Of a DNA stretch of 64,000 bases, positions 1-64,000 are shown one piece after another. Source of the stretch: Saccharothrix australiensis (lineage in GTDB: Bacteria > Actinomycetota > Actinomycetes > Mycobacteriales > Pseudonocardiaceae); NCBI RefSeq assembly GCF_003634935.1, contig NZ_RBXO01000001.1, positions 1,389,501 through 1,453,500 of the forward strand. The letters run 5' to 3'. How positions within the stretch are numbered: the stretch's first letter is position 1; every line of letters starts with the position of its first letter. Made by a program: the position numbers and the translations under genes. Under the pieces are notes generated by a model. It was given only the letters and a program-made list of their open reading frames with translations. It was not told where the DNA came from and did not search any database.

Positions 1-1578
1 AAGCATCAAGATGTGCGATACGACTTGATTTACATCCTGGGTGTACTCCGCGAATAGTTCACCGTGGGTACGACTAATGCATTTGAGCAGATCATGGTAG
101 CGCTCAACGTAGTTCCTCACGAGATCTCGCGACCCCGGAGTTGCAGCGACAAGGAGAGGCTCTGCTGCCAGCGAAGCGGTCTGCTCCACGATTCTGTTGC
201 GAGCCTGATCAAACTCTGTGAATCTAGTGTTGAGTTCGCGTCCGCTGTCGCTATCGAGGCTGTCAAGGAACTCGATGATTTGACTACTGGTCCATTCCGC
301 CTTGAGATCCTCTTCGCCGCGGTATCCTCGGATCCTTTCCCATATGTCACCTTCATTGCTGGCAATCCAACCGCCGTAGCGGCCTACAGCAACCAGTCGG
401 GTCACGATGTCCCGAACTTCCCGGGACAACTGTCCGCCAACGATGACGCCTGAAGGCAGGTCTGTATCCCAGCGCTCGATGCCGACCTTGGATCCACCGC
501 CGTCTGTCTCGCCGATCCTTGCGACGGTTTCCGCAGCGATGTTGAGGTCGTCCTGGCGGGACTTATCGTCCGACAGTAGGGCTTCGGCAGTGGTAGCTGA
601 GACTGGAATGAGCGAATCTGGCGACTCGGCGCACTTGTCGTCGTCATAGTCGCCTTTAAACGGAAGTGGCTGGGGAGTGGGCGTGATCGGCCGCAATGAA
701 ACATCCCGTGGTTCCGGAACTTCGCTCGTCGTCAACAGGTTTGGCTGAGGCCGCCGAACCGAAAAAAGATCTTCGGCATCTGTAACGGTGAGCTGGCCAG
801 TTGGCTCGCCGCGGCGCAGTAGGCGTAGAAGGCGAAGGCCTTGTCGCAGCGCCACTTGCCGATCGGGGTCAGTTTCCTTAGCAATGGTTTCCGCGATCGT
901 TCGACGATCTTTCTCAGTTAAGGTCTGAAGTCGACTGACAAGATCACGGTTTCGGCGAATGCGGTCGCCGACCGCACGATCCTTGGGGTCATCGAACAGC
1001 TTGGGATCAGCGAGCAAGCCGAGGCGCGGGAGTTCTCGGCTCGACAGGGTCTTGAATTCCGTCTCTCGGTCGGGTTCGGTGGGCAATGACGCGTAATAGT
1101 CGACGAGTTGGCCCAGCGAGATGTTGCGGTCCGTGCCAAGCTTCTTCCACCAGTTGATGAGTACTTCATTCGTGGCGGCTGGGCCGGTCTGCGCGAGGTG
1201 CACGAGTAGGCGCTTGAGTTGTGTCGGCCCTACAGGCGCGAAATCCTGCATTGACGACAGTCTAGCCTGGTCATCGGTGGCAATGACGACAATGGTCGCA
1301 TCAAGGTTTCGGTCGTTGCGCCACTGCTCGGCTTGCTGAATGCTGCTGGTGAACTTGTCCGCGGGTATACCGGCGGCCGGAGCCAACGTATCGACGTCAC
1401 TTTTCAGGTACGCGATGCGCAAATCTGTGTGCTCGATAGTTTTAGCGAGTCCCTTCAGTACGACTGCTGTGTCAAGATAAGGCACGTCTTGGATTAGTAT
1501 TCCTACGGATCCAGACAGCTGGATGATTTGCGTGCAGAGGAGGTCGCTAATCAACTGTTCGCGGAGTACGATCGTCAT
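1..1578 (-). CDS. Large protein of acquired operon, N-terminal 526 codons only
   Basis: The minus-strand frame starting MTIVLREQLI is open for 526 codons to the window edge, so the gene continues outside. Its ATG overlaps the stop of the upstream gene in ATGA, which fixes the start and implies translational coupling. I see no P-loop or membrane segment in this part. The first 110 residues alternate hydrophobic strands and helices (for example VGILIQDVPYLDTAVVL and DATIVVIATDD), and the rest is charged and helical. In restriction modules of the DndFGH/DptFGH kind the third gene is a very large protein with a C-terminal helicase. Gene order here would fit, but no homology was shown. Codon use is far less GC-rich than in the rest of the window. 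Function is unknown. Confidence 0.75.
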   Translation of the reverse strand, partial: MTIVLREQLISDLLCTQIIQLSGSVGILIQDVPYLDTAVVLKGLAKTIEHTDLRIAYLKSDVDTLAPAAGIPADKFTSSIQQAEQWRNDRNLDATIVVIATDDQARLSSMQDFAPVGPTQLKRLLVHLAQTGPAATNEVLINWWKKLGTDRNISLGQLVDYYASLPTEPDRETEFKTLSSRELPRLGLLADPKLFDDPKDRAVGDRIRRNRDLVSRLQTLTEKDRRTIAETIAKETDPDRQVALRQGLRLLRLLRRGEPTGQLTVTDAEDLFSVRRPQPNLLTTSEVPEPRDVSLRPITPTPQPLPFKGDYDDDKCAESPDSLIPVSATTAEALLSDDKSRQDDLNIAAETVARIGETDGGGSKVGIERWDTDLPSGVIVGGQLSREVRDIVTRLVAVGRYGGWIASNEGDIWERIRGYRGEEDLKAEWTSSQIIEFLDSLDSDSGRELNTRFTEFDQARNRIVEQTASLAAEPLLVAATPGSRDLVRNYVERYHDLLKCISRTHGELFAEYTQDVNQVVSHILML

Positions 1579-3080
1579 AGAACTGTCAGGCTTTCAGGAT
1601 CGGTGGTTATGACGGTCTGGCCGTCGGCGTACGCCTTAGCGTATCCAGCTTCAAGTATCGCGCTCCGCAAGGCCTCCACGTTGAGTCGCAAGTCTTCTTC
1701 GTTGACGGATGTTGGCGTCCCGAACGGCTTCCCGGAAAGGTTGTTGTGCCGGACAATCTGATCGTCAGTACGTTGACCTGCAACGATTCCGTAGTTGATG
1801 CGTAGTTTATCGAGGAACTCCGGGAAGTCGAGAGGCTGATCTGGCTCGACTGTCGCGGCGACAAGAGTTTCCAAGAACTCGGTGGTGATTCCGTATCTCT
1901 TCTGCAGTCGTCCGCCACGCCCGCTGTTCGCCCATGGAGTAAGATAGCCAGCGCGGCGGCCTAGTTCGGTGAGAAAACCAACGGGATGGTTTTTCTCCTC
2001 AGTGGCCACCTGCCAAAACGCCTCGCTTATAGCCTCCAATTCAGAAGCTTGATCGTCGTGGCGATACGCGTCAAACCCATTGCGAATACGCTGTTGCGTT
2101 CTAGCGGGTAGATTTAGGATCATCTGATCGGCGCCTACTGTCTCAACTTGTTCTGATATCCGGTCTCGAATCCGGCGCAATATCAGTGTTTCTAGCACGT
2201 CACCAGCGGCCCGGAGTGACGCGCGGGAGGCGTTGCGCAAGGATGTACGGGAGCCGTCGAACATGTCGATCAAAATCGGTGGATGAGGGGCGCCATCCAC
2301 AACTTCGGAGTATCGGCTTATGAGGTGTACGTGAATGACGAAACACGAGAACATGACCATGCGTCGAAGCGAGTTTAGTTTTGATCCGCTGTTCTGCTCA
2401 AAACGCGCAAGGCGGTCAAGAGATGCACGAAGCCTTCTTAAGGTTGGCGAAACGATGGTGCCAGTGGCGTCAATGGTGAGTGGTGAGTAAGTAGTCTGCC
2501 CATGATCAGAAGTAGCTACAGATTCCACCTTGCTCGGTTGAGCGAACTGCATCATGGGCATTGCCAATGTCGACCAGGGGTCGTCATCGATCAATAGGAT
2601 ATCGCGAATGTGTGTGGCAGCGTCCCCTTCCTGGCCTGCGGTCAGTAGCTCGGCAAGGAAGATCCCGCAGCGGTGATCGGAAGGGTCGCGAGTCAAGAGT
2701 TTTTCGTTGGACAGTGTGTACGATGACTGTGCCGCGTCGCTGAAAACGGCCTTATCTGCGGCGAGCACACCTTCGGCAAGGCTTCGCAGCGTACTAAGGG
2801 CGTCGGAATCTACAGTATCACTATCACGGCCTGTAAAGGCTCTTCCGTAGTCATTAAGGATTATGCCATTAGGGAAACGCTCCTCCTGGACGCGAGATTT
2901 CTGATTTAGGATTGACCTGCGCAGGAAGTGGGCGAGTGCGTCGGAATCGTATGTGCGTCCCACGAGCGCGCGTCCCAGTCCGTTTGCCACGTGCACAGGC
3001 TTGATGGATGTGCTCGTAGGCAGGAGGTTGAATACGTCGTTGTAGATGTCATTGAATAATGCTTTGAGATCGGTAATCAC
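1575..3080 (-). CDS. Unrecognised 501-aa protein, middle gene of acquired operon
   Basis: This is an intact 501-residue frame starting MITDLKALFND. Its start overlaps the stop of the upstream ATPase gene by 4 bases, and its stop overlaps the next start by 4 bases, so all three genes are probably translated as a coupled unit. The protein looks soluble and mostly helical, and I see no nucleotide-binding motif or signal peptide. A segment near residues 240-260 (MVMFSCFVIHVHLI) is hydrophobic and could be a buried core helix. The C-terminal third (RTDDQIVRHNNLSGKPFG) is polar. I do not recognise the family. A middle protein between an ATPase and a large putative effector resembles the position of DndG/DptG, but that rests on gene order only. 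Confidence 0.8.
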   Translation of the reverse strand: MITDLKALFNDIYNDVFNLLPTSTSIKPVHVANGLGRALVGRTYDSDALAHFLRRSILNQKSRVQEERFPNGIILNDYGRAFTGRDSDTVDSDALSTLRSLAEGVLAADKAVFSDAAQSSYTLSNEKLLTRDPSDHRCGIFLAELLTAGQEGDAATHIRDILLIDDDPWSTLAMPMMQFAQPSKVESVATSDHGQTTYSPLTIDATGTIVSPTLRRLRASLDRLARFEQNSGSKLNSLRRMVMFSCFVIHVHLISRYSEVVDGAPHPPILIDMFDGSRTSLRNASRASLRAAGDVLETLILRRIRDRISEQVETVGADQMILNLPARTQQRIRNGFDAYRHDDQASELEAISEAFWQVATEEKNHPVGFLTELGRRAGYLTPWANSGRGGRLQKRYGITTEFLETLVAATVEPDQPLDFPEFLDKLRINYGIVAGQRTDDQIVRHNNLSGKPFGTPTSVNEEDLRLNVEALRSAILEAGYAKAYADGQTVITTDPESLTVL

Positions 3081-4759
3081 AGTCGATACCTCGCCGCAGG
3101 ATGGCGTTGAATCTCGAACCTGTCCTCGATCTCCTTTTCTACGTTACGGATACGAACATCCACCACATCGGTCTTGCCAAGGCTCATACTGTTGTGCACC
3201 TTGTCGACAAATCGTGTAACTCGTCGGGTCGCGCTGCGCGACCAACTCGTCCGACCGAGTCCCCAGCGCGCTTCTACCAGCGTAAGGTACAGGGCGCGGT
3301 CGACCAGAAGGTGGGCAATCGCGTCGCCATGCTCATCCATGGCGGTAAGGGCAAATGCCCGGATTATCCGCTGCTCCTGGGGTAGCCATTCATCAACCCA
3401 TGAAGCCAGTTTAGGTGGCCTTATGTCAAACCGCCCGTGGCGAACTTCATGCAACGCCAAAAAGGTGCTTGGTGCTTTGACGTCGAATCGGTGGCTTTGC
3501 CATAGGACTAGGCGTTCCCGATCTGTGTCGGGGCAGTCCGGCTGGTAAAAGCGATTAATCGCGAGCAGCAAGTCTCGCACGACGGTGGCGCTTCCCGCGC
3601 CCCCATCGTGTACTAGCTTGTCGAAGCTGCGCTCATCGCCTGGCATGAGTGTGACTAGCGACTGACCATCGTGGTGCTCGAAGAAAAATCGCCGCTTAAG
3701 CGCCTTGTATTCGACAATGCGATCGTCGAATGGCAGGCGCTGGATGGACGGCGGAGGTCGCCCATCTATCCAGTCCTCAGCAACCGTGGTGCCGCGCCAT
3801 AGATCTATATCTCGCCGAGGATGTGTGACCGCGGCCGGGTCAAAGGACGCTCTAATGGCGTCGAACAGAGGGCCACTACCACCTTCGAAGGCAAGTTGCG
3901 CGTAGTGGTAGGTGTATGATTTCTGCGTTGCCAGCCGTGTATCATTATTAACGCCGCCAGTGATCAAAAAGGCGATGAAGCCCACAAGCTGTCGCATGGT
4001 GGCGTGGTGCCCACGGCGGGCGACCTCTTCGAGCAACATTGCGATTCGCTCGCGGACCTGTGGGTGCCTCATTATATTGCGATTCATTACGGCGGGGTCG
4101 GCGGGTGAGAGGCCAACGTAGAAACGGTCATTCGTCAGTCGCTCGATGACGTCGAAAACGATCGTCCGAGCTAGTACGTTACGTAGGCTCAGGTCGATGA
4201 CTCGGACCAGCCCTTCGGGCCCCTGTACGGGCTCGAAGTTGTAAGAAATTGCGTGCTGGACTTGACGAAGAGCTTCCTTTAATGGTCTGAAATCAGTAGC
4301 GCGAGGGTGGCGTCGTAGGACGAAAAGTGGCCATTCATTGATTGCCAAAACCATTGCCCGACCGCTGCTGTTGCATTTTTGCCACTCGCTCAGGATGTAA
4401 TCGTCCGTCAGCTCGTTTGCGTCAGTCAGTACGAGCGCGCCAACCTTTTCCAAAGCCGGTCGGAGTCGCTCGATGAGGTGAGTCTTTCCGTCACCCGGGT
4501 TCCCTGTCACAATCATCTGGTGACCGCTCTCCGCCAGGTTTATAACATGGTCGTTAAGGCCGAGATCGACGTCGACCCATCCAAGCTCTTCGGTGGTCAA
4601 GCGGTCCGCATAGCTGTTACTGCTGCGATAGAGCCGCTCGATGAACTCGCTCGCGCGAACAGGGCGAGGCTGGTTCTCAGGGCGTTCATCGTCAGCCATA
4701 GCGCCCTGAAGGGCGGCAACGACACTCGGCTCCTGCGTGGTCACTCGTTTACCGCCCAT
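3077..4759 (-). CDS. P-loop ATPase, first gene of acquired defence-like operon
   Basis: About 560 residues. A clear Walker A motif, GNPGDGKTH, lies near residue 85, after an N-terminal region that includes ELGWVDVDLGLNDHVINLA. The style is AAA+/STAND-like: a P-loop close to the N-terminus followed by a long helical region. Bacterial restriction ATPases such as DndF/DptF have this size and lead a three-gene operon, so a sensor or motor role in DNA restriction is a reasonable guess, not a demonstration. Start is uncertain: TTG at 4765, ATG at 4759 or GTG at 4744. GGCGG precedes the GTG by 7 bases; I list the ATG. The gene overlaps the next by 4 bases. Base composition is clearly lower in GC than genes after 5 kb, suggesting horizontal transfer. 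Confidence 0.75.
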   Translation of the reverse strand: MGGKRVTTQEPSVVAALQGAMADDERPENQPRPVRASEFIERLYRSSNSYADRLTTEELGWVDVDLGLNDHVINLAESGHQMIVTGNPGDGKTHLIERLRPALEKVGALVLTDANELTDDYILSEWQKCNSSGRAMVLAINEWPLFVLRRHPRATDFRPLKEALRQVQHAISYNFEPVQGPEGLVRVIDLSLRNVLARTIVFDVIERLTNDRFYVGLSPADPAVMNRNIMRHPQVRERIAMLLEEVARRGHHATMRQLVGFIAFLITGGVNNDTRLATQKSYTYHYAQLAFEGGSGPLFDAIRASFDPAAVTHPRRDIDLWRGTTVAEDWIDGRPPPSIQRLPFDDRIVEYKALKRRFFFEHHDGQSLVTLMPGDERSFDKLVHDGGAGSATVVRDLLLAINRFYQPDCPDTDRERLVLWQSHRFDVKAPSTFLALHEVRHGRFDIRPPKLASWVDEWLPQEQRIIRAFALTAMDEHGDAIAHLLVDRALYLTLVEARWGLGRTSWSRSATRRVTRFVDKVHNSMSLGKTDVVDVRIRNVEKEIEDRFEIQRHPAARYRL

Positions 4760-4765
4760 CTCCAA

Positions 4766-5622
4766 AGCGCCACGGGTATGTCCGCCATTGCCTACGAGAC
4801 TCTGACGGCTCGAACACCCTAATCATCGAGGTCTCCCCATAGGTCTTCTCTGTTGTAGCGGGAGTGTTGACGAACAGGAGACTGCCCTGTCCGTTACACC
4901 GGCTAGCCTGCGTAGGGACAGAGTAGTGCTTCATACTGCGGGACGCGGGCGCTGACGTGATCGGCTGCCTGGGCCACTGCGTTGTCTCTGTCGGCCAGAC
5001 GGTGGAGGACGGGTTCGGTGGCTGCGGTGGCCTGGTACCAGGGGCCCGACAGCCGCCGGTTCAGGGCTGATGGTGGCCGAAGCCTCGGCGGGTCCTGGGC
5101 AGGGACGCTGTATCAGGGATGAGCAGCCGCTTGTTCGCGGATCAGGTTTCACGCGCTGGCGTTTCACCCGACGAAGACGGGCAGCTCGTCGACGGACTGG
5201 AAGGGGAACGGGTGCTGTTGGCGGGTGCGTTCGCTGCTCGGCGGCGTGGTGGTCGAGTCCGCAGCACTGCGTGATGACGGTCGGTGGTGCGGTGTTGATG
5301 TCGACCAGGGCGCCGTCGTTGTACTGCCGTGGCAGGGCTGCTCGGCCGGATGTCCCGTGCGAGTGGCGGGTCGCGTGCGACGAGCATGTGTGGTTCCTCT
5401 CGTCCGGTGCGCAGGGCCAGTGCCGTGGCGACAGTGGAGTCCGCGGTCTTGGAGTGTGGTGGCTGCGAGGTCGGCCTGATGGGGTGAGGAACTCCTGGGC
5501 GTCGCCGGATGCCGCTGAGCTGGATGTAGGCCGCGATCATGATCGAGATGACGCCGATGTCGCCGATCGTGCTGCGCACGTCTGTGGTTGACGCCGCGGA
5601 CCCGCCCTGCGGGGAGGGCATG
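4766..5622. other. Intergenic stretch at the GC transition, no intact gene seen
   Basis: This stretch lies upstream of the low-GC operon. Composition shifts towards GC-rich at about 4.9-5.0 kb, so the boundary of the acquired segment is probably here. Frames on both strands are open by chance but show no consistent third-position GC bias and no recognisable protein. I found no tRNA, transposase remnant or clear attachment-site repeat. The operon promoter should lie in 4760-4930, but no convincing -35/-10 pair was seen. Confidence 0.5.
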
Positions 5623-5943
5623 ATGAACAGCAACGCTCTACGCCCTGCACTGGACGAACGCGACCAGGCGATCACCGCGTCCTTCGAAAGACCGCTGGAC
5701 GAAGCCTCCCGTCGGACGTGGGAGGCGCCGCCTGAACACGACTGGGTCCGTTTCCGCGTCAGATTCACTGCGGTCGACGACGTGGAGGTGCGCGGCTGGA
5801 GCCACCAACTGCCCACCAGGGTGGAACAGGCGCCGGTGGGGGAGCGGGTGTCGGTCATGGTGACGGGAGAGGGCGCCGACGTCCGGTTCACCTCCGCCCA
5901 CGCCGTGCGGGTGGGGAGCCGAACGTCCAAAGTGTGCCGTGAC
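5623..5943 (+). pseudogene. Remnant of a small protein, possibly immunity-like
   Basis: A GGGGAGG ribosome site precedes ATG 5623. The reading MNSNALRPALDERDQAITAS is protein-like and strongly GC3-biased to about residue 100 (VRFRVRFTAVDDVEVRGW, then GADVRFTSAHAVRVG). After about 5925 the frame loses codon bias although it stays open to 6345. A shift of one frame near 5915 would end the protein at a TGA at about 5941. The alternating strand pattern resembles small immunity proteins beside polymorphic toxins, which fits the toxin gene downstream, but no family is identified. It could also be an intact short gene whose end I have misjudged. Confidence 0.3.
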
Positions 5944-6048
5944 CGAGGGTCTCGGATCGAATCAGTGACGCACCGTGTAGCAACTGCTCAGGGGAATGGG
6001 GCAAGGCGATGTGGAGTGTTCGACGACGTTGTCTCGTGCCGACCCGGC

Positions 6049-6416
6049 TCAGGTTTCGATGCGTTGCCCGAAGCGGCTGAGGTCCAGGCCCCACGGCTTG
6101 GTGCCGGCGGAGTCTTCCGGGCGGCCGTCGTGGTGGTGGGCGTACCAGTCGTCCTCGATCGGTGTCAGGATCAGGTCCTCGTCGTCCCAGTGGTCGCCGG
6201 GGGAGCGTCCGGGGCGCCACACCAGTCCTGCGGTGCGCGTGGTGGCGGGGGCGCGGGTTCCTGTCGTCGTGCATCCCCGCGATCGGCTGAAGGACTCGAA
6301 CGAGTACGGCCCGGCCGACCACGGTGGGGAGGTCGGGAGGCTTGAGTGGCCAGTCGTTCCAGGGCCTCCCGGTGCAGCGTGAACGTCAGCCGTCCGACCG
6401 CGTCCCCCGACGCCAC
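6049..6416 (-). pseudogene. Frameshifted small gene remnant
   Basis: Protein-like reading switches frame on the minus strand. One frame begins MASGDAVGRLTFTLHREAL (ATG at 6416). A second continues with LPTVVGRAVLVRVLQPIAGM. A third gives the C-terminus from GLVWRPGRSPGDHWDDEDL to GLDLSRFGQRIET and a TGA at 6049. Each piece looks coding in its own frame, so about two frameshifts are needed to join them. This is best explained by a decayed gene of about 120 codons beside the toxin locus. The product is not recognised. Confidence 0.4.
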
Positions 6417-6770
6417 GGCCCAAGTGGCCGCGAAGAGGGTGGGCGCAGGTGAGGACGCTCGACATGCTCAGCGGTTCCTGAGGAATGCCTCTGATCTCGG
6501 CTGACGCCCTGGCCTTGGGGCGGATGCAACGATCCGCGCGATGCCCGGGGACGACGGCAAGCCCGAGATGATCGCTCCGGTGGTATGCGGGTGATGCTCT
6601 GGTAGCGGATCGGTGTTGTGGTGGTCGGTGTGGGACTTGGCGCAAAGCGCACGTGTTGCACGCGTGAACTCGGCTGATCGGGTTACGGGTGCCTCGATCC
6701 GCGGGTTGTCCGTCGAACTGTCGCGTACAAAGGCTGCTGTTCGCACCGCTGACGAGACGGGGAGGCTCGG

Positions 6771-7076
6771 GTGGCGTTCGAGGTGGTGCCGGCTGAGATT
6801 CGGGAGCACGCCGAGCAGGTCCAAGAGCAGGGGGACGTGTTGGCGCAGGCGCTGGATGCCGCGCGTCAGGTGTCGATGCCGTCGGATGCGTACGGGGTGC
6901 TGTGTCAGCCGTTCACGTTCTTGCTGGACCCGCTGGAGAAGTGGGGTGTGGATGCGTTGTCCCAAGCCGCCTCGGCACTCGACTCGATGGCGGAGTCGTT
7001 GAAGGCGACCGCCGAGGTCTACGAGCAGGTCGAGGGTGACAACGTCGACCGGCTGGACCGGTTGGGGCGCGGGTGA
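6771..7076 (+). CDS. EspC-like type VII secretion target
   Basis: A 101-residue all-helical protein: GTG start with GGGGAGG 7 bases upstream. It begins AFEVVPAEIREHAEQVQEQG and continues with a second amphipathic helix (ALSQAASALDSMAESLKATA) followed by an YEQVEGDN tail. Size, two-helix layout and the YxxxD/E-like tail match the EspC/DUF2580 family (PF10824) of ESX-associated proteins. These are thought to be exported through type VII secretion or to chaperone a co-secreted partner. The stop overlaps the start of the next gene by 4 bases, so it is almost certainly co-expressed with the toxin-like protein as its targeting partner. No ESX machinery genes are in the window, so the secretion apparatus must lie elsewhere. 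Confidence 0.8.
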   Translation: MAFEVVPAEIREHAEQVQEQGDVLAQALDAARQVSMPSDAYGVLCQPFTFLLDPLEKWGVDALSQAASALDSMAESLKATAEVYEQVEGDNVDRLDRLGRG

Positions 7077-8350
7077 ACAACCCGTTCGTCGCGAAACCGG
7101 AGGACGACACCACTGCGATCACCGGGATCGGCCTGTTGGAAGCCGGGCAGGCCGCCTTGGACGGGATCGACAAGGGGGACTGGGTCGAGGCGGGCCTGGG
7201 GGTCGTCGGCGCTGGGCTTGAGGCGCTCGGTGTCTTCATGGACCCGGTGGGCACCTTGGCCTCGTACGGCGTCGGGTGGTTGATCGAGCACGTCCAGCCG
7301 TTGCAGGACATGCTGAACGACCTGGCCGGGACACCTCCGGCCATCCGTGCCTACGCGCGGACCTGGCAGAACGTCAGCGAAGGCGTCGAGAGGGCCGCCG
7401 ATGGGTTGGAGACCACGTCCCGTGATCGCACGGCCGGGTGGCGTGGTGCCGCGGGTGACGCGTACCGGGCGCGTGCCGGGGAAGTGGTCGACGCCCTGCG
7501 GGGTGCGTCGAGGGTGTGCAGCGGTGTGGGGGCCGTGGTCACGATCATGGGTGAGGTCGTGGCGGCGGTGCGGGAGTTCGTGCGGGACCTGATCGCGGAC
7601 GCGGTGGGCAGGCTCGTGGTCTGGGGTCTGGAGTTGCTGGTGACGGGCGGTGCCGCGGCGCCGGTGGTGGCGATGCAGGCCACCAGCCTGGTCGCCAAGT
7701 ACGCCGCCAAGATCGCGGACGTGGTGCGCAAGCTGCTCAAGACCATCTCCAACGTCGCCAAACGGCTCGACGGGCTCGCCGAGGTGCTGCGCATGGCCTG
7801 GCGCAAGCTCAAGGAACTGGCCGACAGGCTTCGCCGTAAGGACTCTGATCCGCAGCACAAGGACCCGCGGGATGTGGAGCGGCAGCGTCGCGAGAGGGAG
7901 AAGCAGGAACTCATCGCTGAGGCTCAGGCCAATGGCGTGAAGATATCTCCGGAGAAGGTCGTTGAGATCGGTAGGGATCCCAACGGGAAGATCGTCTTCC
8001 TGGAAGAGGGAGGGGTCAACCCCCGCACCAACAAGGAGTCGGGCCTCGCACACGTGATGAAGCACAAGGACGAGTTCACCGCCGCCGGGATCCCCGAGGG
8101 CGAGATCGCCGAGGTGGTGCACCGAGCCGCCACGGATGGCAAGTACACCGGATACTTCCAGGGCAAGCCGCCTGGACGACCGATCTTCGAGGTCGAGTAC
8201 GGTGGCCGGACGCACTACATCACGGTGTCGGTGGGCGACAACGGGTTCATCGTCGGCGCCAACATCCGGAGTGCGACCGCACCGTTCAAGGACGCGCGTC
8301 GCGACCCGCGCGCGGAGGCGGATCCGAATTACCGGGGATGGGGAGAATGA
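7073..8350 (+). CDS. Type VII-associated polymorphic toxin, C-terminal nuclease-like domain
   Basis: A 425-residue protein. Residues about 1-130 are an LXG/WXG-like helical region that includes AGWRGAAGDAYRARAGE (a W-x-G turn, typical of ESX substrates). Residues about 145-235 contain hydrophobic helices (VREFVRDLIADAVGRLVVWG). A charged linker (about 250-285) leads to a compact C-terminal domain of about 130 residues with GLAHVMKHKDEF, a GYFQGKPPGRPIFEVEYGG strand pair and VSVGDNGFIVGAN. This layout is the standard plan of secreted polymorphic toxins. The C-terminal domain resembles BECR-fold (barnase/EndoU/colicin D-like) RNases in its His-containing first helix and late strand pair, but that assignment is by eye only. 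EspC-like protein upstream and a small gene overlapping downstream (ATGA) fit a toxin with its immunity partner. Confidence 0.75.
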   Translation: MNNPFVAKPEDDTTAITGIGLLEAGQAALDGIDKGDWVEAGLGVVGAGLEALGVFMDPVGTLASYGVGWLIEHVQPLQDMLNDLAGTPPAIRAYARTWQNVSEGVERAADGLETTSRDRTAGWRGAAGDAYRARAGEVVDALRGASRVCSGVGAVVTIMGEVVAAVREFVRDLIADAVGRLVVWGLELLVTGGAAAPVVAMQATSLVAKYAAKIADVVRKLLKTISNVAKRLDGLAEVLRMAWRKLKELADRLRRKDSDPQHKDPRDVERQRREREKQELIAEAQANGVKISPEKVVEIGRDPNGKIVFLEEGGVNPRTNKESGLAHVMKHKDEFTAAGIPEGEIAEVVHRAATDGKYTGYFQGKPPGRPIFEVEYGGRTHYITVSVGDNGFIVGANIRSATAPFKDARRDPRAEADPNYRGWGE

Positions 8351-8685
8351 GCCGACTGATCTCGGTCCGTGTGGCGCCGGAGTGGGAGTGCTTCCCGTTC
8401 TGGGTCCGTACCGCGGACCAGGTGATCGCCGACAACTGCTCCGCCGAGCGGCTCGTGGCCGAGTTCGGTGCGCCTGCGGACCTGGTCCAGGCGATCGATG
8501 TGTGGGACGACGAGTTCCAGGCCGTGTACAACCGCAGCGACCCGGAGAGCTCGGGCTTCCCCGACGAGGCCACGACGGCGGCGTGGCACGAGCGGGGGGA
8601 GGGGTTGGCTGAGCGGTTGGCTGTGGCGTTGCGGGTGCGGATCGAGTTTCACACCGCGCGCGGGGATCGGGTGTTCGGCGGTTGA
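8347..8685 (+). CDS. Probable immunity protein for the upstream toxin
   Basis: A 112-residue acidic, soluble protein. The ATG at 8347 overlaps the toxin stop in ATGA and has GGGGAG just upstream, so it is preferred over the ATG at 8338. It starts MSRLISVRVAPEWECFPFW and continues with a helical stretch (SAERLVAEFGAPADLVQAID) and a C-terminal region rich in Glu and Arg. I do not recognise a named immunity family. The immunity role is inferred from size, acidity and tight coupling immediately downstream of the toxin. The next gene is convergent, so this closes the three-gene operon. Confidence 0.65.
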   Translation: MSRLISVRVAPEWECFPFWVRTADQVIADNCSAERLVAEFGAPADLVQAIDVWDDEFQAVYNRSDPESSGFPDEATTAAWHERGEGLAERLAVALRVRIEFHTARGDRVFGG

Positions 8686-8706
8686 GGTGCGCACGGTGGT
8701 CGCGGG

Positions 8707-10083
8707 TCACTCCACGCGTGGGTGCACTCGGCAGTTGGTGTGGAGGTAGCGGGCGGGGCCGTTGGTGAAGTCGTGGATCGCCACCGTTCGGGTGTCCTCC
8801 AGCGCATCCGTCGGCGGCATCAGGAAGTGGGTCTCGCTCACCGGTAGCAGTTGGTACCTGACGCGGTTCGGTCTCCGGAGGAACTCCGCCTGCACCGGGT
8901 CGAGGACCAGCGTCAGGTGCAGCTGCCCGCCTTCCGCCGACACCTCGTGGCGTGCGCCGGGGCGCTCGTACACGCCCTCGTACCTGGACAGGTCGAGGTC
9001 CAGGGTCGGGTCCGGCGCGGGGAGGTCCGGGATGGTGACCGCGCCGAGGTCGGACAGGATCTCGTTGAACACCTCGCGGTAGAAGGCTTCGCGCGGGCCG
9101 CCGTTGGTCAGCATCGTGATGGCGGTGTTCGAGTCGGGCAGCAGTCGCAGCCGGGCGTTCTGGCCGATCGTGCTGCCGTCGGTCGCGTAGACCGTCTTGC
9201 CGTGCCAGTCGCACACCATGAGGCCGAGTGCCCATTCCGGCCCGAACAGGTAGGGGTCGGGCACGGGCACCCGCGAGCGCTTCATCTCGCGGACGCTGTC
9301 GGCCGACACGATGCGGTTCCCGTTCGGCGCCACGCCCTCGTGCAGCAGGACGTGCGCCATCGCGAGCACCTCCCGGACGGTGGAGGTGATGTTGCCGCCG
9401 GGGCCGAAGGCGCGTGGCAGGTGGTCCACCGGTGTGACGATCGGGCCCTCCTCCGGGGACCTGAGCAGGTGCCCGGTCGCGGCGCGCGTTCCGTCCACCT
9501 GGTCGTGCCGGGTGTTCGTGCTCGTCAGGCCCATGCGGTCGAAGAGGCGGTCCCGCATGACGTCGTCCCAGCGCTTGCCGTCGCGCACCTCCAGGATGCG
9601 CCCGAGGATCGCGTACCCCAGCGCCGCGCTGTAGCCGTGGGTGCGGCCCGGCGGGAAGACTTGGGGCGCGTCGGCGATGTTCTCCACCATGCGCTCGTAG
9701 ACGTCGTCGCCTTCGCCCGGATCGCCGTAGTCCTCTTCGACGCCGTTGGTGTGGTGCAGCAGGTGGCGCGGGGTGATTTCGGCCGTCGCGCCGGCATCCG
9801 CGACCGTGAATTCGGGCAGGTGGGCCCGCACGGGCTCGTCCAGGTCCGCTTTCCCTTCCTCGACGAGTTGCAGGAAGGCCAGCGCGGTCCAGGTCTTCGT
9901 CATGGACCCGCACTGGTAAACGGTGTCCGTGGTCGTGGGTGCGCCCGTTTCCACGTTCCGGACGCCGATCGCGAACTCGGTGATTTCCCCGTCGTGGAGC
10001 ACGCCGATCGCGGCGCTGGGTATGTCGTATTCCGCCAGGAGCGCGGTGACCCCGGCTCGGAGCCGCTCCGCGTCGATCGTCAT
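8707..10083 (-). CDS. Serine hydrolase, class C beta-lactamase/DD-peptidase family
   Basis: A 458-residue protein from ATG 10083 (MTIDAERLRAGVTALLAEYD). The catalytic SxxK motif is CGSMTKTW at about residue 70. The second motif is YSA in HGYSAALGY (YxN in many relatives). The third (KTG/HxG position) appears as TDGSTIGQ. An extra C-terminal domain of about 120 residues, from the proline-rich DLPAPDPTLDLDLSRYEGVY on, resembles the lipocalin-like tail (DUF3471 type) of esterase-like members. No signal peptide is evident, which favours a cytoplasmic esterase, amidase or peptidase over a secreted beta-lactamase. The start overlaps the stop of the upstream small gene by 4 bases, so the two form an operon. 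Confidence 0.85.
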   Translation of the reverse strand: MTIDAERLRAGVTALLAEYDIPSAAIGVLHDGEITEFAIGVRNVETGAPTTTDTVYQCGSMTKTWTALAFLQLVEEGKADLDEPVRAHLPEFTVADAGATAEITPRHLLHHTNGVEEDYGDPGEGDDVYERMVENIADAPQVFPPGRTHGYSAALGYAILGRILEVRDGKRWDDVMRDRLFDRMGLTSTNTRHDQVDGTRAATGHLLRSPEEGPIVTPVDHLPRAFGPGGNITSTVREVLAMAHVLLHEGVAPNGNRIVSADSVREMKRSRVPVPDPYLFGPEWALGLMVCDWHGKTVYATDGSTIGQNARLRLLPDSNTAITMLTNGGPREAFYREVFNEILSDLGAVTIPDLPAPDPTLDLDLSRYEGVYERPGARHEVSAEGGQLHLTLVLDPVQAEFLRRPNRVRYQLLPVSETHFLMPPTDALEDTRTVAIHDFTNGPARYLHTNCRVHPRVE

Positions 10084-10337
10084 CGCGGCAGGCCGATCGC
10101 GTTCGCGGCGTCCGCCTCGAAGAACTCCGTGGTGGCGTGGGCGCCCGCCTGCGCCTCGAAGAAGTCCCGCACGACGTCGAGCGAGTCGTGCGCGATGATG
10201 TTGACCGCCTTGCCCCCGTCCGTGCTCGCGACCGCCACCTTCCACTCGGCCCCGTCGGGGAGCTTGGCGTACGCCTTCTTCAAAGAGCCCCAGAACTCGT
10301 CGGCGTCCGAGACCGTCGACACGGCCATCACGTGCAT
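10080..10337 (-). CDS. Small unrecognised protein, possible alpha/beta-barrel fold
   Basis: An 85-residue protein starting MHVMAVSTVSDADEFWGSLK, with GAGAGGG a short distance upstream. Pattern is strand-helix-strand-strand-helix (AEWKVAVASTDGGKAVNIIA, then DSLDVVRDFFEAQAG), suggestive of a ferredoxin-like or dimeric alpha/beta-barrel domain such as those of antibiotic monooxygenase-type small proteins. No catalytic residues are evident. The frame is open further upstream, but the ribosome site and the promoter 30 bases upstream decide this start. Its stop overlaps the hydrolase start by 4 bases. Confidence 0.65.
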   Translation of the reverse strand: MHVMAVSTVSDADEFWGSLKKAYAKLPDGAEWKVAVASTDGGKAVNIIAHDSLDVVRDFFEAQAGAHATTEFFEADAANAIGLPR

Positions 10338-10368
10338 TTGTTCCGCCCTCTCTTTCCGGATAAGGCAG

Positions 10369-10397
10369 AAGTTACGTCGCGCACCGAGTCCCGTCAA
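10369..10397 (-). promoter_or_regulatory. Vegetative-type promoter of the 85-aa protein/hydrolase operon
   Basis: On the minus strand TTGACG (10392-10397) and TAACTT (10369-10374) are separated by exactly 17 bases and lie about 30 bases before the ATG at 10337. This is a good match to the primary-sigma-factor consensus. Functionality is inferred. Confidence 0.65.
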
Positions 10398-10522
10398 CGT
10401 GGTGGGGGCCGAAAAGGCGGATTTCCGGCCAATCGTTGCAACCGGAATGCGAATAAATGCAACCGGCCCCGCGGAGGGCGTGCGAAGTACTGTTGGCGTG
10501 CGCAAAACGAGGAGGTGCGTCG

Positions 10523-11443
10523 GTGCCGGGAGGCAGGCTGACCCATGACGACCGCAGGCGGATCGCGGCATGGCTGGCCGACGGGCTCGGGTACGCCGAG
10601 ATCGGCCGCCGGCTCGGCCGGCCGACGTCCACGATCAGCCGCGAGGTGACCCGCAACGGCACCGCCGGGGACTACGTGCCCGACCGCGCCCAGCGGGCCG
10701 CCGGCGAGCGCGCCCGCCGACGCAGGCCCCGCCCGACCCCGCCGGCGGTCGAGGAGCGGCCGGCCGAGGCGGCACGGGGGTTCGTGGAGGAGCTGGCGAC
10801 CCTGCTGGCCGCGACCGGGTTGCCCCGGACCACCGCCAGGGTGTTCGTCCGCCTGCTCACCGCGGACGCCGGCGGCCTGACGGCGGCGGACCTGGTGCGC
10901 CTGCTGGGGGTCAGCCCGGCGTCGGTGTCGATGTCCACCGGCCACCTGGAGGGCATGGGGCTGGTGGCGCGCCGACCGGACCCCGGTGGCCGCCGGGCGC
11001 GGTACGTCGTCGACGACGACGCCTGGGCGCGGGCGTGGCGGGCCGACACCGGCACGCACGACGAACTCGCGGCGGCAGCGCGGCGGGGCGTCGAGGTCCT
11101 GGGCGCCGACACCACCGCCGGCGCCCGGCTCGACCGGATGGGTCGGTTCTTCGCCCGGCTCAGCGAGCAGATGAGCGGCAGCGCCGTCGCCGAGACCGTC
11201 GTGCACGACGCGTTGACCGTGCTGGCGGCCCTCGTGCACGCCGGCCGTCCGCTCACCCCCGGCGCGCTGGCCGCCGCGCTCGGCTGGTCCGGGGACCGCG
11301 TCCTCGCCGCCCTGGAGGCGATCCGGCGTCGGCCGGTCATCGCGGACCCCTTCGCGGTGCGGGCCACCGAGGCCGGGGCGTACACCTTCACCACCAGGCC
11401 GGACCGCCTGAGCCCCGAGCAGCGCGCGGCCATCGGGGAGTGA
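10523..11443 (+). CDS. MarR/GbsR-type regulator with N-terminal IS30-like HTH
   Basis: A 306-residue DNA-binding protein. GTG 10523 has GGAGG 7 bases upstream. The first 45 residues form an IS30-transposase-type helix-turn-helix (DRRRIAAWLADGLGYAEIG, then RPTSTISREVTRNG). After a basic Arg/Pro linker comes a winged-helix domain with LTAADLVRLLGVSPASVSMS and a basic wing (RPDPGGRRARYV). The C-terminal 120 residues add another helical unit that includes LTPGALAAALGWSGDRVLAA, possibly a third HTH. This two-HTH fusion is a recurrent actinobacterial regulator type. The target is unknown. The gene is divergent from the 85-aa protein, and a TACTGT box at 10489-10494 could be its -10. Confidence 0.8.
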   Translation: MPGGRLTHDDRRRIAAWLADGLGYAEIGRRLGRPTSTISREVTRNGTAGDYVPDRAQRAAGERARRRRPRPTPPAVEERPAEAARGFVEELATLLAATGLPRTTARVFVRLLTADAGGLTAADLVRLLGVSPASVSMSTGHLEGMGLVARRPDPGGRRARYVVDDDAWARAWRADTGTHDELAAAARRGVEVLGADTTAGARLDRMGRFFARLSEQMSGSAVAETVVHDALTVLAALVHAGRPLTPGALAAALGWSGDRVLAALEAIRRRPVIADPFAVRATEAGAYTFTTRPDRLSPEQRAAIGE

Positions 11444-11521
11444 GCCGCCCGACGTCGCCGAGCCCCACGAGCGGTTCGGGATGCCCATGGCCGGCCCGTG
11501 CGGCGTGCTGTCGCCGTCGCC

Positions 11522-12118
11522 TCAGGTCCACAGGTCGGCGGTGCGGCGCCGGAGGGCCGCGAGCGCCGACCGCGGGGTGTGCCTGCCGAGCAGCACCTGG
11601 ACGGTCAGGCCGTCGGTCAGGGTGATGAGCGCGTCGGCTTCGCTCTCGGCGTCGACCTCGGGTCTGATCTGCCCGCCCTCCTGGCCCGCCCGGAGCAGGG
11701 CGACGAGCAGCTCGGCCAGCCCGGCGTAGTGGCCGCGCTGCACGGCGGCGAGGGCGGGGTCGACGGCGGCCTGCGCGGTGAAGGCGATCCACACGCGCGC
11801 GTCGGACAGGTCCTCGTCGTCGACGGCCAGCATGGCGACCAGGGTCTGCTCCAGCATCGTCGCGACCGATCCCGGTTCCGGCGCGCCGGCGATCCGCTCC
11901 CTGGCGCGCTCGGTGACCCTGCGGTTCACGTGTTCCTGCGCGAAGACCAGCATCTCCTCCTTGGTGCGGAAGCACCGCTGCACGGCGCCCATCGACACCC
12001 CCGCCTGCGCCGCGACCTCGCGCAGGGTCGCGCCTTCCAGCCCGCGCCGGTCGATCAGCTCGCGGACCGCCTGCGCGATGTGTCGGCGGCGGCTGTCGTG
12101 GTCCACCTGTCTCGGCAT
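11522..12118 (-). CDS. TetR-family repressor (BetI-like)
   Basis: A 198-residue protein with a TetR HTH in the first 60 residues (GATLREVAAQAGVSMGAVQ, then RCFRTKEEML) and an all-helical ligand domain. Start is ATG 12118. There is no clear Shine-Dalgarno; instead a TAAGGT box lies 7 bases upstream, as in leaderless transcripts. A perfect palindrome abuts that box, so autorepression is likely. It is divergent from the membrane protein/hydrolase pair, which are the obvious regulated targets. The ligand is unknown. Confidence 0.85.
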   Translation of the reverse strand: MPRQVDHDSRRRHIAQAVRELIDRRGLEGATLREVAAQAGVSMGAVQRCFRTKEEMLVFAQEHVNRRVTERARERIAGAPEPGSVATMLEQTLVAMLAVDDEDLSDARVWIAFTAQAAVDPALAAVQRGHYAGLAELLVALLRAGQEGGQIRPEVDAESEADALITLTDGLTVQVLLGRHTPRSALAALRRRTADLWT

Positions 12119-12125
12119 GGGGCAC

Positions 12126-12182
12126 ACCTTACCGATGCGACCGCATCGGATTCGTGCTAGCGTTCCGATGCAGTCGCATCAG
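12126..12182. promoter_or_regulatory. Twin TetR operators in divergent promoter
   Basis: CCGATGCGACCGCATCGG (12132-12149) is a perfect 8+8 palindrome with a 2-base spacer. A second, imperfect copy CCGATGCAGTCGCATCAG sits at 12165-12182. Centres are 33 bp apart, about three helical turns, as expected for two repressor dimers on one DNA face. The first touches the TAAGGT -10 box of the tetR gene (12126-12131). The second lies just before the GAAGGAGG ribosome site of the membrane-protein gene. Confidence 0.75.
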
Positions 12183-12198
12183 AACGAAGGAGGCGCAC

Positions 12199-12423
12199 AT
12201 GGCGGAACGGCGTGGCGGAACGGCGATCTTCTGGGTGGGGGTGGTGCTGTTCGTCCAGGGCTTCGGGTCGGCGATCACCGAAGCCCTGTGGCGCACCAGC
12301 TTCGGTGTCTCGGCCCTGCTCCGCTCGGCGGGTGTGCCCGCGTGGTCGGATTTCGCGGTCGGCGCGCTCGGGGCCGCGCTGCTGGTCGGGGTGCTGGTCC
12401 GGCGCGGGGCCGCTCGTGGTTGA
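12199..12423 (+). CDS. Small membrane protein (two predicted TM helices)
   Basis: 74 residues from ATG 12199, with a strong GAAGGAGG 5 bases upstream. Two hydrophobic segments, AIFWVGVVLFVQGFGSAI and FAVGALGAALLVGVLV, are separated by a loop (LWRTSFGVSALLRSAGVPAW), and the protein ends in a basic tail. No family recognised. It overlaps the downstream exported hydrolase by 8 bases and is presumably de-repressed together with it by the TetR protein. Confidence 0.7.
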   Translation: MAERRGGTAIFWVGVVLFVQGFGSAITEALWRTSFGVSALLRSAGVPAWSDFAVGALGAALLVGVLVRRGAARG

Positions 12424-13342
12424 GCTGTCCCGCCGCGGCTTCCTGAGCACGGCCCTGGTCGGCGCGGGCGCGGCCGGGGCACGGGAGCCGGGTGGCCGCC
12501 GTGCGCCGACCTTCGTGCTCGTGCATGGCGCCAACGGCAACGCGGGCTCCTTCGCACCGCTGGTGGCGGGGCTGGCGACGGCGGGCCACCGCGCGCTGGC
12601 CGTCGACCTGCCGGGGCACGGGCCGGCGGGCCACTTCCCGCCCTCCTACCAGGCGCCGCAGGACCTGGCGGCCCTGGCCGCCGCGCCGTCGCCGCTGGCC
12701 GGCCTCCGCCTCGCCGACAACGTCGACCACGTCACGCGCGTCGTCCGCCGCGTCGCCGAGCACGGGCCGGTCGTCCTGGTGGGGCACAGCATGGGCGGCG
12801 CGACGATCACCCGGGTCGGCAACCGGGTACCGCACCTCATCGAGCGGTTGGTGTACTTCACGGCGTTCTGCTGCGTGCGGCTCCGCAGCGTCCTGGAGTG
12901 CTTCACGGCCACCCCGGAGGGGCCGACCTCGCTGCTGACCGCGATCCCCGGCATGACGGACCCCGCCCGGACGGGGGTGGCCCGGACCAACTGGCGCAGC
13001 GCGGACCGCGGGTTCATCGCCGCCGCGAAGGCCGCGCTCGCCGACGACTGGGACGACGCGGCCTTCCTGACCGCCCTCAACGGCATGGAGCCCGACGAGG
13101 CGTGGGCGGTGACCACCGACGACGCCCGCGGCGAGCCCGCGACCTGGGGCCGGATCCCGCGCACCTACGTCCGCTGCACGCGCGACCGGGCGATCCCCCC
13201 GGGGTTGCAGGACCGGATGATCGCCGAGGCGGACCGGGCGACCCCGCGCAACCGGTTCGACGTCCGCACGCTGCACGCGCCGCACCTCGGTCCGCAGGAC
13301 CCCCGGTCCCTGGTCCGACTGCTCGCGGGCCTCGTGGGCTGA
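12416..13342 (+). CDS. Alpha/beta hydrolase with Tat signal
   Basis: 308 residues. The N-terminus carries a twin-arginine signal (SRRGFLSTALVGAGAAGA), so the enzyme is probably exported folded. The alpha/beta-hydrolase core shows the oxyanion HGANG loop (about residue 40), the nucleophile elbow GHSMGG (about 125), a late acid in RCTRDRAI and a C-terminal His in LHAPHLG. This is the layout of the pimeloyl-ester/salicylate-esterase-like group. Substrate not determinable. The GTG at 12416 overlaps the preceding gene by 8 bases. Expression is probably controlled by the divergent TetR regulator. Confidence 0.8.
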   Translation: MVELSRRGFLSTALVGAGAAGAREPGGRRAPTFVLVHGANGNAGSFAPLVAGLATAGHRALAVDLPGHGPAGHFPPSYQAPQDLAALAAAPSPLAGLRLADNVDHVTRVVRRVAEHGPVVLVGHSMGGATITRVGNRVPHLIERLVYFTAFCCVRLRSVLECFTATPEGPTSLLTAIPGMTDPARTGVARTNWRSADRGFIAAAKAALADDWDDAAFLTALNGMEPDEAWAVTTDDARGEPATWGRIPRTYVRCTRDRAIPPGLQDRMIAEADRATPRNRFDVRTLHAPHLGPQDPRSLVRLLAGLVG

Positions 13343-13416
13343 ACCGGGGTCGTCGTGGGCTGGACCGGGGGTCGCCGTCGGGGGACGGGCGCGGACCGGC
13401 CCGGTGCACCGGGGGT

Positions 13417-14385
13417 TCACCCGGTCAGGATCACCTTGCCGGCACGGCCCGCCCGCCGCACGTGGTCCAGCGCCTCCCGGACGTCGGCCAGGTCGTAGGC
13501 GGCGGCGACGCGCGGCGCGAACGCGGGCACCCCGAGCAGCGCGACCGCACGCTCGACCAGCTCGGCGCGTACGGCCGCCGGCTGCCGCGCCAGGTGGCGG
13601 GGCAGCCAGAACCCGCGGACGGCGACCTCGTCGAACACCAGGCGGTGCGGCGTGACGTGGACGGGACCGCCGTCGAGCATCCCGAGCACGACCGCCTGCC
13701 CGCCGTCCCGGAGGCAGCGCAGGGCGGCGCTGCCCACCTCGCCGCCCACCGCGTCGAGCACGGCGTGGACGCCCGCGCCGCCGGTCGCCGCCCGGACCCG
13801 CTCCACGAGGTCGGCCGCGGCGGAGTCGACCACCACGTCCGCGCCCGCCAGGGTGAGGCGGTCGGCGTGCCGCCCGTCCCGGACGACGCAGGCGCACCGG
13901 ACGCCGTCGCGGCGCGCCAGGTGCAGCACCATCCGCGACAGCGCGGCGCCGGCCGCCGTGATGAGCAGCCAGTCCCCGCCGCGCAGCGCCAGCTCGCGCA
14001 CCAGCAGCAGCGCGGTGAGGGGGTTGACGGTGAGCTGGCACGCCACGGCGTCGGGCAGCCGGTCGGGCACCGGGACGACGTCGGCGGCCGGCACCGCGAC
14101 GTACTCCTGCCACGTCCCGGCCGCGGCCACGGCCACGCGCTGCCCGACCGGGTGCTCGGCGGAGTCGCTCGCCGCGACGACGCCCGCGCCCTCGAACCCC
14201 GGCACGGCGGGCAGGGTGGGCCGCCGCCCGTAGCGGCCCTCGATGAACAGCTCGTCGGACGGGTTGACCGGACGGGCCCGCAGCCGCACCAGCACCTCGC
14301 CGGGACCGGGGCGCGGCCGGGGCCGCTCGGCGGGCGTGGCGACGTCCGCGGGGCGGCCGTGCCGGGTGATCACGACGCAGCGCAC
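13417..14385 (-). CDS. MDR-superfamily NAD(P)H-dependent reductase of the biosynthetic operon
   Basis: 322 residues, GTG start. The GroES-like N-terminal domain has RPVNPSDELFIEGRYG and PAVPGFEGAGVVA. The Rossmann half has LLITAAGAALSRMVLHLA in place of the usual GGVG loop, then a typical GVHAVLDAVGGE. No structural-zinc cysteine cluster is seen. The NPSD and NPLTA motifs are those of the quinone-oxidoreductase/trans-2-enoyl reductase (MECR-like) branch. It starts 4 bases after the HisF-like gene stop, so it is probably the last gene of the NRPS operon and may reduce a carbon-carbon double bond in the product. That role is inferred. Confidence 0.75.
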   Translation of the reverse strand: MRCVVITRHGRPADVATPAERPRPRPGPGEVLVRLRARPVNPSDELFIEGRYGRRPTLPAVPGFEGAGVVAASDSAEHPVGQRVAVAAAGTWQEYVAVPAADVVPVPDRLPDAVACQLTVNPLTALLLVRELALRGGDWLLITAAGAALSRMVLHLARRDGVRCACVVRDGRHADRLTLAGADVVVDSAAADLVERVRAATGGAGVHAVLDAVGGEVGSAALRCLRDGGQAVVLGMLDGGPVHVTPHRLVFDEVAVRGFWLPRHLARQPAAVRAELVERAVALLGVPAFAPRVAAAYDLADVREALDHVRRAGRAGKVILTG

Positions 14386-14389
14386 GGCG

Positions 14390-15163
14390 TCACCGCCCGC
14401 CGGGCAGCGGGGTGTCGCGGATGTCGCGCAGCGGGACCCGCCCCGAGTGCAGCATCCGGTTGGCGAGCACGAACGACGCGCCGCCCACCGTGAGGCCCGC
14501 GCGCAGGTCGTCGATGGTGCGGCTGCCGCCGGAGGCGATCACGGGCAGCCCGGTGGCGTCGACCAGGGCGCGGGTGAGGGCGTGGTCGAACCCGCGGCCG
14601 GTGCCCTCGCGGTCGGCGCAGTTGGCGATCACCGCCCCGCAGCCCAGCTCGGCCAGCGTGCGCCCGAACGCGACGACGTCGATCCCGGTGTCCTCGGTCC
14701 CGCCGTCGACGAAAGCCGTCCACCCCTCCCGCCCGCCGCCCCGGTACCGGGCGTTGGCCGTGCCCACCACCCGGTCCGCGCCGAACCGGTCCGCGGCGGC
14801 CGCGACGGCGCCGGGGTCGGTGATCACGCCCGTGCTGACCGCCACCGCGCCCGCGCCCGCGTCGAGCAGGGCGCCGCAGGACCCGACGCTCGGCAGCCGG
14901 CCGTGGTGCAGCGAGACCAGCAGCCGCACCAGGGAACCGGCGGCGGCCGTGATCCGCACCGCGTCGTCGAGCCGGTCCCACGTGTCCATCACGTCGAGCA
15001 GGACCTGCCGCACGCCCGCGTCGGCGTAGCGCTCGACCAGCTCCACGGGGTCGCGCGGGTCGCGCACGACGGCGATGCCCGTGGCGTCGGTGGAGCGCCC
15101 GTCCACCACGTCGACGCACGGGACCAGCACGTCGATGAGGCTGGGTGGGTCGGTGGCGGGCAT
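14390..15163 (-). CDS. Divergent HisF-like TIM-barrel protein
   Basis: 257 residues, ATG preceded by GGGAGGACACC. The whole chain aligns by eye with HisF, the cyclase subunit of imidazole glycerol phosphate synthase. PCVDVVDGR carries the equivalent of HisF Asp11 (D18 here). DPVELVERYADAG, NCADREGTGRGFD and PVIASGGSRTIDD match conserved HisF segments. Two changes stand out: the residue at HisF Asp130 appears to be Asn137 (VVGTANAR), and the glycine-rich phosphate loop GGGIRS is replaced by SLHHGRLPS. Those losses, plus its place in an NRPS operon without other his genes, argue for a recruited function rather than histidine synthesis. The reaction is unknown; a cyclisation or ring formation would suit its ancestry. 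Confidence 0.75.
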   Translation of the reverse strand: MPATDPPSLIDVLVPCVDVVDGRSTDATGIAVVRDPRDPVELVERYADAGVRQVLLDVMDTWDRLDDAVRITAAAGSLVRLLVSLHHGRLPSVGSCGALLDAGAGAVAVSTGVITDPGAVAAAADRFGADRVVGTANARYRGGGREGWTAFVDGGTEDTGIDVVAFGRTLAELGCGAVIANCADREGTGRGFDHALTRALVDATGLPVIASGGSRTIDDLRAGLTVGGASFVLANRMLHSGRVPLRDIRDTPLPGGR

Positions 15164-15180
15164 GGTGTCCTCCCGGTGGT

Positions 15181-16422
15181 TCACGGTGTGGGCAGGTGCC
15201 GCAGCCGGGAGCTGCCGGGCGCGAGCCGCCGCGCCACCGCGGCGGCCGACGCGATGGCGCTCTCCTGGTCTCCCGACCCGGTGGTGTGGTGGCCGGCGAA
15301 GTGCAGGTTCTCCCGGCCCTGCAACCGGTCGAGCGCACGCCGGGCCCCGATCACGTCGGTGGTGACGGGCAGGGCGTCGAACGCGCTCGTGGCCACGACC
15401 CGGCGGGGTGGCGCGGAGCGGTGGGTGAGCTGGCTCTTGAACACGTCGACGCCGTGCGACGGCCCGTACCAGGTGGTGATCTCGGCCCGGCCGTCGTGGA
15501 CCAGGACGTTCGTGGTCGACCACGACGAGCGGTCCGCCGGCAGGTACGCGGGGTCGAGGTGCAGGGCGTAGCGCAGCGGCCGGTAGGCGAACCGGCGCAG
15601 CACGCGCCACCCGCCGTCCGGCCCGGTCATCGACGCGGGCAGCAGCCGCAGCGCCACCGGCGGCGGCACGGCCAGCACGAGGTGGTCCACCGCGTCGCGC
15701 CGGCCGGCCGCGTCGGACAGCACGTACCCGTCGCCGGTCCGCTCGACGCGCTCGACCGGGCACCCCGTCCGCACCTCGGCCGCCGCCAACCGCCCGGCCA
15801 GCGCCCAGGCGAGGCCCTCCATGCCGCCGCGCAGCAGGCGCACCTCCGCCACCGGGTCGGCCGCGACACCGAGGACGTAGGTCAGGGCGACCCTGGCCGA
15901 CAGCGCCGGCACGTCCGCGAGGGGGCACCCGAACAGCGCGGCGGGCAGCGCGCACAGCACGTCCCGCGCGTCCGGTGGCGGTGACAGCCCGTCCAGCAGC
16001 GACCCGAACGGCACGTCCCAGTCCCACCGCGACGGTTCGCCCGCGTCGTCCAGGAACGACCGCACCGCCGCCCACGCGGGACCGCGGTCGAGGTCGGCGG
16101 GCCGTCCGGGGTGGGGGCCGACCAACAGCGGGGTGGGTCGCCCGGCCACCGAGAACGTGTGGGACGACGGGACGTCGAGCCGGTGCCGCTCGTCGACGCC
16201 GAGCGCGGCCAGCAGGGCGGTGTGCGGTGAGGAGTCGTCCGCGGCGATCTCCTGGGCGCCCAGGTCGAACACGGCCGGCGCCCCGCCGGCGAACCCCGCC
16301 GCGGAACGCGCGTTCCCGCCGACGCGGCGGCGTGACTCGACCACGACCACGTCGCACGCCTCCTCGACCAGCCACGCCGTGACCAGTCCCGCCACACCCG
16401 CGCCCACGATGCCCACGCGCAC
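15181..16422 (-). CDS. FAD-dependent amine-oxidase-type oxidoreductase
   Basis: 413 residues from a GTG with GGGAGGGG upstream. The N-terminal dinucleotide fold VGIVGAGVAGLVTAWL is followed by an acidic strand end (VVVVESRRRVGGNAR), diagnostic of the flavin amine oxidase/protoporphyrinogen-oxidase/phytoene-desaturase superfamily. The C-terminal FAD motif region is ENLHFAGHHTTGSGDQESA. The middle region has a hydrophobic substrate-domain pattern. It probably oxidises a carbon-nitrogen or carbon-carbon bond of the NRPS-derived intermediate. It lies 17 bases upstream of the HisF-like gene and 20 bases downstream of the heme-oxygenase-like gene, in one operon. Confidence 0.8.
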   Translation of the reverse strand: MRVGIVGAGVAGLVTAWLVEEACDVVVVESRRRVGGNARSAAGFAGGAPAVFDLGAQEIAADDSSPHTALLAALGVDERHRLDVPSSHTFSVAGRPTPLLVGPHPGRPADLDRGPAWAAVRSFLDDAGEPSRWDWDVPFGSLLDGLSPPPDARDVLCALPAALFGCPLADVPALSARVALTYVLGVAADPVAEVRLLRGGMEGLAWALAGRLAAAEVRTGCPVERVERTGDGYVLSDAAGRRDAVDHLVLAVPPPVALRLLPASMTGPDGGWRVLRRFAYRPLRYALHLDPAYLPADRSSWSTTNVLVHDGRAEITTWYGPSHGVDVFKSQLTHRSAPPRRVVATSAFDALPVTTDVIGARRALDRLQGRENLHFAGHHTTGSGDQESAIASAAAVARRLAPGSSRLRHLPTP

Positions 16423-16442
16423 GGCCGTCCCCTCCCGCTCGG

Positions 16443-17105
16443 TCAGGACCAGGAGTGCACCGCGGCGTGCCAGAACCACCCGATGCTCGCTTCCAGCAGG
16501 CGCGCGGCGAAGACCGCGTCGTCCGGGTCGTCGCCGCGCCGGAGGCCGTCGTCGACCACCTCCAGGGCGAGGTGCAGCAGGTCCTCCGACGCCGTTCCCT
16601 CGTAGTAGTCGAAGAACTCGTCCGGCACGTCGAACGCGGCGTCGCGCGCGGCGGCGGCGATCGCCACGCAGTCGGGGAAGTAGACGGTCATGTCGGCGTG
16701 CAGGGCCAGCGCCAGCGACGCCTGGTCGCCGGTGACCGCGATCCACGACAGGCAGCCGCTGAAGGCGTGGATCGCGGGGTCGGGCACGCGCCGCCGCAGG
16801 TCGGCGTCGGACAGCCCGAGCGCGCGGGCGCAGGCGGCGAGCTTGGGCGAGGCGTTGTCGACCAGTTCGGTGATGCGGGTGAAGAACTTCGTCGCCGGCT
16901 GGTGTGCGTAGCGCGCCAGCCCCACGCCGTAGGCCACCAGTTCCGCGTGGTGCGCCTGGAGTTCGGTCAGCACCATGCCGCGCAGGTGCTCCGGCGCGAG
17001 CGCCCCGTCCCGCGCCCGCGCCAGGACGGCGTTGGCGATCGGCTCGGCGTCGCGCCGGGCGCGGAGTCGTCCGGCGAGGTCGGCTGCGGTGGCGGGTGTC
17101 GTCAC
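16443..17105 (-). CDS. Heme-oxygenase-like (TenA/HDO fold) protein
   Basis: 220 all-helical residues from GTG with GGAGGACACC before it, the same leader as the HisF-like gene. LTELQAHHAELVAYG (about 47-60), ALHADMTVYFPDC (about 135-146) and FFDYYEGTASEDL (about 164-176) follow the helix pattern of TenA and heme-oxygenase-like diiron oxidases. The end is WFWHAAVHSW. Candidate metal ligands are E49, H53 and the His/Asp/Glu of the later helices. In other NRPS-like operons such proteins act as N-oxygenases or oxidative cleavage enzymes. A similar domain appears at the C-terminus of the neighbouring NRPS. Enzymatic role here is inferred. Confidence 0.7.
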   Translation of the reverse strand: MTTPATAADLAGRLRARRDAEPIANAVLARARDGALAPEHLRGMVLTELQAHHAELVAYGVGLARYAHQPATKFFTRITELVDNASPKLAACARALGLSDADLRRRVPDPAIHAFSGCLSWIAVTGDQASLALALHADMTVYFPDCVAIAAAARDAAFDVPDEFFDYYEGTASEDLLHLALEVVDDGLRRGDDPDDAVFAARLLEASIGWFWHAAVHSWS

Positions 17106-17153
17106 GGTGTCCTCCACGGTTCGGCGGTGCTGGTCGTCGGTGCGCACGCCTGC

Positions 17154-20100
17154 TCAGCCCGAGACGACGGACGCCCCGTACGCGCGCAGGAGGGCGTCGA
17201 CCCGGTCCGCGGCCCCGATGACGTCCGCCGGGTCCTCGCCGTCCTCGACGGCTCGGGCGATGACCTCCGCGCACGCGTCGTGCCAGGGCGGGAACACCTG
17301 CTGGGCGTCCTCGACGCAGCGCAGCAGCGGGTCGGGGACCGGTGTGGCCGCGTGGCGCAGGGCGTGGCCCAGTTCCGCGCAGACCGCCGCGTGCGTCAGC
17401 AGCAGGCACCGCACGGCCGCCGCCGCGACGCCGGGACCGGAGTCGTCGGCCAAGGCGGTCAGGAACGCGGCGACGTCGGCGGCGCCGGCGGGCACCGCGT
17501 CCGGGTCGGTCCCGGCCTGCCGCTCGTCCGCCTGCCGCTCGTCCGCCGACCGCTCGTCCGCCGACCGCTCGTCGGCGGCCCGCGCGTGTACGGCGGTCGC
17601 GCGCACCGCCTCGGCGAGCCCGTCGAACAGCGCGCCGCCGGGCGTGCCGCGGAACCTGCGCGCCAGCCGGGTGAGCGCCTCGACCTCGACCGGCCGCCGG
17701 TGCGCCTCGCCCGCGGTGAAGCGGCGGAGCAGAGCGGGGTCCAGGTCGGCGCGGACGGCGGCCTCCGCCAGCGGGTTCGCGTCCAGGTGGGCCCTCAGGG
17801 CGGGCAGCGCGCGCTCGGCGAGCGCGGTTCCGGTCGGCGGCGGGTCGTCCGCGGGCGGTCGGCGCGTGGCCTCCCGGCGCGCGGGCGGCGTCGGCAGGAA
17901 ACCCGTGCGGGCCAGGAAGTCGAGGTGGGTGTCGAGCAGGTCCGCGTCCACGGCGGGCAGGCGCGGCCCCGCGCCGTCCGTGGCCCGTCGCGTGTTGGTG
18001 CGGCTGCACTCCGGGAAGTTCCCGGCGAACTGCATCTCCTCGACCGTGGCCGCCGTGCCCGCCACGCGCTCGTGGAACAGCGGGAGGTAGGGGGTCATCG
18101 GGCGGTACGGGTCCGCCCGGCTCAGGTCCGTCACGTGCCGGACCCACTCGGCGTAGGGCACGTCGCGGACCGGGTACCCGCGGTGGCGCAAGCGGTCCAC
18201 GAGCAGGGCGAGGCGCGCCGGGCGCGGGTTGACCAGGTGGTGCGTCCGGCCGTCGGGCCGCCGGCCGCGCACGATGTGGACGATCGCCTCGGCGGTGTAG
18301 TCCACCGGCACGAGGTCGAGCGGGAGGGCGACGTCCGGGGCCAGCCCGGTGTCGACGATCGTGCGGAGCCACGTGCACAGGAACGTGTCGGTGTTCCAGG
18401 TGCCGCGGTCGCGCGTGCCGGTGATCTCGGACGGGCGGTGGATCGTCACCGGCAGGCCGCGGCGGGCGGCCTCCCGCACCAGCGCCTCGGCCACCCACTT
18501 GGTCTCGAAGTAGCCCAGCGCGAGGCGTTCCGGGAAGTCGGGCAGCCGGTCCTCCAGGACGTAGCGGACGCCGGTGCCGGCGTACCCGGTCAGCACGGAG
18601 ATGGTGGAGACGTGGTGGAACGCCTTGAGCCTCGGCGCGGCGGCGAGGTCGAGCAGCGCGCGGACGCCGTCGACGTTGCTGTCCCGCAACGACTCGTACG
18701 GGTAGGCGAAGTTCACCGCCGCGCCGGCGTGGACGACGGTGTCCACCGCCTCGGCGAGCAGGCCGTACCGCTCCTCGGCCAGCCCGAGGCGCGGCGCGGA
18801 CAGGTCGCCCGGCAGCGGCACCACGTGGTCGGCGACCCGCTCGTGGTCCAGGCCGTAGCGGCGGGCGCGGCCGGCGAGCCTGCGGCGCGCGTGCGCCTCG
18901 TCGTCCGCCCGGACCAGGCACCACACCTCCCGCACGCCGGTGGCGACGAGGCGGTCGAGGAGGTGCACGCCGAGGAAGCCGGACGCGCCGGTGAGCAGCA
19001 CCCGGCGGGGCGCGGTCGGGTCGCCGGCGGGCGGCGCGGTGAAGCGCACCCCCGCGGGCAGCCGGGCCTCCCGGCGGAGGTCCGCGGCGGTCGCCGCGCC
19101 GCTGCCGCCCGCGCCTCCCCGGTCCGCGCCCCCGCGGTCCGCGCCCCCGCGGTCGCCGGCTGCTCTCCCGGTGTCGTCGCGGACGGCCTCGACCCGCCGC
19201 GCGAACCGCTCCAGGCCCGGATCGGCCAGCAGGGCGCGGATCAGCGATCCGGCGCGGTCCGGCGGTATGCCCACCCGGTCGCCCACCGCGGCGACGACCT
19301 GCGCCACCTGCACGGACTGGCCGCCCAGCGCGAAGAAGTCGTCGTGCCGCCCGACCGAGGGCACGCCCAGCGCCCGTCGCCACACCGACGCCACGTCGCG
19401 CTCGACGGCGGTGCGCGGCCCGTCCCGCTCGTCCACCGCGACCGGCTCGGCCGCCGCGGCCCTCCGCAGGCGCTCCCGGTCCACCTTCCCGTTCGACGTC
19501 AGCGGCATGTCGTCCACGACCCTGATCTCGGTGGGGACCATGAACGCCGGCAGCCGGTCCCGCAGCCGCCGGCGCAGCGCCGAGGGCAGCGCCCGCCGGT
19601 CGGCGTCCCGCGCCACCGTCACCCACCCGCACAGGTGCTCGCCGCCGTCCGGCCCCTCGACCAGCGCCACCACCGCCTCCTCCACCCGGTGCAGGGAGGC
19701 CAGCACGAGCTCGATCTCGCGCAGCTCCACGCGCGAGCCGTCGATCTTGACCTGCCGGTCCCGGCGGCCGAGGAACTCCAGCACACCGTCCCGCCGCCAC
19801 CGGGCCACGTCGCCGGTGCGGTACAGCACCCCGCCGTCGCGGTGCCCGAACGGGTCCGCCACGAACCGCTGCGCGGTGAGGCCCGGCATGCCGAGGTAGC
19901 CCAGGGCCACCCCGTCGCCGCCGACCCACAGCTCGCCCTCCTCGCCGACGTCGGCCGGCGAGCCGTCCTCGCGCACCACGTACGCCGTGGAGTCGCTGAT
20001 CGGCCGCCCGATCGGCACCGCCTCCGCCTCCGGCGGCAACTCGTCCACCACGTGCGCGGTGCTCAGGCCGGTGTTCTCGGTGGGGCCGTAGCCGTCGACC

Positions 20101-21026
20101 AGCCGCTCGGGCCGCCCCTCCGCGAGCAGCTTCCGCACCACGTTCGGGTTCAGCGCGTCACCGCCCGCGACCAGCGTGCGCAGCCCGCGGAACATCCCCG
20201 GCCGCTGGGCCGCGAACTGGTGGAACAGCGCGGAGCCCAGCCACATCGCGGTCACCCGCTCCCGCCGCAGGAGCGCGTCCAGCCCGGCCGCCGACAGGAC
20301 GGTCTCGCGCCTCGGCACCACCAGGCGCGCACCGTTGAGCAACGCGCCGAACAGCTCGAACACGGACATGTCGAAGGTCGGGTTGACGGTCGCGCACACC
20401 ACGTCGTCACCGCGGAACGACACGGGTCCCGTGCTCCGCGCCAGCCGCACCACCGCGCGGTGCGGCACCACGACGCCCTTGGGCGTGCCGGTGGAGCCGG
20501 ACGTGAACATGACGTAGGCGGGCGCGAGCGCGGTCAGCTCGGGCGTCGGCGGCGGCGCGGCGTCGGTGACCTCGCCGGCGTCCACCGCGACCACGTCCGG
20601 TGGCAGCCCGGCGTCCCCGCCGGCGGGCACGACCGCGACCGCGCACCCCGCCCGGCGGAGGACGGTCTCCACCCGCGACGACGGGCTGTCCGGGTCGACC
20701 GGCACCCACCGGCCACCCGCGCGCAGGACGGCGAGGATCGCCACGTACGCGTCCACCGACCGCTCCAGCGCCACCGCGACCGGGTCGCCTGCCCGGACGC
20801 CCCGGCCGCCCAGCACCGCCGCCAGGACGTCCGCGCGGCGGCGGAGTTCGCCGTAGGTGAGGTCCGCGCCGTCCTCCGGGGACAGCGCGACCGCGTCGGG
20901 GGCCGCCTCGACCTGGTCGAGGAACAACTGGTGCACGAGCGCGTCGCGCGGGTATCCCGTGCTGGTGCGATTCCACTCCCGCACGCGGTCCAGGTGTTCG
21001 GCCCGCTGCATTTCCCGCAATTCCAC
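17154..21026 (-). CDS. NRPS-like A-T-reductase with C-terminal helical domain
   Basis: 1,290 residues, GTG start with GAGGAG 7 bases before. The adenylation domain (about 30-510) has FTSGSTGTPKG, FDMSVFELF, DGYGPTENTG, LYRTGD and LTSNGKVDR. By-eye pocket residues read roughly D-M-F-W-V-G-G-G-L, closest to small hydrophobic (valine-like) codes, with low certainty. The carrier domain has FFALGGQSVQ (about 560). The terminal reductase has LLTGASGFLGVHLL (about 680) and YFETK (about 838), so the bound aminoacyl thioester should be released as an aldehyde or alcohol. There is no condensation domain. After the reductase is an extra helical region of about 270 residues resembling the adjacent heme-oxygenase-like protein and interrupted by an ADERS repeat. 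This is the core enzyme of the operon. Confidence 0.85.
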   Translation of the reverse strand: MELREMQRAEHLDRVREWNRTSTGYPRDALVHQLFLDQVEAAPDAVALSPEDGADLTYGELRRRADVLAAVLGGRGVRAGDPVAVALERSVDAYVAILAVLRAGGRWVPVDPDSPSSRVETVLRRAGCAVAVVPAGGDAGLPPDVVAVDAGEVTDAAPPPTPELTALAPAYVMFTSGSTGTPKGVVVPHRAVVRLARSTGPVSFRGDDVVCATVNPTFDMSVFELFGALLNGARLVVPRRETVLSAAGLDALLRRERVTAMWLGSALFHQFAAQRPGMFRGLRTLVAGGDALNPNVVRKLLAEGRPERLVDGYGPTENTGLSTAHVVDELPPEAEAVPIGRPISDSTAYVVREDGSPADVGEEGELWVGGDGVALGYLGMPGLTAQRFVADPFGHRDGGVLYRTGDVARWRRDGVLEFLGRRDRQVKIDGSRVELREIELVLASLHRVEEAVVALVEGPDGGEHLCGWVTVARDADRRALPSALRRRLRDRLPAFMVPTEIRVVDDMPLTSNGKVDRERLRRAAAAEPVAVDERDGPRTAVERDVASVWRRALGVPSVGRHDDFFALGGQSVQVAQVVAAVGDRVGIPPDRAGSLIRALLADPGLERFARRVEAVRDDTGRAAGDRGGADRGGADRGGAGGSGAATAADLRREARLPAGVRFTAPPAGDPTAPRRVLLTGASGFLGVHLLDRLVATGVREVWCLVRADDEAHARRRLAGRARRYGLDHERVADHVVPLPGDLSAPRLGLAEERYGLLAEAVDTVVHAGAAVNFAYPYESLRDSNVDGVRALLDLAAAPRLKAFHHVSTISVLTGYAGTGVRYVLEDRLPDFPERLALGYFETKWVAEALVREAARRGLPVTIHRPSEITGTRDRGTWNTDTFLCTWLRTIVDTGLAPDVALPLDLVPVDYTAEAIVHIVRGRRPDGRTHHLVNPRPARLALLVDRLRHRGYPVRDVPYAEWVRHVTDLSRADPYRPMTPYLPLFHERVAGTAATVEEMQFAGNFPECSRTNTRRATDGAGPRLPAVDADLLDTHLDFLARTGFLPTPPARREATRRPPADDPPPTGTALAERALPALRAHLDANPLAEAAVRADLDPALLRRFTAGEAHRRPVEVEALTRLARRFRGTPGGALFDGLAEAVRATAVHARAADERSADERSADERQADERQAGTDPDAVPAGAADVAAFLTALADDSGPGVAAAAVRCLLLTHAAVCAELGHALRHAATPVPDPLLRCVEDAQQVFPPWHDACAEVIARAVEDGEDPADVIGAADRVDALLRAYGASVVSG
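17517..17581. repeat. 15-bp tandem repeat inside the NRPS gene
   Basis: Four near-identical 15-base units encode ADERS/ADERQ in tandem within the C-terminal extension of the NRPS. The units stay in frame, so they lengthen a charged linker between two helical halves. Copy number probably varies between strains by slippage. Confidence 0.7.
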
Positions 21027-21120
21027 GGCAAACTCCTCATCGCGCCGCCGGACGGGGAGTGGGGCCGCGCGGTGGAATGCGCATCACGCCGGGCGTCGGC
21101 GGGCGAAGATATCTGTGGCG

Positions 21121-21149
21121 AACGTATTACCGCTGGTCGGAGAGGGCAA
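21121..21149 (-). promoter_or_regulatory. Likely promoter of the NRPS operon
   Basis: On the minus strand TTGCCC (21144-21149) and TACGTT (21121-21126) are 17 bases apart, about 95 bases before the NRPS GTG at 21026. The 334-base gap between the response-regulator stop and the NRPS start holds no gene, so an own promoter is expected here. Assignment is by pattern only. Confidence 0.45.
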
Positions 21150-21360
21150 GAGGCCGATCGGGTAGCCGCGCTCACAACGTCGTTCGGCCTCCTGGGTGCA
21201 TTTCCGGGGGTGACCTGCCGGAAGTCCGGGGACCGTTCCGGGAAATTCCGCGCACCCGGCTCGTCCGATTCGTGCCGGCGGGGTAGAGGGTGGTGGGCCA
21301 TCCGGAAAAGGGCGGATCACCCACCCTCGAAAGGCGGTCGCGTGGTGGCGCTGTGCGGGT

Positions 21361-22029
21361 TCAGGGCGCGTCGTCGGGGGTCAGCCGCAGTTGGCTCGCC
21401 AGCAGCGCGGCCTGCACGCGGTTGTCCAGGCGCAGCTTGCCGAGGGTCCGGGAGACGTAGGTCTTGACCGTCGACACGCTCATGTGGAGGCGTTCGGCGA
21501 TCTCGGCGTTGTTCAGGCCGAGCCCCACTTGGCCGAGCACCTCGCGTTCCCGCTCGCTGAGCAGGTCGAGCCGCTGGGCGGCGGCGGGGAAGGCGGTCGA
21601 CGCCGTGGCGCGGCCCGAGATGCGCCGGATGATGCGCCTGCTCAGCTCGGTGTTCACCACCGACGCGCCGCCGTTCACCGCGCGGACGGCGTTGATCAGG
21701 TCCTTCGGCGAGAGCTGCTTGAGCAGGAACCCGTCCGCGCCCGCGGTCATCGCGTCGATCATGAGCTGGTCGTCGTTGAAGGTGGTCAGCGCCAGCACGA
21801 GCGGCGGCTCCGGGTCCTGCTTCAGCCGCGCGGTGGCGGTCACCCCGTCCACCCTGGGCATGCGCAGGTCCATCAGCACCACGTCGGGGCGGTGCTCCCG
21901 GCACAGCGCGACCGCCTCCGCGCCGTCGCCCGCCTCGCCGACCACCTCGATGTCCTCCGCGGACTCCAGGATCGCCCGCGTCCCGGCGCGGATCAGGGCC
22001 TGGTCGTCGACGACGAGCACCCTGATCAC
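21361..22029 (-). CDS. NarL/LuxR-family response regulator
   Basis: 222 residues. The receiver domain begins RVLVVDDQALIRAG; the phospho-acceptor Asp is in VVLMDLRMPRVDG (about residue 53), with Thr in LALTTFND and Lys in FLLKQLSP. The C-terminal LuxR HTH reads LSEREREVLGQVGLGLNNAE, then STVKTYVSRTLGKL. The GTG overlaps the kinase stop by 4 bases (GTGA), so kinase and regulator are co-translated. It lies upstream of and co-directional with the NRPS operon and could control it, but no binding site was recognised. Confidence 0.9.
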   Translation of the reverse strand: MIRVLVVDDQALIRAGTRAILESAEDIEVVGEAGDGAEAVALCREHRPDVVLMDLRMPRVDGVTATARLKQDPEPPLVLALTTFNDDQLMIDAMTAGADGFLLKQLSPKDLINAVRAVNGGASVVNTELSRRIIRRISGRATASTAFPAAAQRLDLLSEREREVLGQVGLGLNNAEIAERLHMSVSTVKTYVSRTLGKLRLDNRVQAALLASQLRLTPDDAP

Positions 22030-23273
22030 GACGCCGATCGTCCCACGTGGTCCGGGGTGCCGCGACCGGACGGCGGGCAGGGCAGGTCGGCGCGCAGCAC
22101 GAACCGGGTCGCGTCGTCCGACGGCGCGGCGGTGAGGCCGCCGCCGGCCAGCGCCGCCTCCTCGGCGAGCAGCCGCAGGCCCCGGCCCGTGCCGGGCAGG
22201 GACGGCCGGTCGAGCGCGGGCAGCGGGCTGGTCACGATCAGCCGCACGCGGTCGTCCGCGCGGGTCAGCCCGATCTCGGCGCGCGGCTCGTCGGCGTGCC
22301 GCAGCACGTTGATCAGCGACTCGCGGACGATGCGGTAGCACAGGTCCCCGGCGGTCGCGTCGCAGCCGTCGACGGCGCCGACCGGGTGGTAGGACACCTC
22401 GACGCCGAGCGAGCGGTAGTCCCGCACCAGGTCGGCGATGTCGGCGAGGGAGAACCCGCCGGTGTCGTCGTCGGGTCCCGCCTCCGGCGCGGCGAGCACG
22501 TCGAGCACCTCGCCCAGCTCGCCGATGGCCTTCCGGCCGACCTCCATGATCAGGTCGCAGCGCTGCCGGACCGATTCGGTGGCCGTGGGGTCGACGCTGA
22601 TCGCGCCCGCCGTCGTCACCATCACGCTGACGTGGTGGCCGACGCCGTCGTGCATCATCGACGCCAGCCGGGCCCGCTCGGTCAGGCTCCGCTCCCGCAG
22701 CGTGCTCTCCCGCAGCCGCTGCTGCCGCAGCGCCGACTGCGCGGCGTGCCGCTCGCGGTCGGCCGACGCCTCTTCGAGGCTGTTCTTCGCCAGGCCCATG
22801 ACGAACGGCGCGATCGCGGCGAGCGACCAGTAGACCAGCCCGTTCACCCCGTTCGCGGGGAGGCTGGTCTCGAACTCGAACAGGCTGCCCGCGCCGGCGA
22901 CCGGCTCGAAGAACGCCTGGTGGATCGGCCACGCGAGCAGCACGGCCATCGCGCCGAAGGCGGGCAGCCAGCGCCGCCGCCTGGTCAGCGAGTAGGTCAT
23001 CACGTAGACCGGGTAGGGCAGGTCCGTCATGACGAACGTGACGCACGCGACCACCGTGGCGGGCCAGTCGTGCTCCCGCCGCCACAGCCCGAGCATGACC
23101 GCGCACAGCGCCGTGAGCGCGGCGAACAGCTGCGGCGACGGCGCGTGCGACGTGCGGTGCAGGTCGGTGAGCAGGCCCACCGCGGCGGGACCGGCGATCA
23201 CCAGCACCACCATGACGTCGCGCGCGCGCCGCAGCCGGAACAGGTGCTGCCAGTGGTCCATCACCCACGCCAT
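22026..23273 (-). CDS. HisKA_3 sensor histidine kinase
   Basis: About 415 residues. Several TM segments occupy the first 165 residues (VMVVLVIAGPAAVGLL, LFAALTALCAVMLGL, VACVTFVMTDLPYPVYVM, FGAMAVLLAWPI). A short coiled coil follows, then the phospho-His box ASMMHDGVGHHVSVM of NarX/DesK-type kinases and a HATPase domain (YRIVRESLINVLRHA; GRGLRLLAEEAALAGG). Start uncertain: ATG 23273 is taken, but the frame is open to a TTG at 23342, which instead looks like part of a TTGACG -35 box. It is divergent from the epimerase-like gene. The signal is unknown; only short loops face outside, suggesting membrane-intrinsic sensing. Confidence 0.85.
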   Translation of the reverse strand: MAWVMDHWQHLFRLRRARDVMVVLVIAGPAAVGLLTDLHRTSHAPSPQLFAALTALCAVMLGLWRREHDWPATVVACVTFVMTDLPYPVYVMTYSLTRRRRWLPAFGAMAVLLAWPIHQAFFEPVAGAGSLFEFETSLPANGVNGLVYWSLAAIAPFVMGLAKNSLEEASADRERHAAQSALRQQRLRESTLRERSLTERARLASMMHDGVGHHVSVMVTTAGAISVDPTATESVRQRCDLIMEVGRKAIGELGEVLDVLAAPEAGPDDDTGGFSLADIADLVRDYRSLGVEVSYHPVGAVDGCDATAGDLCYRIVRESLINVLRHADEPRAEIGLTRADDRVRLIVTSPLPALDRPSLPGTGRGLRLLAEEAALAGGGLTAAPSDDATRFVLRADLPCPPSGRGTPDHVGRSAS

Positions 23274-23445
23274 GCAAGCAGCCCGCCCACCGCGCGGCGA
23301 CTCGCGTTGCCACGATCGGGTCGTGTGGACCGCGTCCGTCAACCGGGGTCCACAGACCCGTCCGAGCCGTCATCGCGGGACGACGCGGCCCGCGTCCCGG
23401 CCGGTGTTCCCTGGAAGCACCGAACGCCGAACGACGGAGAAGACG

Positions 23446-24582
23446 ATGACCGCAGTCCTGCACCGCACGGAACAGCCCGCCGCCCCGGTCGCCCCGGTGC
23501 TCCCGCCCGCGCCCGCCCCGGCGCCGCGATCGGGTGGCGTCGCGGCGGTCCTCGGCGCGCGGACCGAGATCTTCACGCTCGCGCCGGTCCTCGGCGGGCT
23601 CGGCGACGCGGCCAGGGTGGTGCGCATGGGGCGGGCGACGCCCGGCGTGCCGGCCGACGTGCCGCCCGCCCGTGCCCGCGACTGCCGGATCGCGGTCGCG
23701 CTGGAGCAGATGAAGCGGGAGTTCGCCGCCGACCGGCCGGACGTCGTGCTCGTGCCGGGCGCGACCGACGTCGCGGTGGCCGGCGCGCTGGCCGCCAAGT
23801 CGAGCGGCATCCCGCTGGTGCGCGTGGACGCCGGCCTGCGCGGCGAGCTGCCCGAGGAGCGGAACCGGGTGCTGCTCGACCAGGTCTGCGACGTGCTGTG
23901 CGCGTCGACACCGGGCAACGTCGCGAACCTGGAGGCCGAGGGCCTCGGCGACCGGGAGGTGCGGCTGACCGGCAGCACCACGGTCGAGGCCGTGCGCCAC
24001 CGGCTCATGCCGCGGGCCGACCGGCTGGCCCTGCTGCGGGAGTGGGGGCTGGAGGCGGACGGGTACGTGCTGGCCACCATCGGGCACCCGGAGCACACCG
24101 ACGACGAGGAAGCGCTGTTCGCGATCACCAACCAGCTCGCCGGCGTGGTCGACGCCGGTCACCCGGTCGTGCTGCCCGTGGACCCGCGCACCAAGGCGGC
24201 GATGGCCCGCGCCGGCGTGCTGTCGTCCGGGATGGACCTGCGGGTGGTCGACCGGCTGTGGCACTCCGAGTTCCTGGCGCTGGCCGGGCACGCGGCGCTG
24301 CTGGTCTCCGACGGTGGCGTGGTGCAGGAGGAGGCGACCGTCCTCAAGCGACCGGTGCTGGTCGTGCGGCGGTCGACGGAGCGGCCGGAGGTGCTGCGGG
24401 ACTTCGGCGGGCTCGTCGGGCCGCACGACGACCTCACCGGCGTCGCGCTGGAGTGGCTGGCGGAGGGCGACGAGCGCCGGTCGCGCCTGGCGGACGTCCC
24501 GTCGCCGTTCGGGGACGGGCACGGTGGCGAGCGCATCGCCGAGGCGGCCCGCGACCTGGCCCGGCAGACCGCCCGACCCTGA
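23446..24582 (+). CDS. UDP-N-acetylglucosamine 2-epimerase-like protein
   Basis: 378 residues, ATG with GGAGA upstream. After a Pro/Ala-rich N-terminus of about 28 residues the protein follows the WecB/MnaA fold: PDVVLVPGATDVAVAGALAA, RVDAGLRG, LPEERNRVLLDQVCDVLCA, LTGSTTVEAV and LVSDGGVVQEEATVLKRP. Key positions differ from canonical non-hydrolysing epimerases: HVEAGLR reads RVDAGLR, the H-R-x-E-N segment reads IGHPEHTDDEE, and the first strand-loop before TEIFTLAPVL is altered. It is therefore a divergent member and may act on another nucleotide sugar. Neighbours give no sugar pathway. It could be expressed with, or independently of, the divergent two-component system. Confidence 0.75.
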   Translation: MTAVLHRTEQPAAPVAPVLPPAPAPAPRSGGVAAVLGARTEIFTLAPVLGGLGDAARVVRMGRATPGVPADVPPARARDCRIAVALEQMKREFAADRPDVVLVPGATDVAVAGALAAKSSGIPLVRVDAGLRGELPEERNRVLLDQVCDVLCASTPGNVANLEAEGLGDREVRLTGSTTVEAVRHRLMPRADRLALLREWGLEADGYVLATIGHPEHTDDEEALFAITNQLAGVVDAGHPVVLPVDPRTKAAMARAGVLSSGMDLRVVDRLWHSEFLALAGHAALLVSDGGVVQEEATVLKRPVLVVRRSTERPEVLRDFGGLVGPHDDLTGVALEWLAEGDERRSRLADVPSPFGDGHGGERIAEAARDLARQTARP

Positions 24583-24705
24583 CGGCGGCCCGCCCCTGAC
24601 GGCGGCCCGCCCCGTCGGGAGCGCGCCCGCGGGAATGTCCAATTTTTGGCGCGTACGGCCCCGATTGCCCACTTTTCTGTCTGTTCCCCGCGCGTGCGTA
24701 CTGCT

Positions 24706-24711
24706 TACTAT
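24706..24711 (+). promoter_or_regulatory. TACTAT -10 box of the TIR/HerA operon
   Basis: TACTAT ends 7 bases before the GTG at 24719, and no Shine-Dalgarno precedes that start. This is the usual geometry of leaderless actinobacterial transcripts. A convincing -35 was not seen. Confidence 0.5.
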
Positions 24712-24718
24712 TTGCCGC

Positions 24719-25309
24719 GTGTCCGGCTACCAGTTCGATTTGTTCATCAGTTACCCGCGTCGCGGTACTGTGCGGCAATGGTTGGTCAACCACTTCCAGC
24801 ACAAACTCCGGGAATGCCTGGCCGATCAGATCGCGCCGACGCCGAAGATCTACGTCGACAAGGACATGCCGCGCGGGGTGCACTGGCCGTCGAGCCTGCG
24901 GCACGCCTTACGGCACAGCAAGATCATGATCCAGTTGCTCACCCCGCAGTACTTCTGGTCGGACTGGTGCAGGGCCGAGTGGTACCACATGCTGGCCAGG
25001 GAGAAGATGCTCGGGTTGGCCAGCCTGGAGAAGCCCCAGGGACTCGTCTACCCCATCCTGTACGCGGATTCGGACAACTTCCCGCCGGAAGGGAAGGAAC
25101 GCGGCTGGTACGACTTCAAGGAATTCGCATACCCGGACCCCGGGTACCAGCAGACCCACGAGTTCATCCGCTTCCACCGGGAGGTCACCCGGCTCGCCGC
25201 CGACCTCGCGGCCCTGCTCCAGCAGGTGCCTCCCTGGCGGCCGGACTGGCCGGACGTCGACCCGCCCGACCCCGTGCTGCGGCCGACCCCGCCCCTGCCG
25301 AGGTTCTGA
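24719..25309 (+). CDS. TIR-domain protein, first gene of candidate defence operon
   Basis: 196 residues from GTG (SGYQFDLFISYPRRGTVRQW). The TIR fold is clear: first strand FDLFISYPRR, PKIYVDKDMPRGVHWPSSL for the box-2 region, and FWSDWCRAEW with the likely NAD-cleaving Glu at residue 87. The S-x-W-C-x-x-E signature is that of catalytic bacterial TIRs, which degrade NAD+ or make cyclic ADP-ribose signals during abortive infection. The last 40 residues are a Pro-rich tail (PPWRPDWPDVDPPDPVLRP). There is no other domain, so regulation must come from partners. The stop shares a base with the next ATG (TGATG). The start is leaderless in form. Confidence 0.85.
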   Translation: MSGYQFDLFISYPRRGTVRQWLVNHFQHKLRECLADQIAPTPKIYVDKDMPRGVHWPSSLRHALRHSKIMIQLLTPQYFWSDWCRAEWYHMLAREKMLGLASLEKPQGLVYPILYADSDNFPPEGKERGWYDFKEFAYPDPGYQQTHEFIRFHREVTRLAADLAALLQQVPPWRPDWPDVDPPDPVLRPTPPLPRF

Positions 25310-26940
25310 TGCCCACCGGGACCGTCGTCACGTTCTACTCCTACAAGGGCGGGGTCGGGCGCAGCTTCACGCTGGCCAACGTCGCCGTGCTGCTGGCCCG
25401 CTGGGGCTACCGCGTGCTGGCCGTGGACTGGGACCTGGAAGCGCCCGGCCTGCACCACTACTTCCGGTCGGTGCTGACCGCGGAACCCGAGGGCGGCGTG
25501 ATCGACCTCGCCCACGACTTCCTCGCGGGAGCGGAGCGCCCCCGCCCGCACGCCGTCCCGCTCGTCGTCGAAGGCAGCAGCACCCTCGCGCTGCTGGCCG
25601 CCGGCCGGGACGACGACTCCTACACGGAGCGGATGCAGCGCATCGACTGGGCGGACCTCTACCGGCGCGGGTTCGGCGACTTCCTGGAGTGTTGCCGGGA
25701 GGAGTGGACCGCGGACTACGACTTCGTGCTGATCGACAGCCGGACCGGGATCTCCGACATCGCGAGCATCTGCACGGCGCAGTTGCCCGATCGGCTGGCC
25801 GTCCTGTTCACCGCCAACGAGCAGAACCTCAAGGACGTCGTGAACGTCGTGCGGCGCGCCGACCTCGCGCGGGACCGGCTGCCCTACGACCGGCCCCGAC
25901 ACCTCGTGCTGCCGATCCTGTCCAGGCTGGACAACCGGGTGGAGTACGAGCGGGCCGAGCGGTGGCGGCGGAAGTGCACCGAGGTCGTCGAGCCGTTGTT
26001 CCGCAACTGGCTCGTAAAGAGCGTGCAGGTGGACCTGATGCTGCGGCACCTCACGCTGCCCTACGTCTCCTACTGGAGCTTCGGCGAGCAGTTGGCCGTG
26101 GTGGACGAGCGCATACCGTCGGCGGACCAGGTCTCGTTCGCGTTGGAGACGGTGGCGGCCGTGGTAGCGCACCAGTTCGACCGCACCGACCTGCTCGCCG
26201 ACAACCGGGACGCCTACGTGGCCTCGGCCCGTGACCGCCACCACGACTTCTCCCTGGACCTGCTGGTGTCGAGTCCGCGTCCCGCGCTGCGCGTCGCGGA
26301 CCAGTTGATCGAGGAACTGCGTGCCCTGGACCTGCGGGTCGAGCGGTCCTCGTCCGGCGACCCGGAGCTGCTCGACCGGGGCATCGAACTCGCCGAGCAC
26401 CTCTGCCTGGTGGTGGACGGCAGCCTGAGCCGCTGGCAGCTCACCGAGGCGGAGCGGTTCCTGCGGCACACGATCGCCCCGGACGACGGTCAGCGGCGGC
26501 TGTTCTGCGTGCTGACCACCGGCACCGACCCGGCGAGCCTGCCCGGCTTCCTGCGCAACCTGCGCCACCTGGGTTTCGAACCGGGTGTGCGACCCGCCCG
26601 CGTGGCACGGGAACTGCACGACCTCATCACCGGAACGCCGATCGGTGAGGTGGACGCGGACCGGGAAGCCCTCCGCGACGCGGCCTCCGTGCTGCGCGCC
26701 GTGCCGGACCGGATGCCCTCCGCCGGGCGGCTCTCGCTCGTCGAGCAGACCGTGCGCGGCATGTCCGCCGTGCTGGACGACGGCGACCTCACCGCGTTGC
26801 GCGACCTGTCGGTGGACCTCGGCGTGCTGTCCAAGCCCCATGCGGACGGCGGCCGGTTCGCGGTTCCCCACGGGCTGCTCACCGACATCCAGACCCTCCT
26901 CGACCGGATCGACCGTCGAGTCGACGCGTCCACCGACTGA
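25309..26940 (+). CDS. KGGVGR-type MinD/ParA-like ATPase with TIR-like C-terminal region
   Basis: 543 residues. VVTFYSYKGGVGRSFTLAN (residues 6-24) is the deviant Walker A of the MinD/ParA class, with Arg in place of the second Lys. The switch regions follow in DWDLEAPGLHHYF and DFVLIDSRTGISD. This KGGVGR subfamily commonly sits next to TIR or STAND proteins in bacterial conflict loci. From about residue 300 a second domain runs DFSLDLLVSSPRPALRVAD, ELRALDLRVERSSSGDPELL and HLCLVVDGSLSRWQLTEAE: strands and helices in TIR-like order but without an obvious catalytic Glu. Likely a nucleotide-dependent regulator or scaffold of the TIR effector encoded immediately upstream. Starts in TGATG, so translationally coupled. 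Confidence 0.8.
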   Translation: MPTGTVVTFYSYKGGVGRSFTLANVAVLLARWGYRVLAVDWDLEAPGLHHYFRSVLTAEPEGGVIDLAHDFLAGAERPRPHAVPLVVEGSSTLALLAAGRDDDSYTERMQRIDWADLYRRGFGDFLECCREEWTADYDFVLIDSRTGISDIASICTAQLPDRLAVLFTANEQNLKDVVNVVRRADLARDRLPYDRPRHLVLPILSRLDNRVEYERAERWRRKCTEVVEPLFRNWLVKSVQVDLMLRHLTLPYVSYWSFGEQLAVVDERIPSADQVSFALETVAAVVAHQFDRTDLLADNRDAYVASARDRHHDFSLDLLVSSPRPALRVADQLIEELRALDLRVERSSSGDPELLDRGIELAEHLCLVVDGSLSRWQLTEAERFLRHTIAPDDGQRRLFCVLTTGTDPASLPGFLRNLRHLGFEPGVRPARVARELHDLITGTPIGEVDADREALRDAASVLRAVPDRMPSAGRLSLVEQTVRGMSAVLDDGDLTALRDLSVDLGVLSKPHADGGRFAVPHGLLTDIQTLLDRIDRRVDASTD

Positions 26941-26951
26941 AAGGCGGCGGA

Positions 26952-27560
26952 ATGCCCGAGAAGCTCACGAACGAGGAACGAGCGGCGCTCATCGTGCTGA
27001 TGCTCGAAGACCGGGATGTGCCGAACGTGGAGTTGGGGAACGACCTCACGATCCGGCTCAGCAAGCCCGGCCGCGAGCGGTTGAACAAGCTCGGCCTGCT
27101 CCGGTCGTGGAAGGAGAAGGCCCGGATCGTGCACCGGATCACGGAGGAGGGGATCTCCTGGTGTGAGCGCGACTTGGCTGCGCTCGGTTCGCCGCCGAAC
27201 TCGGCTCCGCTGTTACGTGCCTACCACGCGGTGCTGATGCACTTCGTGCAGCTCCACCAGCGGCTGGGCGACCTCGCCGAGGTGCTCCGCTCCGGCCGGG
27301 ACCTGGAGTCGGTGATCCGGGCCGCCTACCTGGCGCTGTCGGTCAAGCCGCAGGACTGGGTGCGCCTGGCCAAGCTCCGGCCCAAGCTCAACGGCGCCGA
27401 GCGGGACGAGGTCGACGCGGTCCTGCTGGAGATGGTGCGGACCGGCACTGTGCACGTGGCGCCCGACTCCAACCGCAAGGTGCTGACCGAGGCCGACCAC
27501 GCCGCGGCGCTCCGGATCGGCGGCGAGGACAACCACCTGGTGGCGATCGAGGAATCATGA
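26952..27560 (+). CDS. Small helical protein with winged-helix-like N-terminus
   Basis: 202 residues. It starts MPEKLTNEERAALIVLMLED and carries a winged-helix-like unit up to about residue 70 (TIRLSKPGRERLNKLGLLRS, then RIVHRITEEGISWCERDL), followed by a helical domain (LRAYHAVLMHFVQLHQRLGD; VIRAAYLALSVKPQDWVRLA). The N-terminal pattern resembles adaptor HTHs found beside ATPases in conflict systems. No family name assigned. It lies 11 bases after the KGGVGR ATPase and overlaps the HerA-like gene by 4 bases. It could link the ATPases to DNA or to the TIR effector. Confidence 0.7.
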   Translation: MPEKLTNEERAALIVLMLEDRDVPNVELGNDLTIRLSKPGRERLNKLGLLRSWKEKARIVHRITEEGISWCERDLAALGSPPNSAPLLRAYHAVLMHFVQLHQRLGDLAEVLRSGRDLESVIRAAYLALSVKPQDWVRLAKLRPKLNGAERDEVDAVLLEMVRTGTVHVAPDSNRKVLTEADHAAALRIGGEDNHLVAIEES

Positions 27561-30500
27561 CAGAGCAACTGCGCAAGGCACTGGCCACGCTCCGCTTCAA
27601 CTCCGCCGAGACGCCGGACGACGTCTGGCAGACCTCGCCCTCCCACGTGGACGGTCTGCACGCCAAGGCGGAGGACCGCATCCGGGCCGGTATCGCGGAA
27701 GCCAAGGCCAGCAGCGGCCCCAGCCCCCTCGGGCTGGTGCTCCAGGGCAGGAAAGGGATCGGCAAGACCCACCTGCTGGGCACGGTGCGCCGCATGGTGC
27801 AGCGGGAGGGCGGGTTCTTCTTCCTGGTCGAGCTGACCACGGGCCCGGAGTTCTGGACCGACGTCGCCGAGGCGATGCGCAGCGAGCTCCGCCGGACCAC
27901 GGACGAGGGTGAGTTGCAGCTCACCGCGCTGCTCCGGCAGTTGTGCGACCTGGCGGGCGTGCCGGGGACGGTGGCGGGTGCGATCACGGGCGCGACGGCG
28001 CTGACGCCCCACGACCTCACGGTCTTCCACAACCACTTGCGCGCGGTGGACGGCCGGATAGCGGTCGAGTGCGGCGACACGATCCGCGCGCTGGTGCTCT
28101 ACGCGTCCGAGCACGCCCAGATCGGCCTGGAACATCTCCAGGGCTCGGCCGGGCCGGGCGGCGCGCACCGCGAATGGGGGCTGCCGAGCAGGTCGAAGCC
28201 GCCGCAGACGCTGGTGCGGGACATCTCGCGGGTCCTCGCCATGACCGGGCCGTGCGTCATCGCCGTCGACCAGTTGGACACCCTCGTCAACGTGGGCCGG
28301 GACGAGATCGACGCGCGGGTGACGAGCGCGGAGTCGGGCGGGGAGCTCGCGCTCATCGCCGACGGGTTGATGAAGTTGCGGGAGAAGACCAGGCGGACGC
28401 TGTCGATCGTGGCCTGCCTGCCCAACACGTGGAAGATGCTGCACTCGATCGCGAGCGACACGGTCGCCGACCGGTTCACCGAAACCCCGATCCTGGGCTC
28501 GATCGTGGACCCGGCGATCGGCCGTGCGCTGGTGGAGCGGTGGCTCGGCGTGGTGTACCGGCGCAACGACATCACGCCACCGCACCCGACCTGGCCCGTG
28601 GCGTCGAGCGCGTTCGGCCCCGGCTGGACCTCGCGGACGCCGCGCCAGCTGCTCAGGAGCATCCACCAGCACGCCGAGTCCTGCCTGTACGGCGAGATCC
28701 GGGAGTTGCGCTCGTTCGACGAGGAACCCGTAGAGGCACCCGCGCCCGCGCCCGCGCCCGACGGGGCGGAGCCCGACTACTTCCGGGAGCTCGACAGCCG
28801 GTTCGAGCGGCTGCGCGAGAAGGCGGACATCTCGGCCGCGCAGCTGAAGCAGCACAACGAGGACGAGGTGATGCCGGCGCTGCTGCTGGCCGGGCTGAAG
28901 TCGTGGATCAACGAGGTCGGCAACGACGACCTGGCCTGGCAGGCCGAACAGCTCCACGGCGGGAGTGACCTGCACGCGCAGCTGCTCCACACCGTGAACG
29001 AGGACTTGGACACCGATGAGCGCTGGGGGTTCCGCCTCATCGCGAGCGCCCACGGCAACCGGGTGCTGCGCCGGTTGCGCCACGCCCGAGACGCGGCCCG
29101 CTTCGGCCTGCGCGACCGGCACCTGGTCCTGATCCGGAACGGCGGTCAGGGGTGGGACGGCCAGCGGACCAGGGCCGAGGTGGCGGAACTGGAGCGGGCG
29201 GGTGGCCGTCGGGTCGAGATCTCGGACGACGACCTGCGGACGTTCAGCGCGCTCAAGGAGATGCAGGCCGCGCAGACCCACCAGCTGCTGGCGTGGCTGG
29301 TGGCGCGGAAACCGGTCAGCCGGACGACGTTCCTGCGCGAGATCCTGCCCGAGCCGAAGCGGTCCGCGGCGAGCCACCAGGAGACCCGCCCGCCGCCGCA
29401 CGAACCGCCGCCGCACGAACCGCCGTCACCGACCGGGATCGAGCTCGGCATGGACGGCGAGATCCGCATCGAGCTGGAGTCGCTGCGCAAGCACGCCATC
29501 GTCTTCGCGGGCTCCGGCAGCGGGAAGACCGTGCTGCTGCGGCGGATCGTCGAGGAGTGCGCCTTGCGGGGGGTTTCGGCGATCGTCCTGGACCCGAACA
29601 ACGACCTGGCGCGGCTGGGTGACGCGTGGCCGGAGCCGCCCGCCGACTGGCGGCCGGGTGACGCCGGCCGCGCCGCCGAGTACCTCGCGAACACCGAGGT
29701 GGTGGTGTGGACGCCGGGCCGCGCCGGCGGGCGGCCGCTCAGCTTCCACCCGCTGCCCGACTTCGCGGAGGTGCGCGGGGACGCCGACGAGTTCACCGCT
29801 TCGGTGGAGGCTGCGGTGGCCCGCCTGGTGCCGCACGCCAGGGTCGGTGGCGGCTCCAAGACCGCAGTGCGCGGCCAAGCCGTGCTGCGGGAGGCCCTGA
29901 CGCACTACGCGCGCACGGGCGAGCGCGACCTGTCGGCGTTCATCGACGTGCTGGCGGACCTCCCGGACGGGGTGAGCAGGCTCGGCACCGCCCGAGCGAC
30001 GGCGGCGGACCTGGCCGAGACGCTGCGCGCCGCGACGGTCAACGACCCGCTGCTCGGCGGCGCGGGCGAACCTACGGACCCCGCCGTGCTGCTGACCCCG
30101 ACGCCGGGCAAGCGCGCGCGGATCTCGGTGATCAGCTTCGTCGGGTTGCCGTCGGAGGAGCGCAAGCAGGGGTTCGTCGGCCAGCTCCAGCTGGAGGTGT
30201 TCGCCTGGATCAAACGCAATCCCGCGGTGGACCGGCCGCTCGGTGGCCTGGTCGTGATGGACGAGGCGCAGACCATCGCGCCGTCCGGCGGGTGGACGGC
30301 GAGCACGCAGAGCACGATCCTGCTGGCCTCGCAGGCCCGCAAGTACGGGCTGGGCCTGCTGCTCGCCACCCAGGCGCCGAAGGGCGTGCACAACCAGGTT
30401 GTCGGCAACGCGACGACGCAGTTCTTCGGCAGGCTGAACAGCCCGGCGCAGGTCGCCGCTGCGACCGAGATGGCCAGGGCCAAGGGCAGTTCGGTCGGCG

Positions 30501-30652
30501 ACATCTCGCGCCTGGAACGCGGTCGGTTCTACGTCACGGGCGAGACCTTCGGGTTCCGCCGGATGCGGACGCCGCTGTGCCTGAGCCACCACCCGCCGAG
30601 CCCGCTGCGGCTGGAGGAAGTGCTCGACCGGGCTCGCGACGGTCGGCGCTGA
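27557..30652 (+). CDS. Double P-loop ATPase: STAND-like N-terminal, HerA/DUF87-like C-terminal
   Basis: 1,031 residues. The first ATPase has LGLVLQGRKGIGKTHLLG (about 58-75) and Walker B CVIAVDQLDTLVN (about 233-245), followed by helical arms. A middle region with a Pro-rich linker (ETRPPPHEPPPHEPP, about 612-626) leads to the second ATPase, which is HerA/VirB4/DUF87-like: KHAIVFAGSGSGKTVLLRR (about 646-664), AIVLDPNNDLARLG, GGLVVMDEAQTIAPSGG and LGLLLATQAPKGVHNQV. HerA-type motors form hexamers that translocate DNA and recur with nucleases, Sir2 or other effectors in anti-phage systems. Two distinct motors in one chain is unusual. It closes the TIR operon and ends at a strong hairpin. Confidence 0.85.
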   Translation: MTEQLRKALATLRFNSAETPDDVWQTSPSHVDGLHAKAEDRIRAGIAEAKASSGPSPLGLVLQGRKGIGKTHLLGTVRRMVQREGGFFFLVELTTGPEFWTDVAEAMRSELRRTTDEGELQLTALLRQLCDLAGVPGTVAGAITGATALTPHDLTVFHNHLRAVDGRIAVECGDTIRALVLYASEHAQIGLEHLQGSAGPGGAHREWGLPSRSKPPQTLVRDISRVLAMTGPCVIAVDQLDTLVNVGRDEIDARVTSAESGGELALIADGLMKLREKTRRTLSIVACLPNTWKMLHSIASDTVADRFTETPILGSIVDPAIGRALVERWLGVVYRRNDITPPHPTWPVASSAFGPGWTSRTPRQLLRSIHQHAESCLYGEIRELRSFDEEPVEAPAPAPAPDGAEPDYFRELDSRFERLREKADISAAQLKQHNEDEVMPALLLAGLKSWINEVGNDDLAWQAEQLHGGSDLHAQLLHTVNEDLDTDERWGFRLIASAHGNRVLRRLRHARDAARFGLRDRHLVLIRNGGQGWDGQRTRAEVAELERAGGRRVEISDDDLRTFSALKEMQAAQTHQLLAWLVARKPVSRTTFLREILPEPKRSAASHQETRPPPHEPPPHEPPSPTGIELGMDGEIRIELESLRKHAIVFAGSGSGKTVLLRRIVEECALRGVSAIVLDPNNDLARLGDAWPEPPADWRPGDAGRAAEYLANTEVVVWTPGRAGGRPLSFHPLPDFAEVRGDADEFTASVEAAVARLVPHARVGGGSKTAVRGQAVLREALTHYARTGERDLSAFIDVLADLPDGVSRLGTARATAADLAETLRAATVNDPLLGGAGEPTDPAVLLTPTPGKRARISVISFVGLPSEERKQGFVGQLQLEVFAWIKRNPAVDRPLGGLVVMDEAQTIAPSGGWTASTQSTILLASQARKYGLGLLLATQAPKGVHNQVVGNATTQFFGRLNSPAQVAAATEMARAKGSSVGDISRLERGRFYVTGETFGFRRMRTPLCLSHHPPSPLRLEEVLDRARDGRR

Positions 30653-30668
30653 CCTCGGCACCGCGGGA

Positions 30669-30701
30669 CGTGCTCCCCGCCCGGATCGGACGGGGAGCAC
30701 G
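30669..30701. terminator. Bidirectional hairpin between convergent TIR-system genes
   Basis: A perfect 11-bp stem (left 30669-30679, right 30691-30701) has an 11-base loop that can itself pair CCG with CGG. It lies between the HerA-like gene stop (30652) and the stop of the convergent TIR-like gene (30716), so it can terminate both. No U-run, as usual in actinomycetes. Confidence 0.75.
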
Positions 30702-30715
30702 CCCCGGTCGCGTGC

Positions 30716-31612
30716 TCAGCCGACGGTCGAGGCCAGCACCTCGTCGATGCGCCGCCAGAGCGCGGTGAACAGCTCCTCCCGGCGGTAGGCGCGCGGTGCG
30801 CCACCGCTGCCGAGCACCGAGAAGTCGTGCACTTCGAGCACGGCCGCGCCCACTCGCGTGTCGTAGACCGGGCGTGCCCAGCCGTTGGTGAGCGCGCCGG
30901 TCCCGTCGTGCCTGCCGACCACGAAGTTCACCGTCTCGTCACCACCGATGCCGCCGCGTTGGACGTCGAGCGCGTAGACGGTGTCGCCCGCCCGCTCGAC
31001 CCGCACGGCGATCCTCGTGTCGCCGACGTGCAAGGTGCCCACGAACCCGTGCCGCTGCAGCCCCGGCAGCGCAGCGGCGAACTGCTCACCCAGGTAGCGC
31101 AGCGTCGCATCCTGCTCGGTGTAGCGGCTGAAGTCGGCGGGCACGACCGGTTCCGCATCCTGCGCCGGAGCGGATCCCTTGACCGCGGCCACCACCTCGG
31201 TGACCCGCGCGCGGTCCCGCCCGATCGCCTCCGCAGCCTCGATCCGGGCGACCAGCGACTCGGTGAGCTGATCCGGCCGGTCCGCCCTGCCGCGCACGTA
31301 GGTCACGTGCGGGTGCAGCAGCGCGGGGGGCACGGTCACGTCGTCGAGCAGCACGGGCAGCACGTGCTCGTCCCCGGCCTTGACCGCGCGCAGCACGGCC
31401 GTGGTGAAGTCGTCCACCGCCGACACGAACGGGACGAAGAACCGCACCCGCGCGTCCGGGAGGTCTCCACCCTCCTTGTGGGACCACCACTCGTGGGTCT
31501 GCTCCGACCCGTGCAGCACGGTGAGACCGCGCTGCCTGAACGCTTCGACCACCTCCTCCACGGCGGAGCGCTGCTCCTCGCCGAAGGACACGGCCACGTC
31601 GTACTCGCTCAC
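30716..31612 (-). CDS. TIR-like domain protein converging on the defence operon
   Basis: 298 residues. Tandem GTG codons; the second (31612) has GGGAGG 7 bases away. Residues 1-130 look TIR-like: SEYDVAVSFGEEQRSAVEEV, AFRQRGLTVLHGSEQTHEWW and DARVRFFVPFVSAVDDFTTA, then HVLPVLLDDVTVPPALL. The usual catalytic Glu position is not obvious, so it may be a pseudoenzyme. Residues 150-298 form a separate alpha/beta domain (YTEQDATLRYLGEQFAAALP; VRVERAGDTVYALDVQRGG; VNFVVGRHDGTGALTNGWA) that I do not recognise. Convergent placement against a TIR/HerA operon suggests an accessory or second sensor in the same defence island. Confidence 0.65.
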   Translation of the reverse strand: MSEYDVAVSFGEEQRSAVEEVVEAFRQRGLTVLHGSEQTHEWWSHKEGGDLPDARVRFFVPFVSAVDDFTTAVLRAVKAGDEHVLPVLLDDVTVPPALLHPHVTYVRGRADRPDQLTESLVARIEAAEAIGRDRARVTEVVAAVKGSAPAQDAEPVVPADFSRYTEQDATLRYLGEQFAAALPGLQRHGFVGTLHVGDTRIAVRVERAGDTVYALDVQRGGIGGDETVNFVVGRHDGTGALTNGWARPVYDTRVGAAVLEVHDFSVLGSGGAPRAYRREELFTALWRRIDEVLASTVG

Positions 31613-31858
31613 CACTGGACCTCCCTGTAACCGCCGGCCCGCCGGCCGGCTGTCCTGTTCTGCGGGGCACAGCATCGGGACCGCGTGTCGACCGGAAGTG
31701 GACGAGGAGTGGATGCGCCGCCGTCGCCCGTCGACCGTGCTGCCGGGAAACGGGCAACACCTGGTCGGCCACCGGACACCGGTGAATCATCGAGATCGCG
31801 GGCCGGACATCCGATAAAAGCCCGCAGCGCATTCATCGGTAGCCTGTGGAGGTTCCCC

Positions 31859-32032
31859 ATGCCTGAGTTCGTGTCCGATTTCGCGGCCAAATGCGGTGTG
31901 GTGCTGGCCGGCTTGTGCGCCATCACCGCCGTGTTTGCACCCATCGGTGGCGCGACCGCCGCGTCCCTCGACGGTTGCCCGCCGCCCACGACGGTCACCG
32001 TCGGCCCCGACGGTAATCCGTGGCACGGCTGA
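31859..32032 (+). CDS. Small secreted peptide precursor
   Basis: 57 residues, ATG 31859 with a strong GGAGG (spacing 6). The N-terminus has a hydrophobic signal segment (CGVVLAGLCAITAVFAPIGG) and an Ala-rich cleavage-like site (ATAAS). The remaining tail is only about 20 residues, DGCPPPTTVTVGPDGNPWHG. Such a precursor resembles signalling-peptide genes encoded beside XRE/TPR (RRNPP-like) receptors, and just such a regulator follows 113 bases downstream on the same strand. A hairpin lies between them. Function inferred. Confidence 0.65.
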   Translation: MPEFVSDFAAKCGVVLAGLCAITAVFAPIGGATAASLDGCPPPTTVTVGPDGNPWHG

Positions 32033-32048
32033 CCGCGGCTCGATTGCG

Positions 32049-32088
32049 CGCCCGGCCGCCCGTGGGAATTCCGCGGGGCGGCCGGGCG
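32049..32088 (+). terminator. Hairpin after the secreted-peptide gene
   Basis: A perfect 13-bp GC stem (32049-32061 with 32076-32088) and a 14-base loop, 17 bases after the peptide stop. Probably a terminator or attenuator separating the peptide gene from the XRE gene. It is flanked by the direct repeat CGATTGCGC at 32041-32049 and 32087-32095. Confidence 0.65.
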
Positions 32089-32145
32089 ATTGCGCAGGGC
32101 GATGTGCAGTGGTGTACTCGGCAACAGCCGGAACAGGAGGCTCGC

Positions 32146-33357
32146 GTGGCTGGATCATTTGGTGAGTTATTGCGTGAATGCCGCATCGCTGCGGGCCTGT
32201 CGATAGGTCAGCTGGCCAAGCGCGTGCACTACAGCAAGGGTTATCTCAGCAAGATCGAGAACGACCTGAAGCCGCCGCACGAGACCGTGGCGCGGTTGTG
32301 CGACAGCGTGCTGGACGCGGGCGGCGGGCTCATCGAAGCGGCCCGGTCGGCACGTGACCAGGCTTCCGAGCGGGCCGCCGCCGTCGGGCTGACGCTCGGC
32401 CGCAGGCAGGTGCTGGTCGCGGGCACGGTGCTCGGCGTGGCGTTCGCCGGCGGGTGCCGGCCGGTGCCGGACGAGCGGGTCGTCACCGGGATGCGGACCT
32501 CGTTCGAGCACCTGCGCGCCCTCGGCATGCAGACGAGTCCCGTGGTGGTCCTGGAACCGCTGATCGCCTTGGCGCGCACGATGCACGCGCTCGCGCACGA
32601 GAATCCCGAGCCGATCAGGATGCGACTGCTCCTGCTCGCCGCGCGGACCGCCGAGTACACCGGGTGGATGCACCAGGAGGCGGGTGACGAGCAGGGCGCG
32701 CTGTCGTGGACCCGGCACGCCTCGGAGCTGGCACGGGCTGGCGGCGACCGGGAGATCGTGAGCTACGCGTTCGTCCGCGAAGCGGGCCTCGCGCTGTACC
32801 GGCAGGACGCGGTCGGCACCGTCGACCTCGCCCGGCGGGCCCAGCAGGTGGACCGGGCGAGCCCGCGGACCCTCGCCCTGGCATCCCGCAGGGAGGCCCA
32901 GGGGCACGCCCTGGCCGGTGACCGCGGGTCCTTCGACCGCGCACTGGACCGGGCCGTTCGCCTGCTCGACGCGTCCGCCCCGGACACCGGCTCGTACCCG
33001 GTGCTCGGCTCGACCGCGGCCGACCCGCTGGAACTGGCCAGGGGGTGGTCGTTGTGCGACCTCGGGCGGACGGACGAGTCGGCGGCCGTCCTGGACCGGG
33101 CGTGGGCCCGGCTGCCGGCCGGCTCCCGCCGTTCGCGGGCCCGGTTCGGCTCCCGCCGGTCGCTCGCCCACGCGCTCGCGGGCGAGATCGACCAGAGCTG
33201 CGCGACGCTGGTCGACACGCTCGACGACGCGGCCCACGTCGACTCGGCGACCGTGCGGACGGACCTGCGGGAACTGGCCAGGACACTCGGCCGGTGGCGC
33301 AACCACGGCGCGGTCCGGGAGGTCTACCCCGAGCTGCGGCGGGTGCTGCGCCACTGA
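32146..33357 (+). CDS. XRE regulator with internal hydrophobic segment and TPR-like C-terminus
   Basis: 403 residues, GTG 32146 with AGGAGG 5 bases upstream. The XRE HTH (residues about 5-60) reads ELLRECRIAAGLSIGQLAKR, then YSKGYLSKIEND. A segment at residues 85-104 (LGRRQVLVAGTVLGVAFAGG followed by Cys) looks like a Tat/lipobox signal placed inside the chain and might anchor the protein in the membrane. From about 140 onward are TPR-like helical pairs (LLLLAARTAEYTGWMHQEAG; SYAFVREAGLALYRQDAVGT). HTH plus TPR is the plan of peptide-binding RRNPP-type regulators, and a small secreted peptide gene lies immediately upstream. Targets unknown. Confidence 0.8.
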   Translation: MAGSFGELLRECRIAAGLSIGQLAKRVHYSKGYLSKIENDLKPPHETVARLCDSVLDAGGGLIEAARSARDQASERAAAVGLTLGRRQVLVAGTVLGVAFAGGCRPVPDERVVTGMRTSFEHLRALGMQTSPVVVLEPLIALARTMHALAHENPEPIRMRLLLLAARTAEYTGWMHQEAGDEQGALSWTRHASELARAGGDREIVSYAFVREAGLALYRQDAVGTVDLARRAQQVDRASPRTLALASRREAQGHALAGDRGSFDRALDRAVRLLDASAPDTGSYPVLGSTAADPLELARGWSLCDLGRTDESAAVLDRAWARLPAGSRRSRARFGSRRSLAHALAGEIDQSCATLVDTLDDAAHVDSATVRTDLRELARTLGRWRNHGAVREVYPELRRVLRH

Positions 33358-33360
33358 TCG

Positions 33361-33403
33361 CCGTGCCCGGCGGGCGCGGTCGCCCGCGACCCGCCGGGCA
33401 CGG
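33361..33403. terminator. Bidirectional hairpin between XRE and SARP genes
   Basis: A perfect 14-bp stem (33361-33374 with 33390-33403) lies 4 bases after the XRE stop and 10 bases before the end of the convergent AfsR-like gene. The 15-base loop is itself GC-rich and may pair further. Confidence 0.8.
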
Positions 33404-33412
33404 CGGTCGGTC

Positions 33413-36355
33413 TCAGCGGCACGCGCAGGTGAGGGTCGCGTGCTCGGCCCGGACCTCGTCCGCTTCGGGCTGGCCGAGCGCGACGAACCCGGCCTCGGCC
33501 GCGTGCCAGTGCTCGGCGGCGACGGCGTGCTTCCCCAGCGCGTGCAGCGTCCGCGCGACGCCGCGGTGGGCGTGGGCGCCGTGGCCGCGGTTCCCGGTAC
33601 CGGTCGCCAGGTCCAGCGCGGCCCGGTACGCGTGCAACGCGCCCGCCCCGTCGTCCGCGGCCTGCGCGGTCGCGGCGCGGTCGAGGAACAGCCGCGTGCG
33701 CAGGTCGGCGTCGGAAACCTCGGCGGCCACCACGCCGGCCCGCTCCTGGCAGCGCACGGCTTCCGCCAGCCTGCCCTGCGACCGGTGCACGTTGCCGAGG
33801 TAGTTCAGGGCGTAGGCCATCAGGCAGTCGTCGCCCAGCCGGTCGGCCAGCTCGTACGCCTCCAGGTGGGCGACCAGCGCCTCGTCCGCCAACCCGAGCC
33901 GCTGCCGCACCGAGCCCAGGTTGTTCAGCGCGTGGGCCAGCCCCTGCACGTGGTCGACCTCGCGCAGCATCGACACCGCGGCCGACTGCCTGCGTAGCGC
34001 GACGTCCAACTCGCCGCGCTCCTCGTCGAGCACACCCAGCATGCTCAACGCGTGCGCTTGGCCGCGCAGGTCGCCGCAGTGCCCGTACTTCTCCAGCGCG
34101 GCGCCGAAGTGCCCGATCGCCTCGTCGTGCCGGCCGAGCTGCATCAGGGGGATGGCGATCGCGCACAGCGTGGCCGCTTCACCGGGCACGTCGCCGAGCC
34201 GCCGCCACGCCGCCAGCGCGCGGGTGGCCGACTCCAGCGCGTCCTCCAGCCGCCCGAGCCGGTCGTAGGCGGTGGCCAGGCGGAGCAGCACGTGCGCCCG
34301 TCCGTGCTCCTCGTCGGGATCGGCGCACACGGCCCGGTGCGCCAGTTCCATGCTCCCGACCCAGTCCTCGAACCGGCTCGTGGTGTGGAAGTGACGCCAG
34401 ATCAGCACCGCGAGCCGCCACGCGTGGCCGGGCAGGTCGTGCTCGGCGGCGTAGCGGATGGCGGCCACCAGGTTGTCCCGCTCGGCGGCGATCCACGCCG
34501 TCGCGTCGTGCTTGGTCGCGAAGACGGGAACCACCCGGCTGGTGCGGTGCACCGCGGGCAGCTGCGCGCGGTCGAACGGGTAGGCCGTGCCCACCGCGTC
34601 GGCCAAGCCGACCAGGTAGAAGTCGAGCAGCCGCAGCAGGGCGTCCGCGCGCTCGGTCCGGGTGGTCGGCGGCGGCTCCGCCGCGGCGAACTCCTTGAGC
34701 GGGTCCAGCATCCGGTACCGCTCGGGCGTGACCTCCTCCAGCAGGCACACCTCGTGCAGGTCGTCGAGCACCACACGGGCCGCGGCGACGTCGCGGTCCG
34801 CCAGCGCCGCCGCCCCGACCACGTCGAGGTCCGGCCCCGGCAGGTGGCCGAACAGCCGGAACACCTCCCGCTGCGGCACGTCGAGCTGGAGGTAGGACAC
34901 GCGCACCGCCGCGGCGCCCTGCTCGTCGTCGACGCCCGCGCGCCACGGCCCGCTCTCCCGCAGCAGCCGCAGCAGGTGCTCCAACGGCCACCTGTCGTGC
35001 CTGCGGAACAGCGCCGCAGCCACCCGGATCGGCATCGGCAGATGACCGCAACGGTCGACCACGCCCGCCACCTCGGCGGCCCGGCCGCGCAGGCGGAGGG
35101 GACCGACCAGCGTCCGGAACAGCGCTGCGGCGTGCTCGGGCGGCAGCGGGGAGAGCCTGATGTGCTCACCGGTGTCCGGCTCGCCCACCCGTCTGCTGGT
35201 CACGACGGCCAGGCAACCCGCCGCCTCCGGCAGCAGCGGCCGGACCTGCTCCGGCGAATGCGCGTTGTCCAGTACCACCAACGTCCTGGTGCCGTACAGC
35301 TCCGTCTGGTACAGCGTGAACTTCCGGCTCACCGAGGTGGGGATCTGCTCGGGCGGCACGCCCAGCTCGACGAGCAGCTGGGTGAGCGCGTCCGAGACGG
35401 TCGCCGCGGACAGGTTCGGCGTGTACCCGTTGAGCCGCACCAGCAGCTGCCCGTCCGGGAACCGGTCCCGCAGCCGGTGCGCCGCCTCGACGGCCAGCCC
35501 GGTCTTGCCGACGCCCGGCGCGCCGCTCACCCACACCGCGCGCCGCTCGCCCGGTGTCGAGGCGACCGCCTCGATCACGCCCAGCTCCGCGTCCCGCCCG
35601 GTGAACCCGCCGGGCCGGGACGGCAGGGAGCCGGCGGGCTCGCCGCGTTCCGCCCGCGCGGCGAGCTTGCGCAGCCGAGGCCCTGGCGCCAGCCGCAGCT
35701 CGGCGAGCGCGGCCTTGGTGCGTTGGAAGACCCGGATCGCCTCGACCTGGTCGCCGCTTGCGATCAACGCCCGCATGAGCAGTTCGGCGTGCCGCTCCCG
35801 AGCCGGGTCGCTGCGCACCACCGGGCGCAGCCGGTCCCGCGCGGACCGGTGGTCGCCGGCGGCCAGCTCGAGCGTGGCGAGGTCGCCCACCGCGTCGAAG
35901 TAGGCGGCCTCGGGCGAGATCACGTCCGGTCCGCCCACCCGGTCGATGTCGATGCCCTCCAGGAACGGGCCGCGCCACAGGTCGACGGCGGCGCGTAACG
36001 CCTCGATCGCCCGGCGCGGGTCCTCCGCGCGCACCGCCTCCTCGCACAACCGGGCGAACCGGGCGGTGTCGAGCCGGTCCTCGTCGACCCGCAGCAGGTA
36101 GCCGGTCGGTATCGTGTCGATCCACACGTCGTCCGAGTCCCGGAAGGCGTTGCGCAGCCGGTTGATGTAGGTGCGCACCAGGACGCGGCGCTCCGGGTTG
36201 CCGCCCCACACGATCTCCGTCAGCCGCTCGGTGGACACCGGTCTGTTGGCGTGCAGCAGGAGCACGACGAGGACGAAACGCTGCTGCTGGTCGCCCAGCG
36301 GCAACTGAGCGTTCCCGTGCCATACCTCCAGCGGACCCAGCATCCGAAATTCCAC
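33413..36355 (-). CDS. AfsR/SARP-family regulator: wHTH-BTAD-NB-ARC-TPR
   Basis: About 980 residues from a GTG at about 36355 with GGGAGG upstream (VEFRMLGPLEVWHGN). The OmpR-type winged helix spans 1-90 (LLLHANRPVSTERLTEIVWG). The BTAD domain spans about 95-240 and includes RERHAELLMRALIASGDQVE. An NB-ARC ATPase has VSGAPGVGKTGLAVEAAH (about 276) and RTLVVLDNA. The C-terminal third is TPR repeats (HALSMLGVLDEERGELDVAL; ALNNLGSVRQRLGLADEALV). This is the complete AfsR-like layout of large ATP-dependent activators of secondary metabolism. It converges on the XRE gene. The likely target is a biosynthetic cluster, but none adjoins directly. Confidence 0.9.
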   Translation of the reverse strand: MEFRMLGPLEVWHGNAQLPLGDQQQRFVLVVLLLHANRPVSTERLTEIVWGGNPERRVLVRTYINRLRNAFRDSDDVWIDTIPTGYLLRVDEDRLDTARFARLCEEAVRAEDPRRAIEALRAAVDLWRGPFLEGIDIDRVGGPDVISPEAAYFDAVGDLATLELAAGDHRSARDRLRPVVRSDPARERHAELLMRALIASGDQVEAIRVFQRTKAALAELRLAPGPRLRKLAARAERGEPAGSLPSRPGGFTGRDAELGVIEAVASTPGERRAVWVSGAPGVGKTGLAVEAAHRLRDRFPDGQLLVRLNGYTPNLSAATVSDALTQLLVELGVPPEQIPTSVSRKFTLYQTELYGTRTLVVLDNAHSPEQVRPLLPEAAGCLAVVTSRRVGEPDTGEHIRLSPLPPEHAAALFRTLVGPLRLRGRAAEVAGVVDRCGHLPMPIRVAAALFRRHDRWPLEHLLRLLRESGPWRAGVDDEQGAAAVRVSYLQLDVPQREVFRLFGHLPGPDLDVVGAAALADRDVAAARVVLDDLHEVCLLEEVTPERYRMLDPLKEFAAAEPPPTTRTERADALLRLLDFYLVGLADAVGTAYPFDRAQLPAVHRTSRVVPVFATKHDATAWIAAERDNLVAAIRYAAEHDLPGHAWRLAVLIWRHFHTTSRFEDWVGSMELAHRAVCADPDEEHGRAHVLLRLATAYDRLGRLEDALESATRALAAWRRLGDVPGEAATLCAIAIPLMQLGRHDEAIGHFGAALEKYGHCGDLRGQAHALSMLGVLDEERGELDVALRRQSAAVSMLREVDHVQGLAHALNNLGSVRQRLGLADEALVAHLEAYELADRLGDDCLMAYALNYLGNVHRSQGRLAEAVRCQERAGVVAAEVSDADLRTRLFLDRAATAQAADDGAGALHAYRAALDLATGTGNRGHGAHAHRGVARTLHALGKHAVAAEHWHAAEAGFVALGQPEADEVRAEHATLTCACR

Positions 36356-36516
36356 GCTGCCTCCCGGTTCGTGAGCTCGATGTCCACACCGGATGTCGCA
36401 CGAGCGGCCGTCCGCGTGTCCGGACCCGCATCGCGTTCGCATTCGGTAGACAAACACCGGCCGGGCTTCGCCCTTCCGCAAAAGGGGTGGGAAGGAGGAG
36501 TCGGGCGCTCGCCGAT

Positions 36517-36750
36517 GTGTTGCCGTGCTGCGTGGCGTGCGATGCGTCGCCCCCGAGGACCGACCAGATCGACGAGGCGAGCACCGGCCTACGCGAATTC
36601 CTCGACGCCGTTCACGCCGACTCGGCGATCGCCGCGCGGATCAGGGCCGCGTGGTCTGGGCCGCCGTGCTGCAACCGCGTCCGGGACATCCACCACGTGT
36701 CCACTCGCGGTCCACTGGCCGGCCGCAACCTGCGCGGCAGAACACCGTGA
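36517..36750 (+). CDS. Small unrecognised protein upstream of the 306-aa gene
   Basis: About 77 residues. The frame open from GTG 36487 shows strong GC3 bias from about 36560 (TDQIDEASTGLREFLDAVHA, then DSAIAARIRAAWSG). A GGAGG at about 36494 is badly placed for any in-frame start, so the start (36487, 36517 or 36532) is uncertain. It ends 18 bases before the next gene. It is largely helical with two CC pairs. No family recognised; it may be a chance frame. Confidence 0.35.
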   Translation: MLPCCVACDASPPRTDQIDEASTGLREFLDAVHADSAIAARIRAAWSGPPCCNRVRDIHHVSTRGPLAGRNLRGRTP

Positions 36751-36768
36751 AGAGCACAGGGGTGGCCG

Positions 36769-37689
36769 ATGAACGCGCACGCGGACCTGGTCCGGGAGTT
36801 GAAGTCGCTGCGCAAGGGCCGCGGCGTGCTGGCCGGCGGGATCGCGGACCGGGTGGGCCCGACCCTGCGCGCGGCCTGCGGGGTGACGGAGGACGACGAG
36901 CCCGGCGCGATCCGGCGGAAGGTGACCGACACGATCAGCGAACTGGCCGGCAGGCTGCCCGAGGACCTCCACCGGGCCACGCTCGTGGCGTTCGCCATCC
37001 ACGAAGAGGCGCGGCTGCCGCTGTACCAGGACCGGGTGCAGTGGGTGGCGGTCCGGATGGACCGGGACCCGCGCACGGTCCGCCGCCGGGTCGACGAGGC
37101 CATCGACCACCTCGCGGAACTGGCCGCCGACGCGGTCGGCGAACAGTCGGACCGGCGGCCGGGCGGCTGGCACACCGCTGAACTGCACGCCGTCCTCACC
37201 CTGGACCGGCCGCGTCCCGAGGTGATCGAGCGGCACCGGGTCGTCGCCGACCGCGACGGCCTGCACGAGCTGGCCCTATCGCCCCCGCTCCCCTTGGACC
37301 CGCCCGACCTCGACCTCCGGGTGCTGTACGGCGGCACCCTGGTGGACCGCTCCACCCCGGCGCTCGCGCTGCCGACCGCCGTCCGCCGAGGCCGTTCCCA
37401 CGACTTCGCGATCCGCTACCGGCCGGCCACCTCGCACGAGACGTGGTCCTACCTTGTCTACGTGCCACGGCACCCGTGCGACCTGCTGGACCTGAGGGGC
37501 CGCTTCGGCGACATTGCCGTCCCACCGCGCGTGTGGGCGCTGCAAGGCGCCGACCGGTCCGGCGGTTCCGTCCCGGCTCCCCGCGGTCACGAGCACCCGG
37601 TGGACCGGGCGGGCGAGATCCACCTGAGGTTCCACGACCTCACGCCCGGCCTGGCCTACGGGGTGCGGTGGGAGGCGACGAGCCGCTAG
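36769..37689 (+). CDS. Unrecognised 306-aa protein
   Basis: It begins MNAHADLVRELKSLRKGRGV, a basic helical start, and residues about 10-125 are helical and HTH-like (ALVAFAIHEEARLP region, then VRMDRDPRTVRRRVDEAIDH). The C-terminal 170 residues are strand-rich (HRVVADRDGLHELALSPPLP; RVLYGGTLVDRSTPALALP; ETWSYLVYVPRHPCDLLDLR) and end TPGLAYGVRWEA. The pairing of a regulator-like helical half and a beta half suggests a sensor or DNA-binding protein. I cannot assign a family. It lies downstream of the possible 77-aa gene and is convergent with the FAD monooxygenase. Confidence 0.65.
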   Translation: MNAHADLVRELKSLRKGRGVLAGGIADRVGPTLRAACGVTEDDEPGAIRRKVTDTISELAGRLPEDLHRATLVAFAIHEEARLPLYQDRVQWVAVRMDRDPRTVRRRVDEAIDHLAELAADAVGEQSDRRPGGWHTAELHAVLTLDRPRPEVIERHRVVADRDGLHELALSPPLPLDPPDLDLRVLYGGTLVDRSTPALALPTAVRRGRSHDFAIRYRPATSHETWSYLVYVPRHPCDLLDLRGRFGDIAVPPRVWALQGADRSGGSVPAPRGHEHPVDRAGEIHLRFHDLTPGLAYGVRWEATSR

Positions 37690-37720
37690 CCGTCGCGGGC
37701 TCCGGCCGGGCGTGCGGTGG

Positions 37721-38869
37721 TCAGCGGCGGGTGTGGGCGGGTTGCGGGTGTTCGGCCGGGTCCGGGGTGGACAGGAGGTGGCCGGTGGCGCCTTCCAGTC
37801 GTCGGGCCAGGTTCGTCGAGCGTGCGAGCATCGTCCGCTCGTAGTCGCGCACGGCCTCGTCGAGGGTGGTCGCGCGGGCCAGGGCCAGGGCCAGTTCGCA
37901 CGCGTCGAGCATGGCGAGGTTGACGCCGACGCCGAGGGGCGGCATGAGGTGCGCGGCGTCGCCCAGCAGCGTCACGCCCGGCGTGTGCTCCCACGTGTGC
38001 GGCACCGGCAGGGCGAAGATCGGGCGGTCGACGTAGGGGCCGTCGTTGTCGGTGATCAGGCGGAGCAGTTCCGGTGACCAGGCCCCGTACTCGTCCAGCA
38101 GGCGGGCGCGGATGCCCTCGGTGTCGTCGGGGCGCAGGCCGCTCGCCGCCATCCAGTCCACCGGCACCCGCCGCACGAGGTAGACCCGCAGGCGGCCGCC
38201 GCTGCCGCGCTGCGCGAAGAGGCCGCGCTCGCCGTCGGCGACGTGCGCGCTGCCCCTCCCGACCAGTTCGGACAGCTCCGGGTGCGCGGTCTCCACGTCG
38301 TCGAACCAGGCTTCGAGGAAACCGATGCCGGTGTAGCGCGGTGTCGCGGGCGACACCGCCGCGCGCACGCGGGAGAAGGCGCCGTCCGCGCCGATCACCA
38401 GGTCCGCTCCGGCGGTCGTGCCGTCGGCGAACTCCAGTGTGCGCGGCCCGTCGGCCGGCCCGCTCACCGACCGGAGCGCGCGTCCCCAGTGGACGGTCCC
38501 CGCGTCGAGCGAGCGCAGCAGGAGGTCGCGCAGCTGCCCGCGGTCGATCTCGGGGCGTGCCGTGTCGCCCTCGTCCGGCAGGTGGTGGTCGAGCAGGCGT
38601 CCCGTCGCGTCCAGCAGGCGCGCCTCCTGCCCCTCGGGCCTGGCCAGCGCGAAGAACTCCGCCAGCAGGCCCGCCTCGCGGAGCGCGCGCTGGCCGTCCT
38701 CTTCGTGCAGGTCGAGCGAGCCACCCTGGTCGCGGGAGTGCGCGTCCGGGTCGCGGTCGTACACCGTCACCGGGATGCCGTGCCGCCGCAGGACGCGTGC
38801 GCACGTGAGACCTCCGGGTCCGGCTCCGATGACGGCGATCCGCGCTTCGCGGGGCGTCGGCGAGTGCAT
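37721..38869 (-). CDS. FAD-dependent monooxygenase (PHBH/TetX-like fold)
   Basis: 382 residues from ATG 38869 with GAGAGGAA upstream. The N-terminal FAD fold has RIAVIGAGPGGLTCARVL, then VYDRDPDAHSRDQGGSLDL. The middle shows GADLVIGADGAFSRVRAAV (DG motif region). The second FAD signature is GVTLLGDAAHLMPPLGVGVN. This is the aromatic-hydroxylase/TetX branch of group A flavin monooxygenases, which hydroxylate aromatic or polyketide substrates. Resistance to tetracyclines cannot be concluded from sequence alone. It is divergent from a TetR gene whose product probably represses it. Confidence 0.85.
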   Translation of the reverse strand: MHSPTPREARIAVIGAGPGGLTCARVLRRHGIPVTVYDRDPDAHSRDQGGSLDLHEEDGQRALREAGLLAEFFALARPEGQEARLLDATGRLLDHHLPDEGDTARPEIDRGQLRDLLLRSLDAGTVHWGRALRSVSGPADGPRTLEFADGTTAGADLVIGADGAFSRVRAAVSPATPRYTGIGFLEAWFDDVETAHPELSELVGRGSAHVADGERGLFAQRGSGGRLRVYLVRRVPVDWMAASGLRPDDTEGIRARLLDEYGAWSPELLRLITDNDGPYVDRPIFALPVPHTWEHTPGVTLLGDAAHLMPPLGVGVNLAMLDACELALALARATTLDEAVRDYERTMLARSTNLARRLEGATGHLLSTPDPAEHPQPAHTRR

Positions 38870-38969
38870 GCCGTGGTTCCTCTCGTCGGCAGGGTCCGGT
38901 GACGCCGCGACGCGGTGCCGACCGGCGCCGCGACCCCCACGGGGCGGCGACCCTGTGCGACCACCAAAG

Positions 38970-39032
38970 CAGAACTCAGTCCAAAAGTGCAACCAGTACA
39001 GTTTCTGTCTCGGTCCGGGTTCGGGGTACGGT
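38970..39032. promoter_or_regulatory. Divergent control region for monooxygenase and TetR genes
   Basis: An unusually AT-rich patch holds an imperfect inverted repeat with CAGAA at 38970-38974 and TTCTG at 39003-39007. TACGGT at 39027-39032 lies 6 bases before the tetR ATG, a probable -10 of a leaderless transcript. The inverted repeat is a candidate TetR operator. Confidence 0.4.
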
Positions 39033-39038
39033 GGGGCC

Positions 39039-39680
39039 ATGCCCGACCCCGCGCGCACCGGCCGTCGCGAGCGCAAGAAGGCCGCGACGCGGCAGGCCAT
39101 CGCCGACGCCGCCCTCGACCTGTTCCTGGAGCACGGCTTCGACCGGGTCAGCGTGCGCGACGTCGCCGACCGGGCCGACGTGTCCACCACGACCCTCTTC
39201 GCCCACTTCCCGAGCAAGGAGTCGCTGGTCTTCGACCGCGAGGAGGACGTCGAGGCGGCACTGACCGCCGCCGTCCGCGAGCGGCCCGCGGGCCAGGACG
39301 TGGTCGACGCGCTCCGCGCCCACGCGCTGGAGTGCTGGGCGCCGACCCTGTCCGACCCCCGCCTGGCCTCCTTCGCCGCCCTGGTCGACCGGACGCCCGC
39401 GCTCCGCGAGTACGCGGAACGCATGTGGGTGCGGCACGCGCGCGCCCTGGGCGTCGTGATCGCGGAGGAACTGGGCCGTGCGCCGGACGACCTCGCGTGC
39501 GCGGCGCTGGCCCGGTTCGCCCTGGAGGTGCCGGTGCTGGCCAAGGGGCGACCCGATCCCCGTGCGGCGGTGGAGGAGGTGTTCGACCTGCTGGTCGGCG
39601 GATGGCGGGCGCGGCACGACTCCGGGGGAGCGGTTCGCCGGGTGCGCTCGGAGGGCGGTTCCGCGAAGACGCGGGAGTGA
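39039..39680 (+). CDS. TetR-family regulator
   Basis: 213 residues. The TetR HTH covers about 10-60 (ATRQAIADAALDLFLEHGFD; VRDVADRADVSTTTLFAHF), with the helical ligand domain after it (LASFAALVDRTPALREYAER). No Shine-Dalgarno, but a TACGGT box 6 bases upstream suggests a leaderless message. It is divergent from the FAD monooxygenase, which is its most likely target together with itself. The ligand may be the monooxygenase substrate. Confidence 0.85.
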   Translation: MPDPARTGRRERKKAATRQAIADAALDLFLEHGFDRVSVRDVADRADVSTTTLFAHFPSKESLVFDREEDVEAALTAAVRERPAGQDVVDALRAHALECWAPTLSDPRLASFAALVDRTPALREYAERMWVRHARALGVVIAEELGRAPDDLACAALARFALEVPVLAKGRPDPRAAVEEVFDLLVGGWRARHDSGGAVRRVRSEGGSAKTRE

Positions 39681-40269
39681 CCGGGCGGCCGTGCCGTTGC
39701 CGCGCTCGCGGAGCACGGCGGACTTCGGGTTCCCGAAAGCGTGATCCGCCGAATCGGATCAAGCGGCACCGCCGATGATCTCCGGTTTTCCGCGTCCACA
39801 GCGGACGAATCATTTCCGGGAACGACGACCACCGTCGACGTCGCGTCCACTGGAAAGTGATCACCGCGCACGCGCGCGATTTCCGCCGGTACCGCCGGAA
39901 GAGCGAGCCCGTCCGGTCGCCGCGCCGGGCAGCCGCGTGGACGCCGGGCGGCGGGACCGTTGTGGCGACTGGTGATCCGCCGGTCGCGGACCGTCACGTC
40001 GCGGCGCGATCGGTTGGGGCGCCACGGCTCCGCGCGACCCGTCGACCCCTCGAACCCGACGCGGGCCGCGCTGATCGGTCGCACCCGCCCGGTTCTTGAC
40101 ACACCCCTCACATTCTGGCCAGCATGGCTCCAGGGGAGTCAGCGTTCATTACTGGGGGATCGAGCCGAATCGTCCGGCGCGGCCAGGAATTACCCGTCAC
40201 GCGGAATAGGCGGGTGGTCGCGCCGGCGATCCCCCGCGTCCCGCGCTGACGGACGAAGAGGGGGTTCCG
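39681..40269 (+). other. 589-base gap before the multicopper oxidase gene
   Basis: No frame here has protein-like composition. A TTGACA hexamer occurs at about 40096-40101, 170 bases upstream of the oxidase start, but a matching -10 is not convincing. The length suggests a long leader or a control region for the oxidase operon. No repeat, riboswitch or hairpin recognised. Confidence 0.4.
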
Positions 40270-43200
40270 ATGAATGCTGCGTTCGCGGATCTCAGCCCGG
40301 TGATCGTCACACTGGCCGTCGCGCTGCTGCTGGTCGTCAGGGTCAGACGACGGCCACGCCCACTGCTGAAAGCGCTGCTGGGCGTGGCGGTCGGGCTGTG
40401 GATCGCCGCCGCAGGCGCATCCATGTGGCTGGTGAGCGAAGCGACGGCAGCGCGATTGCCCGCGGCTCCCGGAAATCCGTGCGCGACGGGGCAGACGCCG
40501 AGGACGTTCGCCGTGTCGCTGATCAACGTGCCGATCTTCCTCAACCGGTTCGGCGACGTGGTGCCCGAAGGGCGCATGTACGTCCTGGACGAGAACATCG
40601 CCAAGGTGCGTGCCACCTTCGCCCACGCCGCCGACCCGGCGCGGGTCCACGAGAACGACCTGATCGAGCCGCTCGCGGTGCGCGCCAACCAGGGCGACTG
40701 CGTCGAGATCCGGTTCACCAACCGGCTCCACGAACCCGCGCCCTCGTTCGACCGCGACGCCTCGATCTTCACCCTGCCCGGCGAGACGCTGCGCGCGCCC
40801 GGCGCGCTCACGCCCGGCCCGAGGGAGTTCGCGCCCGCCGCGACCAAGCCGGACAACGACTTCGACCCGGCCAAGGCGCCGCACGCGTCCATGCACTTCG
40901 ACGGCCTCGACTACGACGTGACCGGGTCGGACGGCACGGCGGTGGGCAACAACCCCGACTCCACCGTCCCGCCCGGCCAGAGCACGACCTACCGGCTGTT
41001 CGCGCAGGCCGAGGGCGAGTTCCAGTTCAAGGACGGCGCGGACTTCTCGTCCCAGCAGACCCGACCCGTCGACACCGACGGCTCGGTGCGGTTCATCGGC
41101 TCGCACTCGTTCGGCGCGTTCGGCGCGATCGTGGTCGAGCCGCCGGGCGCGACCTGGGTGGACCAGCGCACCGGCGGACCGCTGCCCTCCGGCACGCGCG
41201 CGGTGGTCAAGCACCCCGACCAGCCCGACTTCCGCGAGCACGTGCTGTTCATGCACGACGAGGTGGAGGCCGAGCCGGGGATCCTGACCCGCCTGTGCCG
41301 CAACGAGAACCGGGACGAGGAAGGCGGCAACGAGTGCATCGCGCCCACCGCCGGGCAGCTCGCCAAGCTCACCGAGGGCACCCTGCCCGGCCTGGGCGGC
41401 GGTGACGCCGACGCCCTGGTCAACGACGAGGTGCCGGTGAAGCTGGAGTGGTTCGCGTTCAACTACCGCTCCGAACCGGGGTTCAACCGCGAAGAGGTCG
41501 ACTGCCCCGTCGCCGTGCGCGCGGTGCAGGGCTTCGACGCGGCGGCCTGCATCGGCGAGGAGACCTCGCTGTCCTCGTGGGCCTACGGCGACCCCGGCGG
41601 CGGCGACCTGGTCTTCGCCAACTACCGGGGCGAGCCGATGCAGATCCGGTTGCTGCACCCCGCCGAGTTCGAGACCCACACCTTCCACTGGCACGTCAAC
41701 CGCTGGCCGTTCGACCCGAAGGACGAGGGCGGCCTGCCCGCCATCAGCAACCCGTCCCACCGCACGACCACCACCAACCTGCTGGACGTGCAGGCGGTCT
41801 CGCCGGGCGCGCACTACGGGCTGGTGCCCCAGGGCGGCGCGGGTTCCGGGCACCTGAACAAGCCCGCCACCTTCGGCGACATCATCTTCCACTGCCACCT
41901 GTACCCGCACTTCGCCACCGGCATGTGGGGGCTCAACCGCACCCTGGACAAGCGGGAGACGGGCACCCGCACCAACCCCGACGGCACGCCCGTCCCGGCG
42001 CTGCTGCCGCTGGAGGACTACGACTACCAGCCGTCGGTGTCCGGCAGGCAGGACCCGCCGAGCCCCGTGTCGGCCACGCCGGGCTACCCGCACTTCGTGC
42101 CGGGCGCGTTCGGCTTCAAGGCGCCCAAGCCGCCGCTGGGCGTGTCCGCCCGCACCGACACCGGCACGTTCCCGCCCACCGCGCTGGAGAAGGCGGCGGC
42201 CGACCCGAACGCACGCGTCCCCGGCGGGTTCTTCCAGGACCCGTGCCCGGCCGGGCGGCCGACGAAGACCTTCGACGTCGCGGCCGTGGAGATCAGCCAG
42301 GCGTACCACCCGGACCTCGGCTGGCGAAATCCGCAGTCCAGGGTGTACGTGTTGCAGGAGGACAAACAGGCGGTGCTGAGCGGGAAGAAACCCGAGCCGT
42401 TCGCACCCATCCTCAACGTCGGCGACTGCGTCGTCTACAACCTCACCAACGAGCTGCCCGAGCAGTTCGGCGGCACGGTGTTCGACCGCGCGCAGGTGAC
42501 CAACGAAGTCGGCCTGCACCAGCACATGGTCCAGTTCGACGTGCTGTCCTCCGACGGCGCGGCCAACGGGTGGAACTACGACCAGGGCGCGGACGCCGGC
42601 CAGACCATCACCTACCGGAACTTCGTCCACGAGAACACGTCGACGAACTCGTTCCACGACCACTTCTTCCCGAACGTGCACCAGGACAACGGCCTGTTCG
42701 GCGGGGCGAGCATCCACCCGCCCGGCTGCACGGCCGGCTACCCCAGGACGTCCGACCCGATCGGCGTGCCCAAGGTGGGCACCGTCTTCGACCTGCACTG
42801 CCAACCGACCACCGACTACCGGGGCAACCCGACCGACGGCCGCGACTACCGCAACTTCTCGCTGTTCGTCGAGGACCACGTGCCGATGTTCCGGCCGAAC
42901 GACCCGAACTCGACCAACGACGACCAGTTCGTCACACCCGAGGGCGTGCCGATCTTCCCGGCGAAGTTCCCGTCCAGCACGGACGACCAGGGCGTGATGG
43001 GCGTCAACTACCGGCTGGAACCGTTCGAGCACCGGAGAAACGGCGACCCGGCCGACCTCTTCGACATCGGACCCAACCCGGTGCCCTACACACCGCAGCT
43101 GAAGGCGAACGCGGGCGACCTGGTGAAGTTCCGGCTCTTCCAACTGTCCCAGGAGGAGTCGCACGGGTTCACCCTCGACCGCTTCCGGTGGAAACACGAA

Positions 43201-44862
43201 CCGCGTGACCCCGAGTCGAACATCGTGCAGGCGCAGCACATCGGGATGCTGGAGGCGTTCGAGGCGGAAGTCCCGCTCAACGACGTGCTCGCCGACTACC
43301 AGCACCCGTCGCTCTTCCGGAAGTACATGTACCACTACACGGGAGCGGACGACTGGTTCCTGGGCACGTGGGGCACGTTGGAGGCGTCGGGCTGCCGCAA
43401 CCCGCCCAAGTCCGGGTGGGACCTGCGCGCGCTGGCGGACAACCAGAGCGGTGACTGCCCCCAGTTGCTCGACACCGGACAAGCCAGGGCCGCGCCCGCG
43501 GACTTCCCCGACCCCTGCCCGCCGTCGACGTCGGTGAAGCGGTTCACGGTGGCGGCGATCAACCACGACATCCCCTACAACAAGGCGGGCGACCACGACC
43601 CGAACGGCCTGATGTTCGCGCTGGAGGCGGACGTCCCGGCGATCCGGGCGGGCACGAAGGCGGCCGAGCCGCTGGTGATCCGCGCCAACTCGGGGGACTG
43701 CGTCGAGGTGACGCTGAAGAACCAGCTCGACCCGGCGAAGATGAAACCGCACTGCCACGAGTCGATCGAACCCGGCCAGCTCGGCTTCAAGGAGGGTGTG
43801 CTGACCTTCCCGGAGTGCCTGGACCAACCGCCGCGCGACGAGGCGAACGTGCCGGGCTTCCAACCGTTCCCGGTGGGCGCACGGGTCTCGCTGAGACCGC
43901 AGCTGGTGGACCACGCCGAGGCGTCGGCCGGCTCGAACGTCGGCGGCAACCCGGACAGCACGGTCGCGCCCGGCGGCCAGCACACCTACCGGTGGTTCCT
44001 GCCCGGGGACCTCACCGGGATGGCGCTGCTGGAGGACCGCGGTGACGTGCAGAACCACCTGCACCACGGGTTGTACGGGGCGCTGGTGATCGAGCCGCCC
44101 GGCTCGGAGTACCTCGACCCGGTCACCGGGCGTCCGCTGGCCAGCGGCACGCAGGCCGTGATCGCGCACCCGACCCAGCCGGACTTCCGGGAGAACATCG
44201 TGCTGCTCAACAGCGACCTGTCGCTGTTCCGGTCCGACGGGCAGCCGGTGCCGGACAACTTCGACCTCGTCACGTCGCCCAGCCGGGAGGCGGACGACCC
44301 GGAGGACCAGGGCGAGTTCTCCGTCAACTACCGCAACGAGCCGTGGTCGCACCGGTTCGCCACCAACCGGAACATCACCGACATCTTCGACTCCGGGGTG
44401 CACGGCGACCCGGCGACGCCGCTGTTCCAGGCGTACGCCGGCGACAAGACCGTGTTCCGGGTGGCGCAGGCCGTCGGCGACCCGAGGTCGACCAGCTTCG
44501 CCCTGCACGGCCACCTCTGGCGGCGTGCGCCCCTCGACCCGCAGTCGCAGCTGGCGGCCACCCAGGGCCAGTTCAACCCCGGCGTGGTCTACGACGTCGT
44601 CCTCGACCCGGCGGTGACCGGCGGCGCGGGCGGGCGGCGCGCGGTGCCGGGCGACTACCTCTACCGGTCCAGCACGCTGGCCAGGCACCTGACCGGCGGG
44701 CAGTGGGGCCTGTTCCGGGTGCACGGCGCGCGGCAGGCCGGCCTGCTCCCGCTGCCCGACCACCCGGTCGGGCCCGCGCAGGCGCCGGGCGGCGCGGCGA
44801 GGCTGCCGGACGCCCGGATGCCCGACCGGTCGTCCGTGGTCCAGCGGAGGTGGTCGCGGTGA
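40270..44862 (+). CDS. Giant membrane-anchored multicopper oxidase
   Basis: 1,530 residues, ATG with GAGGGGG upstream. Two N-terminal TM segments (VIVTLAVALLLVVRV; ALLGVAVGLWIAAAGASMWL) are followed by about 1,480 extracellular residues built of repeated cupredoxin domains. Copper-ligand motifs are plentiful: THTFHWHVNRW (about 472), IIFHCHLYPHFATGMWG (about 538, with the type-1 Cys-His and axial Met), GLHQHMVQFD (about 748), SFHDHFFPNVHQDNG (about 795), NHLHHGLYG (about 1262) and FALHGHLW (about 1411). Size and multi-domain layout resemble MnxG-type manganese oxidases, which are shorter at about 1,200 residues. Substrate (Mn2+, Fe2+, Cu+ or organics) is not determinable. The stop overlaps the next gene in GTGA. 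Confidence 0.85.
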   Translation: MNAAFADLSPVIVTLAVALLLVVRVRRRPRPLLKALLGVAVGLWIAAAGASMWLVSEATAARLPAAPGNPCATGQTPRTFAVSLINVPIFLNRFGDVVPEGRMYVLDENIAKVRATFAHAADPARVHENDLIEPLAVRANQGDCVEIRFTNRLHEPAPSFDRDASIFTLPGETLRAPGALTPGPREFAPAATKPDNDFDPAKAPHASMHFDGLDYDVTGSDGTAVGNNPDSTVPPGQSTTYRLFAQAEGEFQFKDGADFSSQQTRPVDTDGSVRFIGSHSFGAFGAIVVEPPGATWVDQRTGGPLPSGTRAVVKHPDQPDFREHVLFMHDEVEAEPGILTRLCRNENRDEEGGNECIAPTAGQLAKLTEGTLPGLGGGDADALVNDEVPVKLEWFAFNYRSEPGFNREEVDCPVAVRAVQGFDAAACIGEETSLSSWAYGDPGGGDLVFANYRGEPMQIRLLHPAEFETHTFHWHVNRWPFDPKDEGGLPAISNPSHRTTTTNLLDVQAVSPGAHYGLVPQGGAGSGHLNKPATFGDIIFHCHLYPHFATGMWGLNRTLDKRETGTRTNPDGTPVPALLPLEDYDYQPSVSGRQDPPSPVSATPGYPHFVPGAFGFKAPKPPLGVSARTDTGTFPPTALEKAAADPNARVPGGFFQDPCPAGRPTKTFDVAAVEISQAYHPDLGWRNPQSRVYVLQEDKQAVLSGKKPEPFAPILNVGDCVVYNLTNELPEQFGGTVFDRAQVTNEVGLHQHMVQFDVLSSDGAANGWNYDQGADAGQTITYRNFVHENTSTNSFHDHFFPNVHQDNGLFGGASIHPPGCTAGYPRTSDPIGVPKVGTVFDLHCQPTTDYRGNPTDGRDYRNFSLFVEDHVPMFRPNDPNSTNDDQFVTPEGVPIFPAKFPSSTDDQGVMGVNYRLEPFEHRRNGDPADLFDIGPNPVPYTPQLKANAGDLVKFRLFQLSQEESHGFTLDRFRWKHEPRDPESNIVQAQHIGMLEAFEAEVPLNDVLADYQHPSLFRKYMYHYTGADDWFLGTWGTLEASGCRNPPKSGWDLRALADNQSGDCPQLLDTGQARAAPADFPDPCPPSTSVKRFTVAAINHDIPYNKAGDHDPNGLMFALEADVPAIRAGTKAAEPLVIRANSGDCVEVTLKNQLDPAKMKPHCHESIEPGQLGFKEGVLTFPECLDQPPRDEANVPGFQPFPVGARVSLRPQLVDHAEASAGSNVGGNPDSTVAPGGQHTYRWFLPGDLTGMALLEDRGDVQNHLHHGLYGALVIEPPGSEYLDPVTGRPLASGTQAVIAHPTQPDFRENIVLLNSDLSLFRSDGQPVPDNFDLVTSPSREADDPEDQGEFSVNYRNEPWSHRFATNRNITDIFDSGVHGDPATPLFQAYAGDKTVFRVAQAVGDPRSTSFALHGHLWRRAPLDPQSQLAATQGQFNPGVVYDVVLDPAVTGGAGGRRAVPGDYLYRSSTLARHLTGGQWGLFRVHGARQAGLLPLPDHPVGPAQAPGGAARLPDARMPDRSSVVQRRWSR

Positions 44863-45362
44863 ACGGCGGCCGGGCCAGACGCCCGGCGGGCGCGGACCGG
44901 AGCCAGTTCTGGCAGGGCGCGGTGCTCGGGCTGTGCCTCGGCGTGACGCTGGCGCTGGTGCTGGGCCTCGTGGCGTTCGTCGCGACCCGTCCGACGGCGC
45001 CCGTGGCGGCGGCGGCCCCGACGCCGCAGCCGACCGGCGGCGCGACCCAGGCGGCCGTCGACATCACCGCCGAGCACCTGGGCAACCTCAAGGTGGCGGT
45101 CGAGGCGCAGGTCAGCGCGCCCGGCTCGTACGACCCGATCACCAAGGGGCAGGTGGTGGCCTACACGGACATGGTGGCGATGCCGATGACGCACCGGCAG
45201 GGCCCCATCGTGATGGCGGAGGTGGCCGGGCGTCCGGGCGTGTACCAGGCGACCACGACCGTGGACATGATCGGCGAGTACAACGTGACCGTGGAGGTGA
45301 AGCAGCCCATGGCGACCAAGGCGGACCGGCGGATCGACGTGCAGTCGGTCAGCCCCAAGTGA
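44859..45362 (+). CDS. Membrane-anchored YtkA/FixH-like protein
   Basis: 167 residues from GTG 44859, with GGAGG 8 bases upstream and a 4-base overlap with the oxidase stop. One TM anchor (GAVLGLCLGVTLALVLGLVA) is followed by a Pro/Thr linker and an immunoglobulin-like domain of about 110 residues: KVAVEAQVSAPGSYD, TDMVAMPMTHRQGPIVMAEV, GVYQATTTVDMIGEYNVTVE. The MVAMPMTH and MIGEY features are those of YtkA-like domains, often linked to copper handling. It is probably an accessory for metallation or electron transfer to the multicopper oxidase. Confidence 0.75.
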   Translation: MNGGRARRPAGADRSQFWQGAVLGLCLGVTLALVLGLVAFVATRPTAPVAAAAPTPQPTGGATQAAVDITAEHLGNLKVAVEAQVSAPGSYDPITKGQVVAYTDMVAMPMTHRQGPIVMAEVAGRPGVYQATTTVDMIGEYNVTVEVKQPMATKADRRIDVQSVSPK

Positions 45363-45404
45363 GTCCGGCCGCCTCCCGGCACCGGCGCCGGTGACGTGGC
45401 GCAC

Positions 45405-45436
45405 GACGCCCCGCGACCGCTCGGTCGCGGGGCGTC
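45405..45436 (+). terminator. Hairpin ending the multicopper oxidase operon
   Basis: A perfect 15-bp stem, 45405-45419 with 45422-45436, with almost no loop (effectively 14 bp with a 4-base loop), 42 bases after the YtkA-like stop. It may also end the convergent murJ transcript. Confidence 0.75.
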
Positions 45437-45474
45437 GCGCCGTTCGGGATCGGCGACGAGCGGGCCGGGGCCTC

Positions 45475-45529
45475 GCCGAGCAGGGCCCTTGTCGGGCAGG
45501 GCTGCTGCCGAGCAGGGCCCTCGTCGGGC
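45475..45529. repeat. Two 23-bp direct repeats between convergent operons
   Basis: GCCGAGCAGGGCCCTTGTCG followed by GGC at 45475-45497 recurs with one mismatch at 45507-45529, a 32-base period. It lies between the hairpin and the murJ stop. No function evident. Confidence 0.55.
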
Positions 45530-45564
45530 CGGGTCGTCGACGGCGGTGTCGTCGCCGGGCGGGA

Positions 45565-47196
45565 TCAGCGCAGGCGGGCCAGCCGCAGCACCTTGTCCAC
45601 CGCCGGCTTCACCTCCGGCACCCGGAACACCGCCAGCAGGCCGAACGCCAGCGGCAGCCCGATCACCGTCACCAGCACCACCTCGACCCACGCCGCGACG
45701 ATCGGGCTCGACAGGTCGAGCAGGCCCTGGACCAGCGCGTTGACCCCCTTGGCCGCCGCGAACGCCAGCGACGACGCGACCACCGTCAGGCACACCGTCC
45801 ACACGGTGAACCCGGTGCGCAGCCGGCCGAGCCGCACCCGCAGCCAGACCTGGCCGACCACCGCGCCGAACACGAAGCTGAGCGACATCGCCAGCGACAC
45901 CCCGACCGCGAGCTGGTCGGTCGAGGACACCTCCAGGAAGTAGTACAGCAGCCCGATCCGCACCGCGACGATCAACGCCTGGATCAACGTGGGCGTGCGG
46001 GCGTCCTTCATGGCGTAGAAGCCGCGCAGCTGGAGCAGCGTGATCGCGTACGGCACCAGCCCGAACGCCGACAGCGCGAGCGCCGTGCCCACCCCCGTGC
46101 CGCCCGACACGCCCGCCTTGCCGAACCCGAACGCCGCCAAGCCGATCGCCACGCCGGAAACCGTCATCAGCGCGCTGAACGGCATCAGCAGGATCGTCGA
46201 CATCCGGTTGCCGAACAGCAGGTCCCGCACCAACTGGTCGTTGTCGCCGTGCGCCGCCGCCCGGCTCATCCTCGGCATCAGCGCGGTGAGCAGCGAGACG
46301 CCCAGCACGCCGTAGGGCACCTGCGAGATCAGCCACTGGTAGTTGAACGAGACCAGCGCCGACTTCGAGTTGGTCGCCACGTTCGTCAGGATCATCATGC
46401 TGACGAACCCGAGCCCGACGTAGAGCAGCACCCAGAACGCGAGGCCGCCGAACTCCGCGAACCGCTTGTCCCAGCCGAACCGCCAGCGGAACCGGAACCC
46501 GGTCCGCCGGAGCGCCGGGACCAGCACGGACGCCTGCACCGCGACGCCGAGCACCGTGCCGATGCCCAGCACCAGCAGCTTCGCGTCGGTCAGGTGCACC
46601 GGGTCCAGCGAGATCTCGCCCGGCATCAGCGCGTACACGACCAGCACGACGATCACGACGAGGTTGTTCAGCACCGGGGCCCACGTCGGCAGGCCGAACA
46701 CGTGCCGCGCGTTCAGCACCGCGCCGAGCAGCGCGGTCATCCCGTAGAACACGATGCCGGGCAGGACCAGGTAGGCGAACGCGGTGACCAGCGCCGGGTT
46801 GGCCTCCGGCGAGTCGGAGATGAACAGGTCGGTGAGCAGCGGCGCGCAGGCGACCACCACGACCGTGCCGACGCCGAGGATCGCCAGGCCCATGCTGATC
46901 AGCCACTGCGCGTACGACTCGCCGCCGTCGCCGTCCTCCTTCTCGGCGCGGACCAGCAGCGGGATCGCCACGGAGGTCAGCACGCCGCCGAGCAGCAGCT
47001 CGTTGATCATCGTCGGCAGGGTGGTCGCCGCCTGGTACGAGGTGTTGAGCTGCTCCGCGCCGAGCACCGCGATCAGCAGCACCTTCGACAGCAGCCCGGT
47101 GACGCGGCTGACGATCGTCGCGATGGCCATCGAGCCGCCGGCCCTGGCGATCGACGGGCCCGCGTTCCCGGTCGTGGTCGTACGTGTCTCGCTCAA
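45565..47196 (-). CDS. murJ: MurJ/MviN-type lipid II flippase
   Basis: About 543 residues with some 14 hydrophobic helices. It starts with a short polar tail, then SMAIATIVSRVTGLLSKVLL, the conserved first helix of MurJ with its SxxxRxxG motif, and QAATTLPTMINELLLGGVLT, typical of the family. Later helices include QVPYGVLGVSLLTALMPRMS. In actinobacteria MurJ moves lipid-linked peptidoglycan precursors across the membrane. The start is uncertain: TTG 47196 follows GGAGAAG at 12 bases, but the frame is open to 47307. No C-terminal kinase-like extension, unlike the mycobacterial protein. Actinomycetes often carry several MviN paralogues, and this one is away from other cell-wall genes, so it may be a secondary copy. 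Confidence 0.85.
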   Translation of the reverse strand: MSETRTTTTGNAGPSIARAGGSMAIATIVSRVTGLLSKVLLIAVLGAEQLNTSYQAATTLPTMINELLLGGVLTSVAIPLLVRAEKEDGDGGESYAQWLISMGLAILGVGTVVVVACAPLLTDLFISDSPEANPALVTAFAYLVLPGIVFYGMTALLGAVLNARHVFGLPTWAPVLNNLVVIVVLVVYALMPGEISLDPVHLTDAKLLVLGIGTVLGVAVQASVLVPALRRTGFRFRWRFGWDKRFAEFGGLAFWVLLYVGLGFVSMMILTNVATNSKSALVSFNYQWLISQVPYGVLGVSLLTALMPRMSRAAAHGDNDQLVRDLLFGNRMSTILLMPFSALMTVSGVAIGLAAFGFGKAGVSGGTGVGTALALSAFGLVPYAITLLQLRGFYAMKDARTPTLIQALIVAVRIGLLYYFLEVSSTDQLAVGVSLAMSLSFVFGAVVGQVWLRVRLGRLRTGFTVWTVCLTVVASSLAFAAAKGVNALVQGLLDLSSPIVAAWVEVVLVTVIGLPLAFGLLAVFRVPEVKPAVDKVLRLARLR

Positions 47197-47593
47197 CTCG
47201 CGCTCAACTTCTCCGGTGTCCGTCCTCTGGGCACGTCGCCGTCCGTGCCGTTGCGGGCACGGGCACGCCGGTGGGTGTCGCCCGGACAGGTGGACGAGCA
47301 CGTTCACGGCGTCCGCGATGACGACGACCGTGATGGTGCCGCACGCGAGGACGACCCCTCCAGCTTGGCAGCGTCGTCCGGGACGTCACCGTCCGGGGTG
47401 ACGCGGGCGCGGACACCGCCCCCGGCAGACCGCTCCCGTGCGCCCGTACGGGTGATGTCGCTCACCGGACGGGGGAGCGTTGCAGGTCCTGCTGCCGCGG
47501 GCCGGCCCCGGCTCGACGGAGTCGCGCGGAACCGGGGCCCGGATCGGTCACCCGGCTGGCCGGGGGCGGTCGGCGTGGGGCGGTCGTTCCGGG
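47197..47593. other. Gap between murJ and GNAT genes, no gene recognised
   Basis: Open frames here lack convincing protein features. Part may belong to an N-terminal extension of MurJ if its start is at 47307. No repeat or hairpin stood out. Confidence 0.4.
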
Positions 47594-48184
47594 TCAGCCG
47601 GCGTGGGGCGGTCGGCTCATGCACCAGGCCGACGGGCCGCCGTCGGGCAGTTCCACGCGGGCCGTCACCTCGAAGCCGAGCTTGCGGTACAGCCGCACGT
47701 TCCGCTCGCCCACGGTCTCCAGGTACGCCGTGACCCCGGCCTCGTCCGCGGCGTCGAGGCCCGGTCGGATCACCGCGCTGCCGAGGCCCTGCCCCTGCCG
47801 GTCCGGTCGCACGCCGACCGCGCCGAGGAACCACGTCGGCCCGGTCGGCCGGTGGGGGCCGAGCGCCTGCTCGACGCGGGCGGACGTCCCGGCGCGGTCG
47901 CCCGCCAGCTCCGCCGCCCGGTCCGCGATCGGCCCGAACGCCGCCGCGGCGTCGGTGTCCGGGGTGGTCCACACGGCGACGGCGCCGCGGTCGTCGGTCA
48001 CCCACACCGCGCCGTGCGCGAGCCCGATCTCGACCAGGAACAGCCGCTGGAGCGCGCGCAGGCGGCGCTCGTGGTCGTCCGCGGCCACGACGTGCCGGAT
48101 GAAGGGGTACCCCGTGAACGCCGCGGCCAGGGTGTCCGCGGCCGGCTCGATGTCCGCGCTGGTGGCACGCCGCACGTCAGTCAT
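47594..48184 (-). CDS. GNAT-family acetyltransferase
   Basis: 196 residues. The acetyl-CoA binding motif A is clear: FLGAVGVRPDRQGQGLGSAV (about 123-142), then YLETVGERNVRLYRKLGFEV. The N-terminus (RRATSADIEPAADTLAAAFT) is typical of GNATs of the 196-210-residue class that modify small molecules or protein N-termini. ATG 48184 has no Shine-Dalgarno but has TACCGT 7 bases upstream, consistent with a leaderless transcript. Substrate unknown. Confidence 0.8.
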   Translation of the reverse strand: MTDVRRATSADIEPAADTLAAAFTGYPFIRHVVAADDHERRLRALQRLFLVEIGLAHGAVWVTDDRGAVAVWTTPDTDAAAAFGPIADRAAELAGDRAGTSARVEQALGPHRPTGPTWFLGAVGVRPDRQGQGLGSAVIRPGLDAADEAGVTAYLETVGERNVRLYRKLGFEVTARVELPDGGPSAWCMSRPPHAG

Positions 48185-48307
48185 GATCACGACGGTACCT
48201 CGGGTGTCCACCGGGAATCGGCGTGCGGTCGCCCGCGGTGTCCAGGGCGGCCGTGACGCTGTTGTGTTCGTGGACAGGTCGGTTCGCGGTGATGTCCGTC
48301 ACCGGCA

Positions 48308-49273
48308 TCACTCGTGCCCGGCCGGTGACGGCGTCGAGCGGAAGGCCGCGCGGTAGGCGTTCGGGGTCGTGCCGACGACCTGCTTGAAGTGGTCGCGGAA
48401 GGTCGTGGTCGAGCCGAACCCGACTTCGCCTGCGATCCGGTCGACGGTGTGGCCGGTGGCTTCGAGCAGGTGCTGCGCGCGGCGCACGCGGGCGCGGATG
48501 AGCCAGCGCAGCGGGGTGGTCCCGGTCTGCTCGCGGAACCGGCGGCTGAGGGTGCGGGTGCTCAGGCCGGCGCGGGCGGCGATGTCGTCGATCGTCAGCT
48601 CCTCGGCCGCGTTGTCCCGCAACCAGTCCAGCAGCGGTTCGAGGAGCGAGCCGCGCGGCACGGGCGGCTGGTCGTGTACGACGAACTGCGCTTGGCCGCC
48701 CTCGCGCTCCAGCGGCACCACCGACAGCCGGGCGGCGTCGGCGGCGACCGCCGAGCCGTGGTCGCGGCGGATCAGGTGCAGGCACAGGTCCAGCCCGGCG
48801 GCGGCGCCCGCCGAGGTGAGGAACCGGCCGTTGTCCACGTAGAGCACGGTCGGGTCGACCTCGACCTCGGGGTGGCGGGCGGCGAGCGCCGCGGCGGCGC
48901 GCCAGTGGGTGGTCGCGCGCAGGCCGTCGAGCAGCCCGGTGGCGGCGAGGACGAACGCCCCGGAGCAGATCGACGCGATGCGGGCCCCGCCGGCCGCGGC
49001 GCGGCGCAGCGCGGTCAGGACGTCCTCGGGGATCGGCGCGGTCGGGTCGGCGCAGCCGGGCAGCACGATCGTGTCGGCGTCGGCCAGCGCGGCCAGCCCC
49101 CACGGCGGCCGCAGGGTGAACGCGCCCGCGTCGACGGTGGGCGTCGCGCCGCAGATCCGCACCTCGTAGGGGACGCGGCCGTCGGGCAGCCGGGTCCGGG
49201 TGAACACCTCGATCGGCGTGGAGAGGTCGAACGGGATGACCTTGTCCAGGGCGAGGACGGCCACGGTGTGCAT
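48308..49273 (-). CDS. GlxA-type AraC regulator with DJ-1/PfpI domain
   Basis: 321 residues from ATG 49273 (MHTVAVLALDKVIPFDLSTP). Residues 1-170 form a DJ-1/PfpI (class I amidotransferase-like) domain with DADTIVLPGCADP and the nucleophile-elbow Cys in IASICSGAFVLAATGLLDG. The C-terminal 110 residues are two AraC HTHs (LTIDDIAARAGLSTRTLSRR; DRIAGEVGFGSTTTFRDHFK). This is the GlxA/FtrA layout; family members regulate central or secondary metabolism. TACCGT lies 6 bases before the ATG, so the message is probably leaderless. The gene is divergent from the DUF6010-like gene across a repeat region. Confidence 0.9.
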   Translation of the reverse strand: MHTVAVLALDKVIPFDLSTPIEVFTRTRLPDGRVPYEVRICGATPTVDAGAFTLRPPWGLAALADADTIVLPGCADPTAPIPEDVLTALRRAAAGGARIASICSGAFVLAATGLLDGLRATTHWRAAAALAARHPEVEVDPTVLYVDNGRFLTSAGAAAGLDLCLHLIRRDHGSAVAADAARLSVVPLEREGGQAQFVVHDQPPVPRGSLLEPLLDWLRDNAAEELTIDDIAARAGLSTRTLSRRFREQTGTTPLRWLIRARVRRAQHLLEATGHTVDRIAGEVGFGSTTTFRDHFKQVVGTTPNAYRAAFRSTPSPAGHE

Positions 49274-49367
49274 GTCGCCACGGTAGGTGTTCCGGCGTCG
49301 GTGCCGGCGCGGGCCGGGTCGCCGGTCGCACCACCGGCGCACCGCGGTCGGAAAAGCGACCGGAACG

Positions 49368-49433
49368 GCGGTCGGACCGCCGGCCGGGACAGCGGTCGGA
49401 CCGCCGGCCCGGACAGCGGTCGGACCGCGGGCC
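49368..49433. repeat. 24-bp tandem repeats, each with a 13-base palindrome
   Basis: GCGGTCGGACCGCCGGCC plus GGGACA or CGGACA occurs twice and partly a third time (49368-49391, 49392-49415, 49416-49433). Each unit holds GCGGTCGGACCGC, an odd palindrome with a central G. A related hairpin with a GAAAA loop is at about 49345. The array lies in the gap between the divergent AraC-type and DUF6010-like genes and could bind a regulator. Confidence 0.6.
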
Positions 49434-49548
49434 GCGCCCGCCGGCCGAATCCCGTTGGTCGTTGTCCTTCCGGCCGCTCCCGGCGCAGGCCCCCGCTTCC
49501 TACCGTCGGAGCCTGAGCCCTTCGTCCCGAGGAGATGTCGGAACAGTC

Positions 49549-49986
49549 ATGATCGTTGTCACCGCAGTGCTGATCGGCGTCGCGTACGTCGTCGTCAACT
49601 CGTTGATCCGGGAACCGCACCGCCGCCGCTTCAACGCCGTCATGGTCGGCGGGGCCGGGGCCGCCTACCTCAGCGGTGGCGGGTTCGGCCCGGTGGAGTT
49701 CGCTTTCACGATCGTCCTGACCTATTGCGCCTTCCGGGGCCTGGAGTCGTGGCGGTTCATCGGCGTCGCCTGGCTCCTGCACACCGCGTGGGACGTGGCG
49801 CACCACCTGAAGGGCAACCCGATCATCCCGTTCGCCGACCACTCCTCGCTGGGCTGCGCGATCTGCGACCCCGTGATCGCGCTGTGGTGCTTCGCGGGCG
49901 GTCCGTCGATCACCGACCGGGTCCGGGCGCGCTTCACCCGCGGCGCCGACCGGTTGGTGGACGCGAACCGCGTGGACAATCGGTGA
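49549..49986 (+). CDS. DUF6010-like integral membrane protein
   Basis: 145 residues with about four hydrophobic helices: MIVVTAVLIGVAYVVVNSLI, RFNAVMVGGAGAAYLSGGGF, FAFTIVLTYCAFRGLESWRF and a late segment with LGCAICDPVIALWCFAG. HTAWDVAHHLKGNPIIPF carries the conserved WDxxHH motif of the DUF6010 family, which suggests a membrane-embedded metal site. Nearest Shine-Dalgarno (GAGGAG) is 15 bases away, so initiation is uncertain. Function unknown. Confidence 0.7.
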   Translation: MIVVTAVLIGVAYVVVNSLIREPHRRRFNAVMVGGAGAAYLSGGGFGPVEFAFTIVLTYCAFRGLESWRFIGVAWLLHTAWDVAHHLKGNPIIPFADHSSLGCAICDPVIALWCFAGGPSITDRVRARFTRGADRLVDANRVDNR

Positions 49987-50071
49987 ACCGGCAGTCGGGG
50001 AATCGTTTCGCGAATGCCGGAAGGAGGTGACGCGAAAGGTGCGCACCTCTTGCCCTGGGCATTCCGTTCAC

Positions 50072-50100
50072 TTGTCCGGTGGGTGTCGGTTCCTTATCTT
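50072..50100 (+). promoter_or_regulatory. Promoter of the grpE-like gene
   Basis: TTGTCC (50072-50077) and TATCTT (50095-50100) are 17 bases apart. The -10 box ends 6 bases before the GTG at 50107, which has no Shine-Dalgarno, so the transcript is probably leaderless. Confidence 0.6.
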
Positions 50101-50106
50101 GAGCGC

Positions 50107-50592
50107 GTGGCAGAAAACGTCGAAGCGGTGCTGGCCGGGATCAACGCCGAACTCGCCGGCCTGCACGCGCAGAGCCGGTTCCTCAACGAGGTGATCGACC
50201 GCCTGCACGCGGAGAACGAGCGGCTGCGCGACGCCGAGGCGCAGCGGACCCTCCAGCCGGCGCTGCGCGACCTGGTCAAGCTCGCCGACGACTGGCGCAG
50301 CCGCCGCGCCGCGCTGGCCGACGAGGGCGACGGCGGCCTCGCCGGCCTGTGCGACGAGGTCGTGGAGGACGTCACGCTCGTCCTGGAACGCCAGGGCGTC
50401 GACGAGTTCCACCCCGAGGTCGGCGCCGGGTTCGACCGCCACGAGCAGCGCTCGGTCGGCACGCGGCCCACCGACGACGCCGACCTCGACGGCCGGGTCG
50501 CCGAGGTGCGCCGCCCCGGGTACCGGGTCGGGGCCAAGGTCGTCCGGTTCGCCGAGGTCGTCGTCTTCAAGGCCGCGCCGCCCGCGTCGTGA
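50107..50592 (+). CDS. GrpE-like nucleotide exchange factor
   Basis: 161 residues. A long coiled coil starts at the N-terminus (VLAGINAELAGLHAQSRFLN; VIDRLHAENERLRDAEAQRT), then a helical part (LRDLVKLADDWRSRRAAL) and a C-terminal beta domain with FHPEVGAGFDRHEQRSVGT and EVRRPGYRVGAKVVRFAEVV, the GY motif region of GrpE. It is short and divergent compared with housekeeping GrpE. It converges on a chain of genes led by a short DnaK, so it probably serves that specialised Hsp70. Expressed from its own promoter. Confidence 0.8.
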   Translation: MAENVEAVLAGINAELAGLHAQSRFLNEVIDRLHAENERLRDAEAQRTLQPALRDLVKLADDWRSRRAALADEGDGGLAGLCDEVVEDVTLVLERQGVDEFHPEVGAGFDRHEQRSVGTRPTDDADLDGRVAEVRRPGYRVGAKVVRFAEVVVFKAAPPAS

Positions 50593-50629
50593 CCCGCCGC
50601 ACGGCTCGCGGCGACGCCGGCGGCCCGGC

Positions 50630-50743
50630 TCACCACACCAGCCACAGCACGGCCGACACGGTGAGGGCCAGTGCCGTCCCCAGCAGCGCCGTCGCGACCC
50701 GGCGGCCGGTCGCGACCGCCGCGGGCACCTCGTCGTCGGTCAC
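50630..50743 (-). CDS. 37-aa single-pass membrane peptide
   Basis: GTG 50743 overlaps the stop of the zinc-ribbon GTPase gene in GTGA. The peptide is VTDDEVPAAVATGRRVATAL followed by a hydrophobic helix (LGTALALTVSAVLWLVW) to the end. Short acidic N-tail, RR, then one TM. It is the last gene of the DnaK/GTPase chain, and its overlap with that gene supports it being real. It may anchor or regulate the membrane GTPase. Confidence 0.6.
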   Translation of the reverse strand: MTDDEVPAAVATGRRVATALLGTALALTVSAVLWLVW

Positions 50744-52350
50744 CCCTCCTCCTTCCGGTCGAGCAGCCACCGCAGCGGGGCGGCCGGGTCGTCGTTGACG
50801 GTGTCGTGCTGCCCGCCCACCTCGACGGCGTCCCGGTAGCTGACCGCGAAGCACGACACCGCGGCGAAGTGGTTGTCCAAAGAGGACAGCACGTCGTGCT
50901 GGCCGTTCGCGGTCAGCCAGGAGCGGATCGCCCGGTCGCGCTCGGCGCGCGGCGCGGCGCCCAGGCCGGCGCACGGGTGGGCGGCGCCGGCCGGGTCGAG
51001 CAGCCCGTCGCACTTGGTCAGCACCAGCGCGACCGGGATGCCGATCCGGTTGTCGCGGCGGGCCGAGCCGCGTTCGACCAACGCCTCCACGAACCTCTCC
51101 AGCACCTCCTTGGGCGCGGTGTGCGACGCGCTCACCCTGCCCAGCACCGCGCGGTCGGTGTCGGCCCGCACCTGGCGCAGCGAGAACGGGTCCACGATGA
51201 ACACGACGCCCTTGGTGAACGCCAGGAACTGCGCGTCGGCCAGGTGGTCGACGCTCGCCACGTGCTCGCCCGCCGGGTCGTAGAGGTAGAGCAGCCGACG
51301 CGCCCGGCCACGGCCCACGAACACGTTGTAGGCGCGGGGTTTGACGGTCGCCGTCTTGAGCGCGCGGCTCGGGTCGAGGTGCACGCCCAGCTCCACGTTG
51401 CGCTCGAAGGACTCCTTCGCGCGCGGGTCGGCGAACTCGAAACCCTCGTCGCGCAGCCTCAGCCGGGACACCGCGCTGTGCATGAAGACCGACTTGCCCG
51501 CCTTGGGCCCCGCGACCACCGTGATGTGCACCGTGGGCGCGGACAGGCCCTTCTCGGGCAACTCGTGGCGGCACGCGCCGCACTGGGCGCTCAGCCGGTT
51601 CTTGCCCAGCGCCAACAGAGTCGGCAGCACGCGGTGGCAGCGGCACGTGCGGCGCAGCACGCCCGCCGTGCCGGGCACCAGCTTCCGGTGCGCCGCGCCG
51701 CAGCCCGGCGCGTCGCACCGGTAGATCGGCCGCGTCACGCGCTCGTGGCACGCCGGGCACTCCAGCGTGATGCCGCGCAGGAACAGCACGCCGAACTCCA
51801 GCAGCCGCGCGCCGCCCGCGGTGAGCAGCGCGCCGGTCACGAGCACCACCAGCAGCGCCAGGAAGACCAGCGACGTGAACGCCACGAGTGCCGCCGCCGC
51901 CAGCGCGCCGCCGACCAGGCCCGCGACGGCGGCGACGGCGGCGGGCACCGCCAGCAGGCCCGGCAGCACCGTGTCCTCGCGCCAGTCCCACACCCGTTCC
52001 ACCATCGGTGGCGCCGGTCGGACGACCGGGTCGTCCGCCTCGTCGCGCACGACCCTGGCCCACATCCGCCGGTAGGTCTGGGCGAGCACCTTGCGGTAGT
52101 CCAGCAGCACCGGGCCGGCGTAGTAGCTGCGGTAGGCCGGGTCCGGCCCGGTGTCGGACGGCTGCGGCGGCGCGATGCGCAGGTGCCCGATCGGGCCGTG
52201 CGGCGTGAAGCCCGCGAACGCGGCGGTGGCGAACTCGGCCATGCCCACGCAGAACGCCACGCACGCGCCGACCGCGGCGGTGAGGCCGAGGGCGTACGGC
52301 CCCACCGTGCACAGCAGGGCGAGCAGCAGCAGGACCACCACGGGGTGCAC
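50740..52350 (-). CDS. Membrane zinc-ribbon GTPase (DO-GTPase type)
   Basis: 536 residues from GTG. N-terminal TM helices (VVVLLLLALLCTVGPYALGL and one after it) and a second hydrophobic block (about 130-175) surround a cytosolic segment. Next comes a zinc-ribbon cluster of CxxC/CxC pairs (ECPACHE; RCDAPGC; RTCRCHR; QCGACRHE). The G domain follows: ITVVAGPKAGKSVFMHSAVS (G1), YLYDPAGEHVAS (G3), VALVLTKCDGLL (G4). This matches the double-GTPase (DO-GTPase) proteins that accompany GAP1 in NTP-dependent conflict systems. It starts 2 bases past the GAP1-like stop. It probably senses or signals at the membrane. Confidence 0.75.
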   Translation of the reverse strand: MHPVVVLLLLALLCTVGPYALGLTAAVGACVAFCVGMAEFATAAFAGFTPHGPIGHLRIAPPQPSDTGPDPAYRSYYAGPVLLDYRKVLAQTYRRMWARVVRDEADDPVVRPAPPMVERVWDWREDTVLPGLLAVPAAVAAVAGLVGGALAAAALVAFTSLVFLALLVVLVTGALLTAGGARLLEFGVLFLRGITLECPACHERVTRPIYRCDAPGCGAAHRKLVPGTAGVLRRTCRCHRVLPTLLALGKNRLSAQCGACRHELPEKGLSAPTVHITVVAGPKAGKSVFMHSAVSRLRLRDEGFEFADPRAKESFERNVELGVHLDPSRALKTATVKPRAYNVFVGRGRARRLLYLYDPAGEHVASVDHLADAQFLAFTKGVVFIVDPFSLRQVRADTDRAVLGRVSASHTAPKEVLERFVEALVERGSARRDNRIGIPVALVLTKCDGLLDPAGAAHPCAGLGAAPRAERDRAIRSWLTANGQHDVLSSLDNHFAAVSCFAVSYRDAVEVGGQHDTVNDDPAAPLRWLLDRKEEG

Positions 52351-52351
52351 G

Positions 52352-54607
52352 TCAGGCCCTCCGCCGGCGGAACAGGGACAGCGGTCCGCGCCGTTCGTGC
52401 CGCATCCGCCAGCTCTGCCACCACTTGGGCCAGCCCGCCTTCGGCGCGGGCACGTCGAGCGCGTCCGCCATCGGCTTGAGCCCCGCGCCGACCCGGTCCA
52501 GGTGCTTCGCCCGGCGCTTGCGCAGCGCGGCGGGCAGCGTCCGGTCGACCAACTCCTCCCTGGTGGACGCGTCACCCAGGGAACGCCACGCGACGACCAC
52601 CGCCGCGACCTGGTGCGGTGGCGCGGTGGCCAGCACCTCGGCCGCGGTCGCCCGGTAGGCGGGCAGGAACACGTCGCGGTGCTCGTCCAGCGCCCGCTGG
52701 AGCAGGTCGCGGTGCGCACGGGGGTCCGCGCGCAGCACGAACGCCGCGACGGCGGCGGGCAGCCGGTCGCCCACCCCGTCGCGCAGGGTCGCCGCCAGCG
52801 CGAGGCCGGCCAGCACGACCCGTTCGCCGCCGGGGCCGGGCACGGCGGAGCGGAGGTGCGTGATGCTCTCGGCCGCCTTGAGCCCGTCGCGGTCGCCCGG
52901 CCGCAGGTGCGCCGCGAACGGCGACCGCAGCAGCGCGTCGACCAGGCCGTCCTCCTCGCGGCTGACCCGGTCGCGGCGCGCGGCCTCCAGCGCCCGCGCC
53001 ACGATCCGCGCGCCGACGCCGCTGTCCAGGAGCACCTGTCCGGGCACGCGGCGCAGCAGCCGCACGGCGTCCTCCGCGGACGGGTCCTCCGGCCACAGGA
53101 CCGGGCCGAGCCGCCGCCAGTCCACCGGGTGCGGTCGCGTCGGGTCGGCCATCACCCGCACCCGGTCCAGTTCGCCGTGCCGGGCCAGCGCCACCTCCGC
53201 GAGCAGCTCGACCCGTTCCCCGCCCCGGCCCGCGAGCAGGCGCGCCACCGCGAGCGGCAGCGCCGCCGCCAGCCGCGCGACCTCCCGCGGGTCCACGAGC
53301 CGGTGGTCGAGCACCCGGACCAGCGCGTCGACCAGGTCGCGCTGCTCGGCCAGCCGGTCCAGCACCACGGGCGTCGGCGCGCCGGTGAGCGCGGGCAGCA
53401 CGACGTTCTCGGCGACGTCCGCCAGGTCGTCCGCCGCCAGCCGCGGCAGCCAGCAGCGGTCCGCGGTGCCCAGCGCCGCGACGAAGTACGTGCCGTAGAG
53501 CTTCGACGGCACGGGCTCGGCCTGGTGCCACGCGGTGCGCAGCACCTCCGACCAGCCGGCCACGTCCGTCGGACCGCCGATGTCCTGCACGGCGTCCGCG
53601 ACCCGTTCCCAGGCTTGCCGGGGCACGCACCCGCGCATCCGGTCCACGGCCAGCCGCACGGCCGCGAGCAGCAGGTCCTCGGCCGCCGGCGCGGCGGGCA
53701 GCCCGAACGCCGCCTCCAGCAGCACCGCGAACGCGTCCAGCTCGGCGGCGGTGAGGCGCGGCTCGGCCCGTGCCGCGAGCTCCAGCGCGGCGGGCGTCGC
53801 GTCGCGCTCCCACAGCCGGGCCAGCGCCGCCGCGTACCGGGTGCCCTCGACGCCCGGCGGCCGGTCGTCGGTCAGGTCGAGCACGGTGAAGTCGCCGTAG
53901 GTCGGCAGCCGCACGTCCGGCGTCGTGCAGCTCACCAGCGCGCCCGACTCCTCCGGCCGCGCCGTGTACGTGGTGAACGAGACGCGCAGCCCCAGCGGGT
54001 GCGGCAGCGACCGGCAGGTGGCGGCGAGCCACCGCGCGGCCGACCGGTCGTCCGGCACCACCAGCACCAGCCGCTCCCGACCCGACACCAGCGCCCGCTG
54101 CGTCGCGCCGAGCACCGCTTCCAGCGCGGCGGTCGCGCCCCGGCCGCCCAGGAACCGGCGCGTGCTCGGCAGGTCGGTCTCGTCGCCGGGCGCGAGGGAG
54201 GTCACCTCGGGCAGGGTCGTCCCCCCGGACCTGGTGTGCGCCCACGCCCGGCTGCGCCACAGGTCGATCGGCAGCACGGCGCCGAGTTCGACCTCCACGT
54301 CGTCGAACACCAGGGCGTGGGCGAAGTAGTTGCCCATCCGGCCGGTGAAGTCCGCACCCGCGTACCTGCTCTGGAACAGCGTCGCCGCGCGCCCGGACGC
54401 CAGGTAGCCGAACGTGACGGGGAACCCGCTCAGGTCGGCGTCGCCCAACCGCCCGACCAGGCCGGGGCCCGGTTCGTAGGCGCTGGCGCGGACCGCCAGC
54501 TCGACCAGCCGGCGCGGTGTGCCCGGGGTCATCGCGCTGACCTGGAAGCCCTGGATGCCCTCCAGGCCGTCCTCGCAGGAGGTGTAGTGCAGTTGGCGGA
54601 CGGCCAT
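52352..54607 (-). CDS. GAP1-like (GTPase-associated protein 1) protein
   Basis: 751 residues, ATG with GAGGAGGAAG upstream. The N-terminal 250 residues (VRQLHYTSCEDGLEGIQGFQ; MGNYFAHALVFDDVEVELGA; LGLRVSFTTYTARPEESGAL) match the GAP1-N2 domain pattern. The remainder is helical (GAP1-M/C regions), for example PSKLYGTYFVAALGTADRCW and HLDRVGAGLKPMADALD. GAP1 proteins occur only next to specialised GTPases in multi-gene conflict systems, and this one sits between two such GTPases. The start overlaps the stop of the interrupted GTPase by 1 base. Assigned by pattern, not search. Confidence 0.75.
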   Translation of the reverse strand: MAVRQLHYTSCEDGLEGIQGFQVSAMTPGTPRRLVELAVRASAYEPGPGLVGRLGDADLSGFPVTFGYLASGRAATLFQSRYAGADFTGRMGNYFAHALVFDDVEVELGAVLPIDLWRSRAWAHTRSGGTTLPEVTSLAPGDETDLPSTRRFLGGRGATAALEAVLGATQRALVSGRERLVLVVPDDRSAARWLAATCRSLPHPLGLRVSFTTYTARPEESGALVSCTTPDVRLPTYGDFTVLDLTDDRPPGVEGTRYAAALARLWERDATPAALELAARAEPRLTAAELDAFAVLLEAAFGLPAAPAAEDLLLAAVRLAVDRMRGCVPRQAWERVADAVQDIGGPTDVAGWSEVLRTAWHQAEPVPSKLYGTYFVAALGTADRCWLPRLAADDLADVAENVVLPALTGAPTPVVLDRLAEQRDLVDALVRVLDHRLVDPREVARLAAALPLAVARLLAGRGGERVELLAEVALARHGELDRVRVMADPTRPHPVDWRRLGPVLWPEDPSAEDAVRLLRRVPGQVLLDSGVGARIVARALEAARRDRVSREEDGLVDALLRSPFAAHLRPGDRDGLKAAESITHLRSAVPGPGGERVVLAGLALAATLRDGVGDRLPAAVAAFVLRADPRAHRDLLQRALDEHRDVFLPAYRATAAEVLATAPPHQVAAVVVAWRSLGDASTREELVDRTLPAALRKRRAKHLDRVGAGLKPMADALDVPAPKAGWPKWWQSWRMRHERRGPLSLFRRRRA

Positions 54608-55707
54608 CACTTCCTCCTCGTCCGGATCGCCCCGAACCGGGCCAGCAACCACAACATCGGGTCCTCCAGGCGGTAGGGGTGCACCCCGGCGGGTGACAGG
54701 CGGGTGCCGCTGACCGGGGCCGCGCCGAGCGCGGACAGGCCGAAGTACCGGTAGGTCCGGAACGCGTTGGCGACCGTGCGGTCGAACGCCGGGTCGTACC
54801 AGCGGTCGAGCCAGCCGCGGACCTCCTCGTGGACGTCCCGGCCGTCCGCCTCGTCGTAGCCGCCGTCGTGCCGGGACGGTTGGCGCAACGGCGATTCCGG
54901 GCCGAACGTGTCGCGCAGCAGGTCGACCTTGGTGAGCGCGACCGCGAGCGGCGTGCGCAGCCGCTCGCCGGCCGTGCCGCGGCGGCGTTCGCGGAGCAGT
55001 TCGCCGAGCCGGTTCACGACGTGGAGCTGCTCGGTGAACCCGGTCTTCGCGGTGGCGCCCACCAGCTCGCGAACCTTGGGCATCTGCACCGGGTCGAGCA
55101 GGAGGACGATGCCCTCGGCCGCGTCGAGGTAGCCGATGAGCTGGTCCATCGCCCGCGCGTGCGCCACGTCCTCGCCCGCGGTGTCGTAGAAGACCGTGAC
55201 CACCGGCGCGACGCGCGCGGGTCCGATGAGCCGTTCCCGCCGGAAGCGGAGGCTGAACATCAGCGGCTCCGGGGTGGACCGCTGCGCCGACGGCGTCTGG
55301 TGCACCGGGCGGCCCTCCTCGAACAGCGGCGTGGCGAAGTCGCGCGCGTAGCGCACCCGCGACGCCTCGCCGAGCAGGTCGAGCTACATGCCGGGGAACC
55401 GGGCGCTGACGTCGCCGCGCTGGAACTCGTGCACCAGCACGCCGACCCACGTGCTCTTGCCCGAGTCCGACGACCCGATCACGGCGATGGTGCGCCCGCC
55501 GCTGTCGAGGTACTCGCGCAGCAGGTCGCGGCCGCAGCCGGGGCACGCCCGACGGCCCTGCGGCAGGTTGCCGTGCGGGCAGCGGCCGTTCTTCAGGTCG
55601 CGCTCGCGGAACCGGGTCGCCCGGTCCGCGCAGCGCTCGCCGCAGCTCAGGCGGAGGTCGGCGCGGCGGTGCTTCGTCCAGCAGTAGGGGCAGGTCGCGG
55701 TCGCCAT
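54607..55707 (-). pseudogene. DO-GTPase gene interrupted by an in-frame amber codon
   Basis: One continuous frame of 367 codons, from MATATCPYCWTKHRRADLRL, is broken only by TAG at 55384-55386. Before the stop are zinc-binding CxxC pairs and the G1 loop TIAVIGSSDSGKSTWVGVL. After it, in the same frame, are VVTVFYDTAGEDVAHARAMD (G3) and LAVALTKVDLLRD (G4). Since G1 and G3/G4 belong to one GTPase, the stop splits a single domain. A GTG at 55356 might restart translation but would lack the P-loop. Codon bias is normal on both sides, so the mutation is recent, a sequencing error, or suppressed. The gene is coupled to its neighbours by TGATG junctions on both sides. Confidence 0.8.
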
Positions 55708-58253
55708 CAGGCTCCTCGCACGATGAGGTGGTCCGGTCGCAGCGGGACGAGGACGACGTGCTCGTCCAGGGAGAACGCCCGCAGGTGCACCGGGCGGCGC
55801 AGGTGGCGCGGCACCTCGAACGGCCGCCCGGCGGTCGACTCGCCGCCGGGCACGCGCAGCAGGACCTCGCCGTCGCCCGCGTCCATCGGCCGGATGCCCG
55901 ACTTGGCCACCACGACCACGCCGGGCGTCACGTCGTCCTCGACGGCGAGGGCCCGGTGGCGCGACAGGAGCCCGACGCGCCGCACCGAGTAGCGCGCGGT
56001 GCGCGTCGCCGTCTCCCGGCGCACGGTGAGCGGGCCGAAGACCGGCGCGCCGTCGGCGGTCCGGGCGGTGCACACGCCGAACCAGTGGGCGCCCGCGGGC
56101 ACCGTGACCGACACGCCGCGGTTGTCGTAGCCCACCCTGGTGATGTCCATTGTGGACGCTTCCGGGTCGGTCGGCCCGGTGGGCGCGGTGGACGCGCGCC
56201 ACACCACGCGCGCCGCCGTCGCGCCCGGCGGCCACTCCCAGGTGACGCGCACCGTCGCGCCCAGCCGCTCCAGCCGCAGCGCGGTCACCGGGCCCTGCCG
56301 GGGGTCCACCGCGAACGGCGTGCCGATCGCGGCCAGCTCGCCGAGCACGGTCACGGGCACGAGGACGCGCCGCCTGCCCGGTTCGGCGGTCCGGCCGCGC
56401 AGCACGCCGCGGCCGGCGAGCACGTCGCCCGCCACCGGTGCGCCGAGCCGGCGCGCCTGCCGCGCCGACACCACCGCGGGCGCGGGCGGGTCCTCGCCGT
56501 CGCGCAGCTCCAGCAGCTCCACCTCGCCGCGCGGCGGGGGCGTCCACCGCGCCACCAGCTCGTCGTGGTCGACCTCGGCGACGAGGTCGACCACCCCGAC
56601 CGGCACCTCCTGGCAGCTCGCGGACGCCACGACGCCCTCGCTGAGCGCGGTGCCGCCGCCGGGCAGGCGGTAGCGCGCCCGTACCCGGTAGCGGTAGGTC
56701 TCGCCGGGGCGCACGTCGTGGTCGACGAACGCGGTCGGGCGCGCCTCGCCGACCGGCGCGCCGGACCGGGTGACCACAGCGCCGTCCGCGCCGTCCGGCA
56801 ACCGCCACCGGCCCGACACCGAGTCCGCCGCGCCGCGCACCGCCAGGTCCAGCACCTCGCCCAGGACGGTCACGGGCGCGGTGCGCGCCGCCCGCGCCGA
56901 CGGGTTGCCGTCCCGCAGCGCGTGCACCTCGTACACCAGGGGCGTCCCGTTCGGCGGGTCCGGGTCGACCAGCTCGCCGGCCGCCGTGTCCGCCGCCAGC
57001 ACGGTGCCGTCGCGGCTGACCCGGTACGCGACGCGGCCCGCCGTGGCGGCGCTCGGCGCCCACGTCACGACGACCCGCCCCGCGCGCACCACGGCCGTCG
57101 CGGACGGCGGCGCGGGCGGGCGGCACCGCTCCAGCGCGACGTCGACCCGCTCGTCGGCCAGCTCCTCGCGGACCCGGTGGTAACCGGCCACCGCCGCCTC
57201 GACGTCGGTCCGCTCCAGCTCGCGGCACCGGTCCAGCTCGGCGTCCAGCTCGGCCAGCCGCCGCGCCAGCCCGTCCCGCCGGCGCGACCACTCGTCGGGC
57301 AGCGCGGGCTGCTGGTCGAGCACCGCCAGCGCGGCCCGCAGCCGCAGGTCCAGCACCGCCCGCTGGTAGTTCGCCTGCCAGTCGGGTTCCGGCGCGGCGG
57401 TGGTGAACCGGCGGTCGCACCACGCCGCGTACGCCACCGCGTCCGGATCCCCGCCGACGCCCAGGGCGCGCAACCGGTCCGCCGCCGCGCGCGCCGCCGC
57501 GACGGTCTCGGCGTACCCGTAGGCCGCGCGGTCCAGCAGGTGGCCCACCACCTCGTGGCGCAGCACGTCGGCCAGCTCGCCGCTCTCCAGCCACCCCTGC
57601 ACGAGCCGCAGCAGGGTGGTCTCGGCGGCGCTGTCGGACGAGCGCGACACGCGCAGCTCCTCCCGCCGCGCCGCGAGGCGCGGCCCGGTCGTGCCGAGGC
57701 CGCCCAGACCGGACAGGTAGTCCCACAGGGAGTCGTGCCGCAGCCGCGCCAGCACGCCCAGCACCTCCGCCCACCGGCCCGGTTCGGCCGGGCGCGGCAG
57801 GTCCACCGGCGTGCGCTCGCCGCCGCCGTTGCGCCGCAGGGCGGCCAAGACCGCGCTGCGCGGCACCTTCAGCGCGCGGGCCTGCGCGGCGACCTCGGCC
57901 GGCGGCAGGCCCGGCGCGTCGCGCACCCTCTCCCGCAGCGCGTCGGCCAGCTCGCGCGCCCGCCGCTCCACCAGCGCGCGGTGCGCGGCGCGCGAGGCGG
58001 GGTCGAGCAGGGTCCGGGCGGCGTCCTCGTGCTGCCCGCGCAGGATCTCCGCGGCCCGGCGGAACGCCCGGTACCGCTGCCGCGTGAACTGCCTGCCGAC
58101 CTCGGCCAGCGCGGCCTCCACGGTCGCGCGGTCGGCCACGTCGTGGGGTAACAGGTAGACGCGGAACAGGTCCTCGTCCGGGCGCCAGCCGTCCTGCACC
58201 GGCTTGAGCACCTCGTCGACGAACCGGGCCGCGTCGAACTCCCAGCCGGTCAC
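55707..58253 (-). CDS. DnaK-associated protein with helical N-terminus and FN3-like repeats
   Basis: 848 residues from GTG overlapping the DnaK stop by 4 bases. Residues 1-360 are helical; the start (DAARFVDEVLKPVQDGWRPD; RQRYRAFRRAAEILRGQHED) vaguely recalls a J-domain-like hairpin. A coiled stretch follows (LAELDAELDRCRELERTDVE). The C-terminal half has at least four fibronectin-III-like sandwiches, each with a W near the start and an YRYRV-type strand: VVVTWAPSAATAGRVAYRVS; VRPGETYRYRVRARYRL; ELVARWTPPPRGEVELLELR; VRVTWEWPPGATAARVVWRA. It probably serves as a client or recognition scaffold for the dedicated Hsp70. Family not named with certainty. Confidence 0.7.
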   Translation of the reverse strand: MTGWEFDAARFVDEVLKPVQDGWRPDEDLFRVYLLPHDVADRATVEAALAEVGRQFTRQRYRAFRRAAEILRGQHEDAARTLLDPASRAAHRALVERRARELADALRERVRDAPGLPPAEVAAQARALKVPRSAVLAALRRNGGGERTPVDLPRPAEPGRWAEVLGVLARLRHDSLWDYLSGLGGLGTTGPRLAARREELRVSRSSDSAAETTLLRLVQGWLESGELADVLRHEVVGHLLDRAAYGYAETVAAARAAADRLRALGVGGDPDAVAYAAWCDRRFTTAAPEPDWQANYQRAVLDLRLRAALAVLDQQPALPDEWSRRRDGLARRLAELDAELDRCRELERTDVEAAVAGYHRVREELADERVDVALERCRPPAPPSATAVVRAGRVVVTWAPSAATAGRVAYRVSRDGTVLAADTAAGELVDPDPPNGTPLVYEVHALRDGNPSARAARTAPVTVLGEVLDLAVRGAADSVSGRWRLPDGADGAVVTRSGAPVGEARPTAFVDHDVRPGETYRYRVRARYRLPGGGTALSEGVVASASCQEVPVGVVDLVAEVDHDELVARWTPPPRGEVELLELRDGEDPPAPAVVSARQARRLGAPVAGDVLAGRGVLRGRTAEPGRRRVLVPVTVLGELAAIGTPFAVDPRQGPVTALRLERLGATVRVTWEWPPGATAARVVWRASTAPTGPTDPEASTMDITRVGYDNRGVSVTVPAGAHWFGVCTARTADGAPVFGPLTVRRETATRTARYSVRRVGLLSRHRALAVEDDVTPGVVVVAKSGIRPMDAGDGEVLLRVPGGESTAGRPFEVPRHLRRPVHLRAFSLDEHVVLVPLRPDHLIVRGA

Positions 58254-59824
58254 CGCCGCAGCGCGGGCAGCGGTGCCCGCTTGACCTCTTCCGGCACCAG
58301 GCCGCTGATCTTCGCCGCCAGCTCGATCCGCTCGCCGTTCGCGGCGGCGGCCGTGATGTGCAGGATGCCGTCCGCCCCCAGGTTGAACGAGACCTCCAGC
58401 GGCTGCCCGGCCGGACCCGGCGGCAGTTCCGTGAGCGTGCCCTTGACCAGCTCCAGGTTGTCCGCCAACTCGGCGCTCAGCACGTCGGTGGTCGACTCGT
58501 ACACCGCGATGTCGACCGCGCGCTGCCCGTCGTGGACGGTGCGGAAGGTGTCCCGCGGCCGGGCCGGGATCTCGTCGTTCGGCTTGATCAGCCAGCTCAC
58601 CACCAGGTCGCTGTCGGGGTCGTCGCTGTCGCGCAGGACGGCGATGCCGTAGCCCTTGGACGTGACGTCGACGATCCTGGGCAGCGCCGCGCCGCCCGGC
58701 AGGCCGCGGGCCGCCACCGGTTCGCCGTCGGTCTCCGCGACGCTGTGGGCCGCGAACAGCGCCGCGCCCCTGGCCACGATCTGGTCCGGGTCGGCGAGCT
58801 GCGGCGTCGGCAGGTCGGGGAACCCGGCGGCCAGCCGCTCCTTCACCGCGGGCGAGTGCGACATGCCGCCCACCAGCAGGAAGTCGTCGACGCGTTCGAC
58901 GCCCTTGGCCCGCGCGTGCCCGAGCACGTCCCGCGTGAAGTCGAGGGTCCGGCCGATCAGGTCGGCCGTCGCCTCCTCGTACTCCGCGCGGGTGACCGTG
59001 ATCTTGGCGCGCCGCCCGTCGGCGATCACCGTGCCGCTGTAGGCGTCCCGGCGGCTGAGCGCCTTCTTGGCCTCCTCGGCCAGCAGCTCGATGGAGCCCG
59101 CCGCGTCGAGGTCCGTGCGCGGGTCGGCGTCGGGGTGCTGCTCGGCGAACTTCGCGCACACCAGGTCGACGAGCCGGGCGTCCCAGTCCGCGCCGCCGAG
59201 CCGGTGGTCGCCGCCGGTGGCCACGACCCGGATCTCCGCCGACGACACCCTGATGACGGTGACGTCGAACGTGCCGCCGCCGAGGTCGTAGACGAGCACG
59301 GACCGCTCGCCGCCCGCCGACACGAGCCCGTACGCGATGGCCGCCGCGGTCGGCTCGTTGATGATGTTCAGGACCGCCAGGCCCGCCATCTCGCCCGCGT
59401 CGCGGGTGGCCTGGCGCTCGGCGGCGCCGAAGTACGCGGGCACCGTGATCACGGCGTCGGCGAGCGGGCCGGACGCGGGCACCTCGACGCCGAGCACGGC
59501 GAGCGCGTCCTCGACGACCTGGCGCAGGATGATCGCGGACACCTGCTGCGGGTACAGCTCGCGGTCCTCGACGTCGACCGTGTACCCCTCCTCGCCCATG
59601 TGGCGCTTGACGAGGGAGACGACCCGGCCGGGCTCGTTGCGCAGCTCGTTCTTGGCGAACTTGCCGACCGTGGCGTTGCCGCTGTGCTCGAAGAACACCA
59701 CCGACGGGGTGGTGAGGTCGCCCTCCTGGTTGGGCAGCACCGACACCCGGTGGTTCTCGTCGAGCGAGGCGACGCAGGAGTAGGTCGTGCCCAGGTCGAT
59801 GCCGAGGACGGGGCGACGGGTCAT
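58250..59824 (-). CDS. Short Hsp70 (DnaK-like) chaperone
   Basis: 524 residues, against about 610-640 for housekeeping DnaK. The ATPase domain is complete: VLGIDLGTTYSCVASLDENH, VITVPAYFGAAERQATRDAG, NIINEPTAAAIAYGL, VLVYDLGGGTFDVTVIRV and FLLVGGMSHSPAVKERLAAG. The substrate-binding beta domain is present (EIPARPRDTFRTVHDGQRAV; GADGILHITAAAANG), but the helical lid and C-terminal tail are missing. Lid-less Hsp70s of this type appear as specialised components of conflict gene clusters. First gene of the minus-strand chain; the co-chaperone GrpE-like gene lies at the other end. Confidence 0.85.
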   Translation of the reverse strand: MTRRPVLGIDLGTTYSCVASLDENHRVSVLPNQEGDLTTPSVVFFEHSGNATVGKFAKNELRNEPGRVVSLVKRHMGEEGYTVDVEDRELYPQQVSAIILRQVVEDALAVLGVEVPASGPLADAVITVPAYFGAAERQATRDAGEMAGLAVLNIINEPTAAAIAYGLVSAGGERSVLVYDLGGGTFDVTVIRVSSAEIRVVATGGDHRLGGADWDARLVDLVCAKFAEQHPDADPRTDLDAAGSIELLAEEAKKALSRRDAYSGTVIADGRRAKITVTRAEYEEATADLIGRTLDFTRDVLGHARAKGVERVDDFLLVGGMSHSPAVKERLAAGFPDLPTPQLADPDQIVARGAALFAAHSVAETDGEPVAARGLPGGAALPRIVDVTSKGYGIAVLRDSDDPDSDLVVSWLIKPNDEIPARPRDTFRTVHDGQRAVDIAVYESTTDVLSAELADNLELVKGTLTELPPGPAGQPLEVSFNLGADGILHITAAAANGERIELAAKISGLVPEEVKRAPLPALRR

Positions 59825-60202
59825 GGGTGGCGGTCCTTCTCGGTGCGCGGCGGGGAGGGGAGCGTGCGGAGGCGGGCGCCGCGGTCCCACCGGTGCGGAC
59901 CGGGGCGCGCGATGGCTGCGTAATGGTTACCACAACCGGGCGTCGGTCGTTCGTCTTTTCCCGTTCGGATACCGCAAAGGTCCGCAGAAATGCGGGTATG
60001 CGACCGGTTGTGCCCATTCACCCGTCATTCCGGCGGTCGTGCTCCGGTCGCGCGGACGGCGCGGCGCCAGTCCGCACCCGGTGTTATGGCGAAGTGGGAG
60101 TAGGAGCGGGGGAGCGGGGTCGCTACCGTCCGCCCTGACGACGCGACAGAGCCGCGCCCGGCCCCCTGCCACGGCCCGCGCCGCTCGCGAAAAGAGGTCC
60201 CT
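59825..60202. other. Divergent promoter region between dnaK-like and metallopeptidase genes
   Basis: 378 bases without a gene. The AT-richer patch at about 59925-60000 probably holds both promoters. GGTAACC, a small palindrome, occurs at about 59927. I saw no CIRCE or HAIR-like heat-shock operator, so this Hsp70 seems outside classical heat-shock control. Confidence 0.4.
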
Positions 60203-61141
60203 GTGAGTCGAACACGCACCGCGCGCCTGGTGGTCGCGGCCCTCGTCCTGGTCCTCGGGCCGGGCACCGCCGCCGCCGCGACGCCCGGCCCAGCCCCCGC
60301 CGCCGCCGAGCCCTACTGCTACGAGGAGCCGTCGCAGCCACGCGCCGACGTCAGCGACCTCAAGGCGGGCTTCACCTCGGCCAACTGGATGCAGACGCTC
60401 CAGGCCATGTACAAGCGGCGGTGGCCCAGTGGGGAGGCGTTGGCCGTCGCCCAGGCCCGCGACCCGTACTGGAACCAGTTCGTGAACAAGAACAGCTTCG
60501 AGGCGTTCGCCGAGTCCATGATGGTCGCCATCCACGAGGAGACCCACATGTGGGACCTCGACGGCTCGCGGACGCGCTGGAACGTGCACACCGCCGCCTG
60601 GATCGACGCGTCCCGCCAGGTCCTCCAGATCCCGCTGCACGACGGGTTCGCCCGCAAGGAGATCCTGCCGCTGATCAAGGACCGGTACTCCGACTCGATG
60701 GACGGCATCTACCTCCGCGACCGCACCCAGGGCGAGTACCACCTCCAGGGCGTCCTGGCGGAGCTGAACGCCGGCCTCACGGGACTCCCGGCCGCGACGG
60801 TGGTGCAGGAGTACATCAAGGGCGTGGGCGCGAGCAACGCCCGCGACATCGCCGCCACCAACCTGCGCTACCTGCTGCTGTACCTGCGCGTGGCCAAGGA
60901 CCGCCACGCCGCCTACTGGGCGAAGATCAAGAACGAGCCCAAGCTGCGCGACCTGGTGCTGACCCAGTTCCTGCGCACGGCGTACTGGCTGGAGAAGTCC
61001 GCGCCGTACACGGGCAAGCTCGGCAGCGCCAACGCGGACAAGATCACCGCGACCAACTACGCGCCGGAGAACATCGCCATCCTGGAGGAGTTCACCGGGC
61101 GGAAGGTGCGCTTGGACAACCAGAAGAACTGCACCGCCTGA
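60203..61141 (+). CDS. Secreted HExxH zinc metallopeptidase-like protein
   Basis: 312 residues from GTG with AAGAGG upstream. A Sec signal peptide covers about the first 26 residues (LVVAALVLVLGPGTAAAA). The zinc site is MMVAIHEETHMWDLDG (HEETH near residue 112). A later Glu in LQGVLAELNAGLTGL could be the third ligand, as in gluzincins. The mature region has two Cys that may pair. No pro-domain is evident. Peptidase family not assigned. It ends at a strong hairpin. Confidence 0.75.
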   Translation: MSRTRTARLVVAALVLVLGPGTAAAATPGPAPAAAEPYCYEEPSQPRADVSDLKAGFTSANWMQTLQAMYKRRWPSGEALAVAQARDPYWNQFVNKNSFEAFAESMMVAIHEETHMWDLDGSRTRWNVHTAAWIDASRQVLQIPLHDGFARKEILPLIKDRYSDSMDGIYLRDRTQGEYHLQGVLAELNAGLTGLPAATVVQEYIKGVGASNARDIAATNLRYLLLYLRVAKDRHAAYWAKIKNEPKLRDLVLTQFLRTAYWLEKSAPYTGKLGSANADKITATNYAPENIAILEEFTGRKVRLDNQKNCTA

Positions 61142-61166
61142 CCGCCGGGCGCGGTCGGCTCGGTCC

Positions 61167-61197
61167 CGGCTCGGGAGGGGCTTTCCCTCCCGAGCCG
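61167..61197 (+). terminator. Hairpin after the metallopeptidase gene
   Basis: CGGCTCGGGAGGG (61167-61179) pairs perfectly with 61185-61197 around a GCTTT loop, 26 bases after the stop. 13-bp stem, no U-run. Confidence 0.85.
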
Positions 61198-61575
61198 TCG
61201 CGCGCGGGACCTCCCCGTGCCCCCGCGCCCCCGGGGCCTTCACGTGCCCCGCCCGGGGCCTCCACACCTCGTTCACACGTCGTTGACACGTCTTCCGGCG
61301 ATGGCTTAGCGTCGATTCCACCTGCCGAGGGGGCAGCGGACGAGAGGGCCGGAAATGGTTCTGGTGGGCTGCTCCTCCTGATGCCCCGGTGACCAAGTAC
61401 CCGTTTCCGGTGGGTTCTCCCGGTCGGCGCGGCGCGGTTCTCCCGGTCGCGTTCGGCGGCTTCTTCCCGGTTCTTCCGAATGACGGGCGCGCGTGGTGGT
61501 GCGCGCCGAGGGGCGTGATGGGGTTGCTCGTGGTGGGCCCGGTGGTGCGGCGCGGTGTCGCGGGGGGTGTGGGCG
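61198..61575 (+). other. Leader region of the DUF1906 gene, no gene seen
   Basis: Chance frames only. The segment TTCACACGTCGTTGACACG at about 61270-61288 contains TTGACA (61281-61286), followed 17 bases later by TTAGCG, a possible promoter about 270 bases upstream of the gene. Confidence 0.4.
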
Positions 61576-63876
61576 GTGGTTGACCCGAAGGTGTTGGAAG
61601 CCCAGCAGTGGGTGAACAAGAACTACGGATCGGTGCCGGGTTACCAGCGGTGCGCGGAGGACGGGCGGACCGGGTGGGGCGTGATGTACTCGCTCACCCG
61701 CGCGCTCCAGCACGAACTGGGCATCACCGCCCTGTCCGACTCGTTCGGCCCGACGACGCTGGCCAGGCTCGGCGAGCGCGGTCCGATCGGACCCGGCTAC
61801 CCCCACCAGAGGATCGTGCAGATCGCCAAGCACGGCTTGTTCTGCAAGGGCTACTGGGCGGGTGACGCGGCGAGCGGCGTGTACGAGGGCATCACCTCCG
61901 ACGCCGTCCGCGACCTCAAGGCCGACATCGGGTTCGCGTCCGACGGGCGGCTCACGCCGAAGGTGTTCAAGGCGCTGCTGAACATGGACGCCTACACCCT
62001 ACAGTCCGGCGGCCGGCCGGAGGTCCGCGACATCCAGCGCTGGCTCAACGCCTCCTACCTGGACAAGTCGACGTTCTTCGTCATCCCCTGCGACGGCCAC
62101 TACTCGCGCGACGTGCAGGTGGCGCTGATGCGCGCGATCCAGTACCAGATCGGCATCCCCGAGGACCAGGCCACCGGCAACTTCGGGCCGGGCACGCAGG
62201 ACGGCCTGCGCCGCAACACCGCCCGGCCCGGCTCGCCGGCCGGGTGGGTGCGCCTGTTCAGCGCCGCGTGCGTGTTCAACGGCCCCGCCGACGGGGTCTC
62301 CGCCGGGTTCACGTCCACCTGGGACGCCGCGCTCGGCGCGTTCGTGGCCGCGTTCCAGGGTTTCTCCCTGCTGGCGCGGACCGGTGTCGGCGACTACGCC
62401 ACCTGGGCGCAGCTGCTGGTGTCCAGCGGCGACCCGGACCGGCCGGCGGGCGCGTGCGACACCCGGTTCCACATCAGCGTCGCGCGGGCGCGGGCGCTGA
62501 AGGCCGCCGGCTACCACGTCGTCGGCCGCTACCTCGACGAGGACCCGTGGGGCACGCTCGACAAGGAGATCCAGCCGGGCGAGCTGGAGGCGATCTTCGC
62601 GGGCGGCCTGCGGGTGTTCCCCATCTCGCAGTACGCGTCCGACGCGGTCGGCGACTTCACCTGGTCCAAGGGCTACGACCACGCGCTGCGCGCCCACGAC
62701 CGCGCCGTCGGCTACGGCTTCAACCGGGGCACGGTCATCTACTTCGCCGTCGACTACGACGCCACGGGCGAGCAGATCACCAGCAACATCGTCCCGTACT
62801 TCCAGGGCGTGCAGGCCGGGCTCGCCACGCGCGGCAAGCGGTACGTCGCCGGCGTCTACGCGTCCCGCAACGTGTGCACGCGGGTCAGCGACGAGGCGTT
62901 CGCCCGCTTCTCGTTCGTCTCCGGCATGTCGTGGGGCTTCTCCGGCAACCTGGGCTTCCCGCTGCCCGCGAACTGGTCGTTCAACCAGATCAAGGAGTTC
63001 TCGTTCGACGCGGGCGGCGGCGACCGGTTCGACCTGGACCGCGACGTGCACCGCGGCAACGACCCCGGCGTGGGGCGGGAGAACGTCGGCGGCGAGGACT
63101 CGCCCGTGGACGCCTTCCTGCGCTACATCGACGGCCTGTACGCCACCGCGGTCGCGTACGGCGGCGACGCGAACCTCCGCGTCCTGGAGTACCTGCGCCA
63201 CCCCACCTACACCGGCGTCTGGTCCGGCTGGGAAATGCTCATCGGCGACGTCGACCAGGCGTGGATCGAGTACGCGCGGGCGCACGCGCCGGCCAAGGTC
63301 GAGAGCTACCAGGACCCGACCTACGGCATCACCGTCCACGTCGACCACCTCGCGGCCACCGCGAACGCCGTCTACCTCAAGGGCGACGGCGGGCGCGGGG
63401 ACTTCGGCGGCTGGGCCGGCGACCTGGCCACGTTCTACGGCGAGTGGCGCTCGCACGGCGAGGAGTACGCCTCCGGGTACGCGTTCTGCGCCGACCGCCT
63501 GGCGAAGATCAACCAGCTCTCGTCGTTCCCGCTCAACGACCTCGTCGAGGACGCGGACGGCTACCTGATCGGCCGCGCGGCGCGCGGCGGCGCCCGGATC
63601 GACCAGGCCATCCGCGCCCACCTCACCGACGGGCACCGGACCAGGTTCCGGCGGTTCCACGCCGACCGCTACGGCGGCACCGCGCGCGGCGCGCGCGACG
63701 CCGCCTGGACCGCGCTGGTCGGGACCACGGGCGACGCGCAGCTCGCGGGGCTCACCGAGGCCGCGATCCGCAAGACCGGCGGCGCCTGCCTGCTGCCCGG
63801 CCAACTGCCCGCCGACAAGCTCGAACCCTTCCTACAGGGCTACGCCGAGACCGTCGACCGGATGTCGCGCGGCTGA
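61576..63876 (+). CDS. DUF1906 glycoside-hydrolase-like protein with peptidoglycan-binding-like repeats
   Basis: 766 residues; GTG 61576 follows a G-run ribosome site (GTG 61567 is an alternative). Residues 1-290 contain repeated helical units resembling peptidoglycan-binding domains (YSLTRALQHELGITALSDSF; ALMRAIQYQIGIPEDQATGN). Residues about 295-490 are the DUF1906 TIM-barrel domain (CDTRFHISVARARALKAAGY; VIYFAVDYDATGEQITSNIV; KRYVAGVYASRNVCTRV), related to GH25-type lysozymes, with acidic residues in the DYDAT strand. The last 250 residues are an unassigned helical domain. No N-terminal signal peptide is visible, so export, if any, is non-classical. Likely acts on cell-wall glycan. Confidence 0.8.
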   Translation: MVDPKVLEAQQWVNKNYGSVPGYQRCAEDGRTGWGVMYSLTRALQHELGITALSDSFGPTTLARLGERGPIGPGYPHQRIVQIAKHGLFCKGYWAGDAASGVYEGITSDAVRDLKADIGFASDGRLTPKVFKALLNMDAYTLQSGGRPEVRDIQRWLNASYLDKSTFFVIPCDGHYSRDVQVALMRAIQYQIGIPEDQATGNFGPGTQDGLRRNTARPGSPAGWVRLFSAACVFNGPADGVSAGFTSTWDAALGAFVAAFQGFSLLARTGVGDYATWAQLLVSSGDPDRPAGACDTRFHISVARARALKAAGYHVVGRYLDEDPWGTLDKEIQPGELEAIFAGGLRVFPISQYASDAVGDFTWSKGYDHALRAHDRAVGYGFNRGTVIYFAVDYDATGEQITSNIVPYFQGVQAGLATRGKRYVAGVYASRNVCTRVSDEAFARFSFVSGMSWGFSGNLGFPLPANWSFNQIKEFSFDAGGGDRFDLDRDVHRGNDPGVGRENVGGEDSPVDAFLRYIDGLYATAVAYGGDANLRVLEYLRHPTYTGVWSGWEMLIGDVDQAWIEYARAHAPAKVESYQDPTYGITVHVDHLAATANAVYLKGDGGRGDFGGWAGDLATFYGEWRSHGEEYASGYAFCADRLAKINQLSSFPLNDLVEDADGYLIGRAARGGARIDQAIRAHLTDGHRTRFRRFHADRYGGTARGARDAAWTALVGTTGDAQLAGLTEAAIRKTGGACLLPGQLPADKLEPFLQGYAETVDRMSRG

Positions 63877-63913
63877 GGAGCGCCCCCGGCGGCGTGCGCG
63901 AGGAAGGGACGGC

Positions 63914-64000
63914 TTGGGCAGCCCGCGTGCTCGGCGGTGGACCGTCGCGGCGGCGTGCGCGCCGCCGGCGGCGCTCCTGGTCTACGCCTGGGGCGCGATC
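63914..64000 (+). CDS. Start of a membrane or secreted protein, cut by window end
   Basis: TTG 63914 follows AGGAAGGGAC. The 29 visible codons give LGSPRARRWTVAAACAPPAA, then LLVYAWGAI: basic start then hydrophobic stretch, as in a signal peptide or first TM helix. It follows the DUF1906 gene by 37 bases and may be co-transcribed. Nothing can be said of function. Confidence 0.45.
   Translation, partial: MGSPRARRWTVAAACAPPAALLVYAWGAI

Follow-up and report, generated by a model that had tools for sequence, protein, structure and literature searches.

The locus raises the question of whether four adjacent genes on the plus strand, at 24,719-30,652 of the window (the whole 64,000-nt stretch of DNA analysed), work as one defence system, and of how that system relates to those already described. 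The genes encode, in this order, a TIR protein, a KGGVGR P-loop ATPase, a winged-helix (wHTH) protein and a 1,031-aa AAA-HerA protein. We consider it reasonably probable, judging from the sequences, that the operon is an anti-invader defence in which a DNA-translocating wHTH/AAA-HerA sensor would trigger a TIR NADase via the KGGVGR ATPase.

The four genes form a recurring operon

An earlier note on this DNA had described the four genes as tightly coupled, and comparison with relatives, whose genes were called with a codon-score gene finder and clustered by a bit-score/coverage rule, confirmed that the unit is real and recurs. With repeated genomes counted, the gap between the TIR and KGGVGR genes lies between -16 and +16 in 70/72 loci, the one between the KGGVGR and wHTH genes is exactly 11 in 26/78 and the wHTH and HerA genes overlap by 4 or 1 in 103/123; a promoter scan gave 0 promoter-like sites. 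When the four proteins were run against the Pfam, NCBIfam and PADLOC models, a check that the note had proposed, only parts of the set were matched and no model named the whole, so that naming it by family models was rejected. Nuclease models in these collections found no match in the products of the operon, with the large protein scanned at full length and its middle domain only as a part of it.

The winged-helix and AAA-HerA proteins

The winged-helix protein (202 aa; 26952..27560, +) gave an AF2 model with a pLDDT of 89.6, and structure searches with this model placed a MarR-like wHTH fold at residues 1-78, in agreement with the previous description of a small wHTH-like protein. A second wHTH-like segment, defined by secondary structure only, spans residues ~118-199. 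Its gene shows the highest dN/dS of the four in 6/6 relatives compared (0.43-0.71, within 0.19-0.71 over 24 comparisons of operon genes, in which the shorter gene-finder start at 24770 was used for the window TIR gene), as expected of a part with a predicted recognition role. A comparison of the wHTH profile with PDB sequences listed 60 of 194 matches, calmodulins, that were taken as chance.

The large protein (1031 aa; 27557..30652, +) is composed of an AAA domain, a REase-like middle and a HerA ATPase, as assigned by Pfam AAA_22 and DUF87, by its AF2 model (pLDDT 80.7, pTM 0.55) and by its HerA fold. The N-terminal AAA domain (27557..28696, +), identified with Pfam, carries a Walker A motif at G64-T71 and D238-Q239-x-D241, and the corresponding columns in relatives hold these letters and otherwise only gaps. 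AAA_22 was found in 40/40 members of the family; Pfam ORC-CDC6-like was found in 24/40 at E≤0.5, with a best value of 0.0035, and covers only 15 residues of the window protein, at Walker A. The HerA/FtsK-clade ATPase (29372..30616, +), identified by structure search, carries Walker A at G652-T658, D902-E903, R928 and Q939, and each of the nine residues checked is kept in 116/116 rows. Its fold lies near HerA, VirB4, DndH-C and SIR2-HerA structures, and most of these alignments start near model residue 606 and scarcely cover the part upstream. The earlier attribution of two ATPases to this protein, one of them N-terminal and the other of HerA/DUF87 type, was thus borne out by the families, the fold and the conserved motifs in both. 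Between them, the middle domain (28775..29347, +) shows a helix-strand-strand-strand-helix-strand order in the secondary structure of the AF2 model, and E-x-K was not seen in it; from the helix/strand order of residues 407-597 in the whole-protein model, it is a possible inactive restriction-endonuclease fold.

The TIR and KGGVGR proteins as a predicted effector pair

The TIR protein (196 aa; 24719..25309, +) matches Pfam TIR_2 with 45.5 bits. The intact S-x-W-C-x-x-E motif that had been read in it is present, with E87 encoded at 24977-24979; W83, C84, A86 and E87 are conserved among relatives, and E87 is kept in all distinct aligned rows having a letter there. As the protein also matches FxsC_Nterm, with 52.9 bits and under the cut-off of 130, it is, on this profile match, a distant FxsC relative.

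The second protein (543 aa; 25309..26940, +) is a MinD/ParA-like P-loop ATPase, matching NF047398 with 151.8 bits and PADLOC PDC-M28B with 8.5e-28, and its checked KGGVGR motif residues are kept in all distinct rows having a letter there. While the ATPase assignment of the earlier note stood, the TIR-like tail claimed for the same protein is weakly supported: a possible tail at residues ~315-444 contains S374-x-W-x-x-x-E380, a motif of this kind is kept in the tail of relatives, but a comparison of the TIR profile with the KGGVGR profile gave no significant match. Residues 457-510 form a CATASP-like helical end, with a CATASP match in 18/18 family members at E≤0.1 (best 8.2e-9; 17.6 bits for the window protein, under the cut-off of 29).

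We then regarded the KGGVGR ATPase as belonging to the effector half of the operon, because its gene accompanies TIR outside this operon too, in FxSxx-COOH loci and in HerA-less pairs. Its membership of the four-gene unit holds, with this change of place. In loci L207 (5847-8758) and L208 (5409-7495), TIR and KGGVGR genes form pairs, with neither wHTH nor HerA in the 13 kb stretches retrieved. Four weaker KGGVGR matches (L203-L206) adjoin TIR-like genes, and L203 is an FxSxx-COOH locus, where FxsB (582.9 bits), FxsC (159.6), TPR (907.1) and KGGVGR (147.3) all score above their cut-offs. At L209, another weak KGGVGR match, the called genes include no TIR-like neighbour, and KGGVGR is therefore not invariably beside TIR. 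On this evidence of gene neighbourhood, TIR and KGGVGR are predicted to behave as a single interchangeable effector module.

The HerA-less pairs, together with the FxsC-type TIR found with a KGGVGR-TPR protein in FxSxx-COOH loci and the HerA pairs that have other partners or none found, are also what would be seen if the four genes were independent neighbours, with TIR-KGGVGR acting alone, wHTH-HerA having another job and the two being functionally uncoupled. We regard this as unlikely, since gene junctions are tight across loci and, among 149 genomes, 22/22 KGGVGR matches above 800 bits adjoin a HerA match (coordinates compared by eye), the 8 other KGGVGR matches in the same genomes, to which L203-L209 belong, scoring lower. 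The cognate gene sets of duplicated cassettes point the same way. Four Actinokineospora genomes were compared, each having one cassette from each of two deep TIR clades, and in 4/4 the three nearest relatives of every copy, for all four genes, belong to that copy's clade; on these relationships, the divergent duplicated cassettes each retain a cognate gene set. Over 64 loci, the distances between pairs of sequences also correlate from one of the four proteins to another (r 0.77-0.94). As the TIR variant makes up a single group, found in essentially one family, shared ancestry may account for much of the co-occurrence. A coupled defence operon is still the reading that we favour, although this ancestry, the HerA loci at which none of the listed partners was found and the failure to find a HerA relative in the phage and viral sequences searched count against it.

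A constant core with exchanged partners

Of 149 genomes, 40 contain a relative of the large protein, the source genome being one of them. In a scan of species genomes at least 596 stretches matched, 564 of those listed being relatives, and the best 80 were kept. A wHTH profile (E≤1e-6) found a match in 6/396 genomes drawn from the phylum, own genome included, and the core is therefore patchy in the phylum. No HerA relative was found in the phage collection, and of 14 pattern matches in viral contigs none was confirmed as one.

At 129/129 HerA loci examined, tblastn found a wHTH relative upstream of the HerA gene, no more than 4.5 kb away, irrespective of strand. The partners, tagged by tblastn (E≤1e-4, the queries including every locus's own proteins), were TIR+KGGVGR in 77 loci, DUF559 in 19, DUF4365 and/or M02B in 12 and AIPR in 6, and 15 had none of them; the loci are the best matches to the window protein, which overstates the share of TIR, and some genomes occur twice. 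The 77 loci with TIR+KGGVGR show that the four-gene unit recurs, a point that the earlier note had asked to be checked. Representative partner genes match DUF559, DUF4365 and AIPR, as well as the PADLOC AbiU and PDC-M02 models. AIPR genes lie downstream of HerA in their 6 loci, and pPIWI-RE genes lie upstream in 4/6, recognized by domain scan in L056 and L058 and by cluster only in L059 and L064. L057 is a sibling operon with DUF4365 and M02B. Three plasmid records carry a relative of the large protein, and one of them is alphaproteobacterial, from Methylobacterium aquaticum, where a HerA protein with 37% identity is preceded by a DUF559 gene and a wHTH gene.

After removing near-identical copies and proteins shorter than 930 aa, 115 rows of the 129 loci entered a quick, midpoint-rooted HerA tree, in which two long branches (L162, L163) meet. 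The TIR label (67 rows of 115) needs 2 changes on this tree against a shuffled mean of 36.8; DUF559 needs 3, DUF4365 5, AIPR 1 and loci with none of the listed partners 6. The TIR+KGGVGR versions form one group, nearly all Pseudonocardiaceae, that includes a Nocardia record (L087) and one locus without the pair (L128), and three DUF4365 rows branch beside it. The tree thus indicates partner exchange (DUF559, DUF4365, AIPR, TIR) on a single putative sensor/motor core. Taken with the wHTH gene upstream in all 129 loci and the differing partners, we conclude from these comparisons that wHTH and AAA-HerA are the constant core and that the partner genes vary. A DUF559 ancestor of the core is only suggested, because the tree is a quick midpoint-rooted one with the long branches of L162 and L163 meeting.

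The DUF559 and DUF4365 genes of sibling operons, and a published capture model that proposes the feeding of DNA to a nuclease (PMC10853773, seen in part), would suit a restriction-like system in which HerA captures and moves invader DNA, DNA cutting is primary and TIR is only the back-up. Against it, the four proteins of the operon match no nuclease model of Pfam, NCBIfam or PADLOC, and E-x-K was not seen in the middle domain as placed by the AF2 model; we hold this alternative to be improbable beside a HerA core that would signal to TIR.

Two further observations concern HerA loci outside the TIR group. L054, L066, L138, L148 and L153 have no listed effector and have upstream a divergent pair encoding proteins of 1310-1368 aa and 109-111 aa, the large one of L054 having, by eye, a trypsin-like start. 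In plasmid 22 of Tsukamurella tyrosinosolvens (L163:7293-12261, annotated), rplN and rpsQ of the ribosomal protein operon are separated by a DUF559-wHTH-HerA operon and a few other genes; the same placement was seen by eye at L212:6455-11369, and the interval is possibly a shared insertion site for this operon.

Neighbouring genes

Flanking genes were counted up to 10 kb from HerA in 112 loci (the 115 minus three plasmid loci), of which 68 belong to the TIR clade (44 TIR_A and 24 TIR_B, the latter assigned by hand from the tree) and 44 are others; some loci end at contig borders. Downstream of the window operon lie three accessory candidates. The first (30716..31615, -), convergent, 299 aa with an uncertain start, is a weak TIR-like protein (TIR_2 20.1 bits, under the cut-off of 28), whose cluster is present in 36/44 TIR_A loci and in 0/68 other loci. 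The second (33413..36343, -) is, by domain scan, a SARP/BTAD - NB-ARC - TPR regulator, with its cluster in 49/68 TIR-clade loci and 2/44 others, and the third (36769..37689, +) encodes a 306-aa protein with no Pfam or NCBIfam match, with its cluster in 49/68 and 0/44, respectively. A SEFIR gene is present in 24/24 TIR_B loci and in 0/88 others, and an NsdA-family regulator also lies beside the window operon. The extra genes of the TIR clade could be further parts of the system or merely conserved neighbours. Conservation of the flanks at TIR_A loci is more in keeping with a stable chromosomal site than with a shuffling defence island, the setting in which the earlier note had asked for the four-gene order to be sought.

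A developmental or stress cell-death or signalling system of multicellular actinomycetes, not directed against phages, would agree with the TIR/KGGVGR relatives in FxSxx-COOH loci, the adjoining SARP/NB-ARC and NsdA-family regulators and the conserved TIR_A flanks, and is nevertheless very improbable, the core occurring also in other families, with DUF559 on an alphaproteobacterial plasmid, and beside pPIWI-RE and AIPR genes.

Elsewhere in the window, three proteins are encoded at 52352-59824 (-): one of GAP1-N2/M/C type, one of 848 aa with no Pfam match and one that is HSP70-like. The group resembles the GTPase/HSP70 conflict systems in the part of PMC7159879 that was seen.

Proposed mechanism and comparison with known systems

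In the anti-invader reading, the wHTH and AAA-HerA proteins would form a sensor/motor complex binding invader DNA, along which HerA, probably as a hexamer, would translocate. The engaged complex would alter the KGGVGR ATPase, so that the TIR protein is released or assembled, and TIR would cleave NAD+ or make an ADP-ribose signal, after which the infected cell would no longer support the phage. More tentatively, and at less than even chances, the HerA machine might directly control the TIR NADase, with the MinD/ParA-like KGGVGR protein as a portable adaptor and TIR-KGGVGR as a plug-in common to FxSxx-COOH systems and HerA capture, and the product might reach the nearby SEFIR or TIR-like gene product in a two-step TIR cascade triggered by DNA capture. 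With interchangeable effectors on one core, the operon looks like a predicted anti-phage system; its TIR variant makes DNA-motor activation of an NADase a testable question and suggests KGGVGR ATPases as TIR partners.

Among known systems, Thoeris differs from the operon, in which the TIR protein scores low with ThsB (11.9 bits, E 0.022) and with ThcB4 (23.6 of 220 bits) and the ThsA model has no match among the four proteins in the Pfam, NCBIfam and PADLOC searches. PADLOC systems are matched in parts only: PDC-M02 by the sibling operon L057, PDC-M28B by the KGGVGR protein and MADS by mad8, which is the nearest model to the large protein and covers its HerA part only; a literature search for MADS found no paper devoted to it. 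The FxSxx-COOH radical-SAM peptide systems have an FxsC-type TIR adjoining a KGGVGR ATPase that carries a TPR fusion, and MinD/ParA-like P-loop domains are reported in actinobacterial peptide-processing systems (PMC7159879, in the part seen); unlike them, the window operon has a KGGVGR protein with no TPR fusion and a TIR that scores under the cut-off for FxsC, and it continues with wHTH and HerA genes.

SIR2-HerA (Nezha) and DUF4297-HerA share, in the descriptions available to us, a HerA motor with an effector on a separate gene, and the SIR2 effector is classed as an NADase in the parts seen of PMC12948488 and PMC11291478. The window operon differs in its TIR effector, in the fusion of HerA to AAA and REase-like regions and in the extra wHTH and KGGVGR genes; its four proteins match no SIR2 or DUF4297 model in Pfam, NCBIfam or PADLOC, and the large protein scores 23.7 bits with HerA_antiphage (cut-off 800). 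An N-terminal HAS domain belongs to the HerA of those systems, and the region ahead of model residue 606, where one might lie in the large protein, was scarcely covered by the structure alignments. A BREX-related branch has also been described (PMC12839542, in part).

The closest likeness is to the HerA/FtsK capture systems of Rakesh, Aravind and Krishnan (2024), which, in the portions of PMC10853773 seen, combine an AAA of Orc/CDC6 type with REases, both inactive and active, and with multi-wHTH proteins that evolve fast, in a model where DNA is intercepted and fed to nucleases. There, the inactive REase is placed between AAA+ and wHTH, an active REase is usual among the core domains, a subset has a rapidly evolving protein with 2-4 wHTH and the domains are fused in varied ways. 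The window operon shares the AAA ATPase, the HerA/FtsK ATPase, the rapidly evolving wHTH protein and possibly the inactive REase; compared through the same published descriptions, it differs in having no detected nuclease and, as effector, TIR with a separate KGGVGR ATPase. The proposal of an undescribed system is therefore upheld for the TIR composition, which was unmatched, and not for the core, which resembles published HerA/FtsK capture, the operon being one effector variant. A HerA system with a TIR effector was not found in the literature searched, largely titles and abstracts with few subscription journals, and the operon would, if the reading is true, rank as the first capture system of HerA type to have such an effector in that literature; its novelty is lessened by related Orc/CDC6 proteins that, outside HerA association, are fused to TIR (PMC10853773, as far as seen). 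Because the Orc/CDC6 match is weak, the middle fold is model-based and the window operon has no detected nuclease, the operon resembles a variant rather than a proven member of the HerA/FtsK capture systems, with a core that fits the capture theme.
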